Program-made: the position numbers and the translations under genes
Assembly (NCBI GenBank): GCA_950295325.1
Contig: OX485803.1
Coordinates: 19,466,001-19,530,000 of the forward strand
DNA length: 64,000 bases
Direction: 5' to 3'
Source: Polytrichum commune
Lineage: Eukaryota; Streptophyta; Polytrichopsida; Polytrichales; Polytrichaceae
Notes under the pieces: model-generated
Database searches by the model: none
Told to the model about the DNA's origin: nothing
Seen by the model: only the letters and a program-made list of their open reading frames with translations
Part shown: positions 1-64,000 of the stretch, piece after piece
Position numbering within the stretch: position 1 is the stretch's first letter
How the letters are laid out: the number at the start of each line of letters is the position of its first letter

Positions 1-1089
1 ATAATGAATATGACCAATGGGGATGGATATGTAGGGGAAGGTATAAAGGAAGAGAAAAAGAGGGAAGGTAAGAGGATGGGAGTCATCTAGGGTAGCATTT
101 ATACTCCTAGACATTGGACAAATGGTGTTTAACTTCTTGAAGCATGAACATGTTTAGTAAGGTTGGCGCCCATCACCAAAGACCTACCTTCAAGAAACCC
201 TTTCGTATGCTTCAAATGGCCATATCTCCTTCAATCTTGCTTGTTTATTCATGAGCAACCACTTCTAAATGTAGAGATTTCTCAATTGTTGGAATATATT
301 TACCGCCCTAAGTTCAACCGCTCTTCAATTGTCCTAAGTTTGTTTGTCAACGAATTCTCCTTCGATTGGATTTAAGAATTGACCTCGGACCCTTTGAATC
401 CACCTTCTAAAGACATTTATTATGCCACCTCACCCACAATTTCAAGGGAAATGAACGATACAATATTTGAATTCGACATTATTGTTGCCTTAATGTGTCA
501 CCTCGTGGTGTGCTTTGTTGTTGTTTTTGGCTTTAGAAATGGCACGTAATGTGAATGGGGACAAAACCATTGAGTAATTAATACACAAACCCATTGTCAT
601 GTGAATGCTAAAACACATTTTATGCAAAGCACACCGTGAGGATTGATATCATCTTCACAATAACCACTTCGGGGTTTGACCCATATGTGTCCAATACCCA
701 TAGTCCCCGATATTTCCTTTCCAATTTCAAAGATTTTATTTGCACAACATGTGGCTATGAAATGACGAATTTATCATATTCACCTCTTACCACAAGGGAA
801 GATAAAATATGAGCGGAGAGCGATGAATGGTAAACATGTGAGCAATGCGGTCGAATATAGTAATTTGGCATGGTTTTACGGTTCATATTCTAAATTTACC
901 CATTAAATTAATCAAATGTATACATCAAAAAGGGGTTAACATTTTGATTGATAAACCATGAAGAAAGGGGGCCTATTACAAGTAATTGTTGGTTTTTATT
1001 ATGGATATCCAAAATAATTCGGCACATAATGAAAGTAGATGGCAAACATTAAACATCAAATATTGACATGTCACAAACACTGCACTAGC
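1..1089. other. Gene-poor left edge
   Basis: No gene is recognised here. The only open stretch of note (163-375, plus) encodes 70 residues with no family motif and no coding signature. The sequence is AT-rich and unique-looking, without clear terminal repeats. It could be decayed transposon DNA attached to the transposase relic that follows. Confidence 0.4.
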
Positions 1090-2060
1090 ATCACTACTTG
1101 TGTTCAACAACACCGGCAAGCTCAAGTGGTTGCATGATGTCATTGTAGGTATACATCAAAGCGTGAATGAACTTGCTATTATTGTGATCTACCTTACATA
1201 AAAAAAATTGAACACATTAAGAAGGTGTTTCCAGTGTACTCATTTCCCTTCCTTTCTCAGAACATGAGAGGACATTTTGGTGAAGTTTGGGCATGTGCAT
1301 TGTGGGATGCTACCAATCGCAACATAGTGGGATTTGTCATCCTTTGGGATGGTGTTGATGATCACTGCAAATCTTGGACATAGAATGGCGATTGCTCCCA
1401 CAACATAATAATTGTTCATAAGTATAGCACCCTCCCAGAAAGGTTGGATGGGTGTCCGGTTTTAGTGGCACATGAAATTGTCAACAAGGGATGCGGAGTC
1501 GCAATTGTTGAGAGCCTACATGAAGGCAAAAATGCCTTCTTTGTTGTAATCGGAACCCAACATCTTCTAGAGGTAACACCTCCTCCCGCAAGAGATTAGT
1601 TCATATCTTCATCGGCCACAGAGACTATAGGCCATCCTAACCATAATAATTTTTGCTTCCACTCACACAACATTTGATGTCACCGGGGCAAAGCCAACAT
1701 ACATGCTTCACATTGTTGGTTGAACCAAATTCCTTCTTCATCCTTTTGAATGTTGGAACATGGGTACCATGTATCCCATTTTTTACTTTGGCATTGCACA
1801 TGGTAGCAGCCTTCAATTTCAACTACATTGAATGTGGACCTTAATCGGTGCCCTTCCCCCCCCCCCCCCCTTCCCCCTGCGGGCCCCTTTCAACCATGAC
1901 CTATAAGTCACAGTTTGCATGAAGGCTCGAATCAAATCATCCATTGTGGCGTATAGGCATATATTGTTGCAATCATTTGTTGTGGACCGTTTCAACAAGG
2001 TTGCAAGTTGGCATTCTACACGTTCATCAATGTTCATGTCTTGCATAGACAACTAATGCC
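1090..2060 (-). pseudogene. Decayed Mutator-like (SWIM-type) transposase relic
   Basis: Read on the minus strand, this region matches the better preserved transposase at the right end of the window (62,004-64,000). The stretch at 2,052-1,819 keeps the pattern DERxxCxLAxxxxR, followed by a DDLIRAFMQxxxYRxWxKG block, which corresponds to 63,389-63,180. The stretch at 1,822-1,637 matches the Cys-rich block around 62,830-62,640. The part at about 1,440-1,100 matches the region before and through the SWIM finger. Stops and frameshifts break it throughout, and the conserved blocks keep the same order and orientation as the other copy. A run of 14 C at 1,857-1,870 interrupts it. The match was made by eye; the family name rests on the other copy. 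Confidence 0.6.
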
Positions 2061-3339
2061 GGTCATGGAGTCCCAAACCTGGAATTGATGAGAATTAAGT
2101 CAAAGTCACTAAAGGTTTATCAATGCTTAACTTACCATATAAAAATAGTGGTGTTGGATTATCAAAGAATTGTTTCTATATTGACCTACTAGGATGGGTG
2201 GACCAAGCTAGCCTTGTATAGGCCAATCCTAGATTTAGGATAGTGGGTTGCAAGTGCAAACCCTAATTTAGATCCTAAAATTCTTTGAAAATTTGAGAGG
2301 TGGAAAGAGAACGTCCCAAAAAGTTTCACCCGACTAATAAAATAGGCTCTGATACATGACGATCTAACAAGTTGTTAATAGAGTATTTTCTTGAAAAATT
2401 ATCAAACCCACAATTTTGTCCTACTTTACGGATAACTCCAATTAGTATTTTGATTTGCAATTTACAAAATTGAATAGCCTCAAAAGATTTCTAGCAAGGT
2501 TGGCATTTGAAGCACTTGCAAACCCTAAAAAAACAATCTAAAGAGCTATGTGATCCAACCATAAAATTATTCAGATTCGTAACAATGTTATGTGGGACTG
2601 ACAATATTCCACGAAATATTCCCAACATTTAGAATAAATATGGGAAAGACATCACAATATTCTATGGAATATTATCAATCTCACAAAACAATGTTATGGA
2701 TCTGAATAATGTTATGACACTTTGAATGTTGGAAAACAACTGCCATGCGAGAATCCATAGGATCCTAACCGACGCTATAGCGATGCATCGAGATTCTTTT
2801 CCAGACATTAATGAACTACATACTGAATCATATGGGCAACTTCTATTGCATATGAAATATGTATAACAAGCACACAACAAGAGTTTCACATCAATAGAAT
2901 CTTCCAAACAGAAGACCTAAGTGATGAACTTCATTTGTATTTCAGGGCTTTTAAGAGTGTCCACCTGCAAACTTATGAAAAACTTTGATCCATTCTTTTT
3001 GAGCAAGGTCCGTTGAGTAGATACTACTTTATTAGAGCTCAAGAGGAAACACTTGTCACATTCTTGGTTTCTAGTGGAACTACACTAAATATTGTGTTTA
3101 CCATTTAGTGCCATATGGTATTTTATGTCGATGTGTAACTTTTCTTATGACACTTCTATGAATAAGTTTACAAGTATTGTCTTGGATGATTGAAACAAAT
3201 GAATCCATACGAATTATTGCAACAAAGTTTGATATATTTTGCATCTTAATATTTCGCAATGAACTAGTAGAAAACTATGCCCAATAAAACCACAGTCGAA
3301 GTCAGCTGCAGTTCTTTTGACAAGCTTGATTTGTAGTCG
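2061..3339. other. Stretch without a recognised gene
   Basis: AT-rich DNA with only short open frames (for example 2,662-2,907 minus, 81 residues, no motif). No repeat ends, RNA gene or promoter can be supported. From about 3,340 the plus strand becomes strongly C- and A-rich, which marks the start of the LINE relic. Confidence 0.4.
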
Positions 3340-6300
3340 TTCAACTCACACACCTAACTCATAATTTTACCGAACCCTTTTTCCCCCATCCCAACTCCTC
3401 CCATAACCCCCAAGTTCCTTATCCACTCATCAGCATGTCATAAACACCCCTCACTCACTTAGAAAACATTTTACGTCGAAATACTCCTCACTCACTAAAA
3501 CTTGAAATACCTTCTCCTATCACATGATGATATTGAACTCAAACCCAAATCCTTACACTCAATCATGACCGATCTTCCCCATCTTGTAAATAAAAACAAC
3601 TTAAATTATTTTTATCCAACTCCCTCTCCCTACAACCCCAAATGTTTATTCTTGCATATTTGTGCCCCCTAACCCTACATTTCCAAACCTAACACGCGAT
3701 AGCCTTCTTCTATAATCCTGCACGTTCCATCACCTCCCTTTTCAAACTAATCATCATCATTAGTCCATCCCCATCCCAATGTAACCAAGTCCTAACCCAT
3801 AGACCCCACCTATGTTCGGGGGAAACCGACGGCTAGTTCATTATCAACCGATGGATTTCCCCTCATGGCCGGTCCAAATTTCCAACCATCGGATGGCAAT
3901 CCGACTGTAATTTCAATCCTCCGGCAATTAGCCAATGGACCAGAAAATGTCCCGGAAATGTAGCCGGTTCTTCTTGTGAGTTACTGGATTTCAGTCAGAA
4001 GCATGCAGAGCGCTATTTGTCTGGGGCATTTGATGATGCACTTGAGGAAGTACCATGAACCTTAAACTTTTTGAATTATGCAACCTTTCCATGACCAAAT
4101 CCAATTGCTTCTATGAAGAATTGGGGGACCCTTGGCCTTCAAGCGGTGAAGGCATTGCTAGGTTCAGTATCTGCCAAGGATATTAACTCTTCAAATTTCA
4201 AGTTTTGAACATGCCTTTCTTTTCACTTATTCAAGATTTTGTACTAAGAAATGATTTCTAATAACTTTTCATACATTTTTTAAACAATTAGTGCCAATAT
4301 GAATTCCATTTAATCGGATATTGGCCAATGAAAATATGAAAATATAGGCAATTGGCCGATTGATTCTACAAAAGACCGGCTCTTGCCGATGTAAATTGGG
4401 AAAAAGCCGACTCTTCGTAGCAACTACCGGCAATTAGCCACTAAGGCTTCAAAAACCTCCCGAACTCTGGACCCCCCCCCCCCAACACAATCTAGTCCTA
4501 TTACGCCAACTCCGGACTATCTCCCACATTCTCATTCTTTCTAATAAATTGTCATCTCCTCAACAAAGTATCTCCCCCTCACACACCGTCACCACTGCAC
4601 TATACGCACATATCAACTCTCACTTAACTAAAGCCCTAATCCCCACGAAAGTAGAATTAACATGCCTTTTCCCAACCATCCCAATACTCCTTATACTCAA
4701 AGCCCTCAAAAGCACAAAACAAACCTATACTAAGTCCCTCCTACTCCATTCCCCTTCTATATTACTTATCTAAGAAACGATTTCTTAAAAATATATCCAC
4801 TAGATACATATCAAACAATTCCCCCAATATAAGATATTGTATTCTAACACTCCATACCATCTTACATGCGTCCAATGTCCTTACATCTCATTTGCGCCCC
4901 CATGTGGCAGCGTCCTCATCATGATCCACAAATCCTTCTCCTTTCTGAGTAACATCAAAAACTCCCAACATCAGTTGCACTATCACCATACCTCCAAACT
5001 ATTATAACATCTATCCACCCCTTCACCCCCTATCCTCCTTGTCCACCTCTATATGCCCTCTCCTCCAACAGACATCCCCCTCCTACCTCAAATCCAACCT
5101 CACATTCACACCACACTCACCAACAATCCTAACACTTTCTCCATCCTAGCCGATGACTTTAATAGAGAGGCATCCTACTCCAAAGACGCACCTCCAATAA
5201 CCTCCACTCCCCGCCAACACACGAAGACATTACTTGGAACCAATTCACAACTCAACTCTTCGTTTCCCTTGTCGTAAATCCACCTCGATCTCTCACCAAG
5301 GAGACCCAAATTTTACATCCACCAACCTTATTGATGGATTTTACATACCATCACTCCCTTCACTCTATACTCATCTCGTACTAATCTCTTCATGAATTTA
5401 AATTACGATTATATTCCGATTTTCCTCACAATCCCACCCAACACCCTAGTCACATGCATTGCCAACCCACCTCCACCAAGAAAACCTTACGTTCCCTATC
5501 CCATATTGGCCCCCAACTCCACAACTTTATAACATAGTTTATGGAACTCAACCATTTTGAAGTCCTTGACCTAGTCCAAATGTTGGACACTAACTAACTT
5601 CTACCACCGCATACTTGGAATGACACCCAAATCCTACTCCAAATTGTAAATAAACTCCATCTCCACATGCACACTCTATCACCCCTCCCCCCTCCCTCAC
5701 AATGTCTCTAAACTAGGTGGATTCCTCCCTCATAAACTACAATATTGATGGAAGAAATCCCTTCAACACCACCACACCACCACACCATCAAACACGCGAT
5801 ACATTCAATTCCACACACTTCCACACCAAATTGGCATCAACACCCTAACATCCTTGCCCTATACTTCCCCTGACTCCTTCCACCTCCTATTGACTTCCAA
5901 AACATCCAATCTTGGGTCACAAACCTTTCTACCATCGTCGTTGCCACCTGCCACAACACCCAAATAATTGTTACAAAACAAACTACAAAAGAAATGCCAA
6001 AAAACTATTCATAAATACTACCATCTCCTCAACACCAACCTAAATGTATCCTTAACCACATATTCCAATCACATAATTCCTCCAACCTCGACTGCCTCGT
6101 CAATGACCCCCTCTCTTTATCCCATGAAATCTTCACCTCCTAAAGCTCATTGTTGTCAAATATGGCAGTGCACAAGAATTCCCCACCTTGACCTACCATG
6201 CATGTGCCTGCTCCCCCACCTCCTGCACACTATATCTTATGCAATGGGAATACTCAATCAACCTACCATCATCTGACACTACATTCCCCAAAACCGCCTC

Positions 6301-6560
6301 TCCATTACAATAGGATTGGTACAATGGTCCATACTACTATTGCCTAACTTTTGCTCCACGAGATCATGCCTCAAAACCTTTTGCCAAACTAGTTGCCGTC
6401 AGCATTACTCAACTAACCACTAATGATGGATCTCCCATCCTCACTTTGGCTGACTTCAAATTCTACATCACACTACCTCTCCCATCATCAAAGGCGCCCT
6501 TCTTCTACCCCATACCCTATTCCCTCTTAGACTATTTACACCCCACCCCACATCACTGAG
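3340..6560 (+). mobile_element. Old LINE relic A (2A/dual-nuclease family), EN to RT C-terminus
   Basis: This is a heavily decayed copy of the LINE at 6,600-18,600, on the same strand and with the same A/C-rich plus strand. Recognisable pieces are: the end of the first endonuclease block near 4,690-4,770; a remnant of the GDFN box (reads ADDFNRE) near 5,145-5,170 after an LLVHLYM segment; the post-endonuclease block GGFLPHKLQY near 5,720; and a piece matching the C-terminal side of the reverse transcriptase (DGSPILTLADFKFY) near 6,430. The reverse transcriptase core is not seen, so there is probably an internal deletion. A hAT MITE is inserted at 3,810-4,469. It ends where the GC-rich leader of the younger copy begins. 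Confidence 0.65.
3810..4469 (+). mobile_element. hAT-type MITE, copy 1 (660 bp)
   Basis: This 660-bp non-coding element is nearly identical to the one at 26,894-27,552, which is in the opposite orientation. The ends are imperfect inverted repeats: the left begins CTATGTTCGGGGG, and the right, read inward, begins CAGAGTTCGGGAGG. The flanking 8 bases are GACCCCAC (3,802-3,809) and GACCCCCC (4,470-4,477), an 8-bp target duplication with one mismatch. An 8-bp duplication together with CAGAG-type ends is the hAT signature. The 14-bp word CCGGCAATTAGCCA occurs twice inside. It has no transposase and so depends on an element elsewhere. It interrupts LINE relic A. Confidence 0.85.
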
Positions 6561-6599
6561 GCCCTGTGAATGTCTCTCGTGTGGTCGTGGGCAATTTCC

Positions 6600-8511
6600 C
6601 ATCATTAATTACATTCTAGTGACCATACTAGAGGATGGAGGAGGCCACACACGGCGAAGCCCTGCTGGTAACCTGCCAGGCTGAAGGAGGTAGGAGAGAG
6701 GGCTAGAGTTGAAGCGGCCGCCGTTGCTCCTCGAATCCTCTCCTCCATCCACCCACCTGCTCAGATGCCGAAAGGGCAACCGTGAAGAAGCTTCCCCCCT
6801 CAAAACACTATATAACTACTACAACAACAACGACACCCATCTCATTCTCTCTGCTGCCACATCCATCGTCGCACTCTCTGCCCATCTGCTGATGCCGAAG
6901 CCGCCACCTGTAGTGCCGTCGAAGCAGCCGAAACCGCCGAAGAACGCCATCCCCGAAGGCCTCCATTCTCTAAAGCAGTCGCCCGCCATTGTTGTCGAAG
7001 GTTGCCATCGAAGTTGAATACAGTCGCTGCCGCACAGCACCGAAACTCCCACCTGCTGCACAACACCGAAACTCCCACCTGCCGCACAGCGCCGAAACTC
7101 CCACCTGCCGCACAGCACCAAAACTCCCACCTGCCGCACAACACCGAAACTCTCAACTGCCACACAACAGCGAGTCTCCCATCTTAAACCACCACTCACC
7201 GAAATCTGAAATCGATCCAACACCAAAATCCATACTCCGAACCAGCACCGGAACCTGCACTGGAATCTGCTCTCCGAAACCAGCACCGAAATCTGTATTC
7301 GAACCTGCACCAAACACCTGCTTCAACCCAACACCAAAATCTTGCTATACACCGAGATCTCATCCGAAATATGACTTTGACCCAGCACCCAACATCGAAA
7401 CCCAGCCTCGATCCAACACCGAGCTTCCACCCTCGAAGCTGATCAGCGGAAAGTCTCTGAAGCCTACTCCCTCTGCGATCTCTACCTCGGTGTGATCTTC
7501 AAATGGTACCGAAATCCTACATCACTCCAGCACCGGGATCTCCACCTCGAACCCAGTACCACGAGTTCTACACTTAGCATTTGGCACCCAACATACAGAG
7601 ATCCTACAGAGATCCTCATCAGCACTACACGCACGCCGATCTCACACTTGCCGAACAGAAGGTGGTCGATGTTGCTTCCTCATGCTTTGATCCAGGTCTA
7701 GAAAATTAGGAAGTTTTGTGATACTTTGGTGATACTTTGAGGGAGTTACTTATACGTGAGGAACACCCCGTGAATACTCGGCATATAGTCTCCGAAACTC
7801 ACACCAGAGCTAGACAACCTTCAAATTCCATTCTAGTTAGCTAAACAAAGATCTGCAAACTAGGTGCTGTCACCCAGAGATACATTCTCAAAAAATCTGC
7901 CTCCTCCTCTCACCATATCTGCAGAGCTGAAGATTGCTTAGAACTTTAGTGAACAGAACACTGTGGAGTGAGGAGAAGCCGAGGCTGCTGAATAAACTTT
8001 GCTGCTATACAACCGCACTGCTGAATTCCTGCGGAGCACGGAGCAATAAGTGTTTGTCGGAGAGCTGCTGCTGCTGCTGCTTGAAACTCTAGAGGAGTTG
8101 CGGAAGAGGAGCTTCTGGAGGGACATTGAGAGACAAAAATCTACCCAAGAAGCAAGCTGGAGCTGAGAAGCTGTGCAGTAAGAAGGTGTTGAGAAGCTGC
8201 GGAGTTGCAAAGTAAGCGGGAGCTGCAGAGCAGTGAAGACAGGCCCTTCCCAGCTAAACCAGAGATCCTGGGAAGAATTTGCACCAACCAAGGTGGAAGA
8301 GAACTACCAAGGAAGAAAAGAAGGTGCTGGGACATCAAGGAGATTGAAGGCGAAGTGTTGCTGCTGGAGCTGTTGCTGACTGCCGTTTTGCTGCCCTTCA
8401 TCCGCTTGGTAAGTGTACACGTTAATTTGTTTTCTCATTATTTGCACATAGGCACACACATAGTCTTAGACACATCATAGCATTGATAGGTTTGTTAGGA
8501 TAGTAAGCAAA
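6600..8511 (+). promoter_or_regulatory. GC-rich leader of the LINE (putative 5' UTR/promoter)
   Basis: Base composition changes sharply near 6,600, from the A/C-rich relic to GC-rich DNA with CTG, CTGC and CCGAAAC words, and becomes AT-rich again after about 8,410. The part at 7,020-7,180 is a 26-bp tandem array, and 7,190-7,640 continues with degenerate CACCGAAATC-type repeats. At 8,410 the sequence reads TTG|GTAAGTGT, a near-ideal splice donor, and an acceptor-like TTATATCAG stands 1 base before the ORF1 ATG at 9,095. A spliced leader joining this region to ORF1 is therefore possible. Open frames here (such as 6,989-7,495) look like by-products of the repeats. The function is inferred from position only. 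Confidence 0.5.
7020..7180 (+). repeat. 26-bp tandem repeat array in the LINE leader
   Basis: About six units of a 26-bp motif, core CACCTGCCGCACAGC followed by GCCGAAACTCC, with a few substitutions per unit. Because 26 is not a multiple of three, each unit shifts frame, and the same DNA reads HLPHSAETP, TCRTAPKLP and PAAQHRNS in rotation. That argues for a role, if any, at the DNA or RNA level, as with promoter monomers in other LINEs. Confidence 0.85.
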
Positions 8512-9129
8512 ATGAAGGTTGCATATGCAACCTACCTTGTTCTCATTATGTGGCTAGTACTAGCCACACCATACTGGATATACTCTCATAGTGTCAACTC
8601 TCACACCACATGGGAATGCCTTACAAACTCTTGCTTTAAAAACACATATAAGAACGGCATAAATCCAAAGGTATGGTATAACAACCTTAATGTTCATATC
8701 ATAAATGAATGTTCCATTAGAAATAATGGATCCGTGGTAGTAACGGTAGATGCTTGTGCTTTTAGTTATACTTGCCTCAAATGCTTAGGAGATGTATGGA
8801 ATGTTAGAGTTGTGACAAATCATAATCTACATAAGAGCACTTACAACCAATTTGTAAATACTAATATGAAGCTTCATATGAATAGGAAAAGGTGTTATAA
8901 AAAGATGAATGGAAGTTGTATTCATACTAGTACTCATATGATGTTAGAACATGCAAATCACTTCTTCTTTCACTCTCAATTCCTAGGAGGCCCACAACTT
9001 AATTTGTGGAAAGGAATTAGAGGAAAAGAAAATAAGAAGTATACCTCATTCAAAACTAAAGTACAAAACGTTTGTTTGCTTTGCTTATATCAGAATGGCA
9101 ACCATCACTCCAACCTCATCATCCCGTAA
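8512..9129 (+). CDS. Possible ORF0: Cys-rich protein with N-terminal signal-like segment
   Basis: An intact 205-residue frame just upstream of ORF1, overlapping the ORF1 start (9,095) by 35 bases. Residues 1-25 are hydrophobic after a short basic start (MKVAYATYLVLIMWLVLATP), like a signal peptide or membrane anchor. The rest has about 11 cysteines and several NxS/T sites (for example NNGS, NGS), consistent with a secreted or luminal protein. I do not recognise the family. No comparable frame was seen in the relic copies, which are too decayed to judge. It could be a chance frame in AT-rich DNA, or lie in an intron if the splice donor near 8,410 is used. Its length without stops and its protein-like composition favour a real, perhaps former, gene. 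Confidence 0.4.
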   Translation: MKVAYATYLVLIMWLVLATPYWIYSHSVNSHTTWECLTNSCFKNTYKNGINPKVWYNNLNVHIINECSIRNNGSVVVTVDACAFSYTCLKCLGDVWNVRVVTNHNLHKSTYNQFVNTNMKLHMNRKRCYKKMNGSCIHTSTHMMLEHANHFFFHSQFLGGPQLNLWKGIRGKENKKYTSFKTKVQNVCLLCLYQNGNHHSNLIIP

Positions 9130-10715
9130 GTTGTTTGAAAATGAAAATATAGATTCTACAAATGGAAAACGTCCAGTGTTTGCTGTGGTATTGTCAAGTC
9201 AAAAAAAGGTTAAAGGAATAGCACCCACTGAGAGAACACGCCCCCCCCTATTGGCTTGGTTTTCAAGCTATGAACACAATTGCAAAATTTGCCAACATGC
9301 CTCTCATTCAAACACCTTCTTTCACTGAGTTAGTAAAAAAAGGTATGTGTGAGTCTGAAGCACATGAAATGGTGGAGTCATCTCCCTCCTTTCCGTTCGT
9401 TGCCCAAGAAGAGTGGCCTTCTATACGAACGGATGGTAAGGAGGGAATGCACTACAATCTCACCCAAATTCCTTCAGATGTGGAAGTGGGTGACCATGGA
9501 TTTGCTTTGGACTATCACATATCTATCCATTTTGAAATTGAAAGAATAGAATTGGATAGAGATGTGATACTCAACTTAACAAAGGATAGACTAAAAACTA
9601 TGAGGATAGAGGTCGGGGAAGTCCTAGGAGAGCCCATAGCTGTCCTTTGTTTTCATGGGACCAAAAGATGGAGTGGAATTATTAAACTCCACCTTAAAAA
9701 CCCTGAAATGGATGAATATGGCCTTCTTTGTGGATTGAGACCTTTCATCCTCAAGCTTGGCCAATTTACACATGCTATAGGCAAAGTGTGTAAATCCTTT
9801 GATACCATTGCAATTGCATCCATGCTCTCCGTCAAAGTCACAACCCCGTCAATCAAGGGTAAAGAATGGTATAATTTGTTTGTAGAAATAGTTGGGGATG
9901 GATTTCGACGGGGCCTTGACTTTAAAATAACGAATGTGCAAAAATCGGCGGATACAGAGTTTGTTTGGATTAAAGCACCCTCTCCAAAGAAAGCCAAAAG
10001 AATTAAAGCACTCAAACTTTCGTTTTTCAATGAAATAGTAGATGTAAACTTTGCAAGTAACGAAAAACTCTCAGAAGATGATAAAGCCCGAAAGAATGCA
10101 CTCATTTTAATTGCCCGTAACCTCAATAAGGTAAACACAACCATGCAAATCGAAGAAGGAATCCGAAAATGCATGGGAGAACTAAATGTTCTCGGTTTTT
10201 ACTTTAGACTTGAGAACGGGAAGCATACGGGCTCGTGCAATGTCCAATGCCTCAACTCGTTTGTCTACAAGAAATTTGTTAAGAAAAATGAAAAAATATT
10301 TGGTAAATATGTTGAATTTACCCCCCATCCAAAAAGTCTAGACGGGATAAATGCACCTAGTAAAGAAGAGCTAGTTAGACTTGGATTTTCAGACGTGAAC
10401 ACCGCACTTGCAAACACCATCCAAGCTCTGGAGAATGGACCGCACCAAAACATCACCAACAAATATCTCAACAAGATGGTAGAAGCAGCGGTAAAAAAAG
10501 GGACAGATGAAATACGAAAGGAAATGGTGCACCTTAAAGGTGAGATTGTGCAAGAGGCAAAGGTTTATGCCGACCATGTGCAAGCGGAGTCAAACAAGAA
10601 TTCCAAGCTCCAAATACAACTCCTTCAAAGACAAATGAAGATTACCTTGGATGCTATCGAAGCGGCTCATCCGGACATATCGGAAATTGAAAACAATATG
10701 GACTTGACAAACTAA
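9095..10715 (+). CDS. LINE ORF1 protein (RNA-binding-like, coiled-coil C-terminus), one homopolymer frameshift
   Basis: The start at ATG 9,095 gives MATITPTSSSRKLF. The frame breaks at the run of nine C at 9,241-9,249, and the second frame, open from about 9,250 with a first Met at 9,270, continues to 10,715; a single-base change in the run would restore one protein of about 540 residues. In the 481-residue main part, roughly 105-150 (FHGTKRWSGIIKLHLKNP) and 290-360 could be two RRM-like folds. Residues 400-470 are charged and likely coiled-coil, which would drive multimer formation. LINE ORF1 proteins bind element RNA and form the RNP. Unlike ORF2, this frame has ordinary G content on the plus strand. 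It is placed as ORF1 by position upstream of ORF2; the domain reading is inferred. Confidence 0.6.
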
Positions 10716-10837
10716 TTTCGACAAACATCCCGGCGGCGTACAATTATAAATTACTTATAGTATATTTATATACTAAAAACAAAAACATAATTAAATTATT
10801 AATATATACTAAACATAAAACCCTACCTATAGTATTC
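10716..10837 (+). other. ORF1-ORF2 spacer
   Basis: A short spacer of 122 bases, very AT-rich after the first 25 bases, with repeated TATAGTAT and TATATACTAA words. No stop-start overlap is present, so any ORF2 translation would need reinitiation or an internal entry mechanism. Confidence 0.5.
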
Positions 10838-10950
10838 ATGAATACTATAACATCAAAAACTCACAAAGAAAAACCCCCCCCCAATACCTCACAAAAACAA
10901 ATCTATTTACTCACAATACAACAATATCCTATCCAATACAACAAAATACA

Positions 10951-11470
10951 CAATACGGCCTCGGCTTACCGGCCTCGCCACAAAATAAAACTAACAAGAT
11001 ATATACACTACCACTCCATCAACCCCATCATTAAAACAATCACAAAGCCTACCCACCAACATACTAAACCTATACACTACCTCCCAAAAACTACACAAAA
11101 AATAATAATTGCCTTACCTAATCTATTTACAAAAAGTAAATATAAACTACTCACCTTAAATAAACTTCACCTCAACATCAAACACCATCACAAACCCTAT
11201 TTCAAACACCTATTAAACCCTCATTCAAAATACCAACCTCACCCAAAAGATATAATGGCCTCGGCCTACCGGCCTCGCCACACAAATAATAACACATACC
11301 ATTTCATAAATAGCTGGAGATCTAACTCAATAACAAGCCAAAAATCTACAAAAAATACAAACTCACACTTCTCACCCAAACAAATAAAAAACATCATACC
11401 CGCTATACCTAACCTCTTTACTACAACCAAGTTCACAATCATAATATATCTAAAAACAAACATGAAAAAT
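10951..11470 (+). repeat. Two-unit 300-bp tandem duplication in the ORF2 leader
   Basis: A 26-base GC-rich core beginning GGCCTCGGC occurs at 10,957-10,982 and 11,257-11,282, exactly 300 bases apart, with one mismatch. In frame it encodes ASAYRPRH both times. Downstream of each core the translation again matches weakly: (I)IIALPNLFTKSKYK near 11,100-11,145 and IIPAIPNLFTTTKF near 11,390-11,430. The repeat length is a multiple of three and both units stay open, so the leader was probably coding. The core is far better conserved than the sequence around it. Confidence 0.75.
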
Positions 11471-11527
11471 CCAAAAACACTCCATTCCCACGGATACTAC
11501 TTTATTAACAAACTAGAATTGCTAAAA

Positions 11528-11557
11528 TGCGGGGACATAGAACCCAACCCCGGACCA
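11528..11557 (+). other. 2A ribosome-skipping motif (CGDIEPNPGP)
   Basis: The in-frame codons TGC GGG GAC ATA GAA CCC AAC CCC GGA CCA give CGDIEPNPGP, preceded by KLELLK. This matches the 2A consensus D(V/I)ExNPGP fully. At 2A sites the ribosome fails to join Gly to Pro, so the upstream leader would separate between 11,554 and 11,555 and ORF2 would begin with Pro. A Met at 11,461 lies 31 codons before the break, and the frame is open upstream to 10,838, so the leader could be about 31 or about 239 residues. 2A motifs near the N-terminus are known in some trypanosome and animal non-LTR elements. Function here is predicted, not shown. Confidence 0.88.
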
Positions 11558-14500
11558 ATGCCTAACATCCTACATACACACCCTGCTACACACAAAAAAA
11601 GAGCCAACATCTACTTCATTCCAAACACTATAAAACTACAACCTGAATACCAACACATAGCAAACACATTTGCCCCCATACTAAAAAATACACATCCACT
11701 ACACCCTCAAGCAATAACCACCTACCCGCATCTACATCAATATATCCAAACACAAAGGCAATCACCGCTAACTCATATGCTATACGCTCTAATCATCACC
11801 ATCCACCCCTCAATAGACACATGCAATAACATACTAGCCCAACCCCAAAATTACCATTTTAATAACATATGGACGAACACATTGATTATTAGACTGGCCA
11901 ACCTCACCAATCCCTCCGAAAGGCATATATCAACACCTCACCCCTACACAACTTTTGTAGAAAACAATCAAGATATAATATACCCAAAAAATTCAATACA
12001 CACAGAGATATACAAATTTATCCACAACCAAGATATAACACCAACACCAATCACCCTTCAAAATAAAATTCCTTTCCTCCCAAATCAATTGGTCACCGAA
12101 GCACTCCGATGCCTAGAAAACATCAACGAATATTCACACCCACCCCCACTCCCAGCTACTCCCACACCAACCCCAAGAATTAACACCGACACCGAACACG
12201 AAACAAACATAATGACATGGAATGTGTCATCACTCAACACATCATTACCAAACCTACAAAGCCTAATAAACAACTCGCTAAATAACACAGCAATCATAGA
12301 TATCCAAGAAACCAAACTAACTGCAAATAAATCTACAAAATACATATAAAACCTATTTCCGGAATTTAAACTCATTTTCAACAACACACATGCACTCACA
12401 AGATGTATACAACAAAGAATGCCTTATACCCCCGGAAGAGGAGGCTTACTTACACTTATCCACAAGAAATATGCATTCCATGGGAATATCACCAAAATTC
12501 CCACGCCAGTAAATATATCCCCATACCTACAAATAATTAAAATAAACAACCATCCACTAATACCTTGGTTAATCATACACATGTACATGTCTATACACTT
12601 AGAAGACATACGCCTCATTCCACACCTTAAGAACGAAATCACTATACACCCCAATCACATGTATATATTATGTGGGGACTTTAACCGAGATATCGCACTT
12701 AGAGGCAGACAAAATAACAACATTAACACCCCTTCACAAGAAGAAGATTACCAATGGAAAATTTTCACCGCATCACTCAACCTAGAATATATTCCAACTA
12801 ACACTAGTATCTACCAGACAAGGAGGTTATAATTACACATCAACAAGTCTAATAGATGGATTCTACATTCATTCACCAGACAACAACAAATTCATTTCTA
12901 CTACAAACACAAACATGAATCTAAACTCAGACAATTATCCAGTTGTACTACATATCCCCCACAACACCCTTATAGCCAGATCCCCACCCCCTACAAACAC
13001 GTCACCAACTAGAATACTAAACCCAATACCACCAGAAAACATTGAAAAATTCAACATAACATCCTTCGAAGAAAACTCTGCACAAATAAAAACCCTTACC
13101 ACCCTACTCGAAAATCACCAACACTTAAGCCCGAATCAATGGGCGGAAGCCTGTACAACTTTCGACCATATGGTATACAAAATTTCAGAAACAATTGAAG
13201 AAACTTGTAAAGCAGACCCACTACCCAACCTTACGAACAGAACATCACAACAAGGTGGATTTTTGCCACGCAAACTTGCGAGAAAATGGAAAAGACACCT
13301 CAACACATATCATCTCATCAGGAAAACCATATACATTGCACAACACGATCCACTTTGGCAAGCACTCCCCATCCTAAACGATATACGAAACCACCAACAC
13401 ACAAACATCCCACACCCACCTGTTACAACGGCACCTCCTATTAAATGGATCGATGCCATAGCAACCATCGCAAAAAATGCAATTAAAGAAGCCAGGAAAA
13501 TCACCACAAAATACACCAAAGACTGCATTCTAAAGGCCGTATCAAAATATCGCCAAATGTATGAAAAAAGCCCAACAAGATAAATCGAAAAGTCTTCAAG
13601 AACACTGAAACCTCACCCCTGGACTCCATCATTGATAGACAAAATAATATATTAACTAACCCAGAAGACATCGCAGCAGAAATATACACGCAACAATCCA
13701 TCAGTAACCGTCCTACAGTTCCCACATGCCAATATCAAAATACACACCCACTACACTGCACATGTGGAGTCCGGAAATATCAATGGCATGACTTAGACGG
13801 ATACATCATTAATAAATGAGGAGAACCCCAAACCCCCCTACACACGTATTTTGACCAAGAAATATACGACTTTTGTCTTGAAAACCTAAGTAATAACAAA
13901 GCCCCAGGCCCATACAAAATACCCAATTCAATTCTAAAAAATATGCCTCCACGCTTCCATAAATTACTCTTCTTATTTTCTAAACATTGTTATAAACAAA
14001 AATAAATCCCTGCATCATGGAAAACCAGTCTAACAGTTTTACTATACAAAAAAGGTAACCCATCACAACTAACAAACCATAGACCTATTGCACTAGCTAA
14101 CACCATATATAAATTCTACACGAGTACATTAACTTCTATCCTATTAGCGTATGGAGAAAAATACCAAATATTACACGATAGTCAAGAAGGGTTTACAGCA
14201 GAGAGAAGCACTTCTAGACAAATCCAATTATTAATCGCAGCGCTTGAAGACGCAAGACTCACGAACCAAGATATATATATTCTTTACATTGACTTCAAAA
14301 ACGCCTTCGGCTCCATTGATCAAGCCAAACTTTTAGCCATAATGAAAGATCTGGGATATCTCACTGACTCCATAAATCTCATAGTAAACATATATTCACA
14401 ATCCTCAACAATATTCATTAGTGAACACTTCGGTAAAACCTTACCAATCCCCATTCAAAGAGGTACAATACAAGGTGATACCCTTAGCCCATATCTATTT

Positions 14501-17500
14501 ATCATATTCCTAGAACCCCTCCTTAGATGGCTACAATAAGGGAATAATGGATACATTTTTGGTACATCTAAAATTAAAATTTCATCAGCAACATATGCAA
14601 ATGACCTAGCAGCAATCGCCAATAAACTAGAGACACTCCAAACACAACTGAACAAACTAGACAAATTCTGCGAATGGGCAGGAATGGATATTGGAATACC
14701 CAAGTGCACAATAACTGGATGCCCAAACAAATCCAAACTTCACCCCACAACCTTTAAAGCCCTAATCCAATCTACCAATATCAACTACAGAAACCAACCT
14801 ATACCAGTCTTAAACCAACATGAACCATACACGTATCTAGGAATAAATCTTGCACCATCATTCAAATGGAAAACACAAATAAATACCACTACAGCTAAAG
14901 TAATAAAACAGTGTCAAGCCCTTATAACATATCCAACTACTATGAAACAAAAAATAAACATGGCAGATACAGTCATACGTGCTGGAATAGCATACAGCTT
15001 CTACGCAGTGCCATACTCCATACCAGCTATCAAAAAACTCGATAAAAAAATTATAGCACTTCACAAAACGATATGCGGAATACCCAAATGCACATCTAAC
15101 ATCGCTATACAACTCCCACACAATCTATTCGGAATCGAAGCATTCTCACTACAAAATGCCTATTTAAGATGCATTGGAGAACAACTACGAGACGCCCTCA
15201 ATGATAAAGGTAGAATTGGGAAAATATATGTTGGTCTACTTCAATTCATACTCGCCAAATATGGGGGCTCTAAAGAAATCACCCGCATTAAATACCACCA
15301 CTGTGTTAGATCACCCATCACTAGAATATTATTTTTGCTTAAACATAAAGCCGGAGTCCACCTAAAAAGTACAATAAACAATTTTCTATTAACCCCATCC
15401 CCACTTGAAACTGCATGGATGCAGGAAGCACAAATGCTTCATGGCCTAAATCCCAACACCTCATTTAAATTACTACACAAACTACTTGTACATAATATAA
15501 TCACACTAGACCAAATTACCATGCCTAATGGCACCATTCTAATGAACCCGGACGAATTCAAAATCTACCACTCCACTCCTTCTAAACTTATCAAAAACGC
15601 ACTTAACACAGCTAATCAATTATTTTGCCACCTCCCTTGTAATCAATGCCCCCTACCATGCCAACAACACCATCCCCCAAGATCCCTAAAAAATAAATAT
15701 ATAATAAGACACCACAATATCCTACCACACCCACCAACCTCCCCCGTACACCCCCCCTAACCTCCCCATCCCCCCTTTACCCCCTCCTCCCAACAACATG
15801 CTTAAAGACCCCCGACAATTTCCCATACACAAAATAATCGATCATAAACAAAAACAATCCAATGACCACAACGGAATAAAAAGAACAGTCATGTCATACT
15901 TATGTCAATGGACTACAACAAATATAACAAATGGCGAACTCAAAGGGTCTTATACCCCTACCGTGAAACCAACACATGTAATCACAACATAGACCTACTT
16001 ATCCATTACTACAAAGAAAGACAACACAAACATTTTTCAAACATAATTAATGCCTACTTCTCCACATAACAACATAGAGACACAAGATACATCACACCAA
16101 CCACAATAATTCCACTAGCACATATTTCTATTAGTGAATGCAACCCAGAAAACGACATCGAAACAAACTTTGACTTGACACCATCCAAACACAATTCGAT
16201 GTCGCTCACATATACGAAGACAATGGCCGACACCTCATTACCATCCCGAAAGCTAGACTAACATGGTTATGGAAACAATACCAATTGGCAAAAAACAACG
16301 CACACGGTCTAGAACCATCTACCCAATCGTTCGAAACTGAAATTGTTTGGTTATACCAAAGGTACAAATACCGTATCCCAAAAAATGACCCACTCAAACG
16401 AGCCCAATATACAATACCAACCGAAATATTAGATCTCCTGATTACAACATTCAATATTAACCACTCATATTTTTCATCCCCAATTATATGTCCCACACAA
16501 TTCACCCAATTCTACTCACCATTCTCGCGAGACATAATATTTGGATCCCTAGGTAAAGCGTTTGACCATAAATGGCAAGGAATCGGTTACGCACACCCTC
16601 ATAATACAACAGACCTACAACAAGCTATTCACTGGGCGCGCATAGCGGCCCAAAATGATCCATATACAATCACTATACTTATATCTCCGGATACTAATTG
16701 GTACCAAAACTCCAACCCACACACAGGCCCATTCCCAGACACACACGTCATTGCCAATTTCGCCGCTGATATGATCACGTATGAGGAACCCACAATACCC
16801 CCCGAGCTCAATATCACAAGAAAAGAACCATCTACCATGCAAATATTTTGTATCCATCACCAAAACAATAACATAGGCACCTACGAACAAATGAAATTAA
16901 TAAACGACATAGCAAATGACCTCCAAATACTACAAAGTCACACACAAACTGCACCACCCACCCCTCCAAACATCACCGTTAACCCTAGTAAAAAATGGGT
17001 CAAATCAAACTATCCAAATACAATCCCACACAATAATATCCCCACCCCACAACTTCCAAACCACCAAACTAACTTACCGCTAAAATTCCACCCCAATTTA
17101 GCTACTACACAGACGGATCCTTTATAAAACCCAAAGAAATTGCCCCTGGGGTATGGAGAAGAGAAAGAGCTGGATACGGTATCTATAGCCCCAAAGGCTT
17201 AAATATCGCCAAAAGACTCCATGGGCATCAAAACATACTACGTGCATAAATGATGGCTATACACAAAACACTAAGAATCATCAATACAAAATTCCCTAAT
17301 GAACCCGCACTCATATTCACAGACAGTCTAAACGTATTATACCTACTCAGCACACAAATTAAACACCCTACTCTCCATAATAGTCACCCCGACCAAACCA
17401 CACTGAACTCCATGGTAAAAATCCTCCAAGACCGTACACAGCCAATCACACTATACAAAGTCAGAGCACACGTCAACATTGACGGTAATGAAAAAGCGGA

Positions 17501-18604
17501 TAAACTAGCAAAAGACGGGTTAGAATTAGAACACAGAATTGCCATCCACCCATACGAACATGCCCACGCCATCCCATACTATTACCAAAAGGACGTATGG
17601 GCCTCGATGGTAGACGTCCCAGACAAAGGCCCAGTAAAATTCTTAGAAAAACAAATTAAAAAATATGATAGGGAAACCAATATAGCAATCATGGCCACAC
17701 AAACCCCCAACACGTGTAAATGGACAGAAAATATAGACATTGACAAAGAACTGTCCAACGAATTCTGGACAAATCCCTTAATCACAGATAAACAAAAATC
17801 TTGCCTTATTAAATTCCGCACAGGAACATACATGGGTAATGCTAGAAAACAAATGTTCTTCGGTCACCAGAGGTACCCCTCTATCACATGCCCTATATGC
17901 AATTCAAACGATCCAGACACTTGGCTACATGTTCTACTGAAATGCAACCAACAACATATACACTCACTACGAATTAAAAGACATAACAAAGCAGTCGGAG
18001 AAATTAGGAAGCTTTTAATCTCGTCCAAAAAATCCCGATGTTTTACTCTCATGAATGCCGGTACCTTCAATAATAAATCCCAAGAAAATACAGTCCCCAA
18101 TTGGCTACTCCCCTGCACATGTAACACACAAAGATGTCATTGCAACGCAAGATTTCGACCTGATATACTCTGCGTTAAAGGATTACCATATCAAAATGAC
18201 CCTCCCATTGACATTGACCCTAACCTCACCATACAATTTATTGAATTCACATATTGTAACGACAGATTTTCCCCAGAAACAATAGAAGCAAAAAACAACA
18301 AATACAAGCCTTTGATTGATAGTATCGCTTCCAGAGGATGGAAAATCGAACCACTTATTGTCATCACAGCTGGGGGCCGAGCTACGGCCCACATCCCATC
18401 TATGAAAATACTAGAAGATAATCTCAAAATACCCCTGGTTACCATCAAAAATACCTTTAAAAACATTAATACCATTGCAATACAATATGCCATGTCCATC
18501 CTCCTCCATAAGAGGAGAATTGAAAACCACCAACCGCTCCCCCAAAACTTAGACCCTCCATAAAACCCAAAAAACTTATATAATATTTAGTATCTATTTA
18601 CAGC

Positions 18605-18776
18605 TCAGAATGAGGGATTGGTGCCGGTTGGTTGGTACAAATTTCTTGCCTTTTACTCACTTGCAGCACCAAGTCACGCGTTACATTTTAGACGATCATA
18701 CGGACTCGACTGAAATCGAACCCGGAACGTCTTAACTCAAACATCCTCCCACAACCAACCGAGGAATCATGACTTG
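18605..18776 (-). mobile_element. Possible tRNA-derived SINE fragment
   Basis: Read on the minus strand from about 18,776, an A-box-like CTCGGTTGGTTG (18,764-18,753) is followed about 30 bases later by a B-box-like GGGTTCGATTTC (18,723-18,712). This is the spacing of a tRNA internal promoter. The flanks do not pair into a full acceptor stem, so it is not a tRNA gene. It lies just past the end of ORF2, in the opposite orientation to the LINE. Without a second copy or a tail, the SINE call is tentative. Confidence 0.35.
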
Positions 18777-19383
18777 GCGTTCACTCACATAACAAAAACA
18801 CTAATTATACCTAAAAGGCATGCACCGCCGTGGGCCATGATCGGCCCACGTTATTTGTTTCTCGGTCACTACAGTGTCCATCCTCGAAAGAGGAGAGTAG
18901 TTTTGTCCCAGCTTCCCCATGTCCTGTGGGCATCGGGTTGTTGGCATTACGAACGGACACTCTATTCACGCCGGCCCCTAAAAGGGACCGGAGTTTCTAT
19001 CTATCTACATTCTAGTAGATCTAATGGATCCTATGTTGCCTTGGTTGTTGACTTCTCCCCCCTCGGACAAAGTCTATAGAACTTTAGGTAGGTTGGAGTT
19101 TCCACCTTCACCTTCTCACCAAGCTTGGAATGAAAAAATCCAATTGAATAATCCATCAAATTGGGCTATCTTGAGCATGTGAAGGCAAAGGGATTAAAAT
19201 CCCTATCTCCTCCTTCCCAAATGGTAGTGCAAGGGCTATTAACCACAATACCCAAACCCTCTTCAATGAACATTAATGTGAAGCAACAAAGTAAAACAAT
19301 TATATGGAAGGTATTGCGTGGAATTCTAGAGGTTCCCATAGCATTTTTTAAGTTCATTTTCTGACTTCCCCTTCAAAACATAA
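18777..19383 (+). other. LINE 3' flank, no gene recognised
   Basis: Contains a 22-bp hairpin at 18,829-18,850 (arms CGTGGGCC and GGCCCACG) and a moderately GC-rich part up to about 19,080. A 101-residue open frame at 18,774-19,079 has no recognisable motif. It may be 3' UTR of the younger LINE or a separate small insertion between it and relic B. Confidence 0.4.
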
Positions 19384-20720
19384 CAACCTCTTCCAACTAT
19401 ATACAGGTATCTCCTACCAATTAAACACGACCCAATAGATACATTCTTTACAAATGGCTCCTTTACCCCCCATAACGATGAAGACCATGGTAATATTGTT
19501 GGTCATGCATATACATGGCAAATCATGCCACTCACATCATTGCTAAACTCCCATGCTACCCAAACATTCTCAAAGTTGAACTCTATGCCCTCCTATCGGC
19601 AGTACAAACCATCTAGCACCTCCCATCTGACACATACATCTTCACCAATAATCTTAATAGCATATACCTACTCAACAACCACATATAAAGGCCATCCTTT
19701 TAACATAACCATTTGCATAGATTATTAATTGCCAACATTGTGTTCCATATTCAAAACTCACCCACCACACCACATTTTGATCCAAAATGTGTGCACCCAT
19801 CAGACGTTTACGGCAAAGACGAAGCGGAAAAACTTGCTAAACTAGGGGCACTAAATGATCCCTTTCCACCTCATTGGTCATACCACCCCCTATTGGCCGG
19901 AGGGCCGCATTACCTCTACCGAACATGATGGCTCCATCCGCAACATCCAAAGAAACGTCCAAAAAGAATACTTGGACTTCATATGTACACGTGCATCCGA
20001 CTGTTTCCCATATGTCAAAAAATGGCTTACCAAGAAAAATATTTACCATCCATGGTCAACCTGAGCACTTCCATCCACCTCGGATGCTCAAATCTTCCAA
20101 CGCTTGAAATGCAGATGCCGCACATATATGGGCAATACCCATAAACCTCTTTGTCTCTAAAAATTTCCGCCTCTCACATGCAATCTTTGCAACACGAACC
20201 CGATGACACATGGGTCTACCTATTTTCCAATTGCTCCAACCAATATCTCAACAACCTATGAACCAATAGACACAACAATATTTTACACGCCCTCCTAAGA
20301 CTCCTCAAATCACACATTGCCCTTGGATGTTACACCATCACACATGCAAATAATGACGATGACACCCCCTTAAATAACACGGTACCTTCGTGGCTATTCC
20401 TATGCATTTGTTATGAATCCAAATGGACATGCTTTGTTAGGCTCCGACCTTATATTCTTTGCATACATGGCACCCTCCCAGGTGCTACCCCACCTTTCCA
20501 CCCATTCCCCATATCCGCATCCAATACATTGAATCCACATATTGCAATAACCGCTTCTATAAGGAAGCCACTACAATCAAACCTTCGAGTACCTCCCTCT
20601 TACCAGACACCTCCAATAGATTGGCAGGATCACCCTAGATCCCATCATCATCACATCAGGTGTTCAGGGTGCCATACATCGCCCATTCATCAACCAACTC
20701 CTAGACGTACAACTCTCTAA
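19384..20720 (+). mobile_element. Old LINE relic B (RNase H to RLE-like domain)
   Basis: Translated pieces follow the C-terminal half of the intact-length ORF2 in order. FFTNGSFTP near 19,443 matches the RNase H YTDGSF block with the first catalytic Asp changed to Asn. YGKDEAEKLAKLGA near 19,809 matches NEKADKLAKDG. A finger remnant TCNLCN lies near 20,180. LRPYILC near 20,445 matches RFRPDILC, and IQYIESTYCNNRF near 20,521 matches the IEFTYC nuclease block. Many stops and frameshifts are present. With relic A on the other side of the younger copy, it may be the other half of one older element split by that insertion, although about 1.3 kb of the expected middle is missing. Confidence 0.7.
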
Positions 20721-23700
20721 CTCCTATATCAAACCTTCATGACTTTTATGCACCAGAAATGTAATCAAATACTTACCTTATGTTGTTTTTAACAAGCACA
20801 AACTTGAGAAAAACCAAACCCATGTTCTCCCACATTAACCACTAACTTGTTACCAACCAACAAAACTATGGTCCACCTACTAAAAAGTAGGTGGTAAACC
20901 CTCCACCAAACCCACGTGCCTAGGCATGTGATGTGGGAATTGGCCAACAACCCTTTCCACATCAGCGCTACATGTTGATGTTCTCTTTCCCTCTAGAAGA
21001 TTCGAACAAAATTAGATTATGGAATAAAATTGTCTTAAACCCTAAAGGAGTGGGCATGACATTGCGCAATTTCAAGGGGGGGGGGGCACCCCTATGTGTG
21101 CATTTAGTCCGTTGAGATTGATGTGCGTCTCCCTGGTCCGTTGGGATTGGACTTCTCGAACTTCAAGGAACCACTTTGACAGGATTGTTGTTTCATCATG
21201 ATATTCTTTTGGTAATATCTCCGCATCATATCCATTGTTGTGGAGTTCATGACATATCACCGGTAAGAATTCCTTTCTTTTATTTTATTTTGTGCGGTCT
21301 AGGGGCCTTGTTGTATGCACGACTATGACGCACTCCAATATAGCGTTTGTGTACATAAAACACACAATCGTGGAATTTTTATAATCATTATAGAAGTTTG
21401 AAAATATATGTAAGTATTTATAAAAAGAAATTGTAGAATTTTTATACATTTGTGGACTTTGTATGTTCTATCAAGTAGTGTTTGGGCATGTGGGAGCGGA
21501 CACACTAGAAAAAATAGAAAGGTGGAGGGGAACATCCCAGGCTTGGTATTAAAACAACCTACAACTAGCTATGACAAATCCTATATCTAGGGGTGCCAAC
21601 CTCGCGGGTGGTGCCACCCCTCCTTCCATCTAGGATAGAGGGCCAGTATTGTGGTGGTTTGTCCATATTCCTACCTAGATGCCCTAGTGTGTGCTTTGGT
21701 ATGGTCCGCCAAACCCAACACATCCTTGTTGTCCATCGTTTATCACAGCCACGCTTTTATTGGCCCATATGAAGCATTTTGAGCATGCACATAGCCAAAA
21801 CTTAGAGATGTCACCATGTTTTTGCCAATAAAAAATACCGGATAAAATTCTTAAAACACCAGTTTTGGGCACAACATTAGCCATTATGATACAAACCCAT
21901 GTGCACTTTACCTTGTCCGATTTGAGAGAGATCCCAACTATGTGGCCTTCTTCAAAATTGTTGAATAGGCCAAATATGGCCTCCCGTTCCTATAGGAGTT
22001 GATTTATGAAGACTCCTATCTTCGCATCTAAATGTGCATTGTGCTATAGAACTTAAGTTTGTGAAGGCATTTTTTACTATGTTGAATATCTCATAGAATT
22101 ATTAACATACAAAACTAATAATACTCTCTTGCAACTTCTTAACCCTTAGAAGTCCAAAAGTCCAACATAGGTCTCACGACATCATTTGAAGGTGTTTAGG
22201 GTTATTGGTTTCTATGTTCAATGGATTATATCAAGAATAGCATAACATTATTCAACTAGGTGGGTCGGTTCCCGCGACCTTGGAATATGTTGACTATATT
22301 TCAGGAGGCCCAAACAAAGTAAGAGTATTAATTTACATACATTCACGCTAACATTTGGAAATTTGGGTGGAGTTATACTCTCAACATTATTCACAATAAT
22401 CATTATTCATCCCAACAATATTCACAAGAAACATTGTTTTTCTTTGTATCATTCATTGAAAATATTGTTCATAGCAACACTATCATTGAAAATTCTGATA
22501 GTATTCACAACATTTTTACTATTCATACCAACACTATTCATTATTCGTACCAACATCAATTTCTTCCTATTTTTGGAGTTTCTTCCATGAAGATAAGATA
22601 GTGGAGGCCCATGTCATATGATAAATATAGAATGGAACACAACCATGCATGCAGTTGAATAATGGTATAAAACACATCAAATATATTTCAACCATAACGT
22701 ACATGTAAGATATGTGGGTGTTATTTGGTTCATTTTTCATGTTCTCCAACTCCTATCGACTAGATTTACACAACAAAATGCATGTTTCATCAACAATCTA
22801 CGATGAAACATCTACAAAGACCTAATTAAAAACCAAACTTCCCTAGATTTAGTCACGGTGATCATAAGTGCATGTTTGTTGATTTCGTAATTAGATACAG
22901 AAGTCCTCCCAATTGTATTCATTAATGAGAGTACATTTAATATTTGAAGACGTAGTCTAATCTCTTTTGAACATGTATCTTTATTATATTTGCTCTTTTG
23001 TCCTCGTCAACCCACATACCAATCAAATCTAGAGATCTCATTTAGAAAACGAGCCACTTAAGATCCATCTACCTTGTGTAGAAAGACATATAACGAGATG
23101 TGAGTTCATCTAATTGACCATTCAAATACAAACATCGCACGTGACAATATTTACACTTGCTCTTTGTAATAAGTTATGCTACGAGTTTCACTCTTTATAG
23201 ACCCAAGTACAATTTGACTTTGGTATTTGACGAGAGGTTGTACAAACAATGACATATGCCTTGGAAATATACCGACGCCTTTAACCCTTAACTTCTTGAT
23301 AGGACCGTTTTGGGCTTATGAATGATTTTTGAAGGAAAATTCATCCAAAAGGAAGCTGCTAGGAAGGTCACAATATGTGTTGTTGTGTGCCTCGTGAAAT
23401 TTTCTTACCAATGGCAATGATCGCATTCCAGAAGATAATTGTTCACAGTAAAACTTAAAAGTCAAGAACGAACTAACATTTTCCATTGTTGATGCATTGC
23501 AGTATACAACAACTTCAAACTCTTTTGATTAAAAATCATTGATTTTCCATGGACTCTTTTTCTTATTTCAAAGTCTATATTCAATCTTAATGTAAGCTTG
23601 AAAGTTTGGACTATAAATTTATTGCATATCTTTATCGCAATTTCTTGAGTTTTAATGATTCTGAATCGATCATCAACATATAAAAAAAAACTACTAAATA

Positions 23701-26200
23701 TTGCTACCATATCGATGTGATTTAAGAATCATTAACAATGACTTTTTATTCAGGTGCAATAAAAATTGAGCTCTAGAAAGCTTACTTTTTAGACGATCTA
23801 ATGAAATCACAATACGCTCCATGAAGTTAAGGGTGAAGGATCAAAAGCCCACCTCCTCAAGAGTCCCGATTGTTACTATGGATTTATTGGCCATGCTATT
23901 TACTTATGCCACGTGGCATTCAACATACATTTTCCAATGGCCTTACTATGAAAAATGGTACATGAAAATCCAATAGGTCGCTCTCGAGTCTTCATTGACG
24001 CTAGTGTTGCATAGATTGTGCTACGTACTTATTTGGTGCTCGATCCGTATTGCTAGTATCTCCTTTCCAACGGACATGCCCTCCTACCCTCGACTTTTAC
24101 ATCATCTTATGTGGTTGTTGTTTAGGTGATGGATGTCGTAGTTCTCCAACATAAGGTAGATGTGCGTATTCCGGTTACTTGTCTTAATTTGACACCTATA
24201 TTTGAGTGGTAAGGTAGAAGCACCTTAAACCAAGACAACCCTTGAAATCTTGCATGATAAGTACATGTTGATTTGAGAATGTTCGCCATGTGAACATCAT
24301 TATGTCCTCATGGTTTTGGGTGCCCACACAATTTTCATTTCAAAAGATTGTATTCATTTCAATATTGAGGGTGGAAGGGAGGGGGATTTGCAACACATGG
24401 TTTCTATTTTTGTATTTGGGAATTTTTTTTGGGTTCATACTATTGTTTTATGCATGGCAAATGCTTTAACGTATTGGTTTAAGGTACTCCTGCTTTACGT
24501 GGTTAGTTGTGGCTCCAATAACATACTAAGGTTCACTTATGGTTCACATTTGTGAATCATATATGAGCTCATAGCTATGATCAAGGTGAACTCTCCTCGT
24601 TCACGCCAACAACAATGATTGGAGTTCTCTCTCTGTCTATACTATGTATTGCCTTAACCATAAACGAACCAAACCAATAACTTATGCTAAACCCAAAGTA
24701 AAGTTACTTTAGGGTTAGGTTAGTCTCAACTAACGGATATCCACCATAGATCAGGGCATTTGCATCTATGGCCACAAAGGATTACCTAACTCTATATTAA
24801 GAAAGTGAGGTCACAAGGACCTCCTTTCGCTGGCTATACTATGGTGGTTGTTTACCCTAAGTAACTCTTGAGCTTAGTGTAACTGGTGCAATTTTGGTGT
24901 GTTGGGAGGTGTATGTAACTCAACTCTAACCTCGAATGCACAAGGTTCAAATGGCTAAGGAACATGTAGAGTACTCCATGGAAGTATGTGTAATCTTTTT
25001 TGCAAAATGTATGTTCATGTTGTGCATTATTGTGTGACATGAATAACAATTGGGTTTTGCTGTTATTCACCTCGTGTATGTTACTAACCCTCTCTTGGAC
25101 TTGGTTGGTGGCATGGGCACAGGTGAGGCATACCCTTTACAAATTTGACAACATCTTTAGGTTTTGCATACCAACTTTTGTCAAAAAATAGTGTATATTT
25201 AGGGCTTAGACATTCTTTAATGATAAGGAATGTTAGGCAATATATTAAGTAATGATAGGACTTTGAATTAGTAGTGGACAAGGTTTATACTAGAGGATGG
25301 CATACTTTGGATATGAAATACATTACTTTATATTAAGGGTGCAAGGGTAAAACCTTAGTAAAATAGTTTACTTATGGTTGTTTACTTTCTTAAAGACATA
25401 CCAAGAGATGACAATGACCATGGTAAGTTGTTTGATGTGCAAGGGCATAGCCATGAGAAATGATCCCACCCACCCTCCCAGGTTTTGAAAGGTACATGGA
25501 TATGCAAAAGAATGGTATGGCCTCTTGATAAGAGGATGTATTGCACAAAGACTAAGCTTGACAATAAGCATAGCACTAAGCAAAAAAACCCCAGCTCTCT
25601 CTCAGAACATATACCAAAAAAAAGACAAGTGTATGAGAAAAGTTGGAATACGTGTACAGAATGTGGAAACCATTTCAGGGTCAATAGTCAACACAATTGA
25701 GATGGGGCAGTGTATGACCACTTCCTTTATCTTGTTTTTCTTGTAGCTAGTACATCTCAACTTTGATTTCAAGACGTAATGTGACATTGTGTGTGATTTT
25801 GCAATTGCTAATTGGATGAGAAAAGATTCAATTTGTTCTAATACTCAAGATTCTATCCGGAAACTCATGAGGTCATCCAACCTTATAATTTGCATACGTA
25901 TGCCTTAACCAAGCTTTTATGGGGACTATTATGCTAGAGTCTAAGATAATTTGAGACCCTTGAATCATGACCGATTTCCCTTGGACCCGATTTTGGTATC
26001 CTTCAATTATGTATAATGAGAAGCCCTTGTTTTTTCTAAGATTACGTCACTTTTGGTACACTAAGGCCCAAAAAGTTTGACCTCGACTACATCTCAACCT
26101 AAGATATATGCGCGTGAATCCAACACACACACAAATGCAAATGGGCTTATGTACTCTTCATATCACACAACATGTTGATAGTAGCACATGGCACAAACGT
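20721..26200. other. Long gene-poor stretch
   Basis: No gene is recognised in these 5.5 kb. All open frames are short and without motifs. A degenerate low-complexity patch at about 22,370-22,575 repeats words like ATTATTCACA and CCAACA. A run of G lies at 21,077-21,086. The word GACACCTATATTTGAGTGG near 24,191 is shared with the foldback family at 60,895-61,337, so at least part is old repeat DNA. Confidence 0.4.
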
Positions 26201-26204
26201 ACGT

Positions 26205-26420
26205 GATACACGAACCCCCATATTTGGTTGGTGTGTTGTTCGATGAGGATCAAAGACCAAACACCATAAAGACACATGTTCAACTGAGATCGGACTACGT
26301 ATTCGAATTCCAATACTACTCTACACTCGCTACACGATCGAAAGAACCTTTTTGCATTCAAGCTAAGGAATCGCCAAACATATAGTAACGACAACCACGA
26401 CTAAATCGCGAAAAAAAATC
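26205..26420 (+). repeat. Diverged copy of a dispersed repeat (family C)
   Basis: The segment with TATTTGGTTGG, then CAAAGACCAAACACC and GAGATCGGACTACGT, lines up by eye with 31,285-31,450, 55,650-55,790 and the left arm of the foldback element at 60,860-61,000. No ends or target duplication were found. It has no coding content. Confidence 0.45.
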
Positions 26421-26893
26421 TAATTCTCAACCCGATCGTTGTGGAGGCTTCCTCATAGACTTCCGTTGTTGTGTAAACCTAATCCATAAAGTTGGAGAAC
26501 ACGAAAAACAAACCGATTAAACACCCACACCCCACGTACATGAGGTGTTGTGAACATGTACCCATGTGGCTCGGAGTTTTTAGGGTTTGACACCAAACGA
26601 CTATTAAATTGAAGCCTTTTGCCACGTGTTGTGTATTGAGGTCCCGTCGAACTCCACATGGAAACCGCCTTTCGAATCTTCACATCGGTGGCCCCCCTTT
26701 TTGCCTTTCTCTTTACTAAATTACAGTGTTCTGTTTTTAACCATTGTCACTGTGTCATTGAAAAGGATAACAAATAGTTTTAAGTACTAAAAGGGGTGAA
26801 GCAAGCGACGCCAAGGTTCTATTTAAACCCTAACTTTACCGGCCCAAGCGGCCCGACAACCAAAGAGTACAGTATGTAGAAGAGAGTTGGTAG

Positions 26894-27552
26894 CAGAGTT
26901 CGGGAGGTTTTGAAGCCTTAGTGGCTAATTGCCGGTAGTTGCTACGGAGAGTCGGATTTTTTCCAATTTACATCGGCAAGAGCCGGTCTTTTGTAGAATC
27001 AATCAGCCAATTGCCTATATTTTCATATTTTCATTGGCCAATATCCGATTAAATGGAATTCATATTGGCATTAATTGTTTAAAAATTGTATGAAAAGTTA
27101 TTAGAAATCATTTCTTAGTACAAAATCTTGAATAAGTGAAAAGAAAGGCATGTTCAAAACTTGAAATTTGAAGAGTTAATATCCTTGGCAGATACTGAAC
27201 CTAGCAATGCCTTCACCGCTTGAAGGCCAAGGGTCCCCCAATTCTTCATAGAAGCAATTGGATTTGGTCATGGAAAGGTTGCATAATTCAAAAAGTTTAA
27301 GGTTCAGGGTACTTCCTCAAGTGCATCATCAAATGCCCCAGACAAATAGCGCTCTGCATGCTTCTGACTGAAATCCAGTAACTCACAAGAAGAATCGGCT
27401 ACATTTCCGGGACATTTTATGGTCCATCGGCTAATTGCCGGAGGATTGAAATTACAGTCGGATTGCCATCCGATGGTTGGAAATTTGGACCGGCCATGAG
27501 GGGAAATCCATCGGTTGATAATGAACTAGCCGTCGGTTTCCCCCGAACATAG
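26894..27552 (-). mobile_element. hAT-type MITE, copy 2 (659 bp) with perfect 8-bp target duplication
   Basis: This is the reverse-orientation partner of the element at 3,810-4,469. It begins CAGAGTTCGGGAGG and ends CCCCCGAACATAG. It is flanked by the perfect direct repeat GTTGGTAG at 26,886-26,893 and 27,553-27,560. The two copies differ by few substitutions and about one base in length, so the burst was recent. No coding capacity. The exact duplication fixes both ends and supports assignment to the hAT superfamily. Confidence 0.92.
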
Positions 27553-27560
27553 GTTGGTAG

Positions 27561-30300
27561 TACTACACAGTGTTCCAAGATTGAAGCCCTTCCTCATACG
27601 AGTTTCATTTGGAAAGGCTCTCAAATTTCAGCCCATCAGTTGAAGGGTTGGTTCAAATCCAAGACGTCAATCCAAGAATATAGAAACGAAATGACAAAAC
27701 TCGTATTAAACTTGTGCATGAATTATATGATACGTGTGTTCCAGTACACTATGACGAATTAAGAATCAACCATCTAACTCCACCTCGTGCAGTGACAGTG
27801 CCCTACAGTGCTTGTTGGTTCTTGTGACAGGCTAATCACATCGAGGACTTGAAATCGACGTCTTCGTTTTCAACTCGGGGTCGCGTTTTGAAGGGTTGTT
27901 TTGAGAGGGCCAAATCGCGTTTTGAAGGGCATTGAAGACTTCGATCTTGAACACCGGTGGTACTACACTAAACCTTATGAGGTGCACATACATCTTGACC
28001 CTCCTCCTCACCCCACCACACCATCCACATGTGGGGAGCTCTGTGAAATCTACACGCGCCATAGATGACGGTCGGGGACCTTGGTCTAGTATGTACAAGG
28101 GGTCTAGATGGTGAGGTGGGCACTTGCTCCCCTTGTAACACGCCCTTGCATTTGCCTTGACAAAACAAACACTCCCCGTGGTCGACACCTGGCTCGGCTC
28201 AGTCATACGTTACAAGGTCAGATGCTTTTGCCTTTGGAGTCCAACTGAAAAGCTCCCGTTACTTATTAATATTAGGGTACTAAAATGGTGCAAAAGGACT
28301 TTTGAGTCCAATCCGGGCCCGGGAAAGGTGGGCCCGACCCTTGATGCTCATTAACGGGTTTGCAAATCCACACCTAAGTGAAGGGCCCAATCGAAAGTGC
28401 CACTTTAGAAAACTAAGATAAGGTGATTTGGGCGAACCGACCCATACACTTGTTCCTTGTTGGATGCCGAAACCCTTGTCTCCAAGGAACCAGTGTACGG
28501 GTTGGTTGGTTCGCCCTGGCTAGATAAGGTGTGATAACCAAATTTACAAATCCTATGAGCTCATTGGTTCCATGTGCCAGCAAAATCGGCAAAATCCACT
28601 AAAGGACAAGAATTTAGACCCCTTTACACATGGAAGTTAACACCGAGTTTTTTGCCCCCCCCCCCAAAAAAAAAAAACAAACACAAAAAACAAACAAAAA
28701 TTCAAGTGTTTGGCACGATCATATGGGGGGTGTTGTCCATATCGAAGAAAGGGAGTTGATTGTCTCTCTTTTTGTGGAACTGCAAATCAACTTTTAATTG
28801 AATAATGAAATAAATGTTTTGCATGAATTTGTGGGTGTGGTCCTAAGGTTGTCATGTTTTGCACTTGCATTTTTGTATATTATATGGGTGTATTTTATTT
28901 ATTTATTTATTCACAATCATATTCTTATCATTTGTTTTTATTTAGGTATTCCTATTCTTATCATGGTGTTTGGAGTTCTTTTCGTAGTTGTGGGAGTTAT
29001 TTTTCAATAATCACAATATAAAGTTGAATCACTCCAGTCATACAATGATGACCGGATTTGGACAACATTTGACAACAAGTTGAATCTACTTTCTCATTTG
29101 TTGTAAGACCCATGCTCCACATGCAAGTGCTCGCCCAAAATGATGCTTTGAATCAAAGCTTTGTTGACATCGGTGAAGTTTGTATTTCTTCACTAGAACA
29201 ACCAATATATCTTTAGTTAGGGAATACTTCCATCATGTGCCGGCTATTCCAGTGAAGAAAAATAAATTCAAGGACGACTAGATGTTGGTGAAGCTTTGGC
29301 TGATGTCTCCAAGCAATATTTGGTCGGGCATTACCATGTGGTAGGGGGTCAACATATGACACAATAAATTTGTTTTGTTTGTCAAACAATGTATAGATTG
29401 GAATAGGGTCATCATCACATTGTATCCTTTTAGAATGTTGGGTGATGAGTTGTATGTCTTTAATTTTTAAGAATACTTCAAAGTTCGAGGAATGTATGAA
29501 TAATGAGAATGTGCCACCATTAAGAAAATGAATAGTGTAAATTACAAGAATCTCGGGTCTACACCAAGAGGTTCATGCAAATTCAAACTTTTCAACTTGA
29601 ATGAAAGTCAAGTTTCCGAATCTAGAATAAAAACCACACTCGACCTCCCGTGTTCAACTTACTTTAAATTTACCTCTACGATTGTGATGGCCACCAATTC
29701 TCATTCTTATGGTCAAAATAAGCACTCTACCATGTGGGAGAAGAGTTAACTTTATGTGATTTAGAGCATTAGCACCAACTTGCTAACACATCAAATGATC
29801 CTCTTGGGGGTGTTTTACATCAAAACCATGCTAGAGGTCTAAATTCTAGTATGTTAGCATGTGGTCATTGTTCTATTTGAGGTCATTAGTCTAAGAAACT
29901 TTGTAAATGTTTAGGCATTCAATAACAATAATGGAAGCAAAGGATAACTCTGGAAGGTAATAGGGTGGATCACGTGCACACTCCTTGGACAATCACTTAA
30001 AGCGAATTGAACAATGAAATGTGCAATCAATAGAAGAAGAAGAAGAACAAGAAGAAGAACAAGAACTACAATCTCCGAAGGAAGTTGGAGTAAATAGAGT
30101 GTTTGTTCGTAAATCATCCTTGGCCACACCCTAAGGACTCAGTAGATGTGAAACTACTTCACCCCTTGCAAGGAGTACACACTACATTTAGTAACTAATA
30201 GCCATTAACAATAATTGGCAGCATGCAACCGTCATTAGTAAAAATCATCCAATAACATAGTACAACTTTAGAGAGTAAGGTATAGTGGATTTTAAATGTA
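27561..30300. other. Gene-poor stretch
   Basis: No gene can be supported. The 124-residue minus frame at 27,832-28,206 has no motif and no splice or poly-A context. Notable simple sequence: a C run followed by A-rich DNA at 28,655-28,700, and a GAA/CAA microsatellite at 30,031-30,066. There is a GGGCCC-rich patch around 28,310-28,345. Confidence 0.4.
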
Positions 30301-30699
30301 TTCATTTATTCATGGCATGTTTTGGAGGTCATGTAACAAGTTGTTGGTTCTCTAGCCTTTGTTTATGGACTAGTATAGAATGTGCATATTGTGTGGCGAT
30401 CATGTTGATTTGTTTGAATGTATTCTTGATTTTAATAACAAGGAGTTTAAATTTTGTTTCTAGGTTTTCCATCGATGGGATGTGTGATGTTGATGTTGCA
30501 CTTGCAACTAAGACCATGAGTAAGGCTATGCTCCATCCTCTTGTTGTGATGTTGTTGATGAGTGATTGCTATTTTGTAGGTTTCTTATTGAGGGTCAAGT
30601 TAACATTGTCAATGTAGATATTCTCGTGGCAATTACACTATACATCTGACTTGGTGGGGGCCGAGTTGTTCATCATCAACTCCACAACAATGATCACTA

Positions 30700-31006
30700 C
30701 ACTCAAAAAGGATATTTAGTGTTTGAAACACTAAATACGAACGCGTACATTAAATGTCAATAACCCTATGAAAATAAGTAACATTCAATGTAAACTCAAA
30801 CATTAAATATCAACCTATGGTAATCTGTGGAAGTTACATGTTTCAATTTGAGTGTGTAGTAAAGATATGCTTAAAAAATGATAAAAGAAAAATTCCAATA
30901 TATCTTCTAACATATCTTCTAACACTAATTGTCAAGGAATCAAAAATTAGTGTTGAGCAAGATAACAATGTTAAATATAATCAAACACTAAATATCATAT
31001 TTAGTG
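30700..31006. mobile_element. TA-flanked MITE, family A (307 bp)
   Basis: The left end CACTCAAAAAGGATATTTAG and the right end, read inward, CACTAAATATGATATTTAGT form an inverted repeat of about 28 bases with mismatches. TA stands directly outside both ends (30,698-30,699 and 31,007-31,008), as expected for Tc1/mariner-type insertion. No coding frame. It sits inside the insertion that splits LINE relic C. Confidence 0.7.
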
Positions 31007-31284
31007 TAGTCTAAATTAGTGTGGGCCACACTACTCTTCTAATACCCTTTTTCTCACTCATGTTTATCAGCAAGGGCCACAACTAATGTTTATTGAAATT
31101 GTTCGAGACCCCTGTTCATTAAAATCGGCAGGGATAAGAGAAAACTCTACACTTCTTTAGAAAACGGGCAGAAAAAAAAATTCTTTGGTGCCTAGATATT
31201 TATTTTGTCTTGTGTGTGATGATCGTTCCTTTCACACGAGCCTAAAGTGTGGTAAAGTAGATGGGTCCGAAGTCACTTATTGTC

Positions 31285-31450
31285 TTTATTGGACCCGTAT
31301 ATTTGATTGGTATGTGGTTCGGTGGGAACTAAAGGGCAAACGTCATAAGAATACGTGTTTAAAAGAGATTGAACCACGTCTTCAAATATTAATGACTTAT
31401 GTTGCACTCAATAATGAGCACAACTGGGAGAACCTATGTATACAGTTAGG
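31285..31450 (+). repeat. Diverged copy of dispersed repeat family C
   Basis: ATATTTGATTGGTATG, CTAAAGGGCAAACG and AAGAGATTGAACCACG align with the block at 26,205-26,420 in the same order. There are no clear ends. Downstream, TTGGAGAACATAAAAAACAA (31,587-31,606) also matches 26,483-26,502. Confidence 0.4.
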
Positions 31451-31847
31451 AAATCAACAAACATGCACTTATGAAAACCGTAACTAAATAAGTGGATGTT
31501 TGATTCTCAACAGGGTTTTTGCATATGTTTCATTATAGATTTGCTAATATGACGTGAGTTTTGTTGTGTACATCTATTTGGTAGAGGTTGGAGAACATAA
31601 AAAACAAACCCACATACAATATTTAGTCCCTTTCCACCCATTAGTTTAGGAATTGGGACCTAGATGTACAAATTGGAATTTTTTTGGCACTTAGTTTACT
31701 AAAAGTGGGAAAGAACCACAGTTTTACATTGGAGAGATTACCATGGAGGGCTCTCTATTCCGACCTAAAATTCTATATTTCCCTCAAGTTTTGTCATGTG
31801 TTAATCCTACATTGGTTAAGAACCTTCTGAATTCCACGTGGGAACTA

Positions 31848-32216
31848 CACTAAATAGCCCCATTATCCGGCCATTATCGTGGGCCAAAGTAACTTTTGGC
31901 GCTAATTTCCATAATGAGAATTAGTGTGGGCCATACTAATTTTCAACCCACGCTAAATTTGTAGTAGAAAATTGGTGTGAGCCAAAGTAATTGGTTTCCT
32001 AGAAAGTTAATGCGGGTGATTATTTGAGTTTGTGTTACTTTTTGTCCTATAACTACTGTTCATTGTGTTGCTTCGGAAGTCTTCATGAAGACTCGGGGTG
32101 CGACTCGGAGTCTTGGATCCATGTTAATTCCACCTTGACTAGTAATTTAGTGTGTTCCACACTAATTATGCCCATCCTAGCTAATTTTCCTCCGACAGTA
32201 CTAGGACTATTTAGTG
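31848..32216 (+). mobile_element. TA-flanked MITE, family B (369 bp)
   Basis: Ends CACTAAATAG and CTATTTAGTG form a perfect 10-bp inverted repeat and are flanked by TA on both sides (31,846-31,847, 32,217-32,218). The interior matches, in reverse, the element at 43,140-43,410: the blocks GTTAATTCCACCTTGACTAG and TTCATGAAGACT or TTGATGAAGACT are shared. No coding content. Confidence 0.72.
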
Positions 32217-32290
32217 TACATTCTAGCATTAGTAAAAATGAAATAGAGCAAACTCTACAGTAAACTGACAAGATTGTGGATAGTAACACC

Positions 32291-32328
32291 CCCCATACAC
32301 ACACAAAAAAAAATAAAAAATAAAAAAT

Positions 32329-32369
<41 letters not shown>
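32291..32369 (+). repeat. CA microsatellite with AAATAAAA spacer
   Basis: CATACACACACA, then an A-rich AAAATAAAAA stretch, then about 17 CA units ending ATATATAT. It is simple sequence; the frames it opens on the minus strand are not genes. Confidence 0.9.
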
Positions 32370-32371
<2 letters not shown>

Positions 32372-32559
32372 GTTTCATAAATTGTTTTATTTCATTCGGG
32401 GGTATGTTTTGGTGTGTGAATGATTAGATTGAGTATTTATGAATTGAACTTCTTACCCCGGCTATGATGATGATGATGAGTGCATTGACTTTTTAGCTTG
32501 CGATTCTAATTGTTAATATGAGTATGTTGTACTTATTCAAATTTTTGGTTATGGGAATG

Positions 32560-33235
32560 GTGCAGAGCTTGGACAACTGACAAAATAATTATAGTTAACT
32601 AGATTTTTTTCAATACAATTTAGGGAACAATTATAGTTAACTAGAACAATTTCAAATTGATTTGAAAAAACAACTACAATTAACTTAAAAACCAAACTAA
32701 AAAACAACTACATTTAACTAGAAGAAATTTAGACAACTATAACTTGAGAGTCCCAAAATCTGTAAGGAGCCAACCGGCAAGTTCTTTCATTTAGCTCAAA
32801 AAATGAAATGAAATATCTGACTTTATGTAAGAATCCAATGCTTGTCACCCATGCCGGGCCATCCCCAAAAGGAATAGAACCCACTGTTCCTTGCGGTAGT
32901 TGAACCCATTGTATTCTAAGTTACTTATAGATAATGAGGTTGTGTTCATTGGGTGTTGATCGAGTCCGAGTCACAAATGGAATCAAGTCCCAATTTTTAA
33001 ATCTTGATTAAAAGAGAAGGAAAAGATATAGATGCTATAAACTAACTTGGTACTACACTGCATGTTGCGCTCAACTTTAGTTAACTAGATATAACTATAG
33101 TTAAGTAGATTTTTTGGCATACCGAAATTAAAACAACTATTGTTAAATACATTTTCTGGCAGGTCAAATCACGGACAACTATAATTACGAAAGGCAACTA
33201 GTTAACTAATGGTTGAATTAGTTGGTTAGTTGTCC
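32560..33235. repeat. Interspersed TTAACTAG-rich sequence
   Basis: The words AACTATAGTTAACTAG, ACAACTACAATTAACT and their variants recur at least eight times in 32,580-32,750 and 33,070-33,215, separated by unrelated sequence. It is part of the material inserted into LINE relic C. Nature unknown; no ends were defined. Confidence 0.45.
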
Positions 33236-33884
33236 AAGGTCTGGAATGGTGGGAAATGTGTTGTGGAAATAGGCGAATCCTATGAAACATATGATGTTTC
33301 ATGTAGTTGGGGTTAGTGCAGGTTGACTTATTGTTTGGGGCTCCTAGTACACAGATGATGCATGGTTTGAGTTTGGCCATACATGTGCAAAGGGTGAGGT
33401 TACATGTCCATTGCAGCAACCATGTTGGAATTGTGTTGTCTTGGGGTCTAGAGTGTTGGTTGCTTGCATTAAAAAGGTTGTAGTATTTTGTATGTATATT
33501 GAATTGGAGAGTGTGGACTATTTTGTGTATTACATTGTTGTGATGGGTTATGCGGAGCCCTTTGATACGTTGGATGGAACATAAAGATAGTAGGTGTGGC
33601 CATATGTCTATTTGGTTATGTGGGCAGAATATGCAATTTGGGTTTGGGTGTGTGGTTGGGCATAATAAGTTTTTCTTTTTTTTCTTTTTTTTTCTCCCTA
33701 ATGGTTGCCCATGTATTGGGTACTCTCCCGACTTAAAGTTATGCATCATAGGTGAGGTTCTTATCATTCTCCCCACTTGGCTTATCCTCGTTGAGTTGAA
33801 TGAAGAGAATTGATATGACAAAATCTTTTGAAATATGATGACGCAAATTATGGTTGTCACTTTTGATTCATGCTTGGTACACAA

Positions 33885-35849
33885 ATTGAATTTTCAACAT
33901 CGAAAAATGTTAGGTTTTGGCCCAACATTTATGTATGGCGCTCATAGCTACTTCAAGGTCCACCAGTACCACTTAGTTAGTGAAGACTAGCTAACCAAAA
34001 TGCTAGCTAATTAAAATCATTGTCAAATCATTTGTACCACTTAATTTTGGAGACTTAGCTAACAATACGAGTTAGTGAGAATCAACTAACTAGTAAGCTA
34101 AGCTAACTAATCTCACACCCACAACCCCTAGTTAACCTAAGGTTGACCAATTAGAGAGGAGTTAGGGTTGATTGCCCAAAGTTTTATTCAATTTGCCCAA
34201 GGTTTGAAAATGATACATATTTTGAGCATTTCAATTTTTGTGGCCCACACCATTTGTGTTTCATTAAGATTGAATCTAATATAATAATATTAATATCAAT
34301 CTAACCTTGAATATTGGAAATGATATAACATTATCAGTATGTTTTAAAAACCTATGATTTTGAATCTATGGCAATGTAGGATGATGAAAGAATAGTGTGG
34401 TCCTCTTTGTAGTTGAACATAGAAGAGATGGCAAAAACAAGAGGCGGGAATCCAAGGAAAAAAATAGACTAATCATTTGTGAAAAGCTATTTAGCATTAG
34501 AGGCATGGACGAGACAACATCCACAAAAGCAATGTCAAAAGTTCATTCACTTATAGTTTGACAACCTTTGTGTTAACCTTGGATTCTTACTAGATGATGC
34601 ATGCGTGAGATTGATTACCTCTCATGTAGATTCTCTACATCATATGGTAGCTAATTCTCTTAAGCGGACAATTAGGGCACGATCTGACTAATTTGAGTGG
34701 TCACTTACTCTAACCAAAGCCTCAACTGAGAAATGCATGTGATCTGTACATGGAGAGATTAATCAATGTAGATATTGAAGAGCTTTTACACTTTGGATCG
34801 TGCAAAAACTAAAGTTTGTGCATTGATTGATCTCGTGTTCATCAATGTTGGTAATGCAAGATTCAATTAACTCAACGTTGGTTGTCCCTTCGACATGAAC
34901 AATACCTAGCCTCCAAGTATAATATGCTTCCAACCTTCTCCTTTGCGATTCCCTCCTCCTTTGTGCTCCACTCTCTTTCCCAAGGAGTATTAAAGCTATC
35001 CAACTACTACATTGCATATGAATATGCCACTTGTTTACCATGGCGTCACATGAATATTCAATCCCTTTAGAATCGATGCCTCGTATTGTTGCATAACATT
35101 GAAGCAAGTCAATGCATCTCTCACACACACACACATCTATCTATCTTTCTACACACTATATTGCAAAGACTATACCTTACAAAGTAATTTTTCATCCAAA
35201 TTTCAATCATCCATGACAATAACTCGTCACAACAAAGTTAGGATGAAAAATGTATATCAAAAGCGGATGAACCGAATATAACTTGGGATGACGATATTTA
35301 TAAGGAATGCCATTTGAGAATTACCACAATGACATCATATACCACATGACACTTTAGTGTACCATAACCGATTGGCTAGGTGGTGCTTGAGCCCCACATG
35401 GATAGACGGATTTATCATCCCACATCCACAAGCCCAACATGGATGGATGAAGAAAATCGATGGGTGTCTATTTGTCCGTCGAGGCATTCTCTCATCTGAT
35501 GACCGTTCTAATGGAGAAATTTAACACGAAAATATTAAATATCATTTCAAAAGGAAAAAATCGACAAAATTCTCATCAAAATCTGAAAACAAAAAGTCAT
35601 CCACTTTCACAATAATTCATCTACTTGTGCAGATCTGGTTCAAAATATGGATGAAACTACTACGCTCTAGATCATCGGTGCCACTGTGGACGATGACCAA
35701 AAAATCATAGAAAAATGGTACTCTCATCATTCGTAAAGAACACGATATTCAATATTTTGTGAGAGTGGGATCCTCTCAAAATAATATTGCCCATCTGGAC
35801 ACCTAAAAGTCATGTTAGGTTGATAAATACTAGATTATACTTCAGACGT
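33885..35849. other. Gene-poor stretch
   Basis: AT-rich with frequent CTAACTAA and GCTAACTAA words at 33,980-34,110. The 123-residue minus frame at 34,763-35,134 lacks a recognisable motif. A CA/CTAT simple repeat lies at 35,121-35,148. No gene is supported. Confidence 0.4.
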
Positions 35850-36018
35850 GTAGTTTCCATTAAAATGAGAGTATGTTAAGCTGGGAAATCGACTCATTTA
35901 GGTTGAGTCGACCTAAGACTCAACCTAAATGAGGACAATGTGTTAGTAAATTTAGGTTGAGTCGACCTAAATGAGTCGATTTCCCAGCTTAACATACTCT
36001 CATTTTAATGGAAACTAC
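35850..36018. repeat. 169-bp hairpin with 54-bp perfect arms
   Basis: The arms 35,850-35,903 and 35,965-36,018 are exact reverse complements for 54 bases, starting GTAGTTTCCATTAAAATGAG. The 61-base middle holds further copies of AGGTTGAGTCGACCT. A related word, CTCTCATTTTAATG, recurs once more at 36,139-36,152. No target duplication is visible. It could be a young foldback MITE or a locus giving long hairpin RNA and small RNAs. Confidence 0.9.
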
Positions 36019-38833
36019 GGCGAAATTTACGGCGGAAAATCAAATGTTATTTTTTTACTTGTACTCTATAACTTTCTAGTGGTTTTCATTTCATTCTTGG
36101 ATTAATAGTTTGCATTATGTACTCTCAATTCACTGGAAAACTCTCATTTTAATGAATATTATGTTAAAGCCCATATCCATATTTCGCCTTGTTAATCAAT
36201 GCACCCTTATTTTTGCAAAATAAATACTCCCAATCACAAAGTGCATTATGTAATGCCTTGGTAGTTGATCAAGGCAATCGAAGCTGTTGAAATATGGCAT
36301 AGGACCTTTACGTTTGGTAATGCATTTCGATGGGTGCATTATGGGGAATGTGGGTATTGTAGCTTGGCTATGCCTCACACAATGCCCTTATTCCCCATAA
36401 TTCCTTCATCCATTACTTATTAGAGTAGAGGCACCCATGACCGACCACTTAAGACATTATGTGTCAAATTTGGAGAAGTACAACGTGGTGCAATTTTTTT
36501 TCCCTTGTAAGAAGATACAAAATCAGGAAAACTGCAATTCTTTTTGGTAATTCAATTCCCGAAATTTGAAATCATTGTGAGTTTTTGAAACCAAAAGTTG
36601 GTCCGAAGATATTACCAATGTCTCGAGTCTGCGATAACGGCTTATTTGAATTGCTCATCCCTCCTCACTTTAGCACACAGAACTAGGACATGTGTCATGA
36701 CGCCATTGGCTCCAACGTCCGGTGTGATCGAAATTCTGGGACCCTCTAGATTGCCCATGGGTCCTGCTCGGGAATAGGTGCCTCTACCATGCTATCCAGC
36801 CGGTTCAAGCGAGCGAGCCCGGCCATGGATAGATGAATGTCGTGTCTTCTGTCATCCACCGGCCCGAGACGGATGGACGGAGCGCCGTGAATGGACGGAC
36901 GGGGTGTCTCGTCGTCGGACGAGGAGTTCCTGCGCGGTGGGACGGTGCAAGAGGGAGAGAGAGAGAGGCGCATGGATGGATGAAGAGGCGATGGAGGATG
37001 AACGTGGATTCGTGTGGAAGCGAGCAAGTTGAGGAAGGAGGGGTGGGTAACTTTGTTGCAGCGCAGCTCGACAAAGAGGTGGCGGCCACTTTACTAGCCT
37101 TGGCTGTGTAGGGCCCCGGGAATCGGTGTGTGTTGGAGCCCTCGGAGACGAAGTGAGCCGGGCTCGTCCGTCGTTCGTGTGTGTGTGTGTGTGTGCGACC
37201 TGTGGTGTGACGACGACGATATTTTGGCGGAAGCGCCATGGGGGAGTCGGGGCCGGAGAAGCTGCAGCAGGAGGTTGTGCGATGTGGCGGGCTGCCGGGT
37301 CGGTGCGATGTGGGGACATGGCATGAGTTCTCGCTGTTGTGGTGGCGATGAATGGTAAGCTCAAGGTTGGGCTGGAAGGCAGGCGATGGGATTGGTGGCG
37401 GTCGTCGTCGCGGTCGTCGGTCGTAGAGGTGGCGGAGGTGGAAGTGGTGGAGAAAAAACGGACGTGGAGGCCGTTGGTGTGGAAGAAGACGAGCAGCTGC
37501 GAGGGCGGGGGGAATTGGGAAGAGGAGCTAGGGTTTGGTGATGTTCATTGTTGAGGAGGAAGCTGGTGTTGAGGAAGATGACGATGTTGTAGAGAGGAAG
37601 GAAGGCAGGTTTTGGTAGGGATAAGCAGTCGTAAGTAGGAGGAGAGAGACGGCCGTCCAGCTGAATGGTGGAGGCTGGACGATGGCGTGGGGGAGGCGAC
37701 GATCCGAGCCACGGCCCAGACACTCTAGAGGTAAAGAAGAATTAGACTGCCAGGATGATGTTCATTCGACTTCTTTAACCTGGCTGAGGAGTTTGAATTG
37801 GCCTACGATTACTGTGAGGTTAGCTAGCAGTAAGTAGGTCTGTTTGGCACTGAATTGCTCAACAGGTTGTGAGGGGCCGAGTAAAATAGGAGGGGATGAT
37901 GATGATGCCACTATAATCGATGGATGGAGGGATTCATAGCTGTGGAAGGCTGAATCAAGCGGGGGGGGGGGGGAGGGAGGTGAGTGAAGAAGGTTTTACC
38001 TAAGATTAGGGTGTGGGAAGAAAGATTTGTGCAAGTATACATATATCGGTTGCACGCACATACGGGGAGGAGAATCTACTTTGCGATGGAAAGCGGCCTG
38101 CGGCATCGGGTCTGGAACGAGGAGTATTTGTTTGCTGGTAGGTCGATAGGAGCTCGGTGGTTCTAGAGAACGAACGAATGAACAAGCTGATGAATACCAC
38201 TATTTTATGGCGACAGAAACGTTGTCGATGATGAAGAAGGTGGTGGTTAAGAAATTCGGAGCAAAGCAGTTTCGAGATTTGCTGTTTGTGACGCAAGTTT
38301 TTATTGTGGAAGAGAAGGACGAGGATGCTGTGTCCGAAGGGAACTGCACCCCTGGTTCCTATCAATCTGGGAGGAAGGATTTTGGTTGGCTCGTTTAGTT
38401 TGTTGGCTTGACTGGGGATACTGTAAGAATGGTTAGTAGACTTTCTAGATAGGGAGGGCACTTCTGGAAAATCAAACCCGCAAGCTTGCAGCATAATCTG
38501 CGTCAAGGTTTCTTTCACCCGAATGGCTAGCAACGCACACTTTTGCCTTGGGTGAAAGGAATGGCGGTCGTTTATCCCGGTAACATACTCTTTTTAGGCC
38601 TTGACCACGTTCTGCACTGCAGATTTTATTATTTCCAGTGCAAAAATGGGTCGCCCCAGGGAAAGATGATGCAATTGCTCAGGGAATTTGCAGGTCCCAG
38701 ACAGCCGCGGTTGGTTGTCAAATGTCATGGGTATCTAGATTATCTGTGAGCATAGCTAGTTCTCTGTAAAGGTATTTGATGCAGATTTTGATGTAGAGTA
38801 GGTTAAAATAGGTAAGGAAAGCCAGTAATCACA
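36019..38833 (+). promoter_or_regulatory. GC-rich CpG-dense leader/promoter region of the histidine kinase gene
   Basis: The DNA changes from AT-rich to GC- and CG-rich at about 36,720 and stays so to about 37,750, then declines towards the kinase start. The region opens long frames on both strands (for example 36,852-37,364 minus), which is typical of GC-rich DNA without stops and not of genes. It has a GT repeat at 37,178-37,195 and a run of 14 G at 37,960-37,973. The position just upstream of the kinase, in the same direction, suggests promoter and 5' UTR exons, perhaps with an intron. No TATA box or transcription start could be fixed. Confidence 0.5.
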
Positions 38834-41800
38834 GTGTTGGGTTATCTGGTAGGTGGGGAAAGGTACGAAATGATTGAGGGCTGGGAAACTGGAGGTAGCC
38901 GGATTTCGCAGAACAACAGATTGTCTTTATCAATGGAGCCCAGTGAAAGAGAAAGCGGAATAAGTCTCACCTTTGCTGAGGGAGGGTCACCATCAGCAAG
39001 TGAGAGCAGTCCTTCTGATGGTTATGTGCAAAGATCTCCATCACCACGGCCTCCGCCAAAGAGGAGCCTGAAAGCATCAATCTGGATGAAGCTCACGTTA
39101 TTTATTGGAACCCTCGTATGGTATCCTTCTGTGACACAATTGTGTATGAATAATGTGCACCATTACTGTACTGCATCAAAAGTGATCAGATGGTCTCTTT
39201 GCATGTGTCACACTTTGATTTTTATGTTGCATGTTTTGACATGTCCTGTCAAATATGATTGGTGTGGATGGACAAGGTCAACGTCTGATTTTTTTCTTAT
39301 TGAATGACTTTGTAGTGGTGCAAATCTGAAATGTGTTTGATTTATGAGCCAGTGTAAAATGCAGGTGGTGGTGTCAGGGGGTATCCTGTCACTTGTTATG
39401 TGGTTCAATACCCGCGCTCAGCTTGTGCATGAAATAGAAAGACGTCTTACAACTGTTGCTGTTCTTAGGACAGAGCAGCTTCAGGACTATTTGAATGGCG
39501 AAATTGACAAAATGCAGCTGGTGTCCACAAGAGTGCAGATTGTCAACTTTTTAGCAGGGCAGGGGAATGTAAATGAGACAACTGCTATGAAGGATTTGAA
39601 TTCAGCTGTTACAGCAGTTTCCGAGTTCTTGAGTGCAGCTGTCTACAACAAGAATGGATCATTAATGTTTTCAACGGATGATTCACAATACAACAAGTCG
39701 TTGAGCCAGTCTCAGCTGAACTTGGTGCAGACTGATGTACACTTTGATCTACCAATATATACGTCAGGTGGATGGAAGTACTTGATATCTCGGAACATCA
39801 CAATGGTTAGTTTATGGACTCTTGGTTTTTGTTCTCTTTGTTTGCATTATGTTCACAGTTCAACACATTCAAGAAGCTTGTGAGTCTTAGGCAGACAAGA
39901 ATGCTAATCTATAATCTTCTGAATTGAGCCTCATTATACTTTACGCTGTTCTCGAGCCCACCGAGAGGGCTGTTAGTTACTTCTGTAGTTGTGCAACACC
40001 TTTTGCAGTCTCGTTTCAATTGGCTTGCTGACCTGCTTATACTTCACTCACCATTGGGAATATGAATTACTGCTGCTCAAATTTTCACATTGATACTTCT
40101 TGTGTTATTCATGGGCAACTCATGTTGCACTTATAGTGCTCTTCTGCCCTTACTTTCGACACTCTTTCAGAAGGTACATATGGGATTTAAAAGAAGAAAG
40201 TATGTGTCCAATGCCAGTGGATATCTTTTTGGACGCAATTTATTGTTGTCATATAGACCGGCTGATAACTGTTCAACAAGGAACAGGGTAGAGGAGGAAC
40301 GCGCTTGAAATTATTACATTCTGTTTGTTTAAACTATGAATTTGATTAAGTTTTCATCTTGCAAATGGGGTGATTGTCTTGTAGCACGATGAAAAGTCTT
40401 CACTTAGGAATCTTTTTCATCTGCTCAATAAATTCAAGTGCTCGCTTGTGATGTCCTAGCATCTCATCACCCTAAAGTTGAAGTGCACTTTTGCGTTAGC
40501 ACTCTCATATATCAATGTCGAAATGTTTGCTCAAATGCACATGTTCAACTTTTCTTCAGTTGAAGAGGTTCTGGGGTTGATCTTTATTATACCAATTAGT
40601 CCTGACTCTTGTCAATATGAGATAATGTCTTTTGTAGAAACCCTTTTTGTACTTTAATACTGTCATTGTAATCTATGTTGATAGGCATCTCCTGGTGTGC
40701 ATCTACAACTTGACAGCAGTTCCAATTTCCCTTATTTGAAGGTTGGTACATCAAGACAACATCTTGGTGGACAGTTTTCATTAGATTGGAATTATGTACC
40801 ACAAGGGTATCTGAGATGGGTATTTTTGTATGCTATAAAGTCCATTGTGGATGTGCACAATGGTTTAATTAGAACAAAGTGAATGAAGATTATTGTATTA
40901 GGAATTATCACCACTTGTATTCCTATCAAAGGCTCCTTGTTTTAGCATACCACTTAGATGAGTGCTGGGTAGTGTTCACTAGCACATGACTGGGTATCAA
41001 TTAGAGAGCGGGCTTTTTGACATACATGTGTTTGTAATTTTCTTTCAAAAACCATGACAACATGAGGAGACACCTTATGTCTTTTGATTGCGCTTTGAAT
41101 GGAGAGTTTGTAATTAGAGTAGGAGGTTGTTGCTTTTTGTGTATGACAGTGCTGTTTCTTGATTTTCTGTATGTATATGTATTTCTGGGAGTCGCCTGGT
41201 TAAAAGCGAAACTTCTATCTTGTACATAGTTCTGAACCAGCTCGATACCATTCACTAGTAAACAATTAATGTATTCAACGGTGGTTGGTGTAGGGGAACG
41301 TGAGAATAGTTGGAGTATTACTTGCGTGGGTTAATGCCTCGAGACTTGAGGAGTTGGTGACAGACCGAACGGGCCTTCAAAATACTGGAGAGCTTATTGT
41401 AGGCATTCCTGAAGGCAATCGTGTGCATCTTGTGCTCCCCCCATCACTAGCCCCACATGTTCATTATATTGATCTCAGAGGCGCTATCAAACTTGCCTGT
41501 GTGGACATGAAAAATGGCACTTTGATTGAGCGTGACTATCAAGGAGAAAAGGTTATTGTGGCCTATACTCCTGTGGGATACCAGAACTGGGGTAGGTGGC
41601 TGAATCACTTACTATATTGACTGTATTATGAAAGTGCTCCTTAGGCAAGGTGTGCATTGCTTTGGAAAGTGCCTGGTTTTCCTCTTATATGTTGGCCTGG
41701 TTCTGGTAATAACATGTGAGTTGTTTGTTCTGCTTATTTGCAGGCTTGCTGGCGAAAATGAGTGAGCAAGAGGCTTTCAAACCTGTTTCAAAAGTTCGCA

Positions 41801-44800
41801 TTGTGATCATAGTTGCGATGGTAATCATGCTTCTTGTGGGGATTTCAGCCTCACTTGTGCTTGCTAAGGTACTTCATCCTCAATTCATTTAAGCACAGTC
41901 AAGTAGGCAAGTAGGCATTTATGATAGTCCTGTAGTATATGCAATCTTTTTTAGGGATTGGTAAATATTGGGTTTCTTGTATCATCAATCGGCTGAAGCT
42001 GAGAATTCCTGTACAAGATATGCATGTCAACTCATCTTATCTCTCGATTTGTCATAGATGCTAGAGTTGTCAAGCACACTGTTTATTGTCAAAGTTTGGA
42101 GAGGGGGTTTTAATGCGAGGGGGAAATTGGTCCAGTCTTCACTAATTCTACAAAGCAGGATATTTAGTTATGATATCTGGTTCCAAAGATTAGTTATCTT
42201 CAAAATTATTGCAGCGCAGACGATTTACAGTAAATCGTGTAGTGGAGACTCGCAAGCAATTTGAGCTTTGGAGAGTGACTTGTGTGCATGTGGAGTTGGA
42301 GATATCTAAATCCATCTGTTTTCTGTGATTCACCCCTGTAACACCTGCTGATGTGGCATCTGGAATAGTAAGAGTTGGCAAAATAATGTTTCTCGTTCAA
42401 GAAGACATTCACATTTGCCACTTGATAGACTGATTTTGTGTTTTATTTTGGTTTCAGCTTTTCACTGCACCGATTATTGAACTTACGAAGGTTGCAACAG
42501 ATATTAGAAATGGTGATATGGAGGCTAGGGTGAAGATTGGCACTGTGGTGTTCCGTGATGAAATTGATGACTTGCGAAGAATTTTCAATGGCATGGGGGA
42601 GAAAATTGCAACCAGCCATGCAGAATTGGAGTTCAAGGTATGCATGATGTAAGATTGCATCGTAACTTTGTTAAAGGAATGTAACTTTGGATATTATAAT
42701 CATTGAAACCATGGACTCCTCATCTTAAGAAGTAAGGCAACAGTGGCTACTAGGGGGCCAGGACGTATTTGAGAGGGTTGAGTTCCTGTTCGTGCCAAAA
42801 GCCCCTGATTTAGTGGGATGAAGGAACTGTACTTGTCCATAGAAGCAACCACTATGATTAAAAGATTACATTATTTCCTGGGTGGACCTTAACAAATGCC
42901 AAGTTTGCCTGTAGCCCCCCCTCCCTCTCACCCAATTCAGAGATTTCATTCCCAGCACCTATCAAAGTGGGCGGGGGGGGAAGAGGGGGTAAAAACCTGC
43001 TTCTTATAGGGTTGTTGCTGATTCATATCAATTTAACTTTATAAACCAATTCTGGGTCTCTTACCCCAATTTAGGGGTTAAAAATACCAGTACCCATAGT
43101 AGACTCCATAGTAATCAGCGTTTCACCCTTCCCTTCATACACTACATAGTCCTATTACCGTGGGTGGAGAGTTATTGTGAAATAATTAGAGTGGGCCACA
43201 CTAATTTTCTAGTCAAGGTGGAATTAACATTGGTCCAAGACCCTGGGTCTTTCCAAAGTCTTCATCAAAACTTCTGACCAACACATTGAATATCAGTTAC
43301 AGGACAACTGTAGCACAAAATCAAATAAACACCCACATTAATTCTCCCGTTGAGTATCAGCGTGGGCTCTAGAAAATTACTGTGGCCCAGAGCAATAGGA
43401 CTATTTAGTGTCAATTCTGTGAAACGTCACCCCACAAGCAGATGCTCTTGCCAAATGTGATGAGTGAAATTTACTTTCGATTGACAGGCTGCCCTCATAC
43501 TTTCTTGTGTGTTGATTCTGCTGGAAGTGTAGCATCTATTAATTATTGGACATTTTGATGCAGTCTATGCAAGTCACTGAACGGATTGAAGATTTGGATC
43601 GTGTGAATAAAGACTTGGCTCGAGTGAATAAAGATTTGGCTCGTGTTAATCAAGCATTAAAGACTGAAATCGAAGAGAGATTGCGGGCGGAAGAGGAAGT
43701 GAAGAAGGCCAAGGATGCAGCTCTTCAAGCTGATAAGATGAAGTCACAGTTTCTGGCTAATATGTCACATGAGATTCGGACACCCTTGAATGGAATCATC
43801 AATTGTACAGAGTTGTGTTTGGATACAAAAACATCACCTGAGCAGCAAGAGTACCTTGATCTGGTATGTGTTAAATCTGATCTGCATCATCTGTGCTTTT
43901 TCTTGTTGTAGTTATACAATGAGGTCAAAGTCTTGTACTTGATGCCCTTGAAAATATCATCCTGTTTAAGTCACTACTGTTTGCCTAGTTGGTTCTTAAC
44001 TGCTACACGTGTCTTAGGCCGTTGTGAAATGTATTGGTCAAGTGTTTTGTTTACGAGGGAACCTGTGTCTAAGCAGTGCAGTTTGATGACATATTGTGAG
44101 GATGCCCCTGATCCTCTTTATTTGTATGTCTGTATGTTGACTTTCAGTAAGAGTTTGATGTTGATGCTGTTTACTGAATCAAGTACAGTCCACCCTTGAT
44201 ATCTGTTAACACTTTGGAGCAAGGAAACTTGTAACATTTATGTGATGTTAACAATTGTTGGGGGTAGGATACACAATTTGTAACACTTCAGTGAATAACA
44301 CTTCTGTGCTTTTGGACTAAAAACAGTAACACTTATATAAATAAAGGATGAAAATATACAAGATATGAATGTCATTATACATCTAAGCGTAATGGAACGA
44401 ATCTGAAGTAGTTTGATGAAATTCTTGTGCACGCCAAGATCTGATTTCCTTTTGATATGTTCAATTTCATTGCATGAGAGAGGGTAACATTAGTAGGTTT
44501 TTGTTCAAAAAATTGTTTCAAGGTCAGTATTGGACTTTCATCATCCTTGAATCCTACTTTATCTACCACTGCATCACCAATTTGCATAGCTTCTTGAATG
44601 GAGTCATTATTAGTTGCATCATCTCTTTCATCAAGCATATCTAAAATTTCCTCCTCAATAGGTATGTAGTGATTGTTTAGATCAAATTCTAATTCATAAT
44701 TGATGAAGTCATGTGCATTCATAGTGGGTCCAGTTTCACTCTCTGCAGAATTCAAATGCATGATGGACCTAATTCATAAAAGGCATAAAGTCTCGTAGCC

Positions 44801-47800
44801 TCACTTTCATCCAAATTACTATTTTATCAAGGTGAATTGATTAAAGAGAGGAGCATAATTTTCATAAATCCTCTTAACAATTAACAATCAACACTTACTA
44901 CACTGATTATCCCAATTAGTGTGTGTTACTATTCAGAGTTATGCATTGCAATCATCAAGAGTTGAATTGTTACTAACAAAAGTTCAATAGGTTGTTCAGA
45001 CATTGGAGAACATGAAGGACTTTGCTTGGTAATATATTTTATTCTCATTAGATAGTTATAGTACTGTGTAACTCTGAATAGTAAGACACACTAATTGGGA
45101 TAATCTGTGTAGTGTATTTTGCATTCTTTTTGGGGATCGCAATTATCCTTAATGTATAGGCGATTTTAAAACTTATTGGGATAACACATATCGAGGGTGG
45201 ACTGTAGGGCTTGCCTCACATGCAAATTGTTTAGGAGTATAAGAATCTACTTTAAATTATCATGTATCAGTGTTGAGAGCTAATGCATGATGTCAATGCG
45301 AGCAGTGGTATATGTCGTAGGAGGTTATGGGTTTCCTTTTTGGTCTGCACAGATACAGCACTTCTCTTGCATTGGCTTGGTGGGATTTGCTCATGTGGTA
45401 TTTTGCATCTGAACTGTCCAGTATCACCGGACTAGATTGTGGAAGTGCTACATTGTAGAGTAATACTTATCTGTTGCCTCTATCTGTATAGTCTGCCTTT
45501 TTGACTTTGACTGCAGTTCCTATGATCATTGTTTTTGTCCTCAGCCCTCTTTTTGGAAATTGTTTAAATCTCAACTCATTAATTCTGCGTGGGACAGGTC
45601 CGTTTCTCAGCTAAGCACTTGCTGAGAATAATCACAGATATCCTAGATTTCAGTAAAATTGAAGCTGGGAAGCTGGAGATGGAAGACATTCAGTTCTCAC
45701 TGTATGATCAACTGGAGCATGCTGTATCTGTTTTGGCTGCGCGGGCAAAGAAGAAAGGCCTTGAATTAGCATGCCAGGTGGATCACTCTGTCCCTGATCA
45801 GATAATTGGAGATCCAGGACGTCTTTTCCAAGTGTTTGTTAACCTTATAGGTAAGCTCTTGTTCCTACCTTGTGCTTCTAAGCTTAGGGTGTGTCCCTTC
45901 AGATGGAACAGTTTTGACTGTTCCTTCTGTTACCTTTCTTCCATGGAGATCCTTTTTAATCAATGGACAGTTACGTTTTCTCTTCTTATGATGTGAGAGA
46001 TGCCCATGCATTTAGCAACGTCCTGCTTTGTAGAGGCACACTGTACGTACTGTGTATGTTTTCCATTTTTAAATTTATCTTTGCATGTGACTAACAATTC
46101 AAATCGTACTGAAATTTCGTCCTGATCTTTGTCAATCATTTTTCTGAGCAGGTAACAGTATAAAATTCACTGCAGAAGGGGAGGTCATTGTTTCTGCCAG
46201 GGTCAAAAGCAGGGATGGGGACAATATTGAGCTCTTATTTTCTGTGAGGGACACTGGTATTTCTCAGCTAGAACCTTTTACTTAACCTGGCAAAGAAAGT
46301 TATTTGGATATGTCCCTGTAGAGAGTTGATCTTTATTTTTGTACAATGGATATCCTGGAGTTGGAGTTGGTTTGTTTTTGTATAGATGATGTCCTTCACA
46401 GAAATTCTACAGTACACAATATTCTAGGTCGTAGATTGAAGATTGAGAGATACATTTCGAGTTGTATTTTGTGCTTCACTGGTAGATATATGTTTGTGAT
46501 TAGTAAATCTTGCAGGCAGGTTCACATGTTCTATCATCAATTCTGAACTCCAGATTACTTGGAATCTCTAGTGTATAGTCCTTGAAAAATGGGAGCTTTA
46601 TTGGTGTTTTGGTGACATTGTTCCAGGTATCGGAATACCTAAGGCAAAACAGTCCTTGTTATTTCAGGCTTTTTCACAAGTAGACTCATCAACTACAAGG
46701 TATCTGGCCGTTTGCACTAGGATCATAATGTCTTGGTGGGGATCCTGGTATACATATTGTTTTAGATTTATGAGCTGACTAGCAGGGATCATCAACTTTA
46801 TGATGACCATGTACATCTTTAACAACTATAGATGGATAAATATTACTACTTATCATGTTGTTTACTGTATGGCACTGCATCTTGATAAGTTGCTACATGT
46901 AATCAAGATGCATTCACTATGTTGCAATGCTTCCTACCCCGATTATTCTTTGGGCATATTGATAGTTATGAATTTTTATGCCCATCTTGAGTTAGTTCAA
47001 CTTTCCTGTGGGAGATTCTAACAATGTGTTGATGCAGGTTGTATGGTGGAACAGGCCTGGGTCTAGTTATATCATCAAAATTGGCTGCAGCAATGGGAGG
47101 AACTATGTGGGTTGAGAGTGAGGGCAAAGGCAGCACATTTTCCTTTACTGCTAATTTTCACATACCACCTGCTTGCGATTTACCATCTGCTCTTGATGTG
47201 GAGAGTTTGAAAAACATATCAGTGCTTGTGGTTGATGATAACAGCGTAAATCGTACGATTTTGGTGGATTTGCTCAAGGTTTTTCAGATTTCTCCTTAAC
47301 TACCATGTGTGCACATATTGAGCAATTCATTTAAATAGCATAATTGATTGGCTGTTTTGATTTCCATTGCTGGTTCACCTAAGGAGTGTCATTGAAAGGT
47401 CAACCTTGTAAGTTTTGTAGATTAACTGTCCTTTGTGTGTCTACCACAGGTTTGGGGCATGCTCTCAGAGGGTGTTGATGGTGTTGAACCTGCAAAATCT
47501 GCTATGCAAAAAGCTATGGACAGTGATAGGCAATTTAGAGTACTGTTACTTGACATGTGGCTACAGGGGAAGGATGCTTCTGAACTTGTCCAATTTCTTC
47601 ACGAGAACCCGCATCTTCTAGGTTCAACCCCCCGAATAACACCACTTCACAAAGGTGACAGTAGCCTGATGGTTAGAGCTGTTGGAGATCTAGAAGATTC
47701 TGAAACAGAGAGCGAAACAGATGAGGTAAGGACAGAGGCTTCAAGGCAGTTGGTGTTCCATGAGATTGGGGAGTATGTAGTGATACAAAAGTCTTTTACA

Positions 47801-50274
47801 CTGCTTATTTGAGGTTATATGCTGTTGATTATACATCTTGTCATGCTGGCCACAGGTGGACCCAGAGGTCCCTGATTCGGTACGAATGTCTCTTGAAGAA
47901 AATAATATGTTGAAGAAGCAGCAAGATGATAGGATGGAACAAGGTAGACGTTTGCAATGTCAACGCAGAAGAGGTGCCCCTATCCAGAATCGTGAAGAAG
48001 GAATGCCTCCAAAACCAGGATGCACGGATATTCAACCCAGACTGGGAAGGTCAAATGTTCCCAGACAGGGTTCAAGGCCTGGTTCAGCTACTGGGCAGGT
48101 TCCGTCCATCATAATGCTAACTTCTGTGGACCACTCTGATGCAAACAAGTACGATCTTAACTTGTCTCAAGTCCCGAGTCTCTCTGCACTAACCTAGTTT
48201 TCTTGACATGAATCACGCCCTACATATGCATTGGGTAATTCAGATTTAAATCTAACATTGATGTTGGTTCTACCCAAGGAACTTTGCTCCAAGAGAATCA
48301 AAATGTGTGTAAAATTCCCCATGTATGAATGTGTTCGAGGAGGTTCTTATCGGTTACTGTTTCTCAATTATCCATGTTTTGGGCAACATTTCTTTCATAT
48401 TTCATTTGATTGGTGGTTCCATATACCTAGTTTGATTATTGGCCAGTAAATGGAATAATTGTAGTCTGATTCACACCCATTCAATGATGTCGGACAGTAT
48501 CTTACATTTCCGACTCCCATGGAATTGATCCAGTGTTTGGTACAACTGATTGGTTCTGTTCACAACTTAGGAGTTTTTAAATCTGAGCACTGGATTTATA
48601 GTCTTTATTGATGCTGCTGCAGGTGCAGGCAACTTGGAGTACAACTTCACATTTCAAAGCCTATCAAACGAGTAGTCTTGGCTCGAGCATTACATCTTGC
48701 ATTGGGAATATCTGACAGCAGACCTATTGCACAAGTAAGATTTGTGAAACTATGCATGTTTGAGAGGTTTGTGTTGGATAAGTGAAGGATGTGTGTACTC
48801 AAGTGTGTATGTTGTGCTTTCTAAGATCAAGGGAAAAATACACGTTTCATGATGACCAATTCGCAAGATGATTACATGATCGCACATTTTTATGCAAAGT
48901 TCTATTGTGTCTTGAGTTAACAAGGTTCATTATTTGATTGTGTCTAAGGATAGGAAGAAGCTAATATCAGATGGCTTCATGACATTAGTTTACGATAACA
49001 AACAAAACCATCAAGTGAGTATCCTATATGGCAGATGGTTGTCACAATGTGGACAAAGCAACCTCAGTGTACCTGTGTGTTGTGCACATGCTAATGTAAA
49101 GTCAATCTACCTCATGACTTAGAATACTTGAGTTCAAAATACATGGAAGAGTGCCCAATTCAGTGTAGTAGCCACATTAATATTCAAGGGGTGGAGTTTG
49201 ATTGAACTTGGACAATTCTCAATTGACCATCTGCTACCTTAAAGCTAACATAAACCTGACTTAGCAGGGCCAACCCAGTTGCAGTCCATCTTGGACAGAC
49301 CTGCCTGAAATGGATAGGAAGGTATGCGCAATTATCCAGAAAGGTTCCAAAGAATGAAAGCACAAGAATGTCTAACATGGACATATTATCAAACCCTACC
49401 GCTTCCACACCAATTTTTTTATGTCTCTACTTGGGCTCTGTAATTTCAACTGTTTATCAGGGTTACTTATCAGGGGTCTTTCCTCATGGATGGTTATCAC
49501 CCCTTTTATCCACTACCCCTTATTCCATTTTTTGGTGTGTTTGTTAGGAGGGAAAAGCGGTGGAAGAATCTAGCCAACCTAGTAGAGGATTACATATTCT
49601 CGTGGCAGAGGACAATATTGTGAATCAGCGGGTTGCTGTCACTCTGTTACAGAAGTGGGGTCATACAACAGTATTGGCCTGCAATGGTTTGGAGGCTGTT
49701 GAGAAATCAACAGAGGAGGACTTCGATTTGATCCTTATGGATGTAAGTCGCTCTCTCCTCTTTGGGAAACTTGATTGTATCTAAGTATTTCGATCATCAA
49801 TGTCAAACATGAGTATATTTTCATTTTCTCCTTGACGTAATATACATGTGTATAGGTCGTACATTAAGCCCCTTAGTCAGGTTAGGGGTCAAGGGTTAAG
49901 GGTAGGCGTGTCTTTTCAAAATTAGATTGGTGGATGTCTTTGCTTAAGATTTTGACGGTATTCATATGATGTTGGTCCAGGTGCAAATGCCTGTACTGGA
50001 TGGGTTCCAGGCAACTACGAGGATCAGAGAAATAGAGAAGAAGAGGGACCCCAGTCGAGGGGTCAGAAAAAGATTTATGCCAATTGTAGCTATGACTGCT
50101 CATGCAATGACTGGTGATGCCGAACGCATTATCTCTGCTGGCATGGATAGATATATCAGTAAGCCACTTAATGCCAAAAAACTTCAAGAACTTCTTCAAT
50201 CTGTCGCATCTGGCCAACTTCAAAATTCACATCCTGTGCTCCCGGCCACCACCAACGAAGAACACGAGAAATAA
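38834..50274 (+). CDS. Hybrid sensor histidine kinase: TM - dCache-like - TM - HAMP - HisKA - HATPase - REC - REC
   Basis: Exons: 38,834-39,115; 39,365-39,805; 41,294-41,591; 41,744-41,868; 42,458-42,637; 43,564-43,863; 45,598-45,850; 46,152-46,256; 46,627-46,699; 47,038-47,278; 47,450-47,725; 47,856-48,148; 48,623-48,734; 49,548-49,742; 49,981-50,274. All have GT-AG borders and matching phases, giving about 1,155 residues. TM helices are near 84-108 and 358-381. The ectodomain between them ends with a [12 protein letters not shown] and [10 protein letters not shown] pattern as in bacterial double-Cache sensors. HAMP is 383-442; the phospho-His is H511 ([11 protein letters not shown]); the ATP lid has DTGIGIP and [11 protein letters not shown]1 has VVDDN, D801 and a KP motif but carries about 120 extra residues. 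REC2 has D1058 (LMDVQMP). It should phosphorelay to HPt proteins from a membrane. There is no CHASE or ethylene domain. Met38,870 and Met38,933 are alternative starts. Confidence 0.9.
43140..43410 (-). mobile_element. MITE, family B, in kinase intron 5
   Basis: The reverse complement matches the element at 31,848-32,216 over most of its length. The ends are CACTACATAG and CTATTTAGTG. TA flanks the left end (43,138-43,139) but the right flank is TC, so one side has mutated. It lies wholly inside the intron at 42,638-43,563. Confidence 0.7.
44186..45204 (-). mobile_element. pogo/Tigger-like DNA transposon remnant in kinase intron 6
   Basis: The left end CAGTCCACCCTTGATATCTG and the right end, read inward, CAGTCCACCCTCGATATGTG are matching inverted repeats, each flanked by TA (44,184-44,185 and 45,205-45,206). 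CAGT...CCTCGATAT ends with a TA duplication are typical of pogo-type Tc1/mariner elements. The minus frame at 44,761-44,375 (128 residues) has an acidic stretch and an EAMQIGDAV / LKQFFEQ pattern, like the C-terminal tail of pogo/Tigger transposases. The catalytic DDE core is absent, so it is an internally deleted copy. A younger MITE sits inside it at 44,901-45,109. Confidence 0.8.
44901..45109. mobile_element. TA-flanked MITE, family A (209 bp), nested in the pogo-like element
   Basis: Inverted repeats of about 41 bases, starting CACTGATTATCCCAATTAGT on the left and CACAGATTATCCCAATTAGT on the right read inward, with very few mismatches. TA is on both sides (44,899-44,900, 45,110-45,111). 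Non-coding. The near-perfect ends indicate a recent insertion. Confidence 0.85.
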
Positions 50275-51696
50275 TATCAACTTCAACGGACCTCGATTCT
50301 TCCAGTCCACCATTTCACACCGAGCGAGGCTTCATCAGACTTCTCACGTTTCAGAAGCTTGATATCATGTGCTTTGTGATGCTCTTGGAGAAGAGTTTTG
50401 TATTGATCTGTGCATTTCAGAGTACCAGAAAAGAAGGCATTTGCAGGCTCTCAAGTTTCTTCAGAGAACGCATCCGAGAGATATCCTCAGAAAATTGCTG
50501 GCTCTTCCTCTTTTGTTTTGCCAAGGGCGGCAGTAGGGATTACTTTTTAGAATCCCACGTAAATCTCCCAAGCATTACTGAAGCACTATGAGCTCTTCAC
50601 GAAGGGACTGACTTGTAGCATATGCATCAGCACAGTTCTGTATAGGGTCCCATCCAAAGCCTTGAAGTCCGATGAGTAGATCTCGTGCCCAACGCCATGA
50701 TGAGAGACGCAAGCATCTGGAATTGGCGGTCTGTTCTTTTCCTGTTGCCATGTCAATTTATAAGTTGTTGCGGGAGAGAAACCAGAAACATCAGTTTTTT
50801 GATCTAGTTTCTGGTCTAATTTCTGATCAACTTGGGTTGGATACAGAGAACAGATCAATGTAAACCATTGGCAATCCATTGTTTCTTGCACTGATTTGAA
50901 GAGTGTATGCTGAATACTGCAGTGCACTTCAAGTCAATTGTGACTCAACAGCTGTTTGTAAATCCGTGATGTGGGTATCCAACCTGTTTTGCAATATTCT
51001 TAGTCAACCAATGTATGCTCTTATTAGTGCTTTTGGTTTCATTGGAAATTTACGCCCATAGCTTTGTCCTCTGTGAGTGGACGAGAGAGTGTAATGAGTG
51101 GATGATCTTATCTTGCAGAAGTCACTTAGAAGAAGAACGTTGCCATTCCCAAGTTCCATATTTCCATGGCAGTAATGTGCGGGCAGGTTTTTGGGCAGAA
51201 TTGGTCAAAATCCTAGTGTTTCCAAGTCCAACCGGTTTCTCTTTATTGATGTGAAGTATGTTTCCAAGATTCCTCTAAAATGATGGGAAACTTTCCTGAA
51301 GTTTTGAACTTCAACCAGTGATTTCTCAAACTCAACCAGTTCATCTGTAACTAGTGGTTGGTTCTCCCCATTCATTGCATGAAAATCTCCTCAGAGTATA
51401 TAGAGGGTCACACAGAAGTGAGTAGAATATACTTAAATCTTGTGAACCATGAATCATGATTGGGTGTTGGTAGCCTATTTTTGTGTTCCACATATAATAA
51501 GATTATTATCATACTAATCCATAATTGTGTAAATTTCGTCTTAGTTTCTTTTAAGTTCCAGGTCAAACAAAGCACATTACATTTCTATATAGATATATGT
51601 AAATAGGTCAAATTATACGAATACACCAATCATGTACCAATATTGTGTTTACTAATTTTCCAGCTGTTGAAATATGCTTTGGATTCAAGATTGCTA
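50275..51696 (+). other. 3' UTR of the kinase and downstream spacer
   Basis: Follows the kinase TAA stop. The first about 900 bases have a base composition like the exons and no other gene signal, so they are probably 3' UTR. No AATAAA signal was found close to the stop. Minus-strand frames such as 50,586-50,927 have no motif. Confidence 0.4.
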
Positions 51697-51915
51697 CACT
51701 AAATATTGTGTTTAGTGTCACTTGCTATTTGGAATAAAGATTGCTTTAATTATCTTATTGTATATCTCATTTTTTGCCAACAAAGGTCAAATTGATTTGT
51801 TTGGACATTATAGAACATTAAAATCTCTACTTGATACAAAATTACATCAATATTAGAAAATATATAGCATTGTGTAACTCCAAAGAGTAAGTTACACTAA
51901 ATAGAATAGTTAGTG
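51697..51915. mobile_element. TA-flanked MITE, family A (219 bp)
   Basis: The left end CACTAAATATTGTGTTTAGT and the right end, read inward, CACTAACTATTCTATTTAGT are imperfect inverted repeats of about 37 bases. TA is directly outside both (51,695-51,696 and 51,916-51,917). It shares end sequence with 30,700-31,006 and 44,901-45,109. No coding content. Confidence 0.75.
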
Positions 51916-51917
51916 TA

Positions 51918-53394
51918 GTTAAGATGACACAAAAAGTTCGAACTACTATAGTCATCAATTCATTCGTCACTTTCATAATGAATTAGATATTCATGTGAGT
52001 TCCCAAAATTATGATGCAAATCACTATGAGCACAATTATGATTTGCTAATCAGCTTGCACTTGCTTCGTGTTTTATATCTTAGGAGAAGTGGGTGTAGAG
52101 AGAAAGTATCCATCTAAGTGTGAGTTTCTATGTAAGCCACTCTCGCCACTAGATTCTAGAAATGAGTGGGTAAGAGGTGTTTGCATATACCTAAGCACAA
52201 GCCGCCATTCAACCACATTCTGGTGTCCCCCGAGAATATGGAGGGCCATGGAAATGGGTTGCTAGACTTCCATGTACCCACTAAAGAATCTTTAACCTAC
52301 AAGTGATGGTCGACAAATGTTTTGAAGACCGATTTTAGAAAGAGGTTAGTAGGTGGGCCCGTATTTGAGAAGCTGGGAGTTGCTAGTTGGCGCATTTGAA
52401 CCCTACCCTACCATATTCCATATACATTTGGGCGGGTTTGTCCTTATTTACACTCGAATATGGCATGTGTACCTAACCTAGTCAGGTTGCCGTGGACAAT
52501 GGATAGGCCTACTTCTGACTCACACACCTAGCTATCCATGAGATGAGTGTATGGGTGAGTTTACCAAGATGAGACGTTCAATCCACGAGGCAAAATTTGT
52601 CCAACAATTAACATATTTGAAAAGCATATATTATTAAGAAGATGTACATTTTCGGTTTCTCTATTCAATGAAGTGAAATCGATTTTAGAATCCGGAAAGC
52701 CGAAAGCCTTATGGAACTAAAGATTCATCATGGGGGTTCAATGTGTTGTTACCCAATTTCTTACATTAGTATTTTCTTACTGTTAGCTCTTACTTTTTGG
52801 TTATATTTTTACTTTTCTACATCTACATTTTGCTTTTTGGTTAGCATTTAACTGTTAAATCTTTCACATATTGCGGTTAAGGTTTTGGATGCATTTTTTT
52901 TTAACTTCCTAACTTTTAGCTAATACTTTTAATTTTTTCACTATACATACATACATACATACATGTATGTCTCGATTCAAGTATCTAAACTTACTGTTTA
53001 TTGTGATCTCATATTCATCTTCATTTTCCCAGTGACTCTTGGGAATTCCACATGAAGGCTCACCTACTATCTTGTCAGTCATTATTTTGAAGCCATTCGC
53101 GTATCCTATCTCGCATTTTAATGCCAACCCAATTGTTGGGGATTCTATCGAATTGAATTGTCGCTTGCTGAAAGAGAAAAATTGATTAGAAGCTAAGAAT
53201 AAGAAGATTAGTGCAACACGATGTCTGCAGCAGCTTTAAAGCTAGCAAACTCATAATGTGGTCCAGGGGTGTTGCACGTGGCCAGGCCCCATATCAAGCG
53301 TTCAAAGCTTTCATGCTCCTCATCCCAACCGAAATTAACAAGCTTCACGAGAAGATCAACTTGGAAGTTACAAAATCTGGATCATTGCCGTGAG
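51918..53394. other. Spacer without a recognised gene
   Basis: AT-rich, with a CATA microsatellite at 52,945-52,966. No motif-bearing frame was found. The last about 200 bases become more balanced and probably hold the 5' UTR and promoter of the gene at 53,395; no clear TATA box was seen. Confidence 0.4.
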
Positions 53395-54033
53395 ATGAAT
53401 GCGTTTCAATTCAGTGTTGAACGAACAGAAAGTCGACAAGCCACTACTTCCGTAATCCGTGACATGTCGACAGGTGACACCCAAAATGGTGACAAGAGTG
53501 AATTCCATCAAGTAAAGTTGATAGACGGCAACCCCTTCATGGGCGTGGGCAACACCGTGTTTATTAAAGATGAAAACGGGAAGGAGTTGAAGGTCGAGTA
53601 CATGCCAGACTACTCTCCCCATGACAAGTGTGTCGATTTTGGAGACACTGGCACTTCTTCCATGTATTTTCAATCGTTGGATGCACCGGCATGTGTATTG
53701 GCGATCACGACGGCGGAACAAATCGTCGACAAGTTCAAGGATCACTCGAAACTTAACCAATTTTTGTACAAGGGGATCACCGAAGAGAACGGGCATATCA
53801 AATTCACCGGCGTCTGGTTGTCGAAAGGAGAGGATGGCAAGAACAAGCTAACATGCGGAGTTTACTTCAACGATGTCAAGAGGGAATGCAAAGTACACAT
53901 GAACATTCGCATGTTGAAGCTCGCGTTGATGTATAACATCCCAATCTACGTGCACTCCGAACTTCTTCGCCACAAAAGGCCGATTCTCGGACGCAACGTT
54001 TTGGAAAACCGCAGGACTGTGTTTTCACAGTGA
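53395..54033 (+). CDS. Intronless protein of unknown family (212 aa)
   Basis: The frame is open from 53,269. The Met at 53,395 is preferred because upstream residues are low in protein character, and the product then starts MNAFQFSVERTES. The coding part is visibly richer in G+C and in balanced codons than the AT-rich flanks. The protein is hydrophilic, has no signal peptide, membrane segment or zinc-binding pattern, and has blocks such as GNPFMGVGNTVFIKDENGKE and CGVYFNDVKRECKVHMNIRM. A canonical AATAAA follows at 54,098-54,103, 65 bases after the stop. I do not recognise the family. Lack of introns beside two intron-rich genes suggests a retrocopy, a transferred gene or a transposon or virus-derived gene; none is shown. 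Confidence 0.6.
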   Translation: MNAFQFSVERTESRQATTSVIRDMSTGDTQNGDKSEFHQVKLIDGNPFMGVGNTVFIKDENGKELKVEYMPDYSPHDKCVDFGDTGTSSMYFQSLDAPACVLAITTAEQIVDKFKDHSKLNQFLYKGITEENGHIKFTGVWLSKGEDGKNKLTCGVYFNDVKRECKVHMNIRMLKLALMYNIPIYVHSELLRHKRPILGRNVLENRRTVFSQ

Positions 54034-54097
54034 CACACTCCTGATCCAAGCTGCGTGCAAGTCATAATCGTACGATGATGTACCTTCTAGTTTTTGT

Positions 54098-54103
54098 AAT
54101 AAA
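54098..54103 (+). terminator. Poly-A signal AATAAA
   Basis: Canonical hexamer in GTAATAAAATC, 65 bases past the stop of the 212-residue gene and on the same strand. It supports a complete transcription unit. Confidence 0.5.
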
Positions 54104-54616
54104 ATCTCACTTGTTTCAAGGCCGACCATTTCTCAACCCTGTAGACACACTTTTGACTGCTGAGAAGTTCCAGTCCAGGATTCCTGACCTGCTGCAGCAT
54201 TAGATGGCGAATCTTCTCATTGTATCTCCACGATTTTTAAGATTCTGGAAATGGATATTTAACGATCTTATCAATTCGGTCTTTCTGACCTTGTAGCGAA
54301 AGTAGGTGACGTATCTTGCGATGAGCTACGATATTTTGCCTAATGAGTCTGGGTTGCCATTTGGACTTGCGAATTGCTATAACATTTTACTGATAGTGAG
54401 CAAATATTGTCATGGATGATGGATGAGTTCATCCGGTTGCCAAAACTTTACCTTGTCTTATCAGCAATTTGTGATGAAATATTGTCATGGAGAATTGAAT
54501 TTTGGAAGAAAAATCACTTTGTAAGTCACAGTATTTGCAACACTGTAAATTTACAGTCCCCTGAACAGTTTACAAGGAATGAGAAGGAATGTTGGGTTAA
54601 CATTTAGTGTTGGTGA

Positions 54617-54818
54617 CACTATACTGTGGTGTACAATTAGTATCGAGCAAGACAATTAGAATTGGTGATGCTAAATACCATATTCAGTCTAGTTAGTATG
54701 CACATCGAAGAATATGATATAACTTAGTTGGTAAAAACGATGTTGTTAGTAAAACATTATTGGAACACATAACTCCGAATGGTAACCCAGACTAATTAGT
54801 CAATTTAGTGTGGTGATA
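54617..54818. mobile_element. Decayed MITE, probably family A
   Basis: The right end, read inward, CACTAAATTGACTAATTAGT and then TTACCATTCGGAGTTATG, resembles the 44,901-45,109 ends. The left end near CACTATACTGTGG is eroded. Non-coding; limits are approximate. Confidence 0.4.
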
Positions 54819-55008
54819 CAAGAAAAATGGGCCGTGTTTATGAACTTTTCCAACCTGGATTGAAGGTGCAATGCAACTCTATCCACGATCATACACATTT
54901 CTCTAGAGCTCAGACAATAATCCCAAAAATGCCAGAAGGCAAAATTGTGTAGATGACATGCCGTGAAACCTTGAAGAAGTTTTAGAATTCTCCAGAAAGA
55001 CTTGAAGC

Positions 55009-55164
55009 TCAACATATTACTCAACATATAGCTCTTATTCCATGGGCCCTCAGAATATAACAGTGAGATGCTTGAAAAGATGCGCACGGAGACTCAAATT
55101 CAACTTGAACTTGAGCATCTCACTGTTATATTCTCAAGGCCCACATCGTTGAGTAATGTTACGC
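55009..55164. repeat. Hairpin related to the foldback family
   Basis: The arms 55,044-55,072 and 55,112-55,142 share GAATATAACAGTGAGATGCT as reverse complements. Outer arms (55,011-55,026 and 55,147-55,162, with TTACTCAA / TTGAGTAA) extend the hairpin. The inner arm plus GGGCC recurs in the element at 60,895-61,337 (GAGAATATAACC...), so both belong to one dispersed hairpin family. Confidence 0.75.
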
Positions 55165-56516
55165 TTTCCAATCTACATCCACATGTATTTATTTATTTGT
55201 GGAGTCAATCACTTTCTTGAGGCACAGTGCAATTGGAGTCACTTGAAGTTCACTTGAAACACATGCAATTATTCACCATCTTTAAACACATTGTTGTTGA
55301 ATTGGCTTAGAATAATTCATTGTGTCAACTAGGATTGGTAAAGAAGAGTAAGAACGTTTGAATTCTAATGGAAGCTATGAAGCAATCAGCTTGTCGTCAT
55401 CAAGCACTAAACATAAAATCAACACCATGTGGGTCAATCATAAATGTGGGGCTCTCAAATGTACAACTTTGGCACATAATATTGGTGTTGGTTGTCTACC
55501 TTACATAACAACTATGTCAATGACCTTAAAAATATTGTCAATGAAAATGTACATAAGAAGTTGTATCAATGCAAATATTGATGAGGGCAATGTACATAAC
55601 AATCATGTCAACGAAGGTTAAATATGTGAGTCTTAAGTGATCACTCTTTTGAAGCGGACACCTATATTTGAGTGGTTAAAAACAAATACCAAAAAGACAG
55701 GTGTTGTAATGAGATTGGACTATGTGCTCAAAATTCTATTACCCACTCTAAGCTCAATACTTAACTCAATTGGAAAGGCCTATGTGATCATTTAATGAGC
55801 AGAAAGTCTCGTAACTTTTGAAGTTTACTATAATATTGACACTTGAAATGACAGGGTTTGTGATTCACAATTGCTAACTGGAAGCAACAATTTCAAAGCT
55901 GATGCAGTAGTCAAAAATGTCTGAAATTGGAATCGGAATCCTATCATAAAAGTGATGAGAATCAGTTCGGAATGAAATTGTCACAAAGTTTATATTGCTG
56001 TCTGTTGCTGAATGTTAAGGTTTAACAATGCATTTTGTATTCAAAATGCCTATTTAATCATTCTTTTCGTTTGTTGGTAGACAGGTCTTGAGTGTTGCAC
56101 TATCACTGAAGTATACTTTTCTATGCAATCATCATGGGGGAAACTTTCATTGAGAATGATCATGGGTAAATCTACAATATGATTTGCAATAAAAAGCTAA
56201 TGTCAAATCAAGTCAATGTATGACCAAGCAGGCTGAAATGGATGTGTCTGACATGATATAGAATTATCATACAATTGGTCTGACATTATGACATCTCCAT
56301 CTGGAGTAACTTTGAAGAAGATTGTAGTTTCTACAGAGCTAGCTAAACATGGGGGCACAGTCTTCTTGGGTCTGGTTTTAATTTCGGATTCAGCCTCAGC
56401 ATTTATATGACCAAGCCTCTTGTAGGGGTATTGATTTGAAAGAGGAATGAACCAAAATTCTTCCACATCCCAAAATGAGTTTCTGGCCTTGTGGATTGTT
56501 GGAAACCACATGCACC
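55165..56516. other. Spacer between unknown gene and rhomboid gene
   Basis: Holds a repeat family C copy at 55,650-55,790 (GGACACCTATATTTGAGTGG then GAGATTGGACTATGTG). The last part, up to 56,516, lies just past the rhomboid stop and would contain its 3' UTR on the minus strand. No other gene is supported; the 105-residue minus frame at 56,203-56,520 is probably UTR. Confidence 0.4.
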
Positions 56517-59500
56517 TCATTGACCACGTGGCTGCTTTGACCAGGGAGATATCAATCTGGCAATTGGGGGTCGATCAAACAATTGTTTCTTCCCACTTCC
56601 AGGTGCAAAATCAAAGGAAAGAGCAGGTCCGATTAACCAAGCTACAGCAGCTCCTCCTAGCAGACCGCCAACCTGCATAATAATTTCAATACCAACAATG
56701 AGTATTTTCATTTAACAGATAGAACCCTTTTGATCCATTTAGTATTAAGGGATACTTTAGAGGAGAGGTTGAGGGCCAATTACCATTGGAATATAAAATG
56801 AATAATTGGTGGATAATGCTAAGACTGTCCCACTCACTTTACAATAGAGCGTGAGGGCCTAAAGGACTACGGGAGATTGAATGGATGAAAGACCAACATG
56901 GGTTCCTAGATGGCATGCAATGCATACCATTTCATGATCTACCAGATTTTGCATCAAGCCAGCCTCATTGAGGTGCGTCTAACACAAATCTGGGAAATCA
57001 CGACACTTTAAAATCTCAGAACCCTTGATTTATTATAACTTGTTGTGCAGAAGGGCCCACATGAATAGGATGGTAATGTGATAGCATTTGATTAAGAGCC
57101 CCCTTGTGTATGTCTTGACAGTACACTTGAAGGTCCGTGACCACACAACATTCAGATTCAGTTTTCCCTGGTATAGCTTTGAGGTGATTTGGGAGGGCCC
57201 TCACGATTTCATGGTCACGGCCCTTAACTATAGTGTACAGTGCCCCTAAAATGCTCAGCTTGTAATAGAAAATAAAAGTAAAGTCACTGGGTTGCTTTTG
57301 TGTGAATCAATTACTTACATGTCCCCAATTATCGATACCGTCACTTAATAAGCCAAACGCCTGCAAGCATTCACCAAATGAGGACCTTCAGCAGGTTAAT
57401 AGAAACACATGACAATGTATTCATATCATCAAATCAAGATGAAATACTGAGATGGGATTAAACTAATGCCAGAACCTGGTATAGTTTTAATCAATTTCTG
57501 ATATACTACCATCTTCACTAAGAGCATACCAGATTGAGAGCAATTACACGGCCCACTTGCTTCAGATTCTTATCACCACCACTCATAAGGGTCTTATGCC
57601 TCGCCAAGAAGACTGCCAATGCTCCAACCTGATGACAAAATCCATTATTAGCAAGCCTGTAAACAACCAAAACATCCGAAACTTGTCATTCTGGACCTTG
57701 ACCACTTTTAGGCCATAGTATTCTTAAGTGGTGTAGAATTCTCTCCCCAGATAAGCATCTTGGAGAGCATACACTCGGTGAGATTCTTTTTAGTAAGGTC
57801 TTACAGTAGAACCTTGGTAGATGGGAGAAGAATTATCCAAAGATATGTAACAATGAGGTGTGGACTAATGAGAGCTTGCCACTTGACTATCCTTGGCATT
57901 CATGCATGTAATTAAGGACATTAATTCTTAGATTTGTTCTTGAAGCTAGAATAGAAAGAGGACGTCATCACTCATGCTTAAGAATGCTACACCAGAAGAG
58001 GTAACACATGAAGCCAATTTCATATACCTTGTGTGTGTTGCTAAAACGGGTTCATCTGTATCAACGAGAAACACACAACGCATAATGCTTACCAGTCCAA
58101 AGATAGCCCCTGATGCACCTACAGATGGAGCCGTGCAAAGTGCATAACTCAGTCCACTACCTGCCATGCTCAGATCCCACTGAGTGAGATCCAAAACTAA
58201 GCAAATTGAAGAGTTGTAATAAAAAAATGAATAACCTACAGAGTATGGGTATTCAAATTTGGGGAAACATATTGATGAGTAGAGATGGACGAGTACTTGA
58301 AAGAGCAGAGATTGTGTATACTGCTAAGAATCGCTTCCCTCCTCCCAGTGATTCCACTGTTGGACCTACGGAATTAAGAGAATAAGAGTTCACCTGCACA
58401 TTCAGCAATCCAGACCCAGGACCATCATCTTCTTAGGTTATATGAGAGGTCAAGTCTCATCTTGTAGAATTGCATTCATGTCCACAAAAATGAAGGTAAA
58501 AGTTGTTAAAGTGCCCAGAAATCATCACATAATTGAAGCTCCTGTATGCAACGAAGAAACTCAAATTGTTGATGAAGGGCCAATAATTAAGTTACCAGTA
58601 GGTGCATGATGTTAGCATGGAGTAGTGATGGTGTGATAAATCTCCACCACTGACCTTTATCTATCAAGCTGTTCACCTGCATCCATCCACCAAACCAAGA
58701 TGTTCCTCAACTCTCAGGACACAAAAAAAAACGACATCAGAACCTCCAATCTGCAAAGGTTTCATTTCCACGCAAATCTTCCAATAGAGGTCATTAGGTT
58801 TTTAATGCAAGCTCACCTTGGCTCCCACTAAAAGTAGCTGCCCCTGCGTTGCCAGCTGTGCAACAAATACTCTGCAAGCCATATCTGCTTCATTTAGTAT
58901 GAAGATTGATACAAATGTTGGTAGAAGAGATTGCAAATTTCAATGAAAGCGACGAAATCAGACCTTGTAAAAACATAGAGAAGCACCAGGCATAACCACG
59001 CAGGTTTTCCAAATAGATCCAGACTTCAGAAGGTGGCCTCTACATGTCCAGCAAACAGTTCCAGAATATTTTGTTTGTTCAAATTCGAGATCACATGATC
59101 GAAGCATAATCCTTAATCCCTGAAACATCATGCTTAACACATGATAAACCTATGTGTAAAAACTGTTATCTGAGCTATCTGAGGTTAGAAATTGACAAGG
59201 ATAGAGACATGGAAGAAGTAATCATCAATTGTCTTTTGAAAATCCAGAAGGGGAGCACCTTACAGAAGATTGATACCCAGTATAATGTTTGTCCATTGCC
59301 GACTTCTGGAACCAACTCCAGTGCCAGAAGATCTCGGAGATGGAGATGAAGATGATGAAGATGGCTCATCTTCTCCGCTGCCCGTGGACGCTGACATGCT
59401 TACATTTAGCTTGCCTCTACGGTTCATTCTATTTCCTACAATTTTGATGATGGAACCCCAAGGAGTGTACCACAAAATTCCACTGCCAATTACGTGATGA

Positions 59501-60289
59501 GCTCCAGTGTCGCTCAGCATCCTTAAACCCTGAGAAGAAGGTGTTTGCAAGCAGCAATCTCCCGCAACCCCTCGATGTGATCGTCTCCGACTTCGCTTAT
59601 CGTGTTCCTGTTGCATCATCGTCATCATCCATCCACATTGTCGGTGATTGGTAACCCATATCATCAACCCAATTTGACTCTTCTAGTTGAAGAAAAATAA
59701 GAACTTGAAACACTCGCCAATTCGCTATCCTGTACAATGCTCGATTACTCTACAGATCAATTCTACCCAACTCGATGTATGTCGGAATCCCCAAGGTAAT
59801 CACATGTTTCCACTTGACAATCGTTGATGACAGGAAAGGAATTGGTAATTGGTATCCCACCAACCCTACTGATACTTTCACTTGAATGAGATAACGATCT
59901 GAAACATTCGCCAATTCGCCGCTTATGTAATAATGCTTGATTGCTCTACACAATGTGTACCGAAGGTTTACCCCAAAATTTACCACATTTTTCCACTTGA
60001 GAATCGTCATTGATGACAGGGTATTATGTACAGATAGACCTACCTTGAATTGCTCCATAAAATTTGATGTGAGAGACGCCCATCGGTCCAGCTGCGAAGC
60101 CCCAGCTGCAAGAAACCCTGCACTACATGCGGACATCGCCATAGCCTTGGAGCTCATCATCTCCGTGGCTTGAAACCTCACCGCTCCCGAAGAGTTTCGC
60201 ATTCCTCCCTGCCCTCGCATCATGGCGCCCATGGCTGCCATCCAGGCTGGGCTCCTCTGCCATCCCAGCGCCCCGCCCATATCCATCAT
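56517..60289 (-). CDS. Rhomboid-family intramembrane serine protease, plastid-type (one apparent frameshift)
   Basis: Exons (minus): 60,289-60,044; 59,529-59,264; 58,871-58,817; 58,676-58,596; 58,393-58,297; 58,160-58,093; 57,628-57,529; 57,360-57,319; 56,672-56,517. All borders are GT-AG; the product is about 369 residues. Residues 1-80 are Met/Ser/Ala/Arg-rich without acidic clusters, fitting a transit peptide. Then follow [15 protein letters not shown] (first TM), [43 protein letters not shown] with the catalytic Ser, IDNWGH with the catalytic His, and [11 protein letters not shown]. Family members cleave membrane proteins within the bilayer; the plastid relatives are RBL10/RBL11-like. In exon 7 one extra C (plus strand, 57,540-57,541) breaks the expected IALNL block and shifts frame into exon 8. 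It is either a sequence error or a disabling change. Confidence 0.85.
59700..60025. repeat. Diverged tandem duplication inside rhomboid intron 1
   Basis: The blocks 59,705-59,838 and 59,899-60,020, about 193 bases apart, share CATTCGCCAATTCGC-type, TGATTGCTCTACA-type and TTTCCACTTGAGAATCGT-type words in the same order (for example GAAACACTCGCCAATTCG against GAAACATTCGCCAATTCG). It is intronic and non-coding. Confidence 0.7.
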
Positions 60290-60860
60290 CTCCTTCTTCC
60301 TTCACCCCTGCTGCATATTCCAACACCAATTTCTCCCTCGCTCAACTCCTTTCCACCGCTATGCTCTTTCTTCTCACTCACTCCAACACTCCAACACTCC
60401 AACACTCTTCCTCTCTTCTCCTACCTCAATACTTACACCAATCCTTTCCCACTCCTCCTGCAGTAAGCTGTCTGTTGGCAACAGATTCTTCTTATTATTC
60501 TTCTTCAATCTCCTTCTACCTCCTCCGTCCGAGTCCTAATGAGTTTGTTCTCGTGCAATTTCTAAGCTATCCCTCCCATTCCTGACGATGAGTCGTGGTT
60601 CTTCCGTAGCTTCTTCTCCAGCCTCACTTGTCGGCCCTGTTCTGTTCCTTTCTCCTTACATTCGGAGAAGACCATTCATCCATGGATGAAGACAGAAAAT
60701 GTTTCATTCGTGTAGGTGGGCCCAGCACCATGTCCATCCATCCTAACCCCATGCCATGTGGATATGGATGGGTAGAAGCAGTTGTAGCTTCAATCCCAAC
60801 ATTGACAAGGAGCCCCCTCTAAAAGGAAGACGTGCCTAATTAATCGAACGCAACAATAAT
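60290..60860 (-). promoter_or_regulatory. Putative rhomboid promoter and 5' UTR
   Basis: Upstream of the rhomboid Met on the minus strand. The region at 60,295-60,560 is CT-rich on the plus strand, so GA-rich in the transcript direction, a common feature of plant 5' UTRs. It includes the threefold CCAACACT repeat near 60,383-60,405. Plus-strand frames here (60,170-60,585) are not considered genes. Confidence 0.4.
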
Positions 60861-60894
60861 ATGGACACCTGTATATATTTGAGTGGGGTGTGGT

Positions 60895-61337
60895 TAGGTG
60901 TGAATCTAAGAACTTAAACAAAAAAGAAATGTGTTTCAAAGCAACTGGACTTTGTGTTCAAAGTGTTGTGCTAGCATTTTGAGTTTCAGTGTTCAACATG
61001 ATTGCCTAACATTTTTAAGAAGTGTGTGTTTGTTCATGTGCGCCTCGAGAATATAACCAAGGGATGTTGCATATGAGATGCAATTTGAATTTGCACTAGT
61101 TACGGCATCCCATGGTTATATTCTCAAGGCCCACATGAACGAACGCACACTACTCAATAATGTTATGTGGGGGGAACCGTATATGTATGACCATTCTTAT
61201 CATCCAATCAATTGTTGTATAATATCCCTTCGATGAAGTTGACTATTGAACCTAGAGTGGTTGGCATATTTTGAACAAATTGTTGAGTTGCTTTGAAACA
61301 CATTTCTTTTTGGTGCTAGTTCTTAGATCCACACCTA
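60895..61337. mobile_element. 443-bp foldback element (family C)
   Basis: The whole element folds on itself. The outer arms share AGAAATGTGTTTCAAAGCAA (left 60,929-60,948; reverse complement on the right at about 61,290-61,309) and end TAGGTGTG / CACACCTA. The inner arms carry CGAGAATATAACC and GGTTATATTCTCAAGG around 61,046-61,122. No target duplication was found. Diverged copies lie at 26,205, 31,285 and 55,650, with a hairpin core at 55,009-55,164. Non-coding. Confidence 0.8.
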
Positions 61338-62003
61338 GCGACGCTATCTTGTGAGAGGTGAGCAGTGAGCGGCGAGCGGTGAGCAGAAATTTTTTTTTAA
61401 AAATTAAAAAAATTTGATTTTAAAAAAAAAATCAGAATATTTGACTTAATTCTTACACCGAGTAGGACTCTTCGTATAGTTTCTTTACAAATATGACTAA
61501 AAGTAGATGGTACGTTTAACTGTGGATGGTGCCTATAACCGTGGAGTGGAAGAAATTATAAACTTTTGAAAAAACCATCCATAAAAGCGGAAGAAAACGA
61601 AAAAAAAAATTTAGAAAAAAAACTTCCAAAATAATAGGGAACATAAAATAAGGGATAAGAATGTAAATTAAAATTTTAAGTATTTATCCACGAAAACTCA
61701 AAAAAAGGAAAACAGATAATAAAAAAAATGAATTTTTTTTGTCCATATCCTTTTGGATCCGAGACAAGAATATTCTATAGTCACAATTGAGAATAAAAAA
61801 TAGAGAAAAATAGTCATTTTCATGGCAATCCTTTTGTATCCAAGATTGGAAAATTCATGGTTTCATAAATATGATCTTTTAATAATGTGCAGATTCAAAT
61901 ACAAATCAAAGGCAATTCAAATCAATTCCGCTATTTGAAGATGGAATTCACGAACTAAAAAGATCACTACCAAGCACCTTGAAGCATGAAGGAAGTCAAG
62001 GAA
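61338..62003. other. AT-rich spacer downstream of the transposase
   Basis: Very A-rich with poly-T and poly-A runs (61,389-61,430, 61,600-61,625), and a short GTGAGCGGCGAGCGGTGAGC repeat near 61,358-61,383. It probably includes the 3' end of the transposase element, but no terminal inverted repeat could be recognised. Confidence 0.4.
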
Positions 62004-64000
62004 CTACACAAGTGGTTCAGCAACTTTAGCAAGTTCTAAAATATGCATAACCTCATTGTAGCTAAAGTTGGGTGCGTGCATGAAAGTGTCCACTTTGTAA
62101 TCCATCTTGCAGAAATAGCGAAAGATGTAGTACACATGCTTGCAATACCTCCATTGACCCTTCTTTCCTAAGGTCTCTGATGTCATCTTCATGAAATCGG
62201 GGCAGGTACATCCCGGTAAATCGGTGATGGTAATACAATACACCTTTCCATTACCACTATCCATGGATATAACACACCCATATGCAGGGTATGGTATGGA
62301 CGTAACGCTTGTCACATGACAATTGTTCATAAGTCCTGCACTGCTCCACTTATTGCGATGCTCAGGAGTGGGTGCATCTGAGCTTCTTCTGATGGCAAAA
62401 CCGTCTCGAGTTGTAGGATGTGAGTTTGGATTCACAGGAGTTGGGAAATGTGATCTTGGAAGTGGCATGTTTGCTGCATTCTAGAATTGACGGCGCGGAG
62501 ATAAGGCACCACGTTGTTGGAGTTGGAAACCTGCCTCTTCTAGAGCCAAGATTCCTTTCATAGTTAAGTTTGTACCCTTCTTCACAGGCCAGGTCATAGG
62601 AACAGATGGCCAACCTACCACAAAGGATTTCTTGGTCCCCTTCACACATCGATTAATGTCATCTGCACAAAACCAAAATTCTGTAGAAATAGTTCGATGA
62701 GTTTTGTACCCCTTCTTATCGCCAACGTACGTAGGGGTAGGGGTGTCATGTGGACCTCGTCCTACTCTGGTATCGCATTTCTTATTAGTATGAGCATACA
62801 TGGCCTGGCATTTCCGTGCGGATTTGCTTGAAAGACAGGCAATATGCCACTTCGAAGGATTGCAGTTGGTTTCCAAAACGGAGGTAGTGTGTTGGACGCC
62901 CGAGTCAGGTTTAGATAGAGCCTCCTCAATGCGTGCTTTAGTGGACCTGGTACCATCACGTGGAATAGAGTAATTCACTGTATCCGACCGATGCGAATCA
63001 TGACTTGATCATGGTGGCAAATCTAACTTTCGTTTTGTGGACCCAAAAATCTCTGCGCCCTCAAGGCCTCCTTTCTTGGTCAATAGATCTGCAGCCCCAG
63101 GGTAAGAGTTAACCGCCTCAGCTATTAGCTTAGGGTCTCCAGAGCGTTGTGCATGGCGTAAACGAAGTTTAGATTTGTCTGGTCCCTTTCCTCCCTTCCC
63201 CCCTTTGAACCAAAATCGGTAGCTTGTAATCTGCATGAAAGCACGAACGAGATCGTCCACCGTTGCCTCGTACAAACATGTCATTGTGTTTCCGGACTGT
63301 TGCAGCCATCTGTTGTGGACAGTTTCCGCTAGATTGCAAGAAGGCATGTCCGCCCTCTCGTCAAGAGTGAGGTCCTGGAGAAACCACATGCAAAGATGAG
63401 TAATTAATGGCCTAACGATATGAATTACAGTGAAGGTTTAGTGTATTAAAACATGTGAAGTGATGCACAAACTTACAAGTTGCATAGAGCCGCCCTACTG
63501 TCTGTAGCGAAAGTGCCAGAATGCCATCCAGTCATTTAGAGAACGCCTTCCATCCTCTGTTGTAGCACCAGATGAAAGCCACCAACCCCGAATGACGTTA
63601 TACTGCGCTTCTGCTTCTTCTTGAGACTTAGCATCCTTCCAGACTTTGCACATAGCGATGTGCTGGTCTTGAAAACCCGGTAGAATGTTTTTAGAGGTGG
63701 CTCTTTGAAGGCACTTTGTCCAGTGAAACAAACATGTCCGCTCCCGGTTCTCCATGCATTTGTTGGGATCTCCATTGCCATATATTTTGCGAACGGCGTG
63801 CCAATTGGCTCCAGCACTATCAGCCATGAAGCCCTTGAAGTTTGTAGTCTCTAATTCATTCTTCCGCATAACTTCGTTCAGGTGAAGCCAAAACAATTCT
63901 TGGGCTTCTGCATCCTCAGATTGCATATCACAAAGGGCAATGGTCATTACCTTACAGTACTTGCTGTCGTAGACATGGCATGCCATAGTAGTCCAACTAG
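62004..64000 (-). pseudogene. Mutator-like transposase with SWIM zinc finger, 5' end beyond window
   Basis: The minus-strand frame is open in four blocks (63,986-63,495; 63,389-63,009; 62,978-62,481; 62,468-62,004), all in register, interrupted by TAG at 63,495, TGA at 63,009 and TAG at 62,481. A GT-AG intron of 102 bases (63,476-63,375) would keep register. MADSAGANWHA (second catalytic Asp region) followed by CLFHW is the C-x2-H pattern of Mutator-type DDE transposases. Near the end, CTCPDF...WRYCKH is a SWIM finger (CxC...CxH), common in that superfamily. A decayed copy lies at 1,090-2,060. Three stops but no frameshift point to recent inactivation, unless stops lie in unrecognised introns. 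The first catalytic Asp would lie outside the window. Confidence 0.75.

Follow-up and report, generated by a model that had tools for sequence, protein, structure and literature searches.

A dead LINE copy, probably from a Dualen/RandI-kind family, with a 2A motif, two nucleases and a PCIF1-like domain

The window, as we call the whole stretch of 64,000 nucleotides analysed here, contains a dead element. It very probably belongs to a multi-copy, recently active non-LTR retrotransposon family of the Dualen/RandI kind, which carries an APE-type endonuclease (APE) and a restriction-like endonuclease (RLE) in one ORF2, and for which a mechanism is proposed below. Comparison of the copies supports an open, fast-evolving leader in the ORF2 frame that is ended by a 2A/StopGo motif. 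It likewise supports strong purifying selection that begins at the 2A and runs through APE, reverse transcriptase (RT), PCIF1-like domain, RNase H and R2-type RLE. The initial annotation had placed the element at 10838-18563, a span that proved too short: target duplication and copy comparison put it at 6621-19005, with its start 4.2 kb further upstream. The repeat TACATTCTAGT occurs at only two places on the + strand of the window, 6610 and 19006, and flanks this interval. The features, all on the + strand, are as follows.

6610..6620, +: 5' target site duplication of 11 bp, TACATTCTAGT, exact repeat
6621..8511, +: putative 5' untranslated region, boundary set by the target duplication
8512..10715 (about), +: ORF1 with hydrophobic N-terminus, split over three frames at about 9000-9300, from open pieces
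10838..11518, +: fast-evolving leader of ORF2 in which ASAYRPRH modules recur, from open frame and dN/dS
11519..11557, +: 2A/StopGo motif LLKCGDIEPNPGP, predicted skip G/P, last codon 11555-11557
11558..12184, +: conserved N-terminal domain of the predicted released ORF2 protein, without known family (dN/dS 0.127)
12185..12983, +: APE-type endonuclease, broken by a stop and a frameshift in the window copy, from Pfam and catalytic residues
13574..15376, +: reverse transcriptase, active site mutated (YAND for YADD) in the window copy, from PF00078 and tree
16195..16791, +: PCIF1-like domain, placed after RT and ahead of RNase H, NPPF replaced by AHPH, from PF12237
17091..17552, +: RNase H (PF00075, E=6.9e-12)
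17889..18563, +: CCHC finger and R2-type RLE
18564..19005, +: 3' untranslated region with (TATC)n at its end, common to the copies up to the same tail
19006..19016, +: 3' target site duplication of 11 bp, TACATTCTAGT, exact repeat

Boundaries were compared in eleven sequences, ten fetched copies and the window, of which c20 and c22 lacked the 3' end motif that was searched for. A flanking repeat of 11-14 bp was found in eight of the nine remaining copies, the exception being c17, versus 14 of 179 control positions. The boundary of c13 is less sure because its repeat sits well upstream of its match to c10. The DNA flanking the copies differs from one copy to another, and insertion is therefore dispersed. 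Tandem repeats of 26 bp lie at 7001-7208, within the putative 5' untranslated region.

The motifs that the initial annotation had read in ORF2 (2A, APE, RT, RNase H, CCHC and RPD...IEFTYC...KNNKY) were confirmed, with CGDIEPNPGP at 11528-11557 and the others as placed, but they do not lie in a single open frame. ORF2 of the window copy has in-frame stops at 12347, 13817, 14003 and 14537 as well as several frameshifts, and its RT box reads YAND where intact copies have YADD; for these reasons we consider the copy dead. The stops are mutations, since the intact copies have none at those places, and an alternative genetic code was rejected on the same ground for the in-frame TAA and TGA that were checked. 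The APE motif SDN reported earlier is likewise an altered SDH, intact copy c11 reading NSDHYP. Over the part compared, the window copy is 96% identical in DNA to intact copy c10.

Four copies in the window had been taken as a sign of an established family. The family is indeed established, by close copies elsewhere in the genome, but the window itself holds only relatives: tblastn found decayed fragments at 4819-6478, 19533-20495, 30341-30595 (minus strand) and 33306-33650 (minus strand), with 24-67% protein identity to the element, the 67% over 21 residues only. In the genome of 407.8 Mb, which lies mostly in seven contigs of 42-78 Mb, the RT piece had at least 102 matches including itself (102 scored among 1,956 candidates), the others at 81-95% identity, and three of the matches lay in open frames of 2,625 codons. 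ORF2 of c11 comprises 2,576 codons from its first ATG, and its catalytic motifs are complete (TWN, QETK, GDFN and SDH in the APE, YADD in the RT). The first contig begins with the plant-type telomere repeat (TTTAGGG)n, in agreement with the streptophyte origin assumed before. Among viral contigs scanned for the clade, none of 24 pattern matches encoded a relative.

Both nucleases proposed in the initial annotation are real and under purifying selection. PF14529 (E=5.8e-6) and PF03372 (E=3e-5) matched the APE of the intact copy colinearly, both just under their cut-offs, and one or the other is precomputed on many relatives. The catalytic residues are kept in the relatives (N in 101 of 101, E in 95 of 100, D of GDFN in 84 of 87, D and H of SDH in 55 and 60 of 63), and with the Pfam matches they place an APE-type endonuclease upstream of the RT. 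PF00078 was found in the piece 13565-14536 (E=5e-17) and in the intact copy (E=3e-30), where PF00075 reached 7e-15. In the pair c11-c16, dN/dS was 0.127 for the N domain, 0.076 for APE, 0.066 for RT, 0.096 for the linker after RT, 0.080 for the PCIF1-like domain, 0.30 for the linker before RNase H, 0.058 for RNase H and 0.097 for CCHC plus RLE. The N domain between 2A and APE matched no Pfam family, and its profile had no match in P0121-P0142.

The domains listed in the initial annotation stood. A further one, resembling PCIF1 and situated after the RT and ahead of RNase H, had escaped it. This domain gave PF12237 at E=2.9e-11 in the window (43.7 bits, cut-off 31.1) and above cut-off in the intact copy, and its profile matched PCIF1 structures (6irx, E=7e-7), so that the LINE family shares it with PCIF1. 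A phmmer search with the window domain found it in the distant relatives P0123, P0124, P0126, P0128, P0130 and P0137; the Pfam match was below cut-off in P0123 and P0126, and two deep relatives, P0121 and P0136, gave no PF12237 match at E up to 0.05. PCIF1 is a cap-specific adenosine methyltransferase with the catalytic motif NPPF. The LINE family reads AHPH at that place and distant P0124 reads SPPF. Because NPPF is replaced by AHPH we do not class the domain as a methyltransferase; its role is probably a non-catalytic one in RNA or cap binding.

In an RT tree of 28 sequences and 415 columns, with subfamily C left out, the family joined P0121-P0138 (support 97.9/98), L1 (human and two plant proteins) formed its own clade (99.8/99), and three R2 sequences split off (97.9/100). 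How L1 and the family's clade branch relative to each other had weak support (34.5/40); the family's own branch within the clade is long and modestly supported (83.8/82). Since the RT thus belongs neither to L1 nor to R2, we rejected L1 membership on this basis, and an R2 element without APE because an APE is present as well. R2 elements have neither APE nor RNase H and are specific to rDNA, unlike the present family with both domains and with flanks that vary among copies. R2 is nevertheless the nearest RT among solved structures (E=2.9e-31 vs 4.8e-17 for L1) and has, as this family does, an RLE with CCHC and RHN motif.

Dualen/RandI elements, non-LTR retrotransposons that Kojima and Fujiwara reportedly described in 2005, carry an APE before the RT, then an RNase H and an R2-type RLE, and a cysteine protease domain upstream of the APE. 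The present family has the same APE, RT, RNase H and RLE arrangement in one protein and, judged by its architecture, is a Dualen/RandI-type LINE. By the same comparison of architecture it differs in the 2A before the APE, in the PCIF1-like domain that follows the RT, which is not known to have been described for Dualen, and in its plant-type host. The parts of PMC4640811 and PMC3636483 available to us define the group by APE together with RLE, and those of PMC4640811 list RNase H as well. The branch appears new or little-described, as suggested earlier, relative to the sequences compared, a set without authentic Dualen/RandI members. Several of the 18 relatives P0121-P0138 carry APE, RNase H and RPD, and P0123, a protein of 3,777 residues, unites 2A, OTU (E=4.5e-5), APE, RT, the PCIF1-like domain, RNase H and RPD; the combination is thus not confined to this genome. 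By titles cited in PMC4981915 and PMC11512398, 2A is reported from the trypanosome L1Tc (Heras 2006) and from APE-type LINEs of multicellular organisms, animals among them (Odon 2013), in frame with the elements' own proteins as here; these LINEs are described as APE-type, whereas the present family has an RLE too. Our literature searches found no description of StopGo before a dual-nuclease enzyme together with a PCIF1-like domain, and nothing relevant on PCIF1 in non-LTR elements; with incomplete coverage of the field, both are weak negatives.

The window motif has the core DIEPNPGP with LL..G upstream and agrees with the definition (D/G/C/N)(V/I)ExNPGP given in the accessible part of PMC12846837, from which subfamily B departs by an E-to-K change. 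The 2A is present in other copies: 16 of 20, fetched for length and diversity, had NPGP in context, 12 of them as the full motif and four, all four fetched members of subfamily B, as GGDIKPNPGP, while c20 (L020) had NLGP and L014, L015 and L027 had no NPGP at that place. Twenty copies from the diverged end, drawn from 150 genome matches after leaving out duplicates and copies already fetched, gave 13 NPGP (11 full), five HPGP, one NPEP and one NP-stop-P. Of 168 relatives in the protein database the best 120 were used, and 59 of these align over the site, with 49 NPGP (46 full) and ten altered forms such as NLGP and NPGR; local alignments of the other 61, a few of which may hold unaligned residues, begin past the site, and 13 of these start at the residue that follows the 2A proline. 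In 41 rows selected for having NPGP and sufficient flanking sequence, conservation was 0.98 for G, D and E, 1.0 for I and 0.34 for the free position; a hydrophobic patch adjoining the motif (-20, -18, -14, -12, -11) reached 0.83-0.98, and positions -43 to -21 were all at or below 0.68. Natural variants include P, L, S, T, V, A, C, K, R or I at the free position, N to H, and E to K. Among the deep relatives P0121-P0138, many of which lack their N-terminus, the full 2A is found in one of 18 (P0123), so that repeated loss and separate gain are both possible.

Strong purifying selection begins at the motif. Between c11 and c16 the leader had a dN/dS of 0.58 and the 2A 0.095 over 20 codons. For c11-c16, c11-c20 and c16-c20, respectively, values were 0.27, 0.54 and 0.73 in the 48 codons before the 2A, 0.09, 0.20 and 0.24 in 16 codons of the 2A, and 0.11, 0.13 and 0.09 in the 200 codons after it; in the young, near-identical pair c10-c11 the changes are too few to reveal any constraint. 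The leader evolves fast yet looks translated. No stop occurs in 281 codons of c10-c12 (16-17 expected; copies chosen for long frames), and six leaders, from copies chosen for long frames of which c10-c12 are nearly identical (c10, c11, c12, c16, c18, c20), have no in-frame stop over 281-905 codons, where 15-44 would be expected on average and the other frames contain 19-59. The open leader frame of c17 and L019 covers only about 65-70 codons before the 2A. Peptide modules (M)ASAYRPRH are repeated at 10970-11400 of the window and in the leaders of c20 and c22, their number varying between subfamilies. ORF1 is a single frame of 747 codons in c11; no Pfam family exceeded its cut-off in the window pieces or in two subfamily C ORF1s, the latter giving one phage family below cut-off. 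In subfamily B, the ORF1-side open frame of c16 (L039+L016) spans 1,833 codons (833-6331 of the joined copy), and its first part is rich in Pro, Ser, Thr and His.

An APE-only, L1-like LINE whose C-terminal zinc-finger region merely resembles an R2 nuclease would share RNase H with plant L1 elements (available part of PMC4640811), and the close-relative profile A2 found no R2 match in PDB by sequence. We regard this as hardly credible, the structural predictions favouring an R2-type fold, as the initial annotation had proposed, and so speaking against it. Profile A3 aligned over the whole C-terminus and A4 reached the CCHC part only (i-E 0.083); the CCHC residues are C214, C217, H227 and C232 (numbered within the piece 17250-18560), and the RLE, which lies in the same protein as the APE, has D at 18162, E at 18243 and K at 18291. 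The 2A, for its part, could be a fossil or chance motif without function in low-complexity AC-rich sequence. Subfamily B has intact frames and recent copies despite its GGDIKPNPGP, and the 2A may be dispensable there because E-to-K is not among the functional variants reported in the part of PMC12846837 at hand, which cites E-to-Q at 56% or 26%; c20, with NLGP in a long open frame, also speaks against a functional 2A, as do the altered forms in ten of the 59 relatives. However, the motif is kept in relatives with unrelated leaders, its free position varies next to near-invariant neighbours, dN/dS drops sixfold from leader to motif (c11 vs c16), and the HPGP of five diverged copies is the N-to-H change for which the same part of PMC12846837 gives an activity above 95% in natural contexts. 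A functionless motif is accordingly quite improbable.

A reading compatible with a functional 2A is that ORF1, leader and ORF2 form one polyprotein, which the 2A then splits and in which the leader is only a spacer; at the ORF1 stop, the ribosome would shift frame or initiate without an AUG. In three subfamilies, represented by c11 (L031+L011), c16 and c20 (L043+L020), the ORF2 frame becomes open 19-77 nt ahead of the stop codon of ORF1 and its first AUG follows 24-203 codons downstream (compare 10691-10838 in the window). Entry without an AUG is possible, though unproven, because the stretch before the AUG is free of stops between c20 and c22 and has an in-frame dN/dS of 0.50, versus 0.89 and 0.72 in the other frames, which contain stops. 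These values come from that one, poorly aligned pair, no canonical slippery heptamer was seen by eye at the overlap, and c11 and c20 show a frame relation of -1, c16 one of +1. We hold the polyprotein to be possible, though less likely than not.

In the mechanism that we prefer, the ribosome would skip the Gly-Pro bond at the 2A and release the leader, and the ORF2 protein would begin with proline. This protein would perform target-primed reverse transcription at scattered sites. The first-strand nick probably falls to one nuclease and the second-strand nick to the other, which would leave the duplications of 11-14 bp; the PCIF1-like domain, having lost NPPF, would probably bind RNA or cap instead of methylating. 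An unlikely extension joins two recoding events, an AUG-less passage from ORF1 to ORF2 and StopGo freeing the dual-nuclease protein, with a degenerate PCIF1-derived domain that would read the 5' cap, favour full-length capped template and couple 5'-end recognition to the second-strand cut by the RLE. A plant-type genome appears to keep StopGo under selection in a mobile element, while for plant viruses the consulted part of PMC12846837 gives no evidence of natural StopGo use. Plant StopGo could readily be tested on the natural variants of the 2A. With intact copies in which both nucleases are similarly constrained, why a LINE keeps APE and RLE becomes directly testable, and the PCIF1-like domain ties a LINE enzyme to mRNA-cap machinery and would help in studying how LINEs select templates.

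Elsewhere in the window, exons of a hybrid histidine kinase gene lie at 43543-50268 (HisKA E=1.8e-15, Response_reg E=1.2e-12). Long open pieces on the minus strand at 62000-64000 look transposase-like by eye, two of them having been tested without Pfam match. An inverted repeat of 650 bp, 98% complementary, occupies 3805-4454 and 26908-27557, 22 kb apart.
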